Assembly (NCBI GenBank): GCA_029212845.1
Contig: JARGPD010000001.1
Location: forward strand, 33,881 to 77,739
DNA: 43,859 nucleotides
Direction: 5' to 3'
Origin: Planctomycetota bacterium
GTDB lineage: Bacteria; Planctomycetota; UBA1135; GCA-002686595
Positions 1 through 43,859 of the stretch are shown here, piece after piece (position 1 is the first letter of the stretch; every line of letters begins with the position of its first letter). The notes beneath the pieces were generated by a model. That model saw only the letters and a list, made by a program, of their open reading frames with translations, was not told the origin of the DNA and did no database searches. The position numbers were made by a program, and so were the translations under genes.

Positions 1-74
1 CCCCCGCGGCACCCGGGGCAACCCCACCCGCCCGCCCGTATTGGCCCCCCCCGGCGGGGTGGGGGTTTCTGGCA

Positions 75-104
75 CCCGCGCCCCGCCCGACCCCCGGGCG
101 CGGG
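75..104 (-). terminator. GC-rich hairpin downstream of the OmpA-type lipoprotein gene
   Basis: A perfect 9-bp stem (75-83 with 96-104) lies about 30 bases past the stop codon of the OmpA-type gene. There is no T-run after it on the minus strand, so termination is only inferred from its place. The first 74 bases of the window hold further C/G runs able to pair and no gene that I can see. Confidence 0.4.
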
Positions 105-134
105 CAGGGCCGCTCTTCGCTGGATCGCGCCGTA

Positions 135-776
135 CTACTTGTGGACGACGATCTCGACGCGGCGGTTGCGCGCCTTGCCGTCCTTGCTTGCGTTGTCGGC
201 CACCGGCGCGTATTCGCCATGGCTCACCAGGACGCAGGAGGAGTCCGGGATGCCGCACTCGGTCACGAAGTACTCGAGCACGCTCATCGCGCGCTGAGCT
301 GCGAGGTCGCGGTTGGACTTGAACTTCGACTTGGAGATCTGGTCGGAGTCGGTGTGCCCCTCGATCCAGAGGGTCCCGTCGCTGTGCTCGCGGCGCAGGA
401 GGTCGGCCACCTCGCGCAGGGCGTTCTTGCCGTTGGCCGAGAGGTCTGCCTTGCCAGAGGGGAAAGAGATCGAGGAGGGCACCGAGATCACCAGGTCGCC
501 ACCGCGCATGCCGACCTCGACACCGCTGTCGAAGGTGGGCAGGATCGGAGCGTTGGCGACCTCAGCGCGGGCCGCGTTCAGGTCGCTGCTCGCGTTGGAC
601 AGGGCCGCCTGGGTCTGGTCCAGCTGGCTGCGAAGGCTCTGGTTCTCGGACTTCAGCGAGGTCCGCTCTTCACGCAGTGCTGCGATCTCGGCCTCGTAGT
701 CGTCGACGACCTTCTGGGATGCGCAGCCGGCCGCAAGGGGCAGCAGCGCGAGGAGGGCAAGGGCTTTGTGTTTCAT
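135..776 (-). CDS. OmpA-family peptidoglycan-binding lipoprotein
   Basis: A 213-residue protein with a lipoprotein signal peptide: a basic start, a hydrophobic stretch and lipobox LAAGC, giving Cys18 as the lipidated residue. Residues about 24-75 are heptad-rich (EAEIAALREERTSLKSENQ) and likely form a coiled coil, as in Lpp-like spacers. The C-terminal half is an OmpA-like domain with the GHTDSDQ motif and the NRDLAAQRA and NRRVEI segments, whose Asp and Arg residues bind diaminopimelate in this family. It should anchor the outer membrane to peptidoglycan. I start it at the ATG at 776, because the longer frame back to 947 adds a segment overlapping the prepilin peptidase and buries the signal peptide. 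It is the last gene of the lipoprotein/prepilin peptidase cluster. Pal or a general OmpA-like lipoprotein are both possible; no TolB or tol genes are nearby. Confidence 0.9.
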   Translation of the reverse strand: MKHKALALLALLPLAAGCASQKVVDDYEAEIAALREERTSLKSENQSLRSQLDQTQAALSNASSDLNAARAEVANAPILPTFDSGVEVGMRGGDLVISVPSSISFPSGKADLSANGKNALREVADLLRREHSDGTLWIEGHTDSDQISKSKFKSNRDLAAQRAMSVLEYFVTECGIPDSSCVLVSHGEYAPVADNASKDGKARNRRVEIVVHK

Positions 777-867
777 CCGGGCTCCGCGGGGGCAGGGTCT
801 GGGGGCAGGGTCTGTCGGGTGGGAAGGGGGTGTGCACGCCCTTCGAACCGCGCGAACGTGGGCGGAG

Positions 868-1818
868 CTAGAGGGCGAACAGGCGCTCGACCACATTCTT
901 CCAAGCCAGCAGGACGACTCCAATACCAATTCCCAAATAGGGCCCAAATGGCAGGTATCGCGCGGCGATCCGGGCGCTCGCGAGGCTCCGTCCGAAGCTC
1001 TTGCCGGTCCCTCGGTCCCGCGCTCGCTTGCGCAGGAGGCACAGGAAGCGGATCAGGTTCGCGATGCCGGCGATGCTCGCCGCGAAGGACGCCACCAGGA
1101 GGGCCAGCAGGGCGCCCCCGGGTCCGATGAAGCCGCCAGCAGCCGCGAGCAGCTTGACGTCCCCGAAGCCCATCGCGTCCCGCTTGTACAGCAGCTTTCC
1201 GACCCAGGAGATCGCGATCAGGATCCCGCCCCCCACGGCCATGCCTGCCAAGCAGGCGGCCAAGCTAGCGATTCGGTCCACGCCACCGGCCGCCAGGGTC
1301 GCGGGGTCGGTCATGGCCCTAGCCAGGCTGGTCGAGTCGTGCAACTCGGGCACGACGAAGGCCACGAAGGGAGCCAAGAACATGCCCCCGATCGAGATCT
1401 GGTCGGGGATCTCGAAGAACTCGAAGTCGACGAAGGTCGCCACCACCAGGCCTGCCAGCACCGCCCAGCGCGCGAACAGGAGCAGGGAGGGCTCGGGGCC
1501 GGTCAGCTTGGCGGTCAGGAGGAAGAGGCCCGCGGTCAGGACCTCGACCAAGGGGTAGCGCCAGGAGATCGGTGTCTTGCACGAGCGGCAGCGGCCCAGC
1601 TGGATCAGCCACGACACCAAGGGCAGGTTCTCGCGCCAGGTCAAGGTCGCATCGCAGGAGGTGCACTTGGAGCGCTTGGGATGCGTCATCGTGACGCCCT
1701 CGCGCGGAAGCCGCCAGATAGCCGCGTTGAGGAACGAGCCGACGATCAGCCCGAACAGGGTCCATGAGACGTACCAGAAGGCCACCGGAGTCTCCGGTGG
1801 CCCCTCGACCAGGGCCAT
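868..1818 (-). CDS. pilD: Type IV prepilin peptidase (leader peptidase/N-methyltransferase, A24 family)
   Basis: A 316-residue polytopic inner-membrane aspartic protease that cleaves the leader of type IV prepilins and pseudopilins and methylates the new N-terminus. An N-terminal GSFLNAAIWRLPR segment is typical of the family. Two Cys pairs, CTSC (52-55) and CRSC (77-80), form the zinc-binding cytoplasmic loop. The two catalytic Asp candidates are in VDFEFFEIPD (about 131) and GFGD (220). Around six further hydrophobic segments follow. The chosen ATG at 1818 shares one base with the TGA of the upstream lipoprotein gene (TGATG), so translation is probably coupled; an in-frame ATG eight codons upstream is less likely. 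The pilus genes it would serve are at 22-33 kb in this window; no pilin gene is present here. Confidence 0.95.
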   Translation of the reverse strand: MALVEGPPETPVAFWYVSWTLFGLIVGSFLNAAIWRLPREGVTMTHPKRSKCTSCDATLTWRENLPLVSWLIQLGRCRSCKTPISWRYPLVEVLTAGLFLLTAKLTGPEPSLLLFARWAVLAGLVVATFVDFEFFEIPDQISIGGMFLAPFVAFVVPELHDSTSLARAMTDPATLAAGGVDRIASLAACLAGMAVGGGILIAISWVGKLLYKRDAMGFGDVKLLAAAGGFIGPGGALLALLVASFAASIAGIANLIRFLCLLRKRARDRGTGKSFGRSLASARIAARYLPFGPYLGIGIGVVLLAWKNVVERLFAL

Positions 1819-3698
1819 CACTGGCCCGCCTCTTCGATCCAACGCAGATCCACGAAGTCCACCATCGGCGGATCCCAGCTCTTCCCCGGCCCGATTTCCA
1901 ATTCAATCCACAGCCGGATCGCATCGCAGCGATCGAGCAGGGAGGCGTCCTCGACCGGGCCGACCGTCTCGATGTGCCCGTCGGGCCCCGGGCGCTCGCC
2001 CAAGAAGCGGAGATCCACGCTGCCCGCACCGGGCCGCGCGCCCACGAGGGCCGACCGCCAGCGGAGGTCGCCGCCGCCCGGCCGGAAGGGTGCCGACAGC
2101 ACGCCGACGCGCAGGGGCGCGGTCAGGGGGTTCGAGACTGGCCGCTGGAAGCCGAGGTCCGCCCGCCGCGGGGCGGGGTTCACGCTGACGCCGCCGCCAT
2201 CGCCGACCGTCAGGATCTCGCGCGCCTCCACGTCGCCGGAGAAGCGCATGCGCCCCCCCGCCGCCAGCAGCAGCGGGCCATCCACCGTGACCGAGCCGTC
2301 GATGAACAGATCGCCCCCCGCGACCAGCACGGTCCACGACTCACCGCGCAGCTTCGCCGCCTCGATCCAGTCCTGCAGCCCACCGACCCCGGCGTAGCCG
2401 ATCGGCGCCGTGCGCTTGGGAACGTCGAACTTGCCGGAGCGGCCGTACCACCCGCCCCAGGCCTCGTCGGGATCACGGGCCGCAAGCCCCTCCTCCACCG
2501 AGCGGAACAGGTCGCCATCGACCCGCAAGCTGCCTTGGGCCCGCAGCACCACCAGCCCATCGAGGTCGCTCAGGTCGAGCCGAACCCCGGCGGGCACCAG
2601 GAGACTAGCTGCGTGCAGGTCACCACGCGCCGCCCGCAGAGGCGTCGAGTCCCCCGCCAACAGGACGTCCCCTGCGGTGCCATCCCCCGCCGCCATCGGC
2701 AGCCGCACCGTCACCACCCCGGTGCCGTCCCAGGTCGCGGTCCCGTCCACCCCTGGTACCTCTGCCGGCGATCGCAGGGCGCGGGACAGGAACTCCTCCC
2801 GGTGCACCCGGCTGCCGCCCTCATCGGCGCGCACGACCACCGTGAGGGTCGCCGGAAGCTGACTCAGGGCCCACGCGCTGCGCACGGGATGCCCACCTAG
2901 GTCCAGCGGCGCCGCCGCCCCCTCGTGGACCCAGAGGTGGTACTCGCCGGGCTCGAGGGTGCGTGGCCTCAGCGCTCCGTCGGTGTCGTCCATGGCGCGC
3001 AGCTCGATGCGTGCGCCTTCCTTGCTGTTCGCGATCAACACGGCCTCGAGTGGGATCATCTCGAACCAACCGCTGCCTTCGCCGTTGCCACCCGGAGGCG
3101 GACCCGCCCGGAAGCGCTTCAGCTCGAAGGCGTCCGAGGAGAGCGAGCGGGGGTCCAGGGGCTCATCGCAGGTCAGCTGCAGCGGCTCCGAGGTGCCCAC
3201 CTCGTAGCTCTCGAGGACCAAGGGCGCCGCGCGGTCCGGGCTCTCGTCCAGGAACTGAACGCGCTGCTCGCTGACGACCCGGAAGCTGGTCTGGAAGCTC
3301 TGGGCGAGGAGGGTCCCGCTGCGACTGCGGATCCCCGAGGGCGCGGGGTAGCCGAGCAGCTCGACGTTGACCCGCTCCCCCGGACGCAGCCCCCCATCGC
3401 TGAGGTCGCTGCGCATGGCCAGCCTAGGGTGGAACACCAGCTGGGCCTCGTGGACCTCGAAGTGACCCGCGATCGAACGCCCGGCCTCGTCCACGACGCG
3501 CGCGCTCGCGCGGGTCACGGAGGCTGGGTCGAGCTCGGCCGAGAAGTGCATCACCAGCGGCTCGTTGAGCAGCACTCCTTCCTGGCCCGCTTGGCGGAAG
3601 GCGGTCAACAGGACACCTTCGTGCACCGCGGCCTCCCGGGCGCAGGCTCCGAAGAAGAGGCCGGCTGCGACGAGCGCGCCGAGGGGCAGGAGCTTCAT
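1818..3698 (-). CDS. Large secreted lipoprotein with Ig-like (SbsA/Big_5-type) domain, cassette member 5
   Basis: About 626 residues. The N-terminus has a lipoprotein signal ending in FFGAC (Cys19 from the ATG at 3698; another ATG lies three codons upstream at 3707). Residues about 35-115 read like an SbsA/Big_5 Ig-like domain: EPLVMHFSAELDPASVTRAS, then a GHFEV strand and LVFHPRL. A similar segment follows (EPLQLTCDEPLDPRSLSSDA). The middle has short repeated beta-strand pieces (GDLFIDGSVTVDGPLLLAAG), like the strands of the two larger neighbours but without their glycine blocks. The C-terminus, IRLWIELEIG then PPMVDFVDLRW, matches the module ending the other four lipoproteins. Its stop codon overlaps the pilD start. 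Function unknown; the overlap points to a role with the pilus/secretion system. The protein call is sure, the domain names are my reading. Confidence 0.85.
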   Translation of the reverse strand: MKLLPLGALVAAGLFFGACAREAAVHEGVLLTAFRQAGQEGVLLNEPLVMHFSAELDPASVTRASARVVDEAGRSIAGHFEVHEAQLVFHPRLAMRSDLSDGGLRPGERVNVELLGYPAPSGIRSRSGTLLAQSFQTSFRVVSEQRVQFLDESPDRAAPLVLESYEVGTSEPLQLTCDEPLDPRSLSSDAFELKRFRAGPPPGGNGEGSGWFEMIPLEAVLIANSKEGARIELRAMDDTDGALRPRTLEPGEYHLWVHEGAAAPLDLGGHPVRSAWALSQLPATLTVVVRADEGGSRVHREEFLSRALRSPAEVPGVDGTATWDGTGVVTVRLPMAAGDGTAGDVLLAGDSTPLRAARGDLHAASLLVPAGVRLDLSDLDGLVVLRAQGSLRVDGDLFRSVEEGLAARDPDEAWGGWYGRSGKFDVPKRTAPIGYAGVGGLQDWIEAAKLRGESWTVLVAGGDLFIDGSVTVDGPLLLAAGGRMRFSGDVEAREILTVGDGGGVSVNPAPRRADLGFQRPVSNPLTAPLRVGVLSAPFRPGGGDLRWRSALVGARPGAGSVDLRFLGERPGPDGHIETVGPVEDASLLDRCDAIRLWIELEIGPGKSWDPPMVDFVDLRWIEEAGQ

Positions 3699-3789
3699 GG
3701 CACCCATTGAAGCAAACCACTGCCCGGAACACCCAGGCCCGTGCGCACGTTCGAAGGGAGGCAGGTCCCGGGCTCACCCCTCGGGTCGC

Positions 3790-3990
3790 TAGCCCGGATC
3801 CATCACCACGATCCGCGCCAGCACGCCTCACCGGCCGGCTTCGCCAGCCTTCCGGCGATTGGCGGCACTTCTGGAACGCCACCGTCCTCGACGGGGCGTA
3901 AACCCCGGCTCCGGGCGTTGACGCCCCCGAAGCACCGTCAATCGCCGACTGAGGCACACTGGCCCGGATCGTGGTGAGGGATCCGGGCTA
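3790..3990. repeat. 201-bp near-palindromic element, MITE-like
   Basis: The outer arms 3790-3830 and 3950-3990 are inverted copies, 36 of 41 bases identical, both starting TAGCCCGGATCC at the element end. The pairing continues inward: CGGCGATTG plus about 55 further bases align to the opposite arm with scattered mismatches, so nearly the whole element folds into one long hairpin apart from about 20 extra bases in the left arm (about 3831-3850). CTAG flanks both ends, compatible with a 4-bp target duplication as made by some IS families. It lies between two cassette genes, and its right end supplies the TAG stop codon of the upstream lipoprotein gene. It has no coding capacity. A non-autonomous mobile element is the best guess; a large bidirectional terminator or structured RNA is the alternative. 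Confidence 0.75.
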
Positions 3991-6900
3991 GAAGCCGAAC
4001 CGCACGCGCAGCCAGTCCAAGGCAGGCAGCTCGCTGTCGAGCGCCAGCTGGTCGACCTCGAAGCGCACCTCGAAGCGCAGGAAGTCCAAGTCGCCTGCCG
4101 GCACCGCAGCGAAGTCAGCAGGGTCCGACGTCCAGTCGACCAGCGGCGCGGACAGGTCGGGCAGGCCGAGGGCGTCCGCCTTGGCCCCTTGGAAGCGCAG
4201 GTTGATCAACGAGCCCGGGGTCATGGCACCAGGCACCTTGGAGCTGATCGGACCGACCGAGCGCGGGAACACACGGACCTGGGAGCCGGCAGGCGGCTGG
4301 AACAGATGCAGCGGCGCCTTGTCCGACCCCTCGACGAGCAGGTCGAGCACGCCCGTCGGCTCGTCGTAGGTGGCCTCTGCAACACGGAAGCGCGCTCGGT
4401 TGAAGCTGAACGCCAGGTCTTCGAGCTCGATCGTCGCGAAGCGCAGGAGCCGAGGGTTGCGCAGGTACAAGTCGTCCATCGACCCTGCGAGGGAGGACGC
4501 ATCGAGCAAGAGGTGTGCTCCGTCCGGGGCGACGTGTGGGAGCGCGGGCGCGAGCCCAAGCGCCACGGGACCGATCAGCACCGCCTCGTCGTCGAGCAGG
4601 TCATCCCCATCCGCATCGAGCAGGTCGCCCGACGCGAGGTCGAGACCGCCGAAGCCCACGCTCACCGCGTCCAGGCTGCCACTTGAGGTGAAGGCCATGC
4701 CGCCCAGTCCGAGCCACTTCGAGCGAGCGCGGCTCACGCGACCGAAGTCCGAGAGCAGGACCTGGGCATCGGGGAGGCAGAGCTCCTCCAAGCTGGTCGC
4801 ACCGGGCATGGGGTTCTTGACGACCACATGGTTCGCCGGATCATGGACGTGCACCTGGATCAGCCCGGGGCCGCCGCTGCCGCCCGCGTTCGTGCTCTGG
4901 GTGCCGAGGACACCTGCGCCCCCCGCTCCCCCCACTGCCGACAGGGCGTTCGCTGGCACACCGTCGAAGATCAACCGACCGCCGGTCATCAGGATCACGT
5001 GGCCACCCGAGCCACCACCCGAGCCTCCGCCGAGGTGGTCGTTGCCGATCGTGCTCTCGCCCGAGCCGCCACGCCCACCGTTGGCGGCGATGCGACCCGT
5101 GCCCTTCACGAGGATGTCGCCGAGGACGCGCAGCTCGAGGCCGCCCGCACCACCGGCACCGCCACAGCCCTTCTCGTCCGACGACGGGGACCATGTGGGA
5201 TGCGGGAAGCTCGCGCTGGGGATCGCGTCGCCGCCGGCTCCACCGCCAGCTCCGGCGATCAGCCCGCTGAGCTCGCCTGGGACGCGCGCGCTCCCGTTCC
5301 AGCTCGCTCCGTAGTAGTCATCGCCTGGGTCCCCGTTGGTGAAGGCCAGGGGCCCCGCGCTGCCCCCGGCTGCGGGCACCAGCCCGGTCAGGGCGCCGGT
5401 GCCCCCACCGTCCCAGCCCGGCTCGACCGCCGTGCCGGACAGCCCGATGTCAGTGGCACCGAGGGCGTCCGCCGCTAAGGCCCCGCCCCCACCGCCGCCG
5501 GGGCGCCTGTTGAGCTTGGGCCCGGTTCCGTGCCCGGACTCACCTCCGCCACCCCCGCCGCCCGGAGCCATCAGCGGACCCAAGCCGCTGCCGCCCTGGG
5601 GGGTCGAGCTCGTGACGAGCCAGCTCGCGACACCTCCCGTGCCCCCACCGGCCGCACCAGCTGCCCCGGGCTCGGGGAGGTGACCGGTTCCGAGGGTCGC
5701 GACGTCGGCGGCATCGAAGCCGCTCAGGTCGATCCGGCCCGCGAGGATCAGCTTGCCCGAGACGCGGACCTGGAACGGCTTGGGACCGATCAGCCGCAGG
5801 ATCGCGTCCTCCTGAACGACGAGGTGGCGCACATCGATCACCCCGCCCGAGACGGACTGGGCCTTCGATGGGACGAACGGCAGGCTGGCATCCGGCCCGA
5901 GGTCACCACCTGTGAGCTGCTGGTTGCCCGAGGAGTCCAGCACGATCGTGACGCCGGACGGGATCACCCAGTCGAAGGCGCCGTCGCTGCCTCCCTTGCC
6001 CTCGAAGTCGAGCGCAGCGGACAGCTTCCCCGACTCGCCCCAGACCGCCTTGGGCTCCGCGAACTCGGCGGCGACATCCTCCATGGTCCCGACCCCGCCG
6101 AACGCGAAGTCCTCGAGGTACTCGTCCGCCTCGCGATCCACGGGGACGAGCCCCGGGTGCAGGGGCGTCAGTGTCTGGAAGCGGGCGAAGTCGACCTGGT
6201 CGACCAGGCCCGTGTTGCCCGAGAGGTCTTCGAATCCTGCATCGATCCGCAGCCGCAGCTCGCGGCCCTGGGGCAGCACCCCGACGGGATCGATGCGGAT
6301 GGTGGTCCCCGACTCGGCGCAGTTGGCCTCGAGGGTCAACTCGGCGGGCACCAGCACCCAAAGCCCGCTCCCGGGCGGATCCATGACCTCGAGGGCGATG
6401 CGCTCGGAGCTGATGTTCTGGCTGCTCGGGTGCACCGGCTGGTCCAGCTCCAGCATGAGGTGGACCGCGGACTCGGGCACGCTGTAGAGGTTCAGGCCCT
6501 GGTCCTGGACCGACCCAAAGGTGCCCGTCGCGGGGTAGGCCACGAACTCCTCGACGGACGATCCCGTCACGATGTACGAGGACTTGGGTCCTGGGTCGAT
6601 GACGCTGCCATCGGGGTTGAGCGCACGCACCAAAGCGAGGGGCGGGCCGGCCTTCGGATCGAAGAAGGCCGAGGGTCCCGCGAGGGAGGTCACCAAGGTG
6701 GACTCGTGGGAGTCCTCGAGCAGTTGTCCACTCGCGGAGCCGACGACCGAGCTCATGCCGGAGTCGGTCCCCCAGACCTGCAGCCCATAGACCACACCAC
6801 CAAGTGCCAAGCCGGCGTCGCTCAGGTCAGGCTCGAGCGGGCATGCGGGCTGGAAGCGAACCCGGCTGGGCGTGACCAGCTCGAAGGTCCCGATGGCCGG

Positions 6901-7143
6901 CATCCCCGACCCGTCACGAAGGCTGACCGAGTTGCTGCTGATCGTCGAAAAGTCCACCGGTGCGCTGAAGGTCAGGTCGATCGGGCGGTTGACCTGCCAC
7001 ACGGCTCCGTCGGGCGCTGAGACGTCCGACAGGAGGAAGGCGGTGGCCGGAGGGGCCGTTCCAGAGGAGGAGTCCTGGGAGCTACAGCTGGCGAGCGAGG
7101 CCAAGAGGAGCAGCCCGAGCGAAGCTGCGTGGCGAGCGTTCAT
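3988..7143 (-). CDS. Giant glycine-rich Ig-like lipoprotein, cassette member 4
   Basis: A 1051-residue protein starting at the ATG at 7143 with signal peptide MNARHAASLGLLLLASLASC (Cys20 lipidated). Residues about 45-115 form an Ig-like Big_5/SbsA domain (RPIDLTFSAPVDFSTISSNS, then RVRFQPACP). A second such region lies near 270-350. From about 480 to 760 it becomes extremely Gly-rich (GGGGGGGESGHG, GGAGGAGGLELRVLGD) with strands such as GKLILAGRIDLSG between, suggesting a stacked beta structure. The fixed words DEKGCGGAGG and TIGNDHLGGGSGGGSGGH recur in the paralog upstream. The C-terminus, LRFEVRFEVDQ to PALDWLRVRFGF, is the shared cassette module. It has its own 180-bp upstream spacer holding a strong terminator of the gene before. 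Function unknown; surface exposed by inference from the lipobox. Confidence 0.88.
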   Translation of the reverse strand: MNARHAASLGLLLLASLASCSSQDSSSGTAPPATAFLLSDVSAPDGAVWQVNRPIDLTFSAPVDFSTISSNSVSLRDGSGMPAIGTFELVTPSRVRFQPACPLEPDLSDAGLALGGVVYGLQVWGTDSGMSSVVGSASGQLLEDSHESTLVTSLAGPSAFFDPKAGPPLALVRALNPDGSVIDPGPKSSYIVTGSSVEEFVAYPATGTFGSVQDQGLNLYSVPESAVHLMLELDQPVHPSSQNISSERIALEVMDPPGSGLWVLVPAELTLEANCAESGTTIRIDPVGVLPQGRELRLRIDAGFEDLSGNTGLVDQVDFARFQTLTPLHPGLVPVDREADEYLEDFAFGGVGTMEDVAAEFAEPKAVWGESGKLSAALDFEGKGGSDGAFDWVIPSGVTIVLDSSGNQQLTGGDLGPDASLPFVPSKAQSVSGGVIDVRHLVVQEDAILRLIGPKPFQVRVSGKLILAGRIDLSGFDAADVATLGTGHLPEPGAAGAAGGGTGGVASWLVTSSTPQGGSGLGPLMAPGGGGGGGESGHGTGPKLNRRPGGGGGGALAADALGATDIGLSGTAVEPGWDGGGTGALTGLVPAAGGSAGPLAFTNGDPGDDYYGASWNGSARVPGELSGLIAGAGGGAGGDAIPSASFPHPTWSPSSDEKGCGGAGGAGGLELRVLGDILVKGTGRIAANGGRGGSGESTIGNDHLGGGSGGGSGGHVILMTGGRLIFDGVPANALSAVGGAGGAGVLGTQSTNAGGSGGPGLIQVHVHDPANHVVVKNPMPGATSLEELCLPDAQVLLSDFGRVSRARSKWLGLGGMAFTSSGSLDAVSVGFGGLDLASGDLLDADGDDLLDDEAVLIGPVALGLAPALPHVAPDGAHLLLDASSLAGSMDDLYLRNPRLLRFATIELEDLAFSFNRARFRVAEATYDEPTGVLDLLVEGSDKAPLHLFQPPAGSQVRVFPRSVGPISSKVPGAMTPGSLINLRFQGAKADALGLPDLSAPLVDWTSDPADFAAVPAGDLDFLRFEVRFEVDQLALDSELPALDWLRVRFGF

Positions 7144-7270
7144 GGGAAGTGCGAGGCTGGGGGTGCAGGGATGGACCAGGACTCTACCTCCACGGAACGG
7201 CGGCGTTACACCGGTTCCCACCGCAGACCGAGGCTGCGCCGGGCCTCGCTCGACGGCGCAAGGGAAACGC

Positions 7271-7309
7271 ACGAGGCCCCGCTGGATGCTAGATCCAGCG
7301 GGGCCTCGT
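7271..7309 (-). terminator. Strong hairpin terminator after cassette member 3
   Basis: A perfect 17-bp stem (7271-7287 with 7293-7309) and a 5-base loop, 16 bases past the stop codon of the 1072-residue lipoprotein gene, followed on the minus strand by TGCGTTTCCC. The U-tract is weak but the stem is the most stable small hairpin in the window. It would separate transcription of members 1-3 from members 4-5 and pilD. Confidence 0.75.
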
Positions 7310-7325
7310 CGCGAAGGGCTTCGAA

Positions 7326-10300
7326 CTAGAAGCGGAACATCAGGCGCAGGAAGTCGAGCGCCGGACGCGGGCTGGACTCGGTCAGTCCGGCACCCAGGGC
7401 GTCGAGGTCGAAGGTGACCTCGAAGCGGATGAAGTCCACGGTGCCCGCGACCTCGTCGTTGATGTCGGCGATGTCCGTCACCCAGCCAGAGCCGCCGAGG
7501 GACGGATCAGGCTGACCGTCAACACCCGCGACGGCAGACTCGAAGGCGAACTTGACCGCCACGCTGTCGGGCAGGAAGTTCTTCTGGCTGCTGGTGACGA
7601 CCCGGAACGAGGCCGGACGAAGCACGTACTCGACCCCGCCGGCCGGGTTGAACGTCGTCAGTGCCGGAGCCGGCGAGCCGTCGACGACGAGGGTCAGCGT
7701 CAGCGCCGCGATGTCCGAGGTCGCAGAGGCGACGTTGAAGTTCACGAAGTTCGACGGGTTGCCCACCTCGCGAAGCGAGATCGTGGCATCACGCAAAAGC
7801 TGCGGGTTGCGCAGGTACATGTCGTCGAGCGTGCCGCTCAAGCTAGCCGCGTCGACCGTGAGGGTGCGACCGCCAACTCCGATGCTGGGCAGGGCGGGGG
7901 CGGCCACCAGGGAGACCGGACCAAGGATGTCCGCAAGCGGGTCGACCAGGTCGTCGTCATCAAGGTCTTGGACGAGGCCCGTTGCGGGATCGACACCGTT
8001 GAAGAAGAAGGTCAGGTCGTCCAGACCGCCGCCGGGGTTGAAGCTGGCGTTGCCGACAGCGATCCACTGGGAGCGGGCCTTCGACAGCGCGCCGAAGGAC
8101 GGTACGAGCTGCAGGGCATCGGGAAGGGTCACCTCGTCCAAGGTGTTGGCCGTCCCCAACGGGTTCAGGAACACGATGTTCGAGGTCGGGTCCAGGACGT
8201 GAACCTGCACGATCCCCGGACCGCCGGAGCCACCAGCGTTGGTCGACTCGGTACCACTGGCACCCTTGCCAGCTTGGCCGCCACGGGCCGAGATGCAGTT
8301 CGCGGCAACGCCGTCGAAGACCAGTTGGCTGCCTGCCTCGAGCACGATGTGTCCGCCGGAACCGCCACCGGAACCGCCACCAAGGTGGTCGTTGCCGATG
8401 GTGTTCTCGCCAGCACCACCCTTGCCACCATTGGCCAGGATGACACCGTCGTTCTCGAACTGGATGTTGCCGAGGGCCAGCATGTGCAGCGAACCACCGC
8501 CGCCAGCGCCGCCGCAACCCTTCTCATCCGTACCTGCGGCCCAGTTGGGGTGCGGGAAGCTGTTGGCCGGGACGGCATCGCCGCCTCCGCCACCGCCGCC
8601 ACCGGCCCAGGGAGTGTTGAGCTCACCGACGGTCACGACCTCGGTCACGCTGTCGTAGGCGACACCGAAGAAGTCGTTTTCAGCCGAAGAGTCCTGGAAG
8701 GGAAGGGCGCCGGGAAGGCCACCTTTCGGCGGCTTGAGCTTGGACACCGCGCCGGTCGCCGAAGCTCCACCATTCCAACCGGACTCAGCGATGACGCCGA
8801 AGGGCAGGTTGTCCGTGGGACCGGTCGCATCGTGACCGAGGCCACCGGCACCGCCGCCGCCGGGGCGACGCTGGGTCTTGCCGCCGGTACCGAAGCCGGC
8901 CTCGCCACCTTGGCCGCCCAGGTTGGGAGCGCCCCAAGCACCAAAGCCATTGCCGCCCTGGGGCGTCGAGGTGGTCGTCAGGAAGCTGGCCGTACCACCG
9001 GAGCCACCGCCGGCCGCACCGGCCGAGCCGATCTCCGGCTGGTTGCCCGTGTTCAGCGTTGCGACGTCCTGACGGTCGAAGCCCGACAGGTCGAGGGTGC
9101 CGCGGATCACCACGTTGCCCGAGGCCTGGATCTTGACCGGGTTGACGCCCTGACACTTGATCGTGGCGCCGGGCATGATGACGAGGTGGCGGACGTTGAC
9201 CGCGCCCCCGACGACCTGCTGCTGCTTGGTCGCGACGAAGGTCCCGAGACCGGACATGTCATCCCCGATGTTGCCGCCATTGATGGTCACCGCACCGCTC
9301 GTATCGAGCAGCACGAGCTGGCCGCTCGGCACGACCCAGTCGAACTGGCCGTCGGACCCACCGGTGCCGGTGAAGGCGAAGGCGGCCGAGAGCTGGCCGT
9401 CCTTCCAGATGGCGCGCGGCTCGGCGAACGGAGCCTTGTTGTCCTCGATGCTGCCGAAGGTGCCTGCGGCCAGGTTGAAGGACTCGTTGATCTCGTCGGC
9501 ACCGTCATCGGTCGGCGTCAGGGTCGGGAAGTCGACGGCCGTCACGCGGAAGTGAGCGAAGTTGTCAACCTGAAGCTGGTTGCGGTCCCCCACCAGGTCC
9601 TCGAACTCGGTGGTGACGACGACGCGCAGCTCGCTGTCCTGGGGCAGGATGCCCTGGGGCTGGAGACGAAGGGTCGCGCCCGTCGTGCTGCAGTTGCGGT
9701 CGAGCTTGACCTCGGTAGCCACCCGGATCCAGTTGCTGGGGCCGCCCGCGAGGTCCAAGGCCTCGAGGTAGACGCGATCATCGGAGATGTTCGCTTCCGC
9801 CGGGTTGACCGGTTGGTTGAACTCGACGAGGACGGCGAGCTGGGTCGACGTGTCGCTGTAGAGGTTGAGACCTTGGTCCAGGGGCTGGTTGAAGGTCTGG
9901 GTGGCCGAGTCGAACTCGAACTCGATCGGAGCACCCGCCCCACCGGAAGTCTCGATGTAGGTGACCGAATCGCTGGGGTTGATCACGGAGCCGTCGACCG
10001 CGTACTGGCGCACGACTGGAGTCGGGGGCCCGTTCTTGATGTCGATGAACGCCACCGCGGGCGTCGCGGTGCTCGGCGTGATGAAGGTCCGGTACTGGGA
10101 GTTCTTCAGGGCCACGCCCTCGGTCGACTCCACCGACAGACCGCTACCGCCTTGCAGTCCGAGGACCGCGATCTGGTAGTTGATCCCGCCGATCTTGAAC
10201 CCAGAGTCGCTCAGGTCTCCGAGCGTCGGGCAGGTGGGCTGGAAGCGCACCTGCTTCGAATCGATGAGCTCGAAGGCGCCGGAGGCCGGCATGCCGTTGA

Positions 10301-10544
10301 GGTCCCGGATCGAGATCGTGTTCAGGCTGACGGTCGAGAAGTCCACATCCTTGCTGAAGACGAAGTCGATCGGCCGGTTGACCTGCCAGATTGCGCCGGG
10401 CTGAACCGACATGCTTACCAGCTGGAAGCCGTTGCCGACCACACCTTGGTTGGAGCTGCTACCTCCACCACAGGCTGGGGCGATCAGGAGAGCGGCAAGT
10501 GCCGCCAAGCGCACGGGGTTCATTGAAGACTTGAATAGGGTCAT
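7326..10544 (-). CDS. Giant glycine-rich Ig-like lipoprotein, cassette member 3 (paralog of member 4)
   Basis: A 1072-residue protein from the ATG at 10544; a GGAAGG ribosome site lies about 10 bases upstream, while the ATG seven codons further in (10523) has none. Signal peptide ends LLIAPAC (Cys25). It parallels member 4 end to end: IWQVNRPIDFVFSKDVDFST, VRFQPTCP, the strands VVIRGTLDLSGFDRQDVATL, the Gly-rich block at about 495-775 with DEKGCGGAGG and TIGNDHLGGGSGGGSGGH, MYLRNPQLLRDATISL, and the end FIRFEVTFDLDA to ALDFLRLMFRF. The two clearly arose by duplication. Fixed single Cys residues in both (ACP/TCP, GCGG, NCSTTGA/NCAESGT) may form conserved disulfides. Function unknown; probably an outer-membrane-anchored surface protein. 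Confidence 0.88.
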   Translation of the reverse strand: MTLFKSSMNPVRLAALAALLIAPACGGGSSSNQGVVGNGFQLVSMSVQPGAIWQVNRPIDFVFSKDVDFSTVSLNTISIRDLNGMPASGAFELIDSKQVRFQPTCPTLGDLSDSGFKIGGINYQIAVLGLQGGSGLSVESTEGVALKNSQYRTFITPSTATPAVAFIDIKNGPPTPVVRQYAVDGSVINPSDSVTYIETSGGAGAPIEFEFDSATQTFNQPLDQGLNLYSDTSTQLAVLVEFNQPVNPAEANISDDRVYLEALDLAGGPSNWIRVATEVKLDRNCSTTGATLRLQPQGILPQDSELRVVVTTEFEDLVGDRNQLQVDNFAHFRVTAVDFPTLTPTDDGADEINESFNLAAGTFGSIEDNKAPFAEPRAIWKDGQLSAAFAFTGTGGSDGQFDWVVPSGQLVLLDTSGAVTINGGNIGDDMSGLGTFVATKQQQVVGGAVNVRHLVIMPGATIKCQGVNPVKIQASGNVVIRGTLDLSGFDRQDVATLNTGNQPEIGSAGAAGGGSGGTASFLTTTSTPQGGNGFGAWGAPNLGGQGGEAGFGTGGKTQRRPGGGGAGGLGHDATGPTDNLPFGVIAESGWNGGASATGAVSKLKPPKGGLPGALPFQDSSAENDFFGVAYDSVTEVVTVGELNTPWAGGGGGGGGDAVPANSFPHPNWAAGTDEKGCGGAGGGGSLHMLALGNIQFENDGVILANGGKGGAGENTIGNDHLGGGSGGGSGGHIVLEAGSQLVFDGVAANCISARGGQAGKGASGTESTNAGGSGGPGIVQVHVLDPTSNIVFLNPLGTANTLDEVTLPDALQLVPSFGALSKARSQWIAVGNASFNPGGGLDDLTFFFNGVDPATGLVQDLDDDDLVDPLADILGPVSLVAAPALPSIGVGGRTLTVDAASLSGTLDDMYLRNPQLLRDATISLREVGNPSNFVNFNVASATSDIAALTLTLVVDGSPAPALTTFNPAGGVEYVLRPASFRVVTSSQKNFLPDSVAVKFAFESAVAGVDGQPDPSLGGSGWVTDIADINDEVAGTVDFIRFEVTFDLDALGAGLTESSPRPALDFLRLMFRF

Positions 10545-10600
10545 GATGGAGCGACCTTCCGGATGACGATGCGTCACGATGGTTTGGGGGGGAGGGGAGC

Positions 10601-13600
10601 TTACAGGTCCTGGTAGGCGATACCGAGGGACGAGAGCTCGGGGAAGGTGCCGGTGGCGGCGTTGTTGATGAAGGTGATCCGCACCTGGTAGTAGCGGTTG
10701 CCGTCGATCTGGTTGATGTCCGCGGCCCAAGTGCTACCGAGGGTCGTGTCGAAGCCAATGTTCTGGTTGTCGACGGCAGGGTCACCCCAATAGAGGGGGG
10801 AGGCGGGCTTGAGCCCCGACACGTGGGCAGTACCGGGAAGGTCGCCGTACATGTTCAGGATGTCCGCATCGGTCGTGGCGATGTTGTTCATCGTGTCCGC
10901 ACCACGGAAGTGCAGTTGCACCGAGCAGCCCTGGGGCTGCTGGTCGTTGCGCGGCTCGATGACGGGCTCGGCGAAGATCGCGTTGGTCACGACGTTGGCT
11001 TCGTGCCAGTGGGTGTGAACGCGCGACACGCGGATCACGAAGTCCAGCTGACCCATGTAGAAGATGTTGTCCGCACCAGGCAAGGGAGCGCCGAGCGGGG
11101 CCAAGAGGACTTCCTTGTTGAAGTAGCCCGTGGGGACCACCTCGAGGTCGGGGTCCTTGTAGACGTCCTTGCCCGTGGTGTCGACACCGCCACTCGAGAA
11201 GATGCGCATGGTCGGCTGCTTGGGCAGCGCGGTCAGTGCGGTCTGCGGGGTCACGCCGACGGCCCAGACGGGCGCCATGGCGATCGAGGTGTCCAGGCGG
11301 TTGATGCCGATCGCATCGTCCGACGAGTAGCAGCGGAACTCGGTCAAGAGGGGCAGACCGAAGGACGGGATGAAGGTGCCGTCCGGGCAGTACTTGCCGC
11401 TGTACTCCAGCATGTCGTCGCCGTTCTCGTCCCAGTTGTTGTCGAGCACGAGCTGGGAGGAGCCGAAGCTGATGACGGCCGGCGTCGGAGGATCCGTGGT
11501 CCAATCCGTCGGGATAGCAACGAGCACGGAGTTCGGATCGGGATCGATGCCGAAGTCATACAGCACCGGGGGCTCGAGGCCGATCTGCACGTTGCTGCCA
11601 CCACGGGTCAGGGTCGCCGTGTCGCGGAAGGTCCAGTACTTGAACTGGCTCGCCGGCACGCCCGTGTTCACGGGGTACGGGAACATGTTCGCCTGGGTCG
11701 ACGCCTTGAAGATGTCCACCGGGTCGATGAAGTAGCCCGACTCCTTCTTGTGCACCAGGGTGAGCTGGTTGTTGGGGTCCAAGAGGAGGTTCTCCTCGTA
11801 GCTGGTGGCCAGCAAGCCCGACTGGGGGAACACCAGCATGTTCGGGGGAGAGAGGTAGCTCTCGTCGGGGAAGCGACTGGTCAGGGCCAGGGAGACCTGG
11901 AAGTCCGGGTAGAACTCCGAGATCACGTTGGAGCCGATCGGAGCCCAGTTGATGTGCTCGATGTCGATGTTGACGTAGGCCTCGTCCTGGACGTCCAAGC
12001 CCATGTCGAAGTAGCGCCAGAGGCTCATCATCTTGCAACCGAGCGGGTTGAGCGGCTCGGCGAATGTTCCGAGGAGGCCGCCGTTGGCCAGCACGGCATT
12101 GGCGGTGTGCCATGCCGGAACGGTCAGGTTGCGATCGATGACCTGGGAGAAGCGGTCGACAGGCCGCGGGCTGATGGTGCCCCGGACCGCGTCGTACACG
12201 TACTGACCACGAATGTCCGCTTCGCCAGCAGCGATGCCGATGTCGTAGTCGTCCACGATGCTGCCCTTCTGCGGGTCGTCGAAGGCCCGCGCGAAGCGGA
12301 AGGCACGGTGATCGACGCGGTTCGCCGGGGCGCTAGCCACAGTGAAGAACTGGACCCGGGGGAAGAACTTCGCGAGGCCGTTGCCCGCGAGGTCCACAAC
12401 ACCCTCTTCGACGTTGAGCTGGACGAAGAAGTCGTCAGCGGCGCCTTGGACAGGGTGGTAGAAGGGCACCGAGTTGTCGAAGCGGAACTCCTGCAGGTCG
12501 GGAGAGGCCGTGACGTTGCCGACCAGGAGCTGGCGGATTGCCAGGTCATCGACGTCCTCGTCCACGCGCGAGACGACGAAGGAGTCGAAGGGGGTCAGCA
12601 GATCGGGATCCATCGGCTCGCTGAAGCGCAGGATGACGCTCGCGTCGAGTGCGACCTCCTGGTTCGTGCCGATGCCTGCGGGGGGATCGAACTCGACGAA
12701 GCAGTCCGCGCCAATGACACCAGCGGGGTCCCAGCGAGTCGAGTACTGGGCGCCGGACTCGAAGGGCGCGCCGGACTCTTCGGTGAGCGTAGCGACACGC
12801 ACACCAGCGACGACGCCGCCGATCGGGCTCGAGCCGGACTCCGTGACCTCGAGGAACACGCCGGGCTGGGTGATGATGTCCCCCACCTTCGGCGAGGCCG
12901 CGCAGTTGATGTTGAGGTAAGTCAGGTCAACGATGTAGTTGCCAGCCGGCTTGCCGAAGTCCACCGCGACCGAGTTGATCGTGACGGACTGAAGACCGAC
13001 CACTTCGGGGGAGTCCTCATCGGGCATGAAGCCGTTGTGGGGGTCGCCGATCTTCTCGGTCAGACCACCGGTCCGCAGGGCCCGCACGACGTCCTTCGTG
13101 CTGACCGTGCCGTCGATCGGCAGGTTGTCCAGGGCGCCGAGCGGGTGCGCCGTCAGGTTGGACAGCAGGGTGAACTGGCCTGCGCCGAAGTCGGTCGCCG
13201 TCGGGATCCGGAGAGCGAGGTTGGGCATGCTCGTGTTCACGGCACCCGGGAGGCCGAGACCGTTCACCGGAAGGCCAGAGCCGAACGCTTCGGACGCGGT
13301 CACCACCGGGTCGATCTGGATGCGGGTGCTGTAGAACTCGCCAGCCAGCTCAGCCCCGAAGTTCGGGTCCACGGCCAGGCGCGCCTGGAAGGGCAGGTCC
13401 GGGCCGTAACCCGTGAGGACCTTGATGTTCTCAGCGTTGACGGTCGCAGGGTCGATCAGGTCCGACAGGGTCAGGACGATGGTCGAGTTGCGCGGGACCA
13501 TCGAGTAGGGCGGTAGCTCCCAGGCCGCGAGGCTCTTGGTGAGCAGGTCGTCCATCTCCAGGAACAGACGATCGAAGGCCGTCTTGTAGCTGCTGGTGTC

Positions 13601-13963
13601 GAAGTCGTGGAGGATCGTGAGCCGCGTGGTGCGGCTGATCGGGTTCGTCTCCAGGAGGTAGTCCAGGCCATCGCTCTCGATGTCCTGACCGATCACCAGG
13701 TCGCGGTGCAGCAGCGTGCCTGCATCGTCGTAGACCTCGTCGACCAGGCGGCCGAAGGAGATCGACTTGATGAACATCGAGGTGGACTTGCCCGAGGCGT
13801 TCTCCTCGACGACATAGCGGGTGCCGTCACCCTTCTCGAGGATCACACCGATCTCGCCGCCGACGGAGCTCGTCCCCGCCGAAGGGCCACATGCGGGGAG
13901 CAGCAGCCCGACGAGGGCGAGGGACCCAAGGCCCAGGGAACGTTTCATGACTTTCGTGTACAT
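10601..13963 (-). CDS. Giant Ig-like lipoprotein, cassette member 2
   Basis: About 1120 residues. The start is uncertain: ATGs at 13984 (overlapping the upstream stop as TGATG), 13963 and 13948 all precede the signal peptide, none with a clear ribosome site; I take 13963, which gives a basic MYTKVMKRS n-region and lipobox LLLPAC (Cys25). A region near 100-150 (TRLTILHDFDTSSYKTAFDR) and Ig-like segments (VILRFSEPMDPDLLTPFDSF, then DLAGNGLAKFFPRVQFFTV) match member 1. The C-terminal third has strands around FRDTATLTRGGSNVQ and VIRVSRVHTHWHEA, also seen in member 1. It ends RYYQVRITFINNAATGTFPE then LGIAYQDL, the shared C-terminal module. No Gly-rich block. Only 56 bases separate it from member 3, so they are likely cotranscribed. 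Function unknown. Confidence 0.87.
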   Translation of the reverse strand: MYTKVMKRSLGLGSLALVGLLLPACGPSAGTSSVGGEIGVILEKGDGTRYVVEENASGKSTSMFIKSISFGRLVDEVYDDAGTLLHRDLVIGQDIESDGLDYLLETNPISRTTRLTILHDFDTSSYKTAFDRLFLEMDDLLTKSLAAWELPPYSMVPRNSTIVLTLSDLIDPATVNAENIKVLTGYGPDLPFQARLAVDPNFGAELAGEFYSTRIQIDPVVTASEAFGSGLPVNGLGLPGAVNTSMPNLALRIPTATDFGAGQFTLLSNLTAHPLGALDNLPIDGTVSTKDVVRALRTGGLTEKIGDPHNGFMPDEDSPEVVGLQSVTINSVAVDFGKPAGNYIVDLTYLNINCAASPKVGDIITQPGVFLEVTESGSSPIGGVVAGVRVATLTEESGAPFESGAQYSTRWDPAGVIGADCFVEFDPPAGIGTNQEVALDASVILRFSEPMDPDLLTPFDSFVVSRVDEDVDDLAIRQLLVGNVTASPDLQEFRFDNSVPFYHPVQGAADDFFVQLNVEEGVVDLAGNGLAKFFPRVQFFTVASAPANRVDHRAFRFARAFDDPQKGSIVDDYDIGIAAGEADIRGQYVYDAVRGTISPRPVDRFSQVIDRNLTVPAWHTANAVLANGGLLGTFAEPLNPLGCKMMSLWRYFDMGLDVQDEAYVNIDIEHINWAPIGSNVISEFYPDFQVSLALTSRFPDESYLSPPNMLVFPQSGLLATSYEENLLLDPNNQLTLVHKKESGYFIDPVDIFKASTQANMFPYPVNTGVPASQFKYWTFRDTATLTRGGSNVQIGLEPPVLYDFGIDPDPNSVLVAIPTDWTTDPPTPAVISFGSSQLVLDNNWDENGDDMLEYSGKYCPDGTFIPSFGLPLLTEFRCYSSDDAIGINRLDTSIAMAPVWAVGVTPQTALTALPKQPTMRIFSSGGVDTTGKDVYKDPDLEVVPTGYFNKEVLLAPLGAPLPGADNIFYMGQLDFVIRVSRVHTHWHEANVVTNAIFAEPVIEPRNDQQPQGCSVQLHFRGADTMNNIATTDADILNMYGDLPGTAHVSGLKPASPLYWGDPAVDNQNIGFDTTLGSTWAADINQIDGNRYYQVRITFINNAATGTFPELSSLGIAYQDL

Positions 13964-13983
13964 GGCTTGCGTGTGGGAGGGCA

Positions 13984-16900
13984 TCAGGAGTTGCGGAGGA
14001 AGGCCACGCCGAAGGCGGAGAGCTCGGCGGTCAGGCCGGTCTCGGTGTTGGAGATGAAGGTGAACCGAGCCTGAAGCCACTCGGCCCCGTCGACCTGGTC
14101 GATGGTGGTCTTCCAGCTGGGGTCGTTGCCGAGGAAGTCGACCGTCTTGTTCTGCGAGACGAGCGTTCCGTACAGCGGGTACGGGTTCGGCGTGTCGGCG
14201 AGCCAGTTCTCGTCGCCGTAGGCGTTGAGGTAGTCCGCGTTCAGGTCGACCTGGAAGTGCTTCGCTGTCGGCTTCGCGTCCACGTTGAATGCGCCCCGAT
14301 AGTGGACGTTCAGGAAGGAGCCCGACGGCTGGTCCTCGGCGCGCGGCTCGAGGACCGGGTCGAGGTAGTCGGGGCTGTTCTCGGCCGTGTGCAGGAAGCG
14401 GGTGTGGACCCGGCTCACGCGCACGACCACGTCAAGCTGACCGAAGTAGAAGACGTTGTCCTGGGGAGGCGTGGTCGAACCAAGCGGCTGGGGCAGGGCC
14501 GGGTTGGCGTTGTAACCACCCGTCGGCTTGATCTGCGTGTCCGGGTTCTTCGTGATCGGGTTCTGGCTCGTGTCGTAGCCACCCGTCGAGAAGATGCGGA
14601 AGGTCGGCTTCGGCGACGAGTTGATCGCGATCGCGCAGTCCAAGGAGTTCAGGCCGACGCCGTCGTCGGACGGATAGCACTTGTACTCCATGAGGAGCGG
14701 CAGGCCGATGGTCGGGATGTTGCCGCCTGCGGCCCAGTCACCAACGCGCTGACCTTCCGAGGCGCCGTCGATCAGGCCGCGGTCGACCTCGATGAAGGTC
14801 GGGATGCCGTTGCTGAGGCTGCCGCCCTGGGACTGGATCGAGGTGTCACGCCAGGTGTAGTAAACGTACTCGCTGACTTCCTTCTTCCGGTTCATCGGGT
14901 AGGGGATGAACTTGGTGCCTGAGCCGCCCGTGAACACGTCGATCGGGTCGACGAGGTAGCCGATGGCCTTGTTGTGGACGTTGACCTGGCCGTTGACCGG
15001 GTCGGCGAGGACGTTATCGGCGAAGGAAGAGCTCAGGAGACCGGAGCTGATCTTCGTCGGCAGCAGCGAGCTCGGGTTGACGTGCTCGTCGGGCGCGCGG
15101 TCCGAGTGAGAGAGGTTGATCTCGAACTCCTCGAAGAAGTCCGCTTGGACCTGCCCCTGGAGCGGCGCCCAGTTCACACCCTCGACGTCCATGTTGTAGG
15201 TGGACGGGTCGGAGATCGAGTAGCCGACATCGAAGTAGCGGTAGAGGCACATCATGCGGCTACCGAGCGGTGACAGCGGAGTCTGGACGCCCGTCGTCAG
15301 GGCGATCATGCCGCCGGGCACAGCCTGGGTCGGGTCAGCGATGGCCGCCGAACGCTCGACTGGACGCGGGCGGATCAGGCCCAGGATCGGGTCCTGCAGG
15401 AACTGACCTGCGTACTCGGTCAGGGAGACGTCGGTCGCACCATCGAAGAAGGTGTCACCGTCCTCGTTGGGCGCGTTGAAGCGCAGCACGAGGCCGCCGT
15501 TGCGCTCGGTGGGAGCAGCGTCGTCGAGGGTGAACAGGACCTGGTCGGGGAATTCGGCCAGGCCGTTGCCCGCGAGGTCGGTCACCCCGCCGCCTTCGGC
15601 GATCAGGTTGATGAAGTAGGTCTCGGCCGAGCCGTTCGAGTGGTCGAGCGGCAGGGCAGGAACGAAGCGGAACTCCTTAAGGTCGGCCGAGGGAACGACC
15701 TCGCCAACGACGAAGTTGGTGATGCCGAAACCGGTGCTGGTGTTCGTCACCATGAAGGTGTCGAAAGGCTGCATCGAGCTGGGCGCCATCGGCTCACTGA
15801 AGCGAGCGACGACCTGCGCGTCCGGGGAGACGCGCGTCGATGGCAAGGTCCCCGCGAGGGGCGAGAAGGAGAAGAAGCACGACGACAGGTCGCCGGAGCT
15901 CTTGTCGAAGGTCGTCTGGATCTGGGCCGAACCGGGATGGAAGTCGATCGGGTCGCCCGCCAAGAGGCGCACACGAACGGAGGTCAGCTGACCGAGGTCG
16001 GGGGTGCCGGTCGGCAGCAGGACCTCGGCAAAGATGCCGGGCATGCGCAGGACATCACCGGCGGTCAGGGCCGTGGCGCAGGGCAGGGACGCGTACTGGA
16101 AGGAGATCTCGTACTCATCGGTCCCGCCGCCAAGGGCGGGAGAGACGGAGAGCAGGGTTCCGGGCTGGGAGCCCACGAGGCGCGGCGGGTTGAGGTCCAG
16201 CAGGAAGCCATTGTTGGTGTCTCCGGTCAGGATCGTGTCGCCACCCGAGCGCATGCCGCGCAGGACGGGCTTGGAGGGGTCGTCGAAGTCGACCGGGCCG
16301 TTGCCGCTCGAGGTCAAGCCGTTGCCCGCGGGGTTCGTCAGGATCTGGAACTGACCGGCCCCGAAGTTCACCTGGGTCGGGATCTCGATGGCCAGGTTCG
16401 GCAGGCTCGTGGACTTGCTCGCCGGGAAGCCCAGCGAGTTGATCGGCATCAGGCTGCCCTCGGCTTCGAGCTCCGACACCGTCGGGTCGATGATCAGTCG
16501 GGTCGGGCGGAACTCCCCGTTGAAGGTGCCGCCATAGTTCGGGTCGACGATCAGGCGCGCCTCGAAGGGCAGGCTCGGCGGGTTGCCGACCGAGATGCGC
16601 ACCGTGGCGTTGTTGACCGTCCCGGGGTTGATCAGGTCGGACATGCGCACGCCGAGTGCAGCATTGCGAGGGACGAACGAGAACGGGGGCAGGTCGCCGT
16701 CGGGCGACTTCGTCAGCACCGGTCCGAGGTTCTGGTCCAGGCGATCGAAGGCGGTCGCGTAGGCGGCAGTGCCCTTGTTGTGCAGGATCGTCAGGGCGGC
16801 CTGCTCGGTGACCGCGTTGATGACGAGCTGGTAGTCGACGCCGTCGGTGCGGATGTCCTCGCCGATCAGGTAGTTGCGGTGCTGCAGCGTCCCGCCGAAG

Positions 16901-17169
16901 TCGTAGACGTCCACGAGACGCCCCCAGAAGATCTCCTCGATGTACAGCTTCGAAGCCGTACCGCCCCCGTTGTCCTCGGTGAACCAGGAGGTCCCGTCAG
17001 GGTTCGGGTTCTCGGAGCCTAGGGCGCCTCCGGAAGGGCCGCCTCCGCTACCGCCGCTGCATGCGGCCACGCCGAGTGCGAGGATCGCGGGGAGGGCGAC
17101 CTTCTCGAGGCCACGGACCAGGCGCGTGCGCGCATTGGATGCGAAGGGCACCGACTTGGAGTCGAACAT
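13984..17169 (-). CDS. Giant Ig-like lipoprotein, cassette member 1 (paralog of member 2)
   Basis: A 1061-residue protein from the ATG at 17169, with a long basic n-region then LPAILALGVAAC (Cys37 lipidated). The early segment FWGRLVDVYDFGGTLQHRNY and AALTILHNKGTAAYATAFDR align with member 2 (FGRLVDEVYDDAGTLLHRDL; RLTILHDFDTSSYKTAFDR). An SbsA/Big_5 Ig-like domain lies near 440-540 (VVARFSEPMAPSSMQPFDTF, then VTDLAGNGLAEFPDQVLFTL). The C-terminal third contains YTWRDTSIQSQGGSLSNG and VVVRVSRVHTRF, again as in member 2, and the protein ends EWLQARFTFISNTETGLTAE then FGVAFLRNS. It opens the cassette: 438 non-coding bases precede it and the stop TGA overlaps a possible member 2 start. Function unknown. 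This and member 2 form one family, members 3 and 4 another. Confidence 0.88.
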   Translation of the reverse strand: MFDSKSVPFASNARTRLVRGLEKVALPAILALGVAACSGGSGGGPSGGALGSENPNPDGTSWFTEDNGGGTASKLYIEEIFWGRLVDVYDFGGTLQHRNYLIGEDIRTDGVDYQLVINAVTEQAALTILHNKGTAAYATAFDRLDQNLGPVLTKSPDGDLPPFSFVPRNAALGVRMSDLINPGTVNNATVRISVGNPPSLPFEARLIVDPNYGGTFNGEFRPTRLIIDPTVSELEAEGSLMPINSLGFPASKSTSLPNLAIEIPTQVNFGAGQFQILTNPAGNGLTSSGNGPVDFDDPSKPVLRGMRSGGDTILTGDTNNGFLLDLNPPRLVGSQPGTLLSVSPALGGGTDEYEISFQYASLPCATALTAGDVLRMPGIFAEVLLPTGTPDLGQLTSVRVRLLAGDPIDFHPGSAQIQTTFDKSSGDLSSCFFSFSPLAGTLPSTRVSPDAQVVARFSEPMAPSSMQPFDTFMVTNTSTGFGITNFVVGEVVPSADLKEFRFVPALPLDHSNGSAETYFINLIAEGGGVTDLAGNGLAEFPDQVLFTLDDAAPTERNGGLVLRFNAPNEDGDTFFDGATDVSLTEYAGQFLQDPILGLIRPRPVERSAAIADPTQAVPGGMIALTTGVQTPLSPLGSRMMCLYRYFDVGYSISDPSTYNMDVEGVNWAPLQGQVQADFFEEFEINLSHSDRAPDEHVNPSSLLPTKISSGLLSSSFADNVLADPVNGQVNVHNKAIGYLVDPIDVFTGGSGTKFIPYPMNRKKEVSEYVYYTWRDTSIQSQGGSLSNGIPTFIEVDRGLIDGASEGQRVGDWAAGGNIPTIGLPLLMEYKCYPSDDGVGLNSLDCAIAINSSPKPTFRIFSTGGYDTSQNPITKNPDTQIKPTGGYNANPALPQPLGSTTPPQDNVFYFGQLDVVVRVSRVHTRFLHTAENSPDYLDPVLEPRAEDQPSGSFLNVHYRGAFNVDAKPTAKHFQVDLNADYLNAYGDENWLADTPNPYPLYGTLVSQNKTVDFLGNDPSWKTTIDQVDGAEWLQARFTFISNTETGLTAELSAFGVAFLRNS

Positions 17170-17607
17170 GTTCTTCGGACGATTGGGGGGGAAGGTGAGC
17201 TCGGACGGCTCGTCGGAACGGGTGCCGCGCCGACCTCCGAGGCTGAAACCGTAGGAGGCGGCGCTCGGCCGACGCCATGCGCCTAGGGCGCGCGGCGGAT
17301 GAGTTGGCTCTAGACCGAGGGAGCGAGATTGTTTCATTCCTAGATGGCTTGGGCAAGGGTTCGCCGTGGGGAGGACTGTCGGATGGGGGGCGAATCCTGA
17401 TTCTCTGGGGGCACCGACCCATGGTCTACAAGAAGTATGCCGCTGGCCTGCCCAGCCCCGGGCCCTAGGGCCTCTCGGGGGCCCGAAGGGGCCTCATGAC
17501 CCCGCCAGGTCATGCCCTGGCGCGCCTTGAACTGGATCTTTCTGCCCCCCCTGCTAGCCGCCCGTGCGCTAACGCACACCCCCCATTCACCGGTGAACAC
17601 CCACGGA
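17170..17607. other. Non-coding spacer between pyrB and the lipoprotein cassette
   Basis: 438 bases without a credible gene. Its right part carries small hairpins downstream of pyrB, the clearest being CATGACC paired with GGTCATG around a 6-base loop at 17495-17514, without a T-run. The left part should hold the cassette promoter and a 5' leader of about 150 bases. Confidence 0.6.
17328..17356 (-). promoter_or_regulatory. Candidate sigma-70-type promoter for the lipoprotein cassette
   Basis: On the minus strand TTGCCC (17351-17356) is followed after 17 bases by AACAAT (17328-17333), each 4 of 6 to the -35 and -10 consensus. It lies in the AT-richest part of the spacer, about 150 bases upstream of the first cassette gene. 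Weak evidence only. Confidence 0.3.
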
Positions 17608-18948
17608 CTAGCCGTCGGTCGGGGTCGGCTCGCCTCCCAGCCCAAGGGCCAGGGCCTCTTCCTCGTCCCGGAACAGCAGCAGGTCGTCCGGCTCGATGCG
17701 GCGCGCCTCGGTCGAGGTCGGCGAGTAGAGCTCGACCCGGCCCCGGCACCCCACGATGCCGATGATCAGCTCCCTGGAGCAGTACCCACAGACCCCGCGC
17801 AGGGGGAAGCGCGAGATGACCCGGAACATCGGCGGCGCCTGGCGCACCTCCGTGTGGGACACGCAGCCAAGGTTCGGGCAGGGGTTGGTCCCCCACCAGG
17901 CCGGGTGCAGCGACTCGCGGGTCACGCTCGAGCTTGAGATGTCGATGCGCCCGAGCAGCATGGCCAGGATCGCCATGCGGATCGGGACGCCGCGGGCCGC
18001 CTGCTTGAAGTAGATCGAGCGCGGGTCCTGGTCGAACTCCGGCGCGATCTCGTCCCGGCGCGGGAGTGGATGCATGACGACGGCTTCGGCCAGGGCCTCG
18101 CCGGACATCATCATGGTGTCCAGGTGCACGTAGTCGTTGGCGCTGTCCTCGGAAGCGAAGCGCTCGGTCTGGGGCCGCGTCATGTAGATCGCGTCGACGT
18201 GGTCGACCCGGCGCGCGCCGCGGCTCGCTTGGGTGTAGAGCGAAAGCTGGTGCGGCTTGGTCGGGGTGATGTACATCGCATCGCTCGCGCGGGCCAGGTC
18301 GCCGAGGCGTGAGGCGTCGGCCGCCTGGGGCTCGGCGCCATACTCCTCACGCAGGCGCTTGACCACGTAGTCGGGCAGCTCGAGCCCCGCATGGGGAACG
18401 CACACCAGGTTCGCGCCGAAGCGCGCGAGGGCGTAGACGAAGGAGTGGATCGTTCGGCTGTAGCGCAGGTCCCCGGACAGCACGACGTCGAGCCCCTCGA
18501 GGCGCCCCTTCTCGATCCAAAGGGTGTACAGGTCGCAGAGGGTCTGGGTCGGGTGCTCGTGGCTGCCGTCGCCGGCGTTGATCACCGGCACCTCACTGTA
18601 GCCTGCGGCCAGTCGGGCGGCCCCCTCGCTCGGGTGCCGCAGCACGAGGATGTCGGCGTAGGCGCTGATGATCCTGACCGTGTCGGCCAGGGACTCGCCC
18701 TTGGCGGCGCTCGAGAGGCCCATGTCGGCAGCGGTCACGACGCCCCCACCGAGGCGCAGCATCGCCGACTCGAAGGACAAGCGCGTGCGCGTCGAGGCCT
18801 CGTAGAAGACGCTGGCCGAGATCAGTCCACGGCAGGAGTCGGCGGACGAGTGCAGGTTCTCCGAGAAGCGACTTGCGTGCTCGAAGAGGCCTTGGATCTC
18901 GGTGAGGGAGAGGTCGTCGATCGAGACGAGGTGGCGAGGTCCGCCCAT
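17608..18948 (-). CDS. pyrB: Aspartate carbamoyltransferase catalytic chain fused to a PyrI-type zinc domain
   Basis: A 446-residue enzyme of pyrimidine synthesis joining carbamoyl phosphate and aspartate. The catalytic part, residues 1-340, shows the carbamoyl-phosphate loop STRTR (52-56), HPTQ (132-135) and HPLPR (293-297), as in the family. A C-terminal addition at about 355-400 reads NPCPNLGCVSH, then PLRGVCGYCSRELI, with Cys 357, 362, 387 and 390 in C-x4-C and C-x2-C spacing: the zinc site of the regulatory chain PyrI. The nucleotide-binding allosteric half of PyrI is absent. A 46-residue acidic tail follows. I start at the ATG at 18948 because the family homology begins there; the frame is open back to 19038. 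Full PyrB-PyrI fusions are known in some bacteria; this shortened one would keep the chain contact but lack the usual CTP/ATP site. Confidence 0.95.
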   Translation of the reverse strand: MGGPRHLVSIDDLSLTEIQGLFEHASRFSENLHSSADSCRGLISASVFYEASTRTRLSFESAMLRLGGGVVTAADMGLSSAAKGESLADTVRIISAYADILVLRHPSEGAARLAAGYSEVPVINAGDGSHEHPTQTLCDLYTLWIEKGRLEGLDVVLSGDLRYSRTIHSFVYALARFGANLVCVPHAGLELPDYVVKRLREEYGAEPQAADASRLGDLARASDAMYITPTKPHQLSLYTQASRGARRVDHVDAIYMTRPQTERFASEDSANDYVHLDTMMMSGEALAEAVVMHPLPRRDEIAPEFDQDPRSIYFKQAARGVPIRMAILAMLLGRIDISSSSVTRESLHPAWWGTNPCPNLGCVSHTEVRQAPPMFRVISRFPLRGVCGYCSRELIIGIVGCRGRVELYSPTSTEARRIEPDDLLLFRDEEEALALGLGGEPTPTDG

Positions 18949-19038
18949 GGCTAGCTCGGGTTGGGGTCCTCGGGAGGATAGCGCGGGGACCTTGGATCCC
19001 GCTGGCTTTTCATGGTTCGGCTGCTTGGTCGGTACCAC

Positions 19039-20145
19039 TCAGGCGAGCAGCGCGGCCAGCTCGAGCTCAGCCGCGGGCAGGTCGCTCGCGAGCAAGGCGT
19101 CGGCCAGTCGCCGGCAGGCCGCGCGGGTGCGGTCGTCGAAGGGCAGGCCCGCCCCGGGCGACCAGGGGTCCCCAGCGAGGCCGAGCGCTGCGTGGAAGCA
19201 GCGCTCCAGGGTCTCGAGGGTGCCGCTTGGGTCCGCCAGGGCCTGGATGGGCTGCGGGCTCGGCGCGCCCGGGAGCGCTCGGGCTCCCGGACCCGGGGAC
19301 TGGTCGGCACGACTCTGCAGCGCCACGGTCGGCACCCCGAGCTCGGGCGGTGCCGTCCCCGCTGGATCGAGCCACAGCAGGAGGTCCGCGGCCCGACGCT
19401 CCGCGAGTCCTGCAACCTGCCCGCGCGCCTCGACCTCGGCCGCCGCACCGGTCGCTGCGCGGTCGCCGGCCGTGTCGACGAGATCGACGGCATAGGCACC
19501 CAGCTGGGTGCGGGCTTCGATGCGGTCGCGGGTCGTGCCCTCTTCTTCGGAGACGACGACGCGCTGCTCCCCGACGAGCAGGTTGAAGAGGGTCGACTTG
19601 CCCGCGTTGACCGGACCGGCGAGGACCACCCGAGCGGGCTCGAAGAGCGGCCTCCGGGCCTGGCCGAGCTCGTCCAGCTCGAGCGCAGCCGCGGCGGCAG
19701 CCTGGACGTCGCCCCCGGTGAGGTCAGCCGCGATGCGCTCCAGGCACCCCCGGAGAGCGCCCTCGGCCTGGTCGAGGAGGCAGCGCGCCGCGGCCTCCGA
19801 GGGAGCCGTCTGCAGGGCCTGGCGCGCCGCGGCCTCGAGGGACCTCGGTTCGATTCCGAGGCCTTCCCCGTGGGCGTCCGACTCGGCCTCGAGCAGCTCG
19901 ACGAGGCGCTCGACCAGCACCGGGCTCCCGTGGAGATGCAGCTCGAGCGCGCCGTCGGGACGCCGCCAGGCCAGGGCCTCGTCGAGGCTCTCGCCCGCGT
20001 GGCGCAGCTGCACGACGCGTGGCACGGCCAGGTCGCCATGGGCACCGGCCAAGGCCTCGAAGCGCGCCTGGGGCCCAGCGCCGGTCAGCTCGAGCACGCT
20101 GATGCCGCCGCGGCCGCGCGGAGTCAGCTCGCGCAGGCCACTCAC
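19039..20145 (-). CDS. Shortened MnmE (TrmE)-like GTPase
   Basis: A 368-residue GTPase related to MnmE, which with MnmG modifies the wobble uridine of some tRNAs. The N-terminus, ELTPRGRGGISVLELTG, matches the TrmE_N folate-binding domain (ATPPGRGGI in MnmE), and ELHLHGSP matches its ELxGHGGP. The G domain has G1 GPVNAGKST, G2 GTTRDRI and G3 DTAG. It differs from true MnmE in three ways: about 85 residues shorter; the stretch usually reading FLNGKLDLxQAEA is replaced by an Ala-rich helix; and the protein ends before the C-terminal C(I/V)GK, so the catalytic Cys is missing. G4 is also changed (QSRADQ where NKxD is expected). It overlaps coaX by 4 bases (ATGA). It may be a divergent MnmE or a GTPase with a new role. 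Confidence 0.8.
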   Translation of the reverse strand: MSGLRELTPRGRGGISVLELTGAGPQARFEALAGAHGDLAVPRVVQLRHAGESLDEALAWRRPDGALELHLHGSPVLVERLVELLEAESDAHGEGLGIEPRSLEAAARQALQTAPSEAAARCLLDQAEGALRGCLERIAADLTGGDVQAAAAAALELDELGQARRPLFEPARVVLAGPVNAGKSTLFNLLVGEQRVVVSEEEGTTRDRIEARTQLGAYAVDLVDTAGDRAATGAAAEVEARGQVAGLAERRAADLLLWLDPAGTAPPELGVPTVALQSRADQSPGPGARALPGAPSPQPIQALADPSGTLETLERCFHAALGLAGDPWSPGAGLPFDDRTRAACRRLADALLASDLPAAELELAALLA

Positions 20146-20894
20146 GGCAGCTCGGGGAGCAGGACGCCCGGCAGGCCAGCGAGCAGCAGGCCCTCGTGCA
20201 CCAGGTCGGGCCGCTCGTGGACCTCGCCCGGCAGGCAGGTGGTCGGCTCGAGCAGTAGGCTGCGGGCGCCGCCGGTGACGACGACCGGCAGGTCGGGCAG
20301 GCCCAGCTCGGCGAGCTGGCGGAGCACCAGCTCGCGCGCAGCACCCCGCAGGCCCACGACCACGCCGGCCTCGAGGGCCGCGCGCGTCTCACGTCCGATG
20401 GCGGGCACGCCGGGCCGCGGCTCGACCGCATGCAGCTGGGCACCTCCCTCGGCGAGGGCGCGCACGAGCAGCGCAGGACCGGGGGCGATCGCGCCACCCT
20501 CGAAGGTGCCGACGCGCACGGCATCGACGGTCATGGCCGTGCCGCAGTCGACGACGACAGCGCCGGCGGGGAAGAGCCAGGCAGCTGCCCGCGCCGCGAA
20601 GAGCCGGTCGAGCCCGCAGGTCTCGGGGTGACGGATCGCGAGGGCGAGCCCGTGGTCGGGGACGACCACCGCATCGAAGCGCAGCTCGAGGGCCTCGGCC
20701 AAGGTCGATCGTCGAGCGTGGTCGGCGACCGACGAGAGCAGGACGGGACCGGCCAGCTCCTGGAGCTCGGCCGGGATGGCGTCCAGGCCCATGTAGCGTC
20801 CGAAGACCTGGGCCCGGCCACCCTCGATCGACCAGGCAACCACACCGACCGTGCTATTGCCCTGGTCGACGGTCAGATGGGTGGCTTGGGCCAT
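20142..20894 (-). CDS. coaX: Type III pantothenate kinase
   Basis: A 250-residue cytoplasmic enzyme phosphorylating pantothenate, the first step of coenzyme A synthesis. The ASKHA-fold phosphate-1 loop is DQGNSTV (10-16), where type III enzymes have DxGNT/S. GLDRLFAARAA gives the family G-x-D-R motif that binds pantothenate, DCGTAMTVDAV the second Asp motif, and GGAIAPG the phosphate-2 loop. Length fits the family. An ATG at 20894 follows GAGAGG at a spacing of about 11 bases. The stop overlaps the MnmE-like GTPase start by four bases, so the two are translationally coupled. No birA, its frequent neighbour, is here. Confidence 0.93.
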   Translation of the reverse strand: MAQATHLTVDQGNSTVGVVAWSIEGGRAQVFGRYMGLDAIPAELQELAGPVLLSSVADHARRSTLAEALELRFDAVVVPDHGLALAIRHPETCGLDRLFAARAAAWLFPAGAVVVDCGTAMTVDAVRVGTFEGGAIAPGPALLVRALAEGGAQLHAVEPRPGVPAIGRETRAALEAGVVVGLRGAARELVLRQLAELGLPDLPVVVTGGARSLLLEPTTCLPGEVHERPDLVHEGLLLAGLPGVLLPELP

Positions 20895-20927
20895 GCGGGC
20901 TGGACCTCTCGGGACAGGGCCCGGGGA

Positions 20928-21950
20928 TCAGTCCGAGGGCGAGTCGTAGGTGACCGTGCGCTCGACGCCCTTGTTCTCGATCACGATCTCCCAGGTGGAG
21001 TACTTCTCCGAGTTGTTCTTGCCGAACTGGATCGCTTCTTGGACCGACGAGACCGGGTGACCGTTGATGCTCTTGATGATGTCGCCGGACTTCACGCCGT
21101 GCTGGGCCGCGATCGAGCCGGCGGGCACGTCCTGGATCTCGATGCCGTCGTACTGCCCGGTGCTCGGGTTGCGGTGACGGCGGTGGTCGATCTGCGCGAT
21201 GATCGCGGCGTAGTCGGTGGCGAAGCGCTCGGCGTCATCCGTGCCGACCTTGTAGTGGTTGCGGTCGATCAACATCGTCCGGTCGGGGTTGTAGACCGGG
21301 GCATCTGGCAGGCTGCCGATGCTGGCTGTCGCGGCCGGCATCAGCGCGCCGTCGGGCCCCGCCTCGACGATGTGGATGCCGTCCATGAAGACGGGCGGCT
21401 CGACCAGCTCGGGCTCGCGGCCCTCGTCGTCGAAGCCGAAGACCACGCCGGCCTCGACGATGTCCTTGACGAAGCAGTACGCGTGCGGGCTCGGCAGGTA
21501 GTCCCCGACGTAGAGCTCGGCAGCGCCATCCTTGACGGACTTCGAGCGCGACATCTGGCTGTCCTTGTAGCTGACCAGAGCCTGGCTGGCGCTCGGGTCG
21601 AAGCTCGCCGCGCGCACCCACAGGACCTCGACGAGGTCCCCCATCGGCTTGGCCTTGGCCGTCGTCGTGGGGGTCTTGTCGGGCTCCTTGACGACGATCA
21701 CCTCGGGCTCCTTGCCGGACCAGTTCATGTCGTGAAACAGCCGCTTGACCACGGGGAAGTCGAACTCCATGTAGACCTCGGGCTCGGGGAACTTCACGTC
21801 CTCCAGGGCGCCCTTGATGAAGTCGTTGTTCAGGCGCTGGAGCCGCGCCTGGCTCTCGGGCTGCTTGAACTCGTAGAGGAAGAAGCCGAGGTAGCTGGCG
21901 CAGGCGAGCGAGCCCACCCAGATCACGTTCTGGATCGAGGAGATGTTCAT
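20928..21950 (-). CDS. Single-pass membrane protein with C-terminal PDZ domain, GspC-like
   Basis: A 340-residue protein from the ATG at 21950. One membrane segment at about 8-26 (VIWVGSLACASYLGFFLYEF) leaves a short cytoplasmic start and a large periplasmic part. A Thr/Lys/Pro-rich linker lies near 100. Residues about 245-335 look like a PDZ domain (YDGIEIQDVPAGSIAAQHGV, then SGDIIKSINGHPVSSVQEAI). One TM helix, a middle region and a terminal PDZ is the plan of type II secretion protein GspC, which links inner-membrane platform and secretin. Its neighbour is a PilT-type ATPase, which supports a pilus/secretion role. The middle part has no family I recognise, and a general PDZ scaffold remains possible. 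About 150 bases separate it from pilT. Confidence 0.7.
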   Translation of the reverse strand: MNISSIQNVIWVGSLACASYLGFFLYEFKQPESQARLQRLNNDFIKGALEDVKFPEPEVYMEFDFPVVKRLFHDMNWSGKEPEVIVVKEPDKTPTTTAKAKPMGDLVEVLWVRAASFDPSASQALVSYKDSQMSRSKSVKDGAAELYVGDYLPSPHAYCFVKDIVEAGVVFGFDDEGREPELVEPPVFMDGIHIVEAGPDGALMPAATASIGSLPDAPVYNPDRTMLIDRNHYKVGTDDAERFATDYAAIIAQIDHRRHRNPSTGQYDGIEIQDVPAGSIAAQHGVKSGDIIKSINGHPVSSVQEAIQFGKNNSEKYSTWEIVIENKGVERTVTYDSPSD

Positions 21951-22035
21951 GCGGGGTCCAATGCTAGCTGCCGCCACCCGCTAGGACGAGCCCCAAGTGG
22001 AGGTCCTATGGCCGCGGCGTGAACCGAGCGGACGC

Positions 22036-22068
22036 CCGCCCGGGCCGGGTATTCCCCAGCCCGGGCGG
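22036..22068 (-). terminator. Hairpin downstream of pilT
   Basis: A perfect 10-bp stem CCGCCCGGGC (22036-22045 with 22059-22068) around a 13-base loop, in the spacer after the pilT stop. No T-run follows on the minus strand, so it could equally protect the mRNA end. Confidence 0.45.
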
Positions 22069-22099
22069 ATTCCAGGGTGCGCGGGCTCCAGGGCGAGGC

Positions 22100-23224
22100 C
22101 TAGGCCATGCGCAGGCGCTGTTTCGAGCCGGTCGAGAAGCCCCGCAAGACCAGGGCTAGCTCCTCGGGCCGGTCGCTGGCCGCCATGGCGACCTCCATCT
22201 CGACCAGGCCCTGCTGCACGAGATGTGCAAGGGATTCGTTGAACGAGATCAGACCCTCGACACCGCCCTTGGCCAGCATGCGGGCGATCTCTATCGTCTC
22301 GCCCTCGCCCAGGATCTCGCGCACGCGCGGGACGCTGGTCAGGAGCTCGACCGCCGGGATCATGCCCGTCACCCCGCGCCGACCAACGAGGCGCTGGGAG
22401 AGGATGCCGGCCAGGTTGTCCGACAGCCGCATGCAGACCTGGGCGTGCTGGCGGGCCGGGAAGAAGGACAGGACGCGGTCCAGGGTCCGGGCCGCGTTGA
22501 CCGTGTGCAGGGTCGAGAGGACCAGGTGGCCGGTCTCGGCCGCATCGAGGGCTGCCTGGACCGTGGCCGCGTCGCGCATCTCGCCGATCAGGATCACGTC
22601 CGGACTCTGGCGCAGGGCGTGGGAGAGGCCGTGCTGGAAGTCCTCGAAGTCGGTGCCGAGCTCGCGCTGGCTGATCACGCAGCGGTCCTCGCGGTAGAGG
22701 ATCTCGACCGGATCCTCGAGGGTCACCACGTGGCGCGGGACCGTGCGGTTGAGGTGCTGGATCATGGCCGACAGGGTCGTCGACTTGCCGGAGCCGGCGA
22801 TACCGGTGACCAGGATCAGGCCGCGCTTGCGCACGGTGAGCTTCTCGAGGTGCTTGGTCGGCAGGTCGAGGCTGGCCAGCTCGGGCGCCTCATCGGCGAC
22901 GCGGCGCAGCACGGCTGCCGGCTCGCCCAGCTGACGGAAGCCGTTCAAGCGGTAGCGGCCGAGGGTCGCGTGGTTGACCGACGCGTCGAGGTGCCCGGTG
23001 CGCATCCAGATGTCGAGGTTGCGCTCGCCGATGTACGGCCTCAGGGTCTCGACGAGCCCCTCACCGGCGGGCACCTCGCCCTTCATGAACGTGATGCTGC
23101 CGTCGATCCGGCAGCAGGCGCGCCGACCGGCGCGCAGGATCAGGTCGCTGGCGTCGCCCTCGACCATGGCCTTCATCCAGACCTCCATCAGGTCGATGCC
23201 GACCTCTTGTGCTTCTTCCGCGCT
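22100..23224 (-). CDS. pilT: PilT/PilU-type twitching motility ATPase
   Basis: A 374-residue hexameric cytoplasmic ATPase of the GspE/PilT superfamily that powers pilus retraction. Seen: Walker A GIAGSGKST (142-150), Asp box TLEDPVEI (about 169-176), Walker B DVILIGEMRD (210-219) and His box GHLVLSTLHT (233-242). The N-terminal PAS-like domain with ASDLIL fits PilT. The C-terminus lacks a recognisable AIRNLIRE motif needed for retraction in PilT, which may point to PilU or a PilT variant. The ATG at 23224 has GAGGAG 8 bases upstream; GTG and TTG codons just before are too close to that site. No PilB extension ATPase is in the window. Confidence 0.92.
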   Translation of the reverse strand, partial: SAEEAQEVGIDLMEVWMKAMVEGDASDLILRAGRRACCRIDGSITFMKGEVPAGEGLVETLRPYIGERNLDIWMRTGHLDASVNHATLGRYRLNGFRQLGEPAAVLRRVADEAPELASLDLPTKHLEKLTVRKRGLILVTGIAGSGKSTTLSAMIQHLNRTVPRHVVTLEDPVEILYREDRCVISQRELGTDFEDFQHGLSHALRQSPDVILIGEMRDAATVQAALDAAETGHLVLSTLHTVNAARTLDRVLSFFPARQHAQVCMRLSDNLAGILSQRLVGRRGVTGMIPAVELLTSVPRVREILGEGETIEIARMLAKGGVEGLISFNESLAHLVQQGLVEMEVAMAASDRPEELALVLRGFSTGSKQRLRMA

Positions 23225-23338
23225 CATCTCCAACACTCCTCGGCTGGCTAGGTTCCTGGCTCGGGTCCGCCCATCGGTCGCGCGCCTCGTCTACACAGGG
23301 AGACGCGCCGACCCCAGGATTGGGGGACTCCGGCCTAC

Positions 23339-24382
23339 CTATCGGCGCCAGGCTGGAGCGGACTGGAGCCCAGGGTCACGATCTCCACGAACCAGGACCC
23401 GGGTGCCCTCGAGCAGCTCCGCGAGGCCGGCCCCCGTCTGGGACGAGATCGGGAACATCGGCTGGCCGGCGGCCTCGGCCAGGTCCTTGGCGCGCTGGTG
23501 GGTCTCCTCGTCCTCGCACTTGGTGGCCACCAGGATGCGCGCGCGGCTAGCGAGGTCCGCGGAGTAGCGCGCGAGCTCCTCCTCGATCACACGCCAGGCC
23601 TCGACCGGTTCGAGGCCCCCGCGGCCCTCGTCTGCGGCGGCCGAGACGTCGACGAGGTGCAGGAGCACCCCACAGCGTTCCACGTGCTTGAGGAAGCGAT
23701 GGCCGAGGCCGACCCCATCGGCCGCGCCTTCGATCAGGCCCGGCAGGTCCGCGATGCAGAGGGTGTCGTAGTCGCCGACCTGGGCGATGCCGACCTGGGG
23801 CTCGAGGGTCGTGAAGGGGTAGTCCGCGATCTTCGGGCGGGCGGCGCTGACCCGCGAGAGGAAGGTCGACTTGCCGGCGTTGGGCAGGCCGATCAGGCCG
23901 ACCTCGGCGACGAGCTTGAGCTCGAGCCGCACGCGGCGCTCCTCGCCGTCCTGTCCCAGCTCGTGGTGACGCGGGGCCTGGACCACCGAGGTGGCGAACT
24001 GGGCGTTTCCGCGGCCGCCGCGACCGCCGGCGGCGATCACGATCTGGGCGTCGAGCTCGGCGAGGTCGCGCAGCATGTGGCCGCGCTCGAGGTCGTAGAC
24101 CTGGGTGCCGACGGGCACCTCGACGACCAGGTCCTCGCCGCACGCACCGAACTTGCACTGGGTGCCGCCGGGACGCCCCTTGGGCGCGTGGTAGTTGTAG
24201 CGCCGACCGACGTCGAGCAGCGAGTTCACGCGGTCGGTCGCGACCAGCACGACCCCGCCCCCATCGCCGCCGTCCCCGCCGTCGGGGCCGCCGCGGTGCA
24301 CGTACTTCTCACGCCGAAAGGACAGCATTCCGTCGCCGCCCTTGCCGCCGCGGACCTCGATCTCGCACTCGTCGCGGAACAT
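23339..24382 (-). CDS. obgE: Obg GTPase (ribosome assembly, stringent response)
   Basis: A 347-residue GTPase. The Gly-rich Obg domain covers 1-158 (VRGGKGGDGMLSFRREKYV, GGPDGGDGGDGGG, AAGGRGGRGN). The G domain has GLPNAGKST, the switch stretch YPFTTLEPQVG and LPGLIEGA. G4 reads ATKCEDE, where most Obg proteins have NKxD, so guanine contact may be slightly altered. The C-terminal OCT domain seen in some Obg proteins is missing, which is common. GAGAGG stands 7 bases before the ATG. It follows rplU-rpmA as in most bacteria, so ribosome assembly and the two ribosomal proteins are made together. Confidence 0.96.
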   Translation of the reverse strand: MFRDECEIEVRGGKGGDGMLSFRREKYVHRGGPDGGDGGDGGGVVLVATDRVNSLLDVGRRYNYHAPKGRPGGTQCKFGACGEDLVVEVPVGTQVYDLERGHMLRDLAELDAQIVIAAGGRGGRGNAQFATSVVQAPRHHELGQDGEERRVRLELKLVAEVGLIGLPNAGKSTFLSRVSAARPKIADYPFTTLEPQVGIAQVGDYDTLCIADLPGLIEGAADGVGLGHRFLKHVERCGVLLHLVDVSAAADEGRGGLEPVEAWRVIEEELARYSADLASRARILVATKCEDEETHQRAKDLAEAAGQPMFPISSQTGAGLAELLEGTRVLVRGDRDPGLQSAPAWRR

Positions 24383-24412
24383 GAAGTACCTCTCACCTAG
24401 GATGGAAATTGC

Positions 24413-24449
24413 AGCAGCCGAGGACCCGCACCGCGGTCCCTCGGCTGCT
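24413..24449 (-). terminator. Intercistronic hairpin between rpmA and obgE
   Basis: A perfect 10-bp stem, AGCAGCCGAG (24413-24422) with CTCGGCTGCT (24440-24449), followed on the minus strand by TGCAATTT. It could be a partial terminator that lowers obgE expression relative to the ribosomal proteins. Confidence 0.55.
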
Positions 24450-24500
24450 CGCTCCGGCTCGCCCCTCCCTCGCGGGTCGGGCCAGCCCGGCTGAACAGGC

Positions 24501-24746
24501 TCAGGCGATCGGGTCGATCGTCACGCGCTTGCGGGTCTGGAAACGGACCGTCCCCTCGACGAGAGCGAAGAGGGTGTAGTCGTTGCCCATGCCGACGTTG
24601 CGGCCGGGGTGGAACTTGGTGCCGCACTGACGAACGATGATCGTCCCGGGGGAGACCGTCTGGCCGCCGTAGCGCTTGACGCCGCGGAATTGGGGGTTGG
24701 AGTCGCGGCCGTTGCGCGAGGAACCCTGTCCCTTCTTATGTGCCAT
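24501..24746 (-). CDS. rpmA: 50S ribosomal protein bL27
   Basis: An 81-residue ribosomal protein whose N-terminus reaches the peptidyl transferase centre. The start [20 protein letters not shown] is the typical bL27 start, without the cleaved extension of Firmicutes. The family signature [20 protein letters not shown] and the end [11 protein letters not shown] are present. It lies 14 bases after rplU, the usual order, and obgE follows after a hairpin. Confidence 0.98.
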
Positions 24747-24760
24747 GGTTCGTTCTCGGG

Positions 24761-25075
24761 TTAGGCGTTGATGCCGGTGACGCGCACCTGCAGGTACTTC
24801 TGGCGATGGCCCTTCTTCACTCGCACGTTCTTGCGGCGCTTGAAGCGGAAGACCACGAGCTTCGGGCCCTTGACCGGGCCGAGGACCTCGGCGGTCACGG
24901 AGGCGCCATCCACGAGCGGGGTGCCCACGGTGACTTGACCCTCGTTGGAGACGAGCAGGACCTTGTCGAAGGTCAAGGCCTCGCCGGCCTCGCGGCCTTC
25001 TTTCCAGTCGCAGAGCAAGACGTCGCCCTCGCGGACGGTGCGCTGCTGACCTCGGTCGGAGATGATGGCGTACAC
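24761..25075 (-). CDS. rplU: 50S ribosomal protein bL21
   Basis: A 104-residue 23S rRNA-binding ribosomal protein. The start is a GTG at 25075 ([18 protein letters not shown]), matching the MYAII start of the family; the frame is open further upstream but without similarity. The C-terminal signature [20 protein letters not shown] is clear. It is first in the rplU-rpmA-obgE group, about 160 bases after the RNase E/G gene, where a terminator and a palindrome lie. Confidence 0.97.
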
Positions 25076-25165
25076 GGTACGTGTCCTATTGCTGGCCGCG
25101 GTGGAGACCCTCCCGCGGTGGTGTCGCCCCCGGGGGTGTCTCCCGAGGGCCTTGGATCGATGGTT

Positions 25166-25179
25166 CCCGAAATTTCGGG
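25166..25179. promoter_or_regulatory. Perfect 14-bp palindrome upstream of rplU
   Basis: CCCGAAATTTCGGG is an uninterrupted palindrome about 90 bases before the rplU start codon, in the only AT-rich patch of this spacer. It could be an operator or part of the promoter region. No known regulator site is implied. Confidence 0.35.
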
Positions 25180-25194
25180 CCGCAGAGTCTAGCA

Positions 25195-25228
25195 GCTGGG
25201 GGAGGAGGGTCAAGCCCCCTCCCCCAGC
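25195..25228 (-). terminator. Terminator hairpin after the RNase E/G gene
   Basis: A perfect 10-bp outer stem, GCTGGGGGAG (25195-25204) with CTCCCCCAGC (25219-25228), with more G-C pairing inside, a few bases past the stop codon. No long T-run follows on the minus strand. Its position fits a terminator or 3'-end stabiliser. Confidence 0.6.
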
Positions 25229-25234
25229 CCTGGA

Positions 25235-27859
25235 TCAGCGCTTCTTGCGCCGGCCGCCGGGGCGCACCTCGCGCCCATCGGTCCTCAAGTAGCGCAGCAC
25301 GCTCTCCTCGAGCTGGTCCTCGACGCCCGTGAGGCTCAATTCACGGCCATGGGTCTTGGCCAGGGCGTCCATGTCCCGGCGGCAGGAGCGCTCGAGGTAG
25401 TCGACCACCTCGGGCTGGGTGCGCACCTCCACCTTGGTGAAGCCCTTCTGGGTCAGCGCGGAACCGAGGCGGCGCAGGATGCCCTGGGCGCGGGCCTCGG
25501 GGGTGCGCTGGCGGCCTGTGCCGCGACAGTGCTGGCAGGTGGTGAAGAGCAGCTTGGAGAGGCCCGGGCCGAGGCGCTGGCGGGTCATCTCGAGCAGGCC
25601 GAACTGGCTGATGCGGCCGACCTTGTGCCGGGCACGGTCGGTGTGCATCGCGTCGCGCAAGGTGCGCTCGACGACCAGGCGACTGGACTTGCGCATCATG
25701 TCGATGAAGTCCAGGACCAGGATGCCGCCGAGGTCGCGCAGGCGGATCTGCAGGGCGATCTCGGACACGGCCTCGAGGTTGGTCTTCAGGGCGATGTCCT
25801 CGAAGACGGCGCCCTCGCTGCGGGTGCGGCCGGAGTTGACGTCGATGGCCACGAGCGCCTCGGTCTGGTCGATCACGATCGAGCCGCCCGAGGGCAGCTC
25901 GACGCGCCGCATGAAGATCTTCTCGTAGTCCTGTTCGACCCCGTAGTGGTGGAAGATCGGCCGCTGCTCTTCGTGGAGCACGATGCGGTCCTCGTGCTCG
26001 GGCATCAGCTTGCGCGCGAAGATGCGCATCTCTTCGCACACCTCGGTGTCGTCGACGACGACCGCCTTGGTGCGGCGCGAGAACAGGTCGCGCATCGTGC
26101 GGATGGCGAGGTCGTTCTCTTGGTATAGCGGAGTCGGCGTCTTGCCGTGGGTCAGGCGCTTGGAGAAGGAGTCCCAGAGGGCCAGCAGGTAGGTCAGGTC
26201 GCGCTGCAGCTCGGCCTTGGTCTTGCCGATGCCGGCCGTACGCACGATCAGGCCCATGCCGCCGGGCACGTCGAAGGACTGCATGATCTTGCGCAGGCGC
26301 TTGCGCTCCTTCTCGTCCTCGATCTTGCGGCTGACGCCGACCATCTCGAGCGACGGCATCAGCACCAGGTAGCGACCGGGGATCGAGATGTAGGTCGTGA
26401 GCGTCGGCCCCTTGTCCCCGATGGCGTCCTTGGTGATCTGTACGACTACCTTGTCCCCCACCTTGAGCAGGTCCTTGACGTCGAAGCGCGGGCGCGAGCG
26501 CTCCTTGCGGGGGCGACCCTTCTTCACGGACTTCTTGCCACGGCCGCGGCCCTTGCCCTGCTCGGACTCCTCGGTGGCGTCGTCGTCGACGTCGTCGTCG
26601 AGGTCGCTCTCGACGCCCGACAGGTCCAGGTCGTCGTTCGGACCCTCGCGGGCCTCGAGCAGCTTGGTCAGGTTCCACTCCTTGTCGCCGTACTCCGGCA
26701 GCACGTCGGAGACGTGCAGGAAGCCGTTCTTGCCCTGGCCGAAGTCGACGAAGGCTGCGCCGATGGCCGGCTCGATGTTGACGACCTTGCCGCGGTAGTT
26801 GTTGTGCACGAAGGACTGTACGCGGTTGACCTCGAGGGAGAGGTCCCGGATGCGATGGTCGTGCACGACCGCGACGCGCGACTCGAGCTTGTCGACGGCG
26901 TTGACCAGGATCAGGTCCTCACGGACGATCTCGGGGGCGACCTCCTTGGCGGCGGGCTCCCGGCTGCTCTTCTTGGTTCGCCCGCGGCGCTTGCCACGGG
27001 AGTCGTCGACGAGCTCGGCCTCGTCAGGAAGCTCCTCGAGCTCGGGCAGGTCGTCCTCCTCGCCCGGGATCGCCTCGATCGCGACGGGGGCACCCTCGTC
27101 CTCGCGCTTGGATCCACGGCGACGGCGTGAGCGGCGTGGCTTGCGACGCGTCTCGGAGTCACCCTCGCGCTCTTCGCGCTCGGGACGCTCTTCGTCCTCG
27201 CCAGAGCCTTCCGCGCCCTCGTCGGACTTGGTCTTGCGACGGCGCCCACCGCGGGAGCCACGGCGACGGCGGCGCGAGGGCTTGTCCTCGTCGGAGTCGC
27301 CGGCCTCGGTCGCACCCTCGCTGGGCTCGTCGTTGGAATCGGTGGGAGCCTCGTCCCCAGAGCTCTCGGCGCTGGGCTTGCGGCGACGCGAGCGGCGCTT
27401 CTTCCGCGTGGAACGCTCGCCGCCCTCGTCCGACGACTGCTCGCCACCGGACTCGCTGGACTCTTCCCGGGGCTCGTCCCCGTCGGCACTGCCCTCGCTG
27501 GAGGGCTTCTTCTTACGGCGCGTGCGGCGCTTCTTGGTGGTGCGGCGCTCACCGTCGTCGCTAGCGCTGCTGTCCCAGGGGCTGGGCGCGGTAGGCCTCT
27601 CAGCACTGTCAGTGACCTCGGTCGAAGCGGGAGCTTCGTCCCGGACGACCTTCTTGGCGCGCGAGCGCCGGGGCCGCTTGGGCTTGGCCGGTTCGGCCGC
27701 AGCGGAGTCGCCGACACCCACGCCGAAGGACGAGGGTGAGGCGGTGTTCGTGTTTTCCGACCGAGAGGTCGGGTCCTCGGAGCGCTTCCGTGATGTGGAA
27801 GCGGCCGACTCGCCGGGCGCGTCCGTGTGGTCGGGTCCGGGGGTGGCGGGATCGCTCAT
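25235..27859 (-). CDS. rne: Ribonuclease E/G with long charged N-terminal extension
   Basis: An 874-residue endoribonuclease for mRNA decay and rRNA/tRNA maturation. Residues 1 to about 310 are disordered and charged, alternating acidic runs with clusters like TKKRRTRRKKK, SRRRRRGSRGGRRRK and RRSRRRRGSK. The S1 RNA-binding domain starts near 325 (NYRGKVVNIEPAIGAAFVDF) and holds an acidic and Lys/Arg insert of about 60 residues. The RNase E/G core follows, with metal-binding Asp in AIDVNSGRTR (about 673) and LDFIDMM (about 715). CQHCRGTGR (about 774) is the zinc-link (CPxCxG in RNase E). The C-terminal scaffold of E. coli RNase E is absent, so RNA- or partner-binding may have moved to the N-terminus. 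No ribosome site is visible at the ATG. rng is an equally fair name. Confidence 0.93.
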   Translation of the reverse strand: MSDPATPGPDHTDAPGESAASTSRKRSEDPTSRSENTNTASPSSFGVGVGDSAAAEPAKPKRPRRSRAKKVVRDEAPASTEVTDSAERPTAPSPWDSSASDDGERRTTKKRRTRRKKKPSSEGSADGDEPREESSESGGEQSSDEGGERSTRKKRRSRRRKPSAESSGDEAPTDSNDEPSEGATEAGDSDEDKPSRRRRRGSRGGRRRKTKSDEGAEGSGEDEERPEREEREGDSETRRKPRRSRRRRGSKREDEGAPVAIEAIPGEEDDLPELEELPDEAELVDDSRGKRRGRTKKSSREPAAKEVAPEIVREDLILVNAVDKLESRVAVVHDHRIRDLSLEVNRVQSFVHNNYRGKVVNIEPAIGAAFVDFGQGKNGFLHVSDVLPEYGDKEWNLTKLLEAREGPNDDLDLSGVESDLDDDVDDDATEESEQGKGRGRGKKSVKKGRPRKERSRPRFDVKDLLKVGDKVVVQITKDAIGDKGPTLTTYISIPGRYLVLMPSLEMVGVSRKIEDEKERKRLRKIMQSFDVPGGMGLIVRTAGIGKTKAELQRDLTYLLALWDSFSKRLTHGKTPTPLYQENDLAIRTMRDLFSRRTKAVVVDDTEVCEEMRIFARKLMPEHEDRIVLHEEQRPIFHHYGVEQDYEKIFMRRVELPSGGSIVIDQTEALVAIDVNSGRTRSEGAVFEDIALKTNLEAVSEIALQIRLRDLGGILVLDFIDMMRKSSRLVVERTLRDAMHTDRARHKVGRISQFGLLEMTRQRLGPGLSKLLFTTCQHCRGTGRQRTPEARAQGILRRLGSALTQKGFTKVEVRTQPEVVDYLERSCRRDMDALAKTHGRELSLTGVEDQLEESVLRYLRTDGREVRPGGRRKKR

Positions 27860-27871
27860 GGAGATGATTTG

Positions 27872-28078
27872 TCAAGCCGGGGCCTCGACCTGCTCGATCG
27901 ACTCCAGGAGGAGCCGGAACAGCGCAGGGAGCAGCCTTCGGCAGTCGTCCGAACCCCGTGTCGAGGCTCCCATCGGGAGCGCGCCAGGCAAGGTCCGGTT
28001 GTACGGGTAAGGAACGGAGGAGCGAAAAACGCCCCCGTCCGGCACGAAGCCGGTGGGCTCCAAATCGGGGCACGACAT
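27872..28078 (-). CDS. Possible small protein upstream of the RNase E/G gene
   Basis: A 68-residue frame ending 12 bases before the RNase start codon. Third codon positions are mostly G or C (roughly 80 percent by my reading), in keeping with coding DNA here. The middle, SSVPYPYNRTLPG, is polar, and the end, CRRLLPALFRLLLESIEQVE, would form an amphipathic helix. It has no ribosome site and no family I recognise. It may be a real small protein, a leader peptide, or a chance frame in the RNase leader. Confidence 0.3.
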   Translation of the reverse strand: MSCPDLEPTGFVPDGGVFRSSVPYPYNRTLPGALPMGASTRGSDDCRRLLPALFRLLLESIEQVEAPA

Positions 28079-28176
28079 GCGCTTAGGTCAGCGAACGCAG
28101 CACCTCGGGACTGGAACCCGAGGACACTATGCCCAATTCGCCGGGGGATCGGCCAGGGCAAAGTGGAAAAGCGAAA

Positions 28177-28205
28177 CGCCCCCGGCGAGCGGGTCACCGG
28201 GGGCG
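28177..28205 (-). terminator. Rho-independent terminator of the pilMNOQ operon
   Basis: A perfect 9-bp stem, CGCCCCCGG (28177-28185) with CCGGGGGCG (28197-28205), loop 11 bases, followed on the minus strand by TTTCGCTTTT. It lies about 50 bases after the pilQ stop and is the best classical terminator in the window. Confidence 0.85.
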
Positions 28206-28255
28206 CTTTCAGGGTCTTCCAGGGCCCTTTGAGTGGGGCCCCTTGGGAATCGCGA

Positions 28256-30070
28256 TCAGTCGTCCTTGTTCATGATCGAGGTCAGACCGAGGTCGTCCTC
28301 GAGCAGGGACATCAGCCCATCCTCCATCGCACGGCGACGGTTCTCGAGCTCGGCCTGCAGCAGCATGGCCGTGTCTTCGCTGGAGTGCAGCAGGGTCGGC
28401 GTGATGAACACGACCAGGTTACGGCGCTCGTAGCTGGTGGAGTCGTGCTGGAAGAGCTCGCCGAGCCACGGGATGTCACCGAGCAGCGGGATCTGGGAGT
28501 GGGTCTCGACGTTGGTGTCGGTCGAGAGGCCACCGATCACGGCGGTCTGGCCCGACTCGAGCAGCATCGAGGTCACGATCGTCGAGCTGCGCTTGCGCGG
28601 CAGGGCGATCGAGCCCTCCAGGCCACTGGCACCCAGGGTGAAGACGTCGAAGCCGGCCGGGGCCAGGCTGGACTCGCCGACACCCGAGAGGCTGGTCTCC
28701 TTCGGGATCACGTCCATCATCAGCTTGTTGGTGCCCGGGATGACGTGGGGCACGACCAGCAGCTGGAAGCCGACCTCGACGGGCGAGGACTGCGCCTCGA
28801 CCACCGACAGGGAGAGGCCACCGGCCTGACCCTGCTCGGTCTTGGCCTCGGCGTAGCGGATCGTCTCGCCGACGAAGATGGTCGCCTCGCGGCCATCGAG
28901 GGCGATCAGCTTGGGCGCCTGGACGACCTCGCTGGAGACGTCGCGCTGCATCATCCGCAGGGTCGCGGCGACCTCGGTGAACGACAGGGCCCCGAAGATC
29001 GTGTTGGGCACGATCGTCGCGTCGCTGAAGTTCAAGGCCTCGTCGGCGTAGGGACCGCCGCTGGGGTTGGCGATGATGCCGTCGTCCCAGCCGCCCTGAC
29101 CAAGGTCGAAGGGGAAGGTGATCGGGATCTGACCGCCGGAAGCGGAGATGCCGATGCCACTGTCGCCGTAGTCGACGCCGAGGTCGAACAGGTCGTTGTT
29201 GCTGGTCGTCACGAATTTGACGTCGATGAAGACCTGGGCCGGCGCCACATCGAGCTGCTCGAGGATCTCGCCGATGCGGACGTGCATCTGGACCGTGTCA
29301 CGCACAAGGAGGGTGTTCGAGACGTCGACGTAGTCGAGCTTCGCGGTCTCGCTCATCACGTTCTTCAACGCGCCGAGGAGCGGGAAGTCGTCCAGGATCT
29401 CGCCTGTCGGCGGCTTGATGCCACCCTCGACAAACTCGGAGTTGATCACGGGGACCCAGTTGCGCGGCGGGCGCACGTACTTCAGCTGGTAGGCACGCGT
29501 CTCCATCTGCGCGGTCAGCGTCAGCGGGTCGACGACGCGCAGGATGCCGCGCGCCTCTTCGACGACGGTGTAGCCGAGCGTTTTCGAGACGACCTCGAGC
29601 GCGTCGCGCCACGGCACGCCCTCGAAGCGGATCGAGATCGTGCCCGTCACCTCGGGGCCGGTGACGATGTTGGCACCGCTCATCAGACCGATCATGTCGA
29701 TCACCTTGCGGATGTCGCCATCCTCGAAGGTGAACGAGACCACGGGCGGCTTGCTGACGAACAGGATGCCCATCTCGCCGTCTTCGACGATGCAGCCCGC
29801 CAGCTCGGCGGAGAGGTCGAGGGCCTTGCGCCAAGGCATGTTGTCCACCTGCAGCCGCTCGATCACGAGCTCGCTGACAGGCGTCTCGCCTTCGACGTTC
29901 TTGAACAGGATGTTGGCTCCGGAGAGCTCACGGATTCGCTCCACGATCGTGCCCAGAGGAACTTCCTCTTGGGCCACGGTGACGCGGGCGTTGTCGCTCT
30001 GGGCAGTCACGACACCCACCGGTAGGAGGAGGGCGCCGATCGCAAATGCGACTTGCAGCGTAGGTTTCAT
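28256..30070 (-). CDS. pilQ: Type IV pilus secretin PilQ
   Basis: A 604-residue outer-membrane secretin through which the pilus leaves the cell. A cleaved signal peptide (about 1-23, ending VVTAQ) is followed by two STN/N-type domains (EVPLGTIVERIRELSGANIL; SFTFEDGDIRKVIDMIGLMS) and further periplasmic N domains. The C-terminal secretin core has SSEVVQAPKLIALDGREATI, FVGETIRY and the signature VIGGLSTDTNVETHSQIPLL with GDIPWLGELF. It ends in a short Glu/Leu-rich tail (about 570-604) that may dock a pilotin. No AMIN domain is visible. AGGGAG stands 7 bases before the ATG. It is the last gene of pilMNOQ, after an 86-base spacer with a hairpin. GspD is the near alternative; context favours PilQ. 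Confidence 0.93.
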   Translation of the reverse strand: MKPTLQVAFAIGALLLPVGVVTAQSDNARVTVAQEEVPLGTIVERIRELSGANILFKNVEGETPVSELVIERLQVDNMPWRKALDLSAELAGCIVEDGEMGILFVSKPPVVSFTFEDGDIRKVIDMIGLMSGANIVTGPEVTGTISIRFEGVPWRDALEVVSKTLGYTVVEEARGILRVVDPLTLTAQMETRAYQLKYVRPPRNWVPVINSEFVEGGIKPPTGEILDDFPLLGALKNVMSETAKLDYVDVSNTLLVRDTVQMHVRIGEILEQLDVAPAQVFIDVKFVTTSNNDLFDLGVDYGDSGIGISASGGQIPITFPFDLGQGGWDDGIIANPSGGPYADEALNFSDATIVPNTIFGALSFTEVAATLRMMQRDVSSEVVQAPKLIALDGREATIFVGETIRYAEAKTEQGQAGGLSLSVVEAQSSPVEVGFQLLVVPHVIPGTNKLMMDVIPKETSLSGVGESSLAPAGFDVFTLGASGLEGSIALPRKRSSTIVTSMLLESGQTAVIGGLSTDTNVETHSQIPLLGDIPWLGELFQHDSTSYERRNLVVFITPTLLHSSEDTAMLLQAELENRRRAMEDGLMSLLEDDLGLTSIMNKDD

Positions 30071-30120
30071 TTAGGTGCTCCCTGATTTGGTTGCCGGCAT
30101 GGCCGGCGCTGTTTGGCCCC

Positions 30121-30145
30121 CTCCGTCCCCTGGCAGCGGACGGAG
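30121..30145 (-). promoter_or_regulatory. Intercistronic hairpin between pilO and pilQ
   Basis: A perfect 8-bp stem, CTCCGTCC (30121-30128) with GGACGGAG (30138-30145), in the 86-base gap. It may set an mRNA processing point between the platform genes and the secretin gene. Confidence 0.4.
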
Positions 30146-30156
30146 AGGGACCGGAT

Positions 30157-31566
30157 CTATTTCTTTGCGACGAGGCGCGAGAGCGCCACTCCGCGGAAGA
30201 TGAACTCGACTTGGTCGGCCCGGATGCTGCGGACGAAGAGGTCGGGTGCAACCATCTCGCCCTCCGTAACGGATCGGCCGTCGATCAAGGCGACGCTTGT
30301 GTCGCCAACGATCACCCCACCGACATCGAGCTCGAGGTCGTCGAAGTCCATCGCCGTGCGTGCACGCCACTCCAGGTCCCTGAGCTCGGCCACCAGGGGC
30401 GCGCGCTTGGGATCCTCTGCAGCTCGGTCGAGCCCGGTCTCCAGCGGCGAGAGAGCCGCGAGTGCCAGCTCAAACTCACCGAGCAGGAGGTGGTCGCCGA
30501 TCACGCCCAGGGCCTCCTTCAAGAGCGTCTCGCCCGGGCCCTGTCCGTACAGGGACTCGCCCATCGCGATGCGCAGGTCCGCGACCACCGGGACCACCTC
30601 CGTGCGGAAGGTGTACTCGGCGGGCATGTGCTTGAGGGTGCCTTCCACCTTGACGATGCGCACGTCCTCCTCGAGGCCGAAGAGCAGCTCTTCGAAGGTC
30701 ACGCCGGCTTCGACGCGGGCCTGGAAGTCCTCGAGGTTGCGGTAGCTCTCCCAGAAGGCCTGCAGCTCGAGCGTGCGCTCGACCAGTCCGTCGACGGCAG
30801 CGAGCTGCTCCTCGATGGTCATCAGCGGGCCGTCCAGGGAGTCCGCCGGCGTGCGCGGGTCCACGAACGGATCGCGGCGGCCGCGCTGGCCGAGGTACTC
30901 GAAGGGCTGGATCTGGAGGTTGTCACGACGCTCGTCGATCTCGGCAGCGAGCTGCTCGACCTTGCGGTCGTAGCCGTCGATGCGCTGCGCCGCAGGACCC
31001 TTCTGGGGCTCGTAGACGTACGTCTCGACGTCCAGGGTGACGCGGTGCAGCGCCTCGCCGGAGCTGTCGACCTTGTCGCGGGTCGCCGCGGCGAGCTTGA
31101 ACGACGGGACGCTCATGAAGCGCGCGTCGCTCTCCACAGAGTGGATGAACGACAGGAGGCCGAAGGCGCTGCCCTCGAAGGTCAGCTGGTAGACGACTCG
31201 GTCGAAGTCACGCTTCTCCCGGCTGCTGAGGGGCTTCTTCTTGACCGCCGTGATGCGCACGCCGGACTGCTCCTCGAAGCTGCGCAGGGTGCGCACGAAG
31301 TTGTTGATGTCCTCCTCGTTGGGGAGGATCTGAGCCGCGACGGCGTCGGTCTCGCGCTGGATCACGACCTTCTTGACCAGGTCTGGCGTTCCGCGGACGA
31401 GGACCTGCGCGGTGCTGATCTGGTCTTCGATGCCTGCGGCCTCGGCCTTCAGCTCGGCGATGTGCTCGCGCTCGAAGTAGATCACGCCGCCCAGGAAGGC
31501 GGTCAGTGCGACCCCGCCGGCGACGGCGAGGAAGACGCGGTTCTTGACTAGTTCACTCAGTTCCAT
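30157..31566 (-). CDS. pilO: PilO-like pilus assembly protein with PilP-like C-terminus
   Basis: A 469-residue inner-membrane protein, about twice the usual PilO length. The start has one membrane helix (about 11-30) followed by a coiled coil (FEREHIAELKAEAAGIEDQI), then a PilO-like ferredoxin-type domain (about 85-185: DINNFVRTLRSFEEQSGVRI, VVYQLTFEGSAFGLLSFIHS). Near 229-240 it has GRRDPFVDPRTP, the sort of motif seen in PilP (RDPF). After a helical part, the end (GVIVGDTSVALIDGRSVTEG, then DQVEFIFRGVALSRL) reads like the PilP/GspC homology-region fold. So it may combine PilO and PilP, and no separate pilP is in the operon. The ATG lies inside the end of pilN (14-base overlap). PilO is sure in outline; the PilP part is my inference. 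Confidence 0.85.
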   Translation of the reverse strand: MELSELVKNRVFLAVAGGVALTAFLGGVIYFEREHIAELKAEAAGIEDQISTAQVLVRGTPDLVKKVVIQRETDAVAAQILPNEEDINNFVRTLRSFEEQSGVRITAVKKKPLSSREKRDFDRVVYQLTFEGSAFGLLSFIHSVESDARFMSVPSFKLAAATRDKVDSSGEALHRVTLDVETYVYEPQKGPAAQRIDGYDRKVEQLAAEIDERRDNLQIQPFEYLGQRGRRDPFVDPRTPADSLDGPLMTIEEQLAAVDGLVERTLELQAFWESYRNLEDFQARVEAGVTFEELLFGLEEDVRIVKVEGTLKHMPAEYTFRTEVVPVVADLRIAMGESLYGQGPGETLLKEALGVIGDHLLLGEFELALAALSPLETGLDRAAEDPKRAPLVAELRDLEWRARTAMDFDDLELDVGGVIVGDTSVALIDGRSVTEGEMVAPDLFVRSIRADQVEFIFRGVALSRLVAKK

Positions 31567-32197
31567 CGGCCTTGCGCTCCTCCGGGGATTTCAGGGAGAG
31601 TTCAACGGGGAAGCTCCACACCTCGGACGGGATCAGCTCTTCGTCGACCTTCGACTGGGAGCCCTCCGGCGGCGCCGGCGGGTTGAAGCCTTGGGCGAAG
31701 CTCGAGGCCTCGAGGTCGTCGAGGAAGTTGGCGACGTTGGCGAAGTTGCCCGAGCCGGAGTAGCCCTCAGCCCTCAGGCTGCCGAAGTCCTGGCGACGGG
31801 TGTCGGACACCTGGCTCACGTTCAGGTTCCCGAACCAGACCAGGTAGCGGCTGGTGTCGGAGCCCGTGTTGGCGAGGTCGACGAGCTCGTCCAGCTTGCG
31901 CGTCCAGGAGATGCGCTCGCCGGTGATCTCGTCGAGGGTCTTCTCGCGGGACTGGTACTGGCGGTGCTCGGCCTCCAGGCCGCGGTGGTACTGGACCTGG
32001 GGTGTCAGACCCGCCATGTCCTCACGCAGCGCTTCGAGCTTGGACTCGACCGTCTGTGAGACACCGATCGAGAGCCAGGCCCACCAGGCGAGGAGCGAGG
32101 CGTTGACCAAAGCGCCAGCGGCGATCGCCGCGGCTTTCTTCGGGGTGATTCCCGGCTGAGGCCTGTAGGCCTCTGGGAGTAGGTTGATGTTGATCAT
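31553..32197 (-). CDS. pilN: Type IV pilus inner-membrane platform protein PilN
   Basis: A 214-residue one-pass membrane protein. It starts with MININLLPEAYRP, the conserved PilN start that sits in the groove of PilM. The membrane helix lies at about 24-47 (AAAIAAGALVNASLLAWWAW), then a coiled coil and a ferredoxin-like periplasmic domain (RYLVWFGNLNVSQV, SGSGNFANVANFLDDLEASS). The acidic C-terminal tail SPEERKADGTE is unusual. Its start overlaps the pilM stop by four bases and its end overlaps pilO by 14, so the three proteins are made in step. Confidence 0.95.
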   Translation of the reverse strand: MININLLPEAYRPQPGITPKKAAAIAAGALVNASLLAWWAWLSIGVSQTVESKLEALREDMAGLTPQVQYHRGLEAEHRQYQSREKTLDEITGERISWTRKLDELVDLANTGSDTSRYLVWFGNLNVSQVSDTRRQDFGSLRAEGYSGSGNFANVANFLDDLEASSFAQGFNPPAPPEGSQSKVDEELIPSEVWSFPVELSLKSPEERKADGTE

Positions 32198-33498
32198 GCT
32201 GCGGTGACCCTCGCTGCGAGGCCGACGGCGACGGCCAACGATGGGCCGAGCTGTCGGAGCTGGTCGGAGTCGACGCGCTCGGTGTCGACGATGACCTTTT
32301 CGAAGAGGTCCCAGGTTGCGGCTTCGCGGCCCGTGCCGCGGATGACGCCTTCCAGGAGCCCGGGGGTGCGTGCGCCGCCGCCTGTCATCAGGACGCGGCC
32401 CACGGTGATGCCTTCGTGGTTCTCCACGAAGTCGAGGGAGAGGCTGAGCTCCCCCACCAGGTCGTCGATGACCGACTCGAGGGCTTCGACGATCTCTTGC
32501 TCGTGGTCCTCGGGCATGCGCTTGATCTGCTCGGCCTCTTCCTGCTCGACGCCGAGGCGCCTCGCGATGGCCTGGGTCATGTCGACCCCGCCGACGCCGA
32601 TCTCTCGGCTGAAGCAGCTCTCGCCGCCGATCACGACCGAGATCTGGGTGCGCGTGGCGCCCACGTCGGCGATCGCGACCGCGCTGCCGGAGAGCGGCGG
32701 CGGCTTCGTCGCATCGACCACGCCGACGCCGGTGAACGGGTCGAAGTCGCCCTCGTCGTGGGGCTCTCCGTAGGGGTCGTCGAGCTCCTCGTCGGAGTCC
32801 TCGTCCACCACGCCGTAGGGATCGTCGAGCAGCTGAGCCGGCTCTTCCGCGCTGACCTCGTCGGGCAGCTCCGCGAGTGGCTCCTCGCTGTCCTCGTCGT
32901 CCTCGTCGAGCTCGGTGTTGGCCAGCTCGCCGTTGCAGAACTCGAAGGCATTGACCAGCGCAAAGGCCTCGGCGTCGATCGCGACCGGCGTCAGGCCGAC
33001 CCCGAGCACGCCGCGGTACTGCTCTTCGATGAGGGTGTCGCGGCAGGCGACCAGCACGACGCCGATTCGATCGCCGTCGCCCTCGTCGTCGTCCCCGCCG
33101 AGCTGGGGCTCACGCTCGAGCCGCTGGCAGTCCATCAGGATCTCATCGGGCTCGAAGGGCAGCAGCTTGTCTGCCTCGAAGCCCATGGCCTGCTTGAGGT
33201 CGTCATCGTCCATCTTCGCCGTGGCGAGGTGGCGCACGACGACCGAGCGACCCGAGACCGCCGTGGCGGTCTCCTTGGCCGTGAACCCGCTCTCTTCGAG
33301 CAAGGCGGCCAGGGCCTCCTGGAAGTCCTCACCCGGGAGGATGTCCCGATGGGCGACGCCGGTCACGACCGGTCCATCGTCCGTGAGGTGCATCTCTACG
33401 GCCTTGATGGCCGTGCTTCCCAAGTCGAGGCCGATCAGGCTCCGCTTGCGCTTCCGCCGCTTCAGCGACGGCAGCTTTTCCATCCAACTCTTGATCAT
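32194..33498 (-). CDS. pilM: Type IV pilus assembly ATPase-fold protein PilM
   Basis: A 434-residue cytoplasmic actin-like protein that binds PilN. Seen: LIGLDLGSTAIKAVEM (first phosphate loop), AVSGRSVVVRHL, AMGFEADKLLPFEPDEILMD, VAIDAEAFALVNAFE, VAIADVGATRTQISVV (second phosphate loop) and GRVLMTGGGARTPGL (adenosine motif). Between about 195 and 262 is a highly acidic insert (ELDEDDEDSEEPLAELPDEV, then DDPYGVVDEDSDEELDDPYG) that normal PilM lacks, with the tetrapeptide DDPYG repeated. The basic start, EKLPSLKRRKRKRSLIG, is also notable. GGGAG stands 7 bases before the ATG at 33498. It opens the pilMNOQ operon. Confidence 0.94.
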   Translation of the reverse strand: MIKSWMEKLPSLKRRKRKRSLIGLDLGSTAIKAVEMHLTDDGPVVTGVAHRDILPGEDFQEALAALLEESGFTAKETATAVSGRSVVVRHLATAKMDDDDLKQAMGFEADKLLPFEPDEILMDCQRLEREPQLGGDDDEGDGDRIGVVLVACRDTLIEEQYRGVLGVGLTPVAIDAEAFALVNAFEFCNGELANTELDEDDEDSEEPLAELPDEVSAEEPAQLLDDPYGVVDEDSDEELDDPYGEPHDEGDFDPFTGVGVVDATKPPPLSGSAVAIADVGATRTQISVVIGGESCFSREIGVGGVDMTQAIARRLGVEQEEAEQIKRMPEDHEQEIVEALESVIDDLVGELSLSLDFVENHEGITVGRVLMTGGGARTPGLLEGVIRGTGREAATWDLFEKVIVDTERVDSDQLRQLGPSLAVAVGLAARVTAA

Positions 33499-33699
33499 CC
33501 TGGACTCCCGGTCGTGCCAGCGGTTCGAGGTTCGGCCGACCTCCCCGCGACCCCACCGAGGAGCGGTGGAGAGGAATCACGGGGACTTCAGCCAGTGGAG
33601 CAGGTGCAAGCTCCACCCTGGCCCTGCCTCCTTCGACCCCATCCCCACCCCGAGTTGAAGGAAGCTTGGATTCCTCGTCGGATTCCCACCCCAGGAACC

Positions 33700-33718
33700 G
33701 GGACCCGACCGGGGTCCC
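33700..33718 (-). terminator. Hairpin at the end of the HPr gene
   Basis: A perfect 7-bp stem GGGACCC (33700-33706) with GGGTCCC (33712-33718), 5-base loop, touching the HPr stop codon. No T-run follows. It probably ends the rpoN-to-ptsH transcript. The 219-base spacer beyond it leads into pilM. Confidence 0.5.
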
Positions 33719-33984
33719 TACTCGTCGAAGCCGCTCTCGACGAGGGCGACGAGGGCGGCCAGGGCCGCCTCGGCATCAGGGCCCGTGCAGCAGAGCTCGA
33801 GCTCGGACTCGCAGGCAGCTCCGAGGGTCATCAGCTCGAGGATGCTCTTGCCGTTGACCTCGATGCCCGAGCAGCGCACCCGCACGGTGGCCTCGAACTC
33901 CAGCGCCCGCGAGACGAAGGCGTGGCTGGGCCTGGCATGCAGGCCCTTGGGGTTCACGATCGGGACACACCGCCGGTGTTCCAT
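33718..33984 (-). CDS. ptsH: HPr-like phosphocarrier protein
   Basis: An 88-residue phosphocarrier of the PTS. The active-site stretch NPKGLHARPSHAFV puts the phosphorylated His at residue 16. The regulatory-site region VNGKSILELMTLGA has Ser47, the place where HPr kinase acts in many bacteria. It lies 27 bases after the EIIA-Ntr-like gene, downstream of rpoN and hpf, the arrangement of the nitrogen PTS (NPr). No Enzyme I or HPr kinase gene is in the window, so whether it is HPr or NPr cannot be settled. Role: probably regulatory rather than sugar uptake. Confidence 0.93.
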   Translation of the reverse strand: MEHRRCVPIVNPKGLHARPSHAFVSRALEFEATVRVRCSGIEVNGKSILELMTLGAACESELELCCTGPDAEAALAALVALVESGFDE

Positions 33985-34011
33985 GACGAGCGTGCCCCTG
34001 CTCCAGCCGGC

Positions 34012-34506
34012 CTAGAGGCCAGCCTTCTCCTTCAGCAGGCTGACGAGTTCCTTCTTGTTCTTCACGCGGACGGCGAAGTTGCGGAAGTCGACGTCCTGGG
34101 CCAGTCGCGCGACCCAGCGCATCATCTCGATGTGCTGCTCGGGGTCGTGGGACTCACCGGCCTGGTCCGGCCGCAGGACCGTGAAGACGATCTGGACCGG
34201 CTCGCGGTCCAAGGCCTGCCAGTCGAGCCCCGTGGGGTGGATCGAGAGGCTCGCGACCGCGCTCTCTAGCCCCTGGACCTTCACGTGCGGGATCGCGATG
34301 CCCTTGCCAATCCCCGTGGAAGCGGCCTTCTCCCGCTCGAGCAAGGCGCTGTGCGCTCGCTCTGCCGTGGCCTCATCCAGGAGGCCCCCGGAGCGGAGGT
34401 TCTTGATGAGCTCGGCGAGGGTGTCCTCCTTGTTAGCGCTCTTGAGGCGCACGGAGCAACCCTTGGGGTCGAACAGCTTCCAGAAGTCGGGGGTGCGAGT
34501 GGGCAT
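34012..34506 (-). CDS. ptsN: PTS EIIA-Ntr-like regulatory phosphoprotein
   Basis: A 164-residue protein of the fructose/nitrogen EIIA family. The phospho-acceptor is His74 in GIGKGIAIPHVKV; later VQIVFTVLRPD and HIEMMRWVARL fit the fold. It starts at the ATG at 34506; the longer frame would translate the G/C homopolymer and is rejected. Context, downstream of rpoN and hpf and upstream of an HPr, is that of ptsN (PtsN/EIIA-Ntr), which tunes K+ transport, nitrogen and stress responses in Proteobacteria. No membrane EIIB/EIIC parts are nearby, so a regulatory role is likely. Confidence 0.9.
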   Translation of the reverse strand: MPTRTPDFWKLFDPKGCSVRLKSANKEDTLAELIKNLRSGGLLDEATAERAHSALLEREKAASTGIGKGIAIPHVKVQGLESAVASLSIHPTGLDWQALDREPVQIVFTVLRPDQAGESHDPEQHIEMMRWVARLAQDVDFRNFAVRVKNKKELVSLLKEKAGL

Positions 34507-34573
34507 CGTTGGGATGACGCGGATCGAGGAACTTGGGAGGCCGCCAGCATAACACAGCCGAGCCCCTGGACGT

Positions 34574-34633
<60 letters not shown>

Positions 34634-34654
34634 CGACTCTGGCACCTAGACGCC

Positions 34655-34954
34655 CTAGCGGCGGCGGGTGTCCATGGCCTTTTCACGCTGCTTGCGGATG
34701 GTCCGCCCCATGCGTTCCACTGCGATATCTACCGCTGCGCGAGGGTTCTCACCCGTCTGCTCCACGACCATGGGGTCGACGCCGTCCACCTTGGCCACCA
34801 GCTCGACCGTGTGGTCCAGATGCTGCTGGTCTAGGTTGGCGCGGATCGAGCTCAGCCTGTCGTTGAACTTGGCGAGACCGGCAACCTTCTCTTCGACGAA
34901 GGTGCGCAGGTCGGCCCTGTACTCCTTGGAAAGCAGGGAGACTTCGATGATCAT
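34655..34954 (-). CDS. hpf: Ribosome hibernation promoting factor, short form
   Basis: A 99-residue protein of the HPF/RaiA (YfiA) family, which binds the 30S decoding site and silences or dimerises ribosomes in stationary phase. The opening MIIEVSLLSKEYRADLRTFV and DHTVELVAKVDG, then PRAAVDIAVERMGRTIRKQR, follow the beta-alpha-beta pattern of the family (helix with paired Lys/Arg). It lacks the C-terminal dimerisation domain of long HPF. The rpoN-hpf-ptsN order is conserved in many Gram-negatives; here truA is inserted between rpoN and hpf. Confidence 0.92.
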   Translation of the reverse strand: MIIEVSLLSKEYRADLRTFVEEKVAGLAKFNDRLSSIRANLDQQHLDHTVELVAKVDGVDPMVVEQTGENPRAAVDIAVERMGRTIRKQREKAMDTRRR

Positions 34955-35308
34955 CTAGGGGTTCTCCTATAGAGGAAAGAGGTTGAGTCCCCTGCACGGG
35001 GACCCGGTAGGGACATGGCCAGCGCCTGGAACCCACCGCCTTGGGCTCCGAGGTGCATGACACCTTGTGGCAGCTTCGCCGCCCCGGTCACCCGACCGGG
35101 AGGACCTACGAGGTCCTGGGGCTGGGCGCTCCTCGAGCGCCAGGGAAGCTCGTGCATGGGTGAGGATCAAGGTGTTCAAGCCACGGGAATTGTGGGCTAG
35201 GACGGCCCGGCCTACAAGGCTGCTTGTGGCCCATTCCCATCGACTGCATGTCGGGCCCGCCTGTAGGCCCTCCCCATGATCCAGGCTCGACCACTTCGCC
35301 CGCGGGGG
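34955..35308. other. Spacer between truA and hpf with small hairpins
   Basis: 354 bases with no credible gene. It has two neighbouring perfect hairpins, AGGACCT/AGGTCCT (35101-35117, 3-base loop) and GGCGCT/AGCGCC (35125-35141, 5-base loop). Their place about 170-200 bases after truA could mark the end of its transcript; the hpf promoter should lie to the left of them. Confidence 0.5.
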
Positions 35309-36064
35309 CTAGCCGCGCCAACCATCTGGATACTTTACGGAGACCAGGTACAAACCCTCGGCGGGCGCCGTCGGCCCGGCGAACTTGCGGTCCTTCGCGG
35401 CCAGGATCTCGGCCACGGCATCGGGCTCGACCTGCCCCCGCCCGACCTGGATCAGGGTCCCCGCCAGGGTCCGCACCATGTTGTAGAGGAACCCGTTGCC
35501 CCCCACCACGATGCCCAGGCCTGCGCGCCTTGGGATGAGGTGCACGCCGAAGATCCGGCGCACGTTGGTCGCCCTGGGCGAGCCCGCGCTCGCCAGGGAG
35601 GTGAAGTCGTGCTCACCGACGAGGTGCCGCGCGCCGGCGCGCATCAGGTCCACGTCCAGGTCCCCGCGCACGAAGGTCGCACGCCCCGCGCTGAACGGGC
35701 TGCGGAAGCGCCCCAGCTCCATCATGTAGGCGTAGCGCTTGCCGACCGCACTGCGCTGGGCGTGGAACTCCGGCGTGCAGGTCTCGAGGTCGCGCACCAC
35801 CACGCCCTCGACGAGGTGCGCGTTCAGCGCGTGCCACAGGCGGTTGTCATCGAGGTGCGTGTCGATGTGGAAGTTGGCCACCTGGGCCAGGGCGTGCACG
35901 CCGGTGTCCGTGCGACCCGAGCCGCGCACCGTGACCGCGTCGCCGGTCAGGGACTCGAGCGCCTCCTCCAGGGACTGCTGGACGGACTCGAAGCCGTCCT
36001 GGCGCTGCCAGCCGAAGAAGCGGGAGCCGTCGTAGGCGACTCGGATGCGGATGTTGCGGGTCAC
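35309..36064 (-). CDS. truA: tRNA pseudouridine(38-40) synthase TruA
   Basis: A 251-residue enzyme making pseudouridine in the anticodon arm. Seen: RIRVAYDGSRFFGWQRQ at the start, the catalytic Asp53 in GSGRTDTGVHALAQVA, then GKRYAYMMELG, HDFTSLASAG and GNGFLYNMVRTLAGTLIQVG, all classic. The start is a GTG at 36064, where the family similarity begins; the ATG further upstream adds an unmatched piece. It lies 93 bases after rpoN. The insertion of truA into the rpoN-hpf-ptsN group is not usual. Confidence 0.96.
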   Translation of the reverse strand: MTRNIRIRVAYDGSRFFGWQRQDGFESVQQSLEEALESLTGDAVTVRGSGRTDTGVHALAQVANFHIDTHLDDNRLWHALNAHLVEGVVVRDLETCTPEFHAQRSAVGKRYAYMMELGRFRSPFSAGRATFVRGDLDVDLMRAGARHLVGEHDFTSLASAGSPRATNVRRIFGVHLIPRRAGLGIVVGGNGFLYNMVRTLAGTLIQVGRGQVEPDAVAEILAAKDRKFAGPTAPAEGLYLVSVKYPDGWRG

Positions 36065-36157
36065 GGGCAAGAGGATACGCCGCGCGCCGGGGCTGCCCAC
36101 GCTGAGCCCCTGGTTTCAGCGGTCTCGCCCCAGCGATCGGGAGGTGTCAGCCGGGCC

Positions 36158-37651
36158 CTAGCCCGCCAGGTAGTCCCGGCGCCGGTAGGAGCTCGGCAGG
36201 CCGAGCTCACGGCGGTACTTGGCGACCGTGCGGCGCGCCAGCTGGTAGCCCCGTGCGGCCATCGCCGCGACGATCTCCTCGTCCGAGAGCGGCGTGCGCT
36301 TGTCCTCCTCGGCGACAATGCGCCCGACGAGCTCACGCACGTCGATGCGGGCGGCACCGGCGCCGGCACCAGGGCCGTGTTCCGCCCCAGGCTGCTCCCC
36401 GGCCGAGGCCTGGAAGAAGTGCTTGAGCGCGAAGACGCCCCAGGGCGTCCACACGTACTTGCCTGCGACCGCGCGGCTGACGGTGCTGCGGTGCACGCCG
36501 ATCAGGTCCGCGACCTCGCCCATGCGCAGGGGCACCAGGTGCCCCGGGCCATGCTCGAGGAAGGGCCGCTGGTGGGCGAAGACCGCGCGCGCGACGCGCA
36601 GCAGGGTGGTCTTGCGCTGCTCGACCGCGTCGACGATCCAGCGCGCCTGGTCGAGCTTGCCGCGCAGGTAGCTCTTGAGGCCCGAGTCGCCGCCGCGCGC
36701 CAGGCCGCGCAGCTGCTCGTCCACACCGACCTTGGGCCACGCGGCGCCGTCGACGCGCACGCTGAAGCCGTCCGGGCCCTCTTCGACGATCACCTCGGGG
36801 TGGATCGCCGGGGCCGTCGCGGTCGATGCCGAAGCCAGGGGCGAGCCGACGCTCGCTAGGCGCCCGAGCAGGCGGCCGAGCTCGCCGAGCTCGAGGCCGA
36901 GGGCGGCGGCGACGCTGGGCAGCTTGTTCGAGGAGAGCTCCTCGAGGAAGTCGATGAGCAGGGTCTCGAGCAGGGCCAGGTCGGGGTCCGCGGGATCCAG
37001 CTGCAGGAGCAGGGCCTCGATCGCGTTGCGCGCGCCGACGCCGGCCGGCTCGAGCTTGTGCAGCACGGCGATCGCGTCGGCGAGGGCCGCGTCCTGGTCG
37101 AGCGGCTCGCCCTCCTCGGTGAGCTCCTCCTCGAGCGGGAAGCGCTGGAGGAGGCCGGCGTGGCGCATGCCCATCAGGAGGGCGTCGTCGTCCTGGGTCA
37201 GGAGGCCACGCTCGTCGAGCTCGAGGGTGAGGTGCCGGACCCACGCCTCCTGGCGCGGTCCGTCGAAGTCGAAGAAGGCCAGCTGCTCGATGAGGCGATC
37301 GGCGAGCGGCGCCTCGGGGGCCGGTTGGCTGTTCAGCCACTCGGAGTGGCGGTCGCTGGCCTCGGAGCCGCCGGGGCTGCGGCGCGGCGCGCTGAAGTCG
37401 TCGCGCTCCGCGTCCCCGTCGTAGCCCTCGCTGCGCGCCGCGTCGGAGGGCGTCTCCGCGCCCGGGGGCGCCTCTGCGCTGCCGCTCGGCTCATCCAGGG
37501 TCAGGGCCTCGTTGCTCTCGAAGGCGTCGCGCAGGTAGGCGCTCAGCTCGAAGGCGGGCAGCTCCAGGATCGTCAGCGACGGCAGGAGTCGCGCCGACAG
37601 GCGCTGCTCCTGGTGCAATCCCTGGTTGAGTCTTGGTCTGGGGCCTGCCAT
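36158..37651 (-). CDS. rpoN: RNA polymerase sigma-54 factor
   Basis: A 497-residue sigma factor for -24/-12 promoters that need AAA+ activators. Region I is seen at the start (GLHQEQRLSARLLPSLTILE, LPAFELSAYLRDAFESNEAL), then the acidic region II, the core-binding part, the HTH (IGVHRSTVSRAVAGKYVWTP with WGVFALKHFF) and the RpoN box ARRTVAKYRRELGLPSS near 472. Taken from the ATG at 37651. The RpoN box reads KYRREL where most have KYREML. The acidic region II is long (DEPSGSAEAPPGAETPSD). Downstream come truA, hpf, ptsN and ptsH. No enhancer-binding protein gene is in the window. Confidence 0.96.
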   Translation of the reverse strand: MAGPRPRLNQGLHQEQRLSARLLPSLTILELPAFELSAYLRDAFESNEALTLDEPSGSAEAPPGAETPSDAARSEGYDGDAERDDFSAPRRSPGGSEASDRHSEWLNSQPAPEAPLADRLIEQLAFFDFDGPRQEAWVRHLTLELDERGLLTQDDDALLMGMRHAGLLQRFPLEEELTEEGEPLDQDAALADAIAVLHKLEPAGVGARNAIEALLLQLDPADPDLALLETLLIDFLEELSSNKLPSVAAALGLELGELGRLLGRLASVGSPLASASTATAPAIHPEVIVEEGPDGFSVRVDGAAWPKVGVDEQLRGLARGGDSGLKSYLRGKLDQARWIVDAVEQRKTTLLRVARAVFAHQRPFLEHGPGHLVPLRMGEVADLIGVHRSTVSRAVAGKYVWTPWGVFALKHFFQASAGEQPGAEHGPGAGAGAARIDVRELVGRIVAEEDKRTPLSDEEIVAAMAARGYQLARRTVAKYRRELGLPSSYRRRDYLAG

Positions 37652-37742
37652 GGCGGAAACCATCGACAGGAACCGGGAAGAGATTGAGCATTCCAAGCCA
37701 GACCGGAAGAGCTTTCCGACATCCCTGGGGCTGCCCCGCCTC

Positions 37743-38525
37743 AGTAGCGCTCGAGGAGAACCCGCACGACCTCGCCAGCGGCCACGTCGATCCGAATCTT
37801 CCGCTCGGGAGCACCCAGCTCCGTCAGTCCGAGCTCGGGCTCGAGGGCAAGGTACCGCCCGTGCGGGGTCAGTTCGTAGCTACCAGGCTTCAAGAGCACC
37901 GAGAACGGGCGACCCGGTCTTCGGCGATCCTCCGAAGAGTAGGTCCAGTTGGGGTGCTAGCCCTCCATGTTGCTGCCCTCCTTGAAGTGAGTCACATCGA
38001 TCCCGACGGAATCAAGATCCGGCCAGCCCTCGACATCGGGCACTTCGACGATGAGCCCCCTAGACTCGACGCGTCCGACACCACCTCGGCATCCTCGCCC
38101 CCGAGAGTGACGGCGAGCGGGCTTGCTGCTTGGCGCGGGAGGGTCCAACTGCCCGCGTGATCGTGGAAGCGGACATCCAAGGTGCCTACTGGGATGGTAT
38201 GGATGCGCACCCCGCCCAAGAGCTCGTCAGCGAAGAGCAGGCGGCGTACCAGGGGCCTTCCACCGTGCTCCAAGAAGATCCGCCCGAGGTCCTTGTCCAG
38301 ACCTGTCTCCGCGATTCCCTCTGGGTGATCTACGAGTCGGACTCCTAGGGCGCCAAGCTGGTCGATCGGGTGAACAGGGACGGGATGCGCGGGACTCCAC
38401 CATCAAGTCGCTCCGCCCAGTGCTCACCCTCAACGGGCTCGAAACCAGGGAAGTTCGCCTCGTTGCGAGTGGCGAGACGAAGAAGGCCAAGATGCACAGG
38501 ACCAGGGACAGCGACCGAGGTCACT
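37743..38525 (-). pseudogene. Decayed gene for a secreted protein
   Basis: Read on the minus strand, protein-like sequence passes through several frames. A hydrophobic start (SLSLVLCILAFFVSPLAT, about 38465-38520) looks like a signal peptide. After frameshifts come HPVPVHPIDQLGALGVRLVD and GGVRIHTIPVGTLDVRFHDH; after another come ESRGLIVEVPDVEGWPDLDS and an in-frame TAG at 37957. Beyond it the same frame runs on as PFSVLLKPGSYELTPHGRYL to GEVVRVLLERY and a stop at 37743. At least three lesions mean it is broken. The closing beta-strands resemble carboxypeptidase-regulatory-like domains, but I cannot name the family. With the non-coding stretches on both sides, it fills the gap between recR and rpoN; 38526-38707 holds nothing else that I recognise. 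Confidence 0.6.
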
Positions 38526-38707
38526 TCCTGACTCTCTCCTTGTGTGTGAGATTGGGAGGGGGATCCCCACACCGCATTAGGAAACGCAGTTCGAGCTCAA
38601 TCGCCGACGGGATTCCACCACGGCACGGCACAAACCTGGCCATCCATGAGGTTGCGCTCCACAACTGCCCCCCCACATCCGAGAGTCACCAGCTTGGCTC
38701 ACGCTCG

Positions 38708-39331
38708 CTAGCGGCGCCGGAGCGGCCGGCGGTCTTCGATCGCGTCCTCGAGCACGCCCTTGTGCAGGTACTCGATGCCGCTGCCGGCTGGCAGGCCGCG
38801 GGCGAGGCGCGTGACGCGCACCTCGACCCCGGTCGACTCGATCGCCTCGAGCACCAGCAAGAGCGTCGCCTCGCCCTCCTTGTCCGGGTCCATGCCCAGC
38901 ACGATCTCCTCGATGCGCTCACCGCCTTCGCGCGCCCCCGCGTTGAGGCGCTCGACGAGGCCGCCGATACCGAGGTGCTGCACCGCGCCGCCCTCGGCCG
39001 GGTTGTAGCTGCCCATCAGCACGTGGTAGCGGCCGGGCCAGACCTCCGCGCGCTCGACGCTCTCGACGTGGCTCGGCTCCTCGACGACCAGCACGCGCGA
39101 GGCGTCGCGGTCCTGGTCGGCGCAGACGTCACAGGGATCGTCCTCGCAGACGTTGCGACAGATCTTGCAGCGCGTCGTGTCGCGCACGGCGGTCTCGATC
39201 GCCCGCGCGAGGATGCGCGAGCCGGGATCGCGCAAGATGTGCAGCGCGAGTCGCTCGGCCGTGCGACGCCCGACGCCGGGCAGGCGCGCGAATGCGTCGA
39301 CGAGCGCTTCGAGGGGCGCCGGGTAGGCCAT
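38708..39331 (-). CDS. recR: Recombination mediator RecR
   Basis: A 207-residue protein helping RecA load at gaps (RecFOR pathway). The HhH part is LVDAFARLPGVGRRTAERLA, then a zinc finger CKICRNVCEDDPCDVC (55-70), a Toprim domain starting VLVVEEPSHVESVER, and LGMDPDKEGEATLLL in place of the usual ATNPTVEGEAT. It ends KGVLEDAIEDRRPLRRR. It starts 2 bases after the YbaB/EbfC gene, the conserved dnaX-ybaB-recR order. Confidence 0.97.
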   Translation of the reverse strand: MAYPAPLEALVDAFARLPGVGRRTAERLALHILRDPGSRILARAIETAVRDTTRCKICRNVCEDDPCDVCADQDRDASRVLVVEEPSHVESVERAEVWPGRYHVLMGSYNPAEGGAVQHLGIGGLVERLNAGAREGGERIEEIVLGMDPDKEGEATLLLVLEAIESTGVEVRVTRLARGLPAGSGIEYLHKGVLEDAIEDRRPLRRR

Positions 39332-39333
39332 GG

Positions 39334-39657
39334 CTACATCAGACCGGGGAGGTTGAGTCCGCCGGTCACCTTGGCCATCTCGTCGGTGGAGGTCTTCTCC
39401 GCCTGACCCACCGCGTCGCGCACGGCGAGCAGGGTCATCTCCTCGAGGTCGGCGCGGCCGGCCGAGGCGACGAACTCGTCGGAGAAGGTCACCGAGAGCA
39501 CCTCCTTGGCGCAGGTCATCGTGACCACGACGGCGCGACCGCCGGCGGTGCCCTCGACCTTGCGGTCCTTGAGCTCCTCGCGCACGCGATCGAGCTCGCG
39601 CTGCATCTCTTGGGCTTGCTTCAAAAGGCTGCCCATGTCACCGAGGGAACCGCTCAT
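39334..39657 (-). CDS. ybaB: YbaB/EbfC nucleoid-associated protein
   Basis: A 107-residue DNA-binding protein forming tweezer-like dimers. MGSLLKQAQEMQRELDRVRE is the family start, followed by VEGTAGGRAVVVTMTCAKEV and the helix LEEMTLLAVRDAVGQAEKTS, ending MAKVTGGLNLPGLM as in the family. It sits between dnaX (30-base gap) and recR (2-base gap). The role of this family is still debated; nucleoid binding and a link to recombination are proposed. Confidence 0.95.
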   Translation of the reverse strand: MSGSLGDMGSLLKQAQEMQRELDRVREELKDRKVEGTAGGRAVVVTMTCAKEVLSVTFSDEFVASAGRADLEEMTLLAVRDAVGQAEKTSTDEMAKVTGGLNLPGLM

Positions 39658-39687
39658 CTTCTTAGGGGGGGTAGGAGTGGAGGGGGG

Positions 39688-41397
39688 TCAGTCGTGTTCG
39701 CGCTCGACCAGGCCACCGAAGGTCTCCGCGACCTTCTCGGTGAAGGGGTCGGGCTTGGGGAGGTCGGCCTTGGTCGGGACGCGGCCGAACTCGATCTGGA
39801 GCTCGATGTCGTGGCCGATGGCCTCGGCGAGGGCGCGGGCGATCGCCGTCTGCACCCGCGGGGCCTCGAGCAGCTTGCGGTCGGCATCGCCTAGTGGGCG
39901 CGTGGTCACCAGGGCCCGTCCGCCCTCGAGGCGGGTCAGCCGCGCGCCGCGGGCGAGCAGCCGCTGGACCTCGCCCTGGCGCCCGGCCAGGGAGTCGAGT
40001 GCCGCGCGCCAGTGGATCGCAGGGTCCGTGGGGCGGCCGCCCGGACCCGGGATGCCGGGGGGGTCCGGCTCCGGATGTTGGTGCTGGGTCGCCTGGGGCG
40101 GGGGCTGGTCGGGGGCCTGGCGCACGGGGGCGGCGCCGGGGCTGGTGTCCGGGCGCAGCATCGAAGGCCGGCGGGGGGCTGCGTCCTGGGCAGGGCGCTG
40201 CTGGGGCGCGGCGCCGCCGCTGGCCGGGGGGCGCGGGGCGACCTCACCCCCACCGGCGGCCAGGCGGCCCTCCATGGCAACGAGGCGTGCCTCGAGCTCG
40301 GCCAGGGGCCAGTCGCCGCCAGGCCGCGCGAGATCGAGCAGGGCGACCTCGAGCACGAGCCGCGACTGGGACGGCAGCTGGCGCATGCGCTCGCGGGCGG
40401 CGAGCAGCTCCTCGAGCCAGATCTGCAGGCGGTCGGCGCCGAGGCGCTTGGCGCGCGCGACGAGCACGACGCGCTCCTCCTCGCCGGCCTCGAGCATCGG
40501 CGCGTCGGCGCCGCAGAGTGCGACCACGAGGGTGTGCCGCAGGTGGTTCAAGAGGTGACCGAGGTACTCGCCCTCGCCACCCTCGCGCGAGGGCAGGAGG
40601 CTCATCACTGCCGAGCGGTCGTTGTCCTCGACGGCGGTGAGCAGCAGGTCGAGCTCGGCCAGGCCGCCCTCGCCGCCCAGCCGCGCCACGTCCTCGACCT
40701 TGGGGCTGGTGCCCGCGAGGGCGATCAGCTGGTCGGTCATCGACAGGGCGTCGCGCATGCCGCCGCGGGCGAGGCGAGCGACCTCGCGGCTGACGCCGGG
40801 CTCGGGCGTGAAGCCCTCGGCCTGCATCACGAAGTCGAGGCGACCCGCGATGTCGGTCTCGGAGATCGGCGACAGGCGCAGGATCTGGCAGCGCGACAGC
40901 ACGGTGTCGAGCAGCTTCTGGGGCTCGGTCGTCGCGAAGAGGAACTTGACGTGGGGCGGTGGCTCCTCGAGCGTCTTCAACAGGGCGTTGAAGGCGCTCT
41001 TCGAGAGCATGTGCACCTCGTCGATCAGGTAGATCTTGTGGCGCGCGGCCATCGGCGCGTAGGCCGCCTGCTCGCGCAGCTCGCGCACGTAGTCGACGCC
41101 GGTGTGGGACGCAGCATCGATCTCGATGATGTCGACCTCGTGGCCCTCGTCGGCGGCGACGCAGCGCTCGCAGACACCGCAGGGGTTCGGCGTCGGTCCC
41201 TCGACGCAGTTCAGCGCCTTGGCGAAGATCCTGGCGGTGGTCGTCTTGCCCGTGCCGCGCGGCCCGCAGAACAGGTAGGCATGGCCCACCCGATCGTCGC
41301 GGATCGCGCCGCGCAGGACCTCGGTCAGGTCCTTCTGCCCGACGACGGAGTCGAAGTCGCGGGGCCGGTACTTGCGGGCGAGGACGAGGTAGGACAT
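39688..41397 (-). CDS. dnaX: DNA polymerase III subunits gamma/tau
   Basis: A 569-residue clamp-loader ATPase. MSYLVLARKYRPRDFDSVVG is the typical start; Walker A GPRGTGKTTTARIFAKAL, zinc site CVEGPTPNPCGVCERC, Walker B and sensor LIDEVHMLS, VKFLFATTEPQKLLDTVLSRC follow. Residues about 375-460 are Pro/Ala/Gln-rich, a linker to a tau-type C-terminal domain (ALVTTRPLGDADRKLLEAPR). I see no A-rich slippery site, so a short gamma form from frameshifting is not supported. It follows the amidase gene by 9 bases and leads the dnaX-ybaB-recR group. Confidence 0.97.
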   Translation of the reverse strand: MSYLVLARKYRPRDFDSVVGQKDLTEVLRGAIRDDRVGHAYLFCGPRGTGKTTTARIFAKALNCVEGPTPNPCGVCERCVAADEGHEVDIIEIDAASHTGVDYVRELREQAAYAPMAARHKIYLIDEVHMLSKSAFNALLKTLEEPPPHVKFLFATTEPQKLLDTVLSRCQILRLSPISETDIAGRLDFVMQAEGFTPEPGVSREVARLARGGMRDALSMTDQLIALAGTSPKVEDVARLGGEGGLAELDLLLTAVEDNDRSAVMSLLPSREGGEGEYLGHLLNHLRHTLVVALCGADAPMLEAGEEERVVLVARAKRLGADRLQIWLEELLAARERMRQLPSQSRLVLEVALLDLARPGGDWPLAELEARLVAMEGRLAAGGGEVAPRPPASGGAAPQQRPAQDAAPRRPSMLRPDTSPGAAPVRQAPDQPPPQATQHQHPEPDPPGIPGPGGRPTDPAIHWRAALDSLAGRQGEVQRLLARGARLTRLEGGRALVTTRPLGDADRKLLEAPRVQTAIARALAEAIGHDIELQIEFGRVPTKADLPKPDPFTEKVAETFGGLVEREHD

Positions 41398-41406
41398 CGG
41401 TCCAGT

Positions 41407-43164
41407 CTAACGGTCGCCGGACGCTTCGCCAGGATCGGCAGGCTGCTCCGTGGCATCGCTGGCCGGGAGGGGCACGTGCGGGTGCCTCTGGTGGTGCCTG
41501 GCCTGGGCCTGCCAGCGCTCGGCGACGGCCAACAGGAAGCCCTCGTCGAACAGGCGCCCCGTGAAGCAGATCGACTTGGGCCCAGGGTAGCCGCCGCCCT
41601 GGCCTGGCTCGGCGAGGAAGAGCGGCGCCACCAGGGTCGGGTGACCGGTCAGGTTCGTCGCCGACAGGATCCCCGCGGCGAAGGGCGGATGCACCAGCAG
41701 GTCGACCTCCTGCAGCCGGGACTCGAGCTCGCGGATCAGGAGCGTCCGGTGGCGCTGGGCGTTGACGTACTCGACGGCGGGGATCAGCCGCGCGGCCCGG
41801 AAGAGGTTCGGCCAGTCGTTCGCGCCCTGGCTCACGAGCTCGTCGTCGGCGCCACCGAGGGTCAGGTCGTCGAAGGCCGCGGCGGCCTCGGCCATCAGGC
41901 CCAAGAGCATGCCGTCGAGGGGCGCTTCGGGCAGATCGAAGGGCACGACCTCGAGGGTCAAGCCGCGCGCCGCCTGGGCCTGGCGCAGCTCGTCGAGGGC
42001 CTGCAGCAAGGCCGGGTCCTCGGCCTCGAGGGCAGCGCGCGGGGCGCCGACCTTCAGGCCGCGCACGGTGTGCTCCCCCGCGCGGGTCGCTGGCCAGGCC
42101 GCGGGGATCTGGGCCGCGGGGTCGAGCTCGTGCTCCCCGGGTCCGGTGATCGCCTGCAGGACCAGGCCGACGTCCACGAAGGAGCGCGCCATCGGGCCGA
42201 GCTTGTCCATCGACCAGGAGAGGCTCATCGCCCCCGCCCGGCTGACCCGGCCGAAGCTAGGCCGGACCGCGGTCACGCCGCAGCGCACGCTCGGCGAGAC
42301 GATCGAGCCCAGGGTCTCGGACCCGATCGCGAAGGCCACCCCGCCGGCGGCGACCGCGGCCGCCGAGCCCGCCGAGGAGCCCGAGCTGCCCATGCGCGCC
42401 TCCCACGGGTTGCGCGTCTTGCCACCGAACCACACGTCGCCCATCGCGAGCGCCCCGAGGCTCAGCTTGGCGATCAGCACCGCCCCGGCCTCGTCCAAGC
42501 GGCGCACGACGGCCGCATCGGCGTCGAAGACCTGGTCCTTGTAGGGCGCTGCACCCCAGGTGGTCGGTGCCCCGGCGACGGCCAGGAGGTCCTTGGCGCC
42601 CCACGGGATGCCATGCAGCGGACCGCGGTCCTTGCCGGCGGCCAGCTCGGCGTCGAGCTGGCGCGCCTGGGCCCGGGCGCGCTCGGGCAAGAGGGTCACG
42701 ACGCAGTGCAGCGTGGTGTCGAGGGCTGCGAGGCGCGCGAGGTGCAGGTCGGTCAGCTCGAGGCAGGTCGTGCGCCCCTCGCGCAGGAGCCAGCCGAGCT
42801 CGGGGATCGAGAGGTCCCAGAAGGACTCCTCCCAGCCCTCGGCAACGCGGATGGGGGCGCTCGGCCCGCGCAAGAAGACCCCATGGGGCCGGGGCTCGAC
42901 ACCCGGCACCAGGGGGCTGAAGGTCAGCGCGGGCGCCACGGTGTTGTCGAGGCCCTGGGCCCGCAGGCCCCGGTAGCTCCGGAGCTGCCCGGCCAGCTCG
43001 CCGGCCAGCTGCGAGACCTCGGCGGGCGTCAGCTCGAGGCCGATCAGCTCGGCGATGGCCAGTCTGCGGGCGGCCTCGGGTGAGGGCTCGCTGGGGACCT
43101 GGACCGGTGCGGGTGCGGGATCCTGCATGGCGAAGCAGACCAAGCCGAGGGCGGCGAGCAGCAT
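41407..43164 (-). CDS. Secreted amidase-signature-family protein
   Basis: A 585-residue protein with the Ser-cisSer-Lys triad of the amidase signature family: Lys191 in GIPWGAKDLLAV, Ser near 263 in GSSGSSAGSAAAV, and nucleophile Ser287 in GSETLGSIVSP. A short hydrophobic start, MLLAALGLVCFAMQ, suggests export. An additional domain of about 110 residues precedes the core (helical, AELIGLELTPAEVSQLAGEL). I start at 43164: upstream start codons at 43236 and 43419 fall inside the SRP RNA gene and a tRNA. The substrate is unknown; it is not GatA in any clear way, since GatA has no signal peptide and keeps gatB/gatC partners. It ends 9 bases before dnaX, an unusual insertion in a conserved block. 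Confidence 0.88.
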   Translation of the reverse strand: MLLAALGLVCFAMQDPAPAPVQVPSEPSPEAARRLAIAELIGLELTPAEVSQLAGELAGQLRSYRGLRAQGLDNTVAPALTFSPLVPGVEPRPHGVFLRGPSAPIRVAEGWEESFWDLSIPELGWLLREGRTTCLELTDLHLARLAALDTTLHCVVTLLPERARAQARQLDAELAAGKDRGPLHGIPWGAKDLLAVAGAPTTWGAAPYKDQVFDADAAVVRRLDEAGAVLIAKLSLGALAMGDVWFGGKTRNPWEARMGSSGSSAGSAAAVAAGGVAFAIGSETLGSIVSPSVRCGVTAVRPSFGRVSRAGAMSLSWSMDKLGPMARSFVDVGLVLQAITGPGEHELDPAAQIPAAWPATRAGEHTVRGLKVGAPRAALEAEDPALLQALDELRQAQAARGLTLEVVPFDLPEAPLDGMLLGLMAEAAAAFDDLTLGGADDELVSQGANDWPNLFRAARLIPAVEYVNAQRHRTLLIRELESRLQEVDLLVHPPFAAGILSATNLTGHPTLVAPLFLAEPGQGGGYPGPKSICFTGRLFDEGFLLAVAERWQAQARHHQRHPHVPLPASDATEQPADPGEASGDR

Positions 43165-43190
43165 GAGTGACGGCGGGTTGGAAGAAGGAA

Positions 43191-43318
43191 GGGAAGAGCG
43201 GCAGAGGGCCCGGGCACCCAGCACAACGAGGCGCATCCTTAGGGCTGCTCCGTTCCCGGCCTGACCCGGTTCGAAAGGCCCCGCTTGCCGGGGACCGAGC
43301 CCACTGCCGCTCCCCCCC
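43191..43318 (-). ncRNA. ffs: Bacterial small signal recognition particle RNA (4.5S)
   Basis: On the minus strand the domain IV apex reads GGTCAGGCCG, tetraloop GGAA, then CGGAGCAGCC, matching the E. coli consensus. The outer arms pair: GGGAGCGGCAG near 43304-43315 with CTGCCGCTC near 43196-43204, and GGGCTCGG with CCGGGCCC just inside, forming one long rod. About 128 nt; the exact ends are estimated. It binds Ffh and targets nascent membrane proteins. It lies between the tRNA-Ser genes and the amidase-dnaX genes, like scr between tadA and dnaX in Bacillus. Confidence 0.9.
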
Positions 43319-43335
43319 ATCCTAAGGATGGAAGG

Positions 43336-43425
43336 TGGCGGAGAGGGGGGGATTTGAACCCCCGGTACCGTTGCCAGCACACGCGCTTTCCAAGCGCGCT
43401 CCTTAAGCCACTCAGACACCTCTCC
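43336..43425 (-). tRNA. tRNA-Ser (anticodon GGA)
   Basis: Class II tRNA with acceptor GGAGAGG (43419-43425) pairing with 43340-43346, anticodon GGA at 43389-43391 in loop TTGGAAA on stem CGCGC/GCGCG, a long variable arm, T-arm GGGGGTTCAAATCCCCC, discriminator G and an encoded CCA (43336-43338). It reads UCC/UCU codons. Confidence 0.97.
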
Positions 43426-43471
43426 GCTCGTTCTTCAGGATCCCATATTCGCCGCCCCATTGCAGTAGGGA

Positions 43472-43561
43472 TGGCGGAGAGGGGGGGATTTGAACCCCCG
43501 GTACCCTTGCGAGTACTCTGGTTTTCGAAACCAGCCCGTTAAGCCGCTCCGGCACCTCTCC
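43472..43561 (-). tRNA. tRNA-Ser (anticodon CGA)
   Basis: Class II tRNA nearly identical to its neighbour in acceptor and T-arm. Anticodon CGA at 43525-43527 in loop TTCGAAA on stem CTGGT/ACCAG, long variable arm (GTACTC...GGGTAC), discriminator G and encoded CCA (43472-43474). It reads UCG, a common serine codon at this GC. The 46 bases between the two tRNAs hold no gene. Confidence 0.97.
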
Positions 43562-43595
43562 ACACGGGATCCATTGCTCTGGTCGTCCTATCGGC

Positions 43596-43859
<264 letters not shown>

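Follow-up and report, generated by a model that had tools for sequence, protein, structure and literature searches.

Gene content of the lipoprotein cassette and the pilus locus

The window, that is, the whole stretch of 43,859 nucleotides that was analysed (G000:C82:33881-77739), comes from a 4.68 Mb Planctomycetota MAG, a member of the Saltatorellus group (Poly30, Pla86 and Pla163). Five large lipoprotein genes (LP1 to LP5) lie head to tail at 1818-17169 on the reverse strand (Table 1). The stop codon of LP5 overlaps the start of pilD by one base (TGATG at 1818), and LP2 and LP1 also overlap by one base, given the first ATG as the LP2 start. The five proteins have a signal peptide and a lipobox Cys, with the motifs GVAAC, LLPAC, IAPAC, LASC and FFGAC in LP1 to LP5, respectively; the coordinates, the five lengths, the lipobox Cys in each protein and the one-base LP5/pilD overlap had been correctly given in the initial annotation. 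A simple rule detected the lipobox motif in 137 of the 167 closed relatives, and the residue following the Cys is mostly G or S in the LP1/LP2 (LP12) and LP3/LP4 (LP34) families, with Asp in just four of the 137 proteins.

Table 1. Features of the locus, with positions in the window.
Feature	Position	Strand	Description
OmpA-family protein	135..776	-	With lipobox; conserved downstream of pilD
PilD	868..1818	-	Prepilin peptidase; A24 match above cut-off
LP5	1818..3698	-	626 aa lipoprotein; two Ig-like domains, beta-helix and C-terminal beta-sandwich (predicted)
LP4	3988..7143	-	1051 aa lipoprotein, family LP34, extra copy
Hairpin	7271-7309	-	Perfect, 17 bp, in the LP3-LP4 gap; terminator-like, without U-tract; fold z -4.7
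LP3	7326..10544	-	1072 aa lipoprotein, family LP34; Big_5-like, Gly-rich central region, C-terminal module
LP2	10601..13984	-	1120-1127 aa lipoprotein, family LP12
LP1	13984..17169	-	1061 aa lipoprotein, family LP12
PyrB	17608..19038	-	Aspartate carbamoyltransferase, upstream border of the cassette; C-terminal PyrI_C (PyrI-type zinc) domain
PDZ-domain protein	20928..21977	-	GspC resemblance weak
PilT-family ATPase, first copy	22100..23236	-	Above NCBIfam cut-off
Secretin (PilQ/GspD)	28256..30070	-	
GspM/PilO-like protein	30157..31566	-	
PilN-like protein	31553..32197	-	Amuc_1101 match weak
PilM	32194..33498	-	TIGR01175

The gap between LP4 and LP5, of about 280 bp, contains an inverted repeat (3789-3991) having 42-nt arms that are 88% complementary and 119 nt apart, with no second copy across the fetched loci. 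A single operon of LP1 to LP5 was considered; this gap with its repeat and the hairpin between LP3 and LP4 weaken it, so the five genes are not clearly one operon. Between pyrB and panK there is also a gene for a 364-aa protein (18951-20045), without any Pfam or NCBIfam match.

The remaining genes of the pilus locus, which include the second PilT, PilB, PilC and PilA, as well as an EF-G-like gene and two further lipoproteins (LP6 and LP7), are found outside the window. The two PilT-family ATPases score 355.8 and 447.2 bits against an NCBIfam cut-off of 319.1, and PilM scores 163 bits (cut-off 133); the matches for the prepilin N_methyl, the platform T2SSF and the prepilin peptidase A24 domains all exceed their cut-offs. 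The best matches of PilB (597, cut-off 676) and PilQ (182, cut-off 284) are both under the NCBIfam cut-off, and PilB and PilQ are still the best names for these predicted proteins. As a whole, the neighbourhood looks like the locus of a retractable, type IVa-like pilus rather than that of a type II system; the latter was set aside as the host machine because two PilT ATPases and PilM are present and exceed their cut-offs.

The EF-G-like GTPase (L032:17754-19766) is encoded inside the pilus locus in most, not all, genomes. LP6 and LP7, of about 1000 aa and of similar build to the five lipoproteins, are located beyond pilA (L032:7407-10496 and 3004-6030) with an amidohydrolase gene between them, and LP6 has a weak AgmC_N match. 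Other prepilin-like gene clusters occur in the same genome (G000:C73:2491-4060 and C154:9945-18019).

Lipoprotein families, domains and predicted structures

By sequence comparison, LP1 to LP5 make up three families (LP12, LP34 and LP5) and not five equivalent proteins. Identity is 48% between LP3 and LP4 and about 39% between LP1 and LP2, and the N-terminal ~400 residues of LP5 are homologous to LP3/4 (hhalign E 2.5e-27), so that the first four are two paralog pairs and LP5 is a short homolog of LP3/4. In whole-profile comparison, LP1/2 has only the Big_5 segment in common with LP34 and LP5. LP1 and LP4 score above the curated Big_5 (PF13205) cut-off, LP3 narrowly misses it (23.2 vs 23.6 bits), and the matches of LP2 and LP5 are weak. 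Among relatives (E 0.001), it was found in 15 of 25 LP1/2, 14 of 23 LP3/4 and 11 of 24 LP5 family members. The Ig-like SbsA/Big_5-type segments initially annotated are therefore detected in all three families, with varying strength. Apart from this generic domain, the five proteins are not covered by any Pfam or NCBIfam family and have no NCBIfam match of any kind; searching PDB sequences with LP12 and LP34 returned only chance-level or Gly-rich (Obg) matches.

The C-terminal regions were compared profile to profile over the last 100 residues, with 200 column shuffles as the control. The score of LP3/4 vs LP1/2 was 30.1 (shuffle maximum 16.2) and that of LP5 vs LP3/4 was 20.5 (shuffle maximum 17.5), whereas the score of LP5 vs LP1/2, 11.2, was equalled or beaten by 13 of the 200 shuffles. 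The initial annotation had assigned one C-terminal module to all five proteins; of this, a common module of LP12 and LP34 is well supported at the sequence level, one of LP5 and LP34 is weakly suggested, and a direct relation of LP5 to LP12 was undetectable. LP6 and LP7 were not picked up by the C-terminal profiles.

AlphaFold2 models were confident for both LP5 (pLDDT 87.6) and LP1 (pLDDT 89.9, pTM 0.84). The secondary structure of the LP5 model can be read as a pair of Ig-like domains, a stretch resembling a beta-helix and, at 529-622, a six-strand module at the C terminus, and the LP1 model is one big, mostly beta body; the domain names in the models are a reading of the strand pattern, the sequence and the fold matches. 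Foldseek searches with LP5 and LP1 gave no solved structure covering the whole of either, only matches to tandem-Ig, S-layer (including SbsC, with a low TM-score) and CopC-like domains.

Large, adhesin-like folds at a fixed position in the locus would also be expected if at least one of these lipoproteins replaced PilY1, as a pilus-tip or priming adhesin in a lineage without it. PF05567 (PilY1) had no match in any of the 154 class genomes; however, the control genomes were equally silent, so this does not prove that PilY1 is absent. A lipid anchor would be unexpected in a tip protein, and the Pfam scan found no PilY1 domain in LP1 to LP5, which makes such a replacement very improbable.

Conservation of the cassette between pyrB and pilD

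A DNA scan identified relatives in the complete genomes of Pla86, Poly30 (which we take to be Saltatorellus ferox) and Pla163, as well as in many Planctomycetota MAGs. As a pattern query of genome contigs, LP4 alone recovered no relative, whereas the LP12 alignment did. The synteny counts that follow were taken from match coordinates, and most of the relatives are incomplete MAGs.

At the family level, LP34 is present in 78 of the 81 genomes, and LP5 and PilD in 76 genomes each. LP5 is directly upstream of pilD (≤2.5 kb, same strand) in 73 of the 75 family genomes having both; in the remaining two, LP5 and pilD are on separate contigs. All 36 loci that are unbroken from pyrB to pilD hold only LP12, LP34 and LP5 between these genes, 28 of them as the minimal trio. 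LP6 was found in 77 of the 81 family genomes, and in 40 it is encoded on the pilD strand, 7.4-13.8 kb further downstream. In the class, LP12 is present in 151 of 154 genomes and in all 87 genera. For six other families of the class, 20 loci were examined and all have retained the cassette ahead of pilD, with LP5 reduced to about 275 aa in one of these families; the count shows reach and not frequency because these loci were picked, non-randomly, as good LP5 matches. In some families LP5 has shrunk to 250-300 aa while retaining the lipobox, the Ig pair and the place before pilD. Throughout the class, the interval from pyrB to pilD is thus the fixed place of three families of proteins with lipid-anchor signals and Ig-like, beta-rich folds. 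LP5 is the single-copy core, with the lipid-proximal Ig pair as its least dispensable part, and LP12 and LP34 have been duplicated freely.

Outside the class, several planctomycete families have either the LP12-LP34-LP5-pilD arrangement or an LP5-like/Big_5 protein before pilD, and others have unrelated genes in this slot. The recurrence of the lipoprotein families next to pilD, which the initial annotation had put forward as a check, thus spans the whole class and, in part, families outside it. The gene directly upstream of pilD in some other planctomycete families encodes a protein with TPR and RNA polymerase alpha C-terminal domains (L239:10559-12028, L243:10546-12048 and L250:10609-11970).

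The housekeeping genes pyrB, panK, obg, L21 and rne are equally syntenic in the same stretch, so a conserved gene order may not by itself imply a common function. Paralogs of LP12 are also scattered: in 32 of 76 loci, some of them on short contigs, LP12 copies have no pilus genes in view, and a prepilin search beside the off-locus copies gave one doubtful candidate in 32 loci. Together with the S-layer SbsC match, these observations are what would be expected of general cell-surface (S-layer-like) proteins whose position in the locus is an old accident preserved by slow rearrangement. Nevertheless, the slot is filled by the LP families only, these families track pilD over many families despite duplication and shrinkage, and an additional lipoprotein family is encoded past pilA in the same locus; a mere relic of the neighbourhood is accordingly considered unlikely. 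The linkage of the lipoproteins with the pilus is strong but correlative.

Possible roles and comparison with known systems

Here it is proposed, with about even confidence, that the lipoproteins form a lineage-wide cassette of the planctomycetal type IVa pilus locus, as outer-membrane lipoproteins working with a retractable pilus. They would be exported by Sec and then lipidated. The presence of the lipobox, together with Asp being rare at +2, suggests their sorting to the outer membrane, under sorting rules that are not established for Planctomycetota. LP5 may assist the pilus machine at the site where the pilus exits or close to it. LP12 and LP34 may be large, putatively surface-displayed bodies, with a substrate, other cells or the pilus itself as binding partners, although none of the tools applied predicted surface exposure; PilT-driven retraction could thereby pull on or move the cell surface. 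A stricter version, in which the trio is an unrecognised outer-membrane subassembly with LP5 as the exit-site lipoprotein and LP12/LP34 as surface bodies coupling retraction to the cell surface, is offered only tentatively and is rather doubtful.

Alternatively, the lipoproteins may be encoded beside the prepilin peptidase because they are cargo, which the pilus/secretin machine would move over the outer membrane to be anchored at the surface. In E. coli, the gene for the large surface lipoprotein SslE is immediately upstream of those for type II secretion, and SslE depends on the prepilin peptidase PppA to be secreted (PMC3707838); the GspM-like, PDZ/GspC-like and ambiguous secretin components of the present locus would also fit. 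However, the two PilT ATPases, PilM and PilA indicate a pilus over a type II system, Big_5 was the only domain in the Pfam scan of LP1 to LP5, with no M60 peptidase or SslE-like domain, further prepilin/pseudopilin clusters exist elsewhere in the genome, and the short form of LP5 resembles an accessory more than cargo, all of which leaves a cargo role improbable. The initial annotation had viewed the five as surface proteins assembled with, or exported by, the T4P/type II machinery. The link with the pilus locus is borne out by its recurrence, a role in assembly or export is only possible, and the machine looks type IVa-like rather than type II.

The catalogue of type IV pilus machines is generally regarded as good. 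If the proposed association of the cassette with the pilus is true, these very large lipoproteins, with no named family or solved relative, would supply parts that are missing from the picture of how pili function in Planctomycetota. Shape change of unprecedented extent has been reported in the Saltatorellus clade (PMC11481906), and with cultured members (Poly30, Pla86 and Pla163) the question can be tested experimentally.

The cassette was not found described in the literature searched, from which preprints and most subscription papers were outside the scope. The PilM and PilN-like proteins here have weak similarity to Amuc_1101, one of the Akkermansia Amuc_1098-1101 pilus proteins; for LP1 to LP5, which lack any NCBIfam match, no link to that locus was found. 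The Ig-like domain of all three families is like that of Big_5 (SbsA-type) proteins; however, this domain is generic. That no known system has this make-up, as initially stated, is too strong, since the E. coli SslE/PppA/T2SS-beta system also has a large lipid-anchored protein encoded beside secretion genes (PMC3707838). In contrast to SslE, which is one M60-like protein and belongs to a type II system, several Ig/beta-helix lipoproteins are encoded here in a PilT-bearing pilus locus. The machine genes correspond to those of type IVa pilus loci (PilM, PilN/O, PilQ, PilT, PilB, PilC, PilA and PilD), with PilQ and PilB as best matches below their cut-offs, and among the T4aP loci described, none known to us carries a lipoprotein trio of this kind in the interval from pyrB to pilD. 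Given their fixed place in the planctomycete pilus locus, the members of this trio are likely partners of the pilus.
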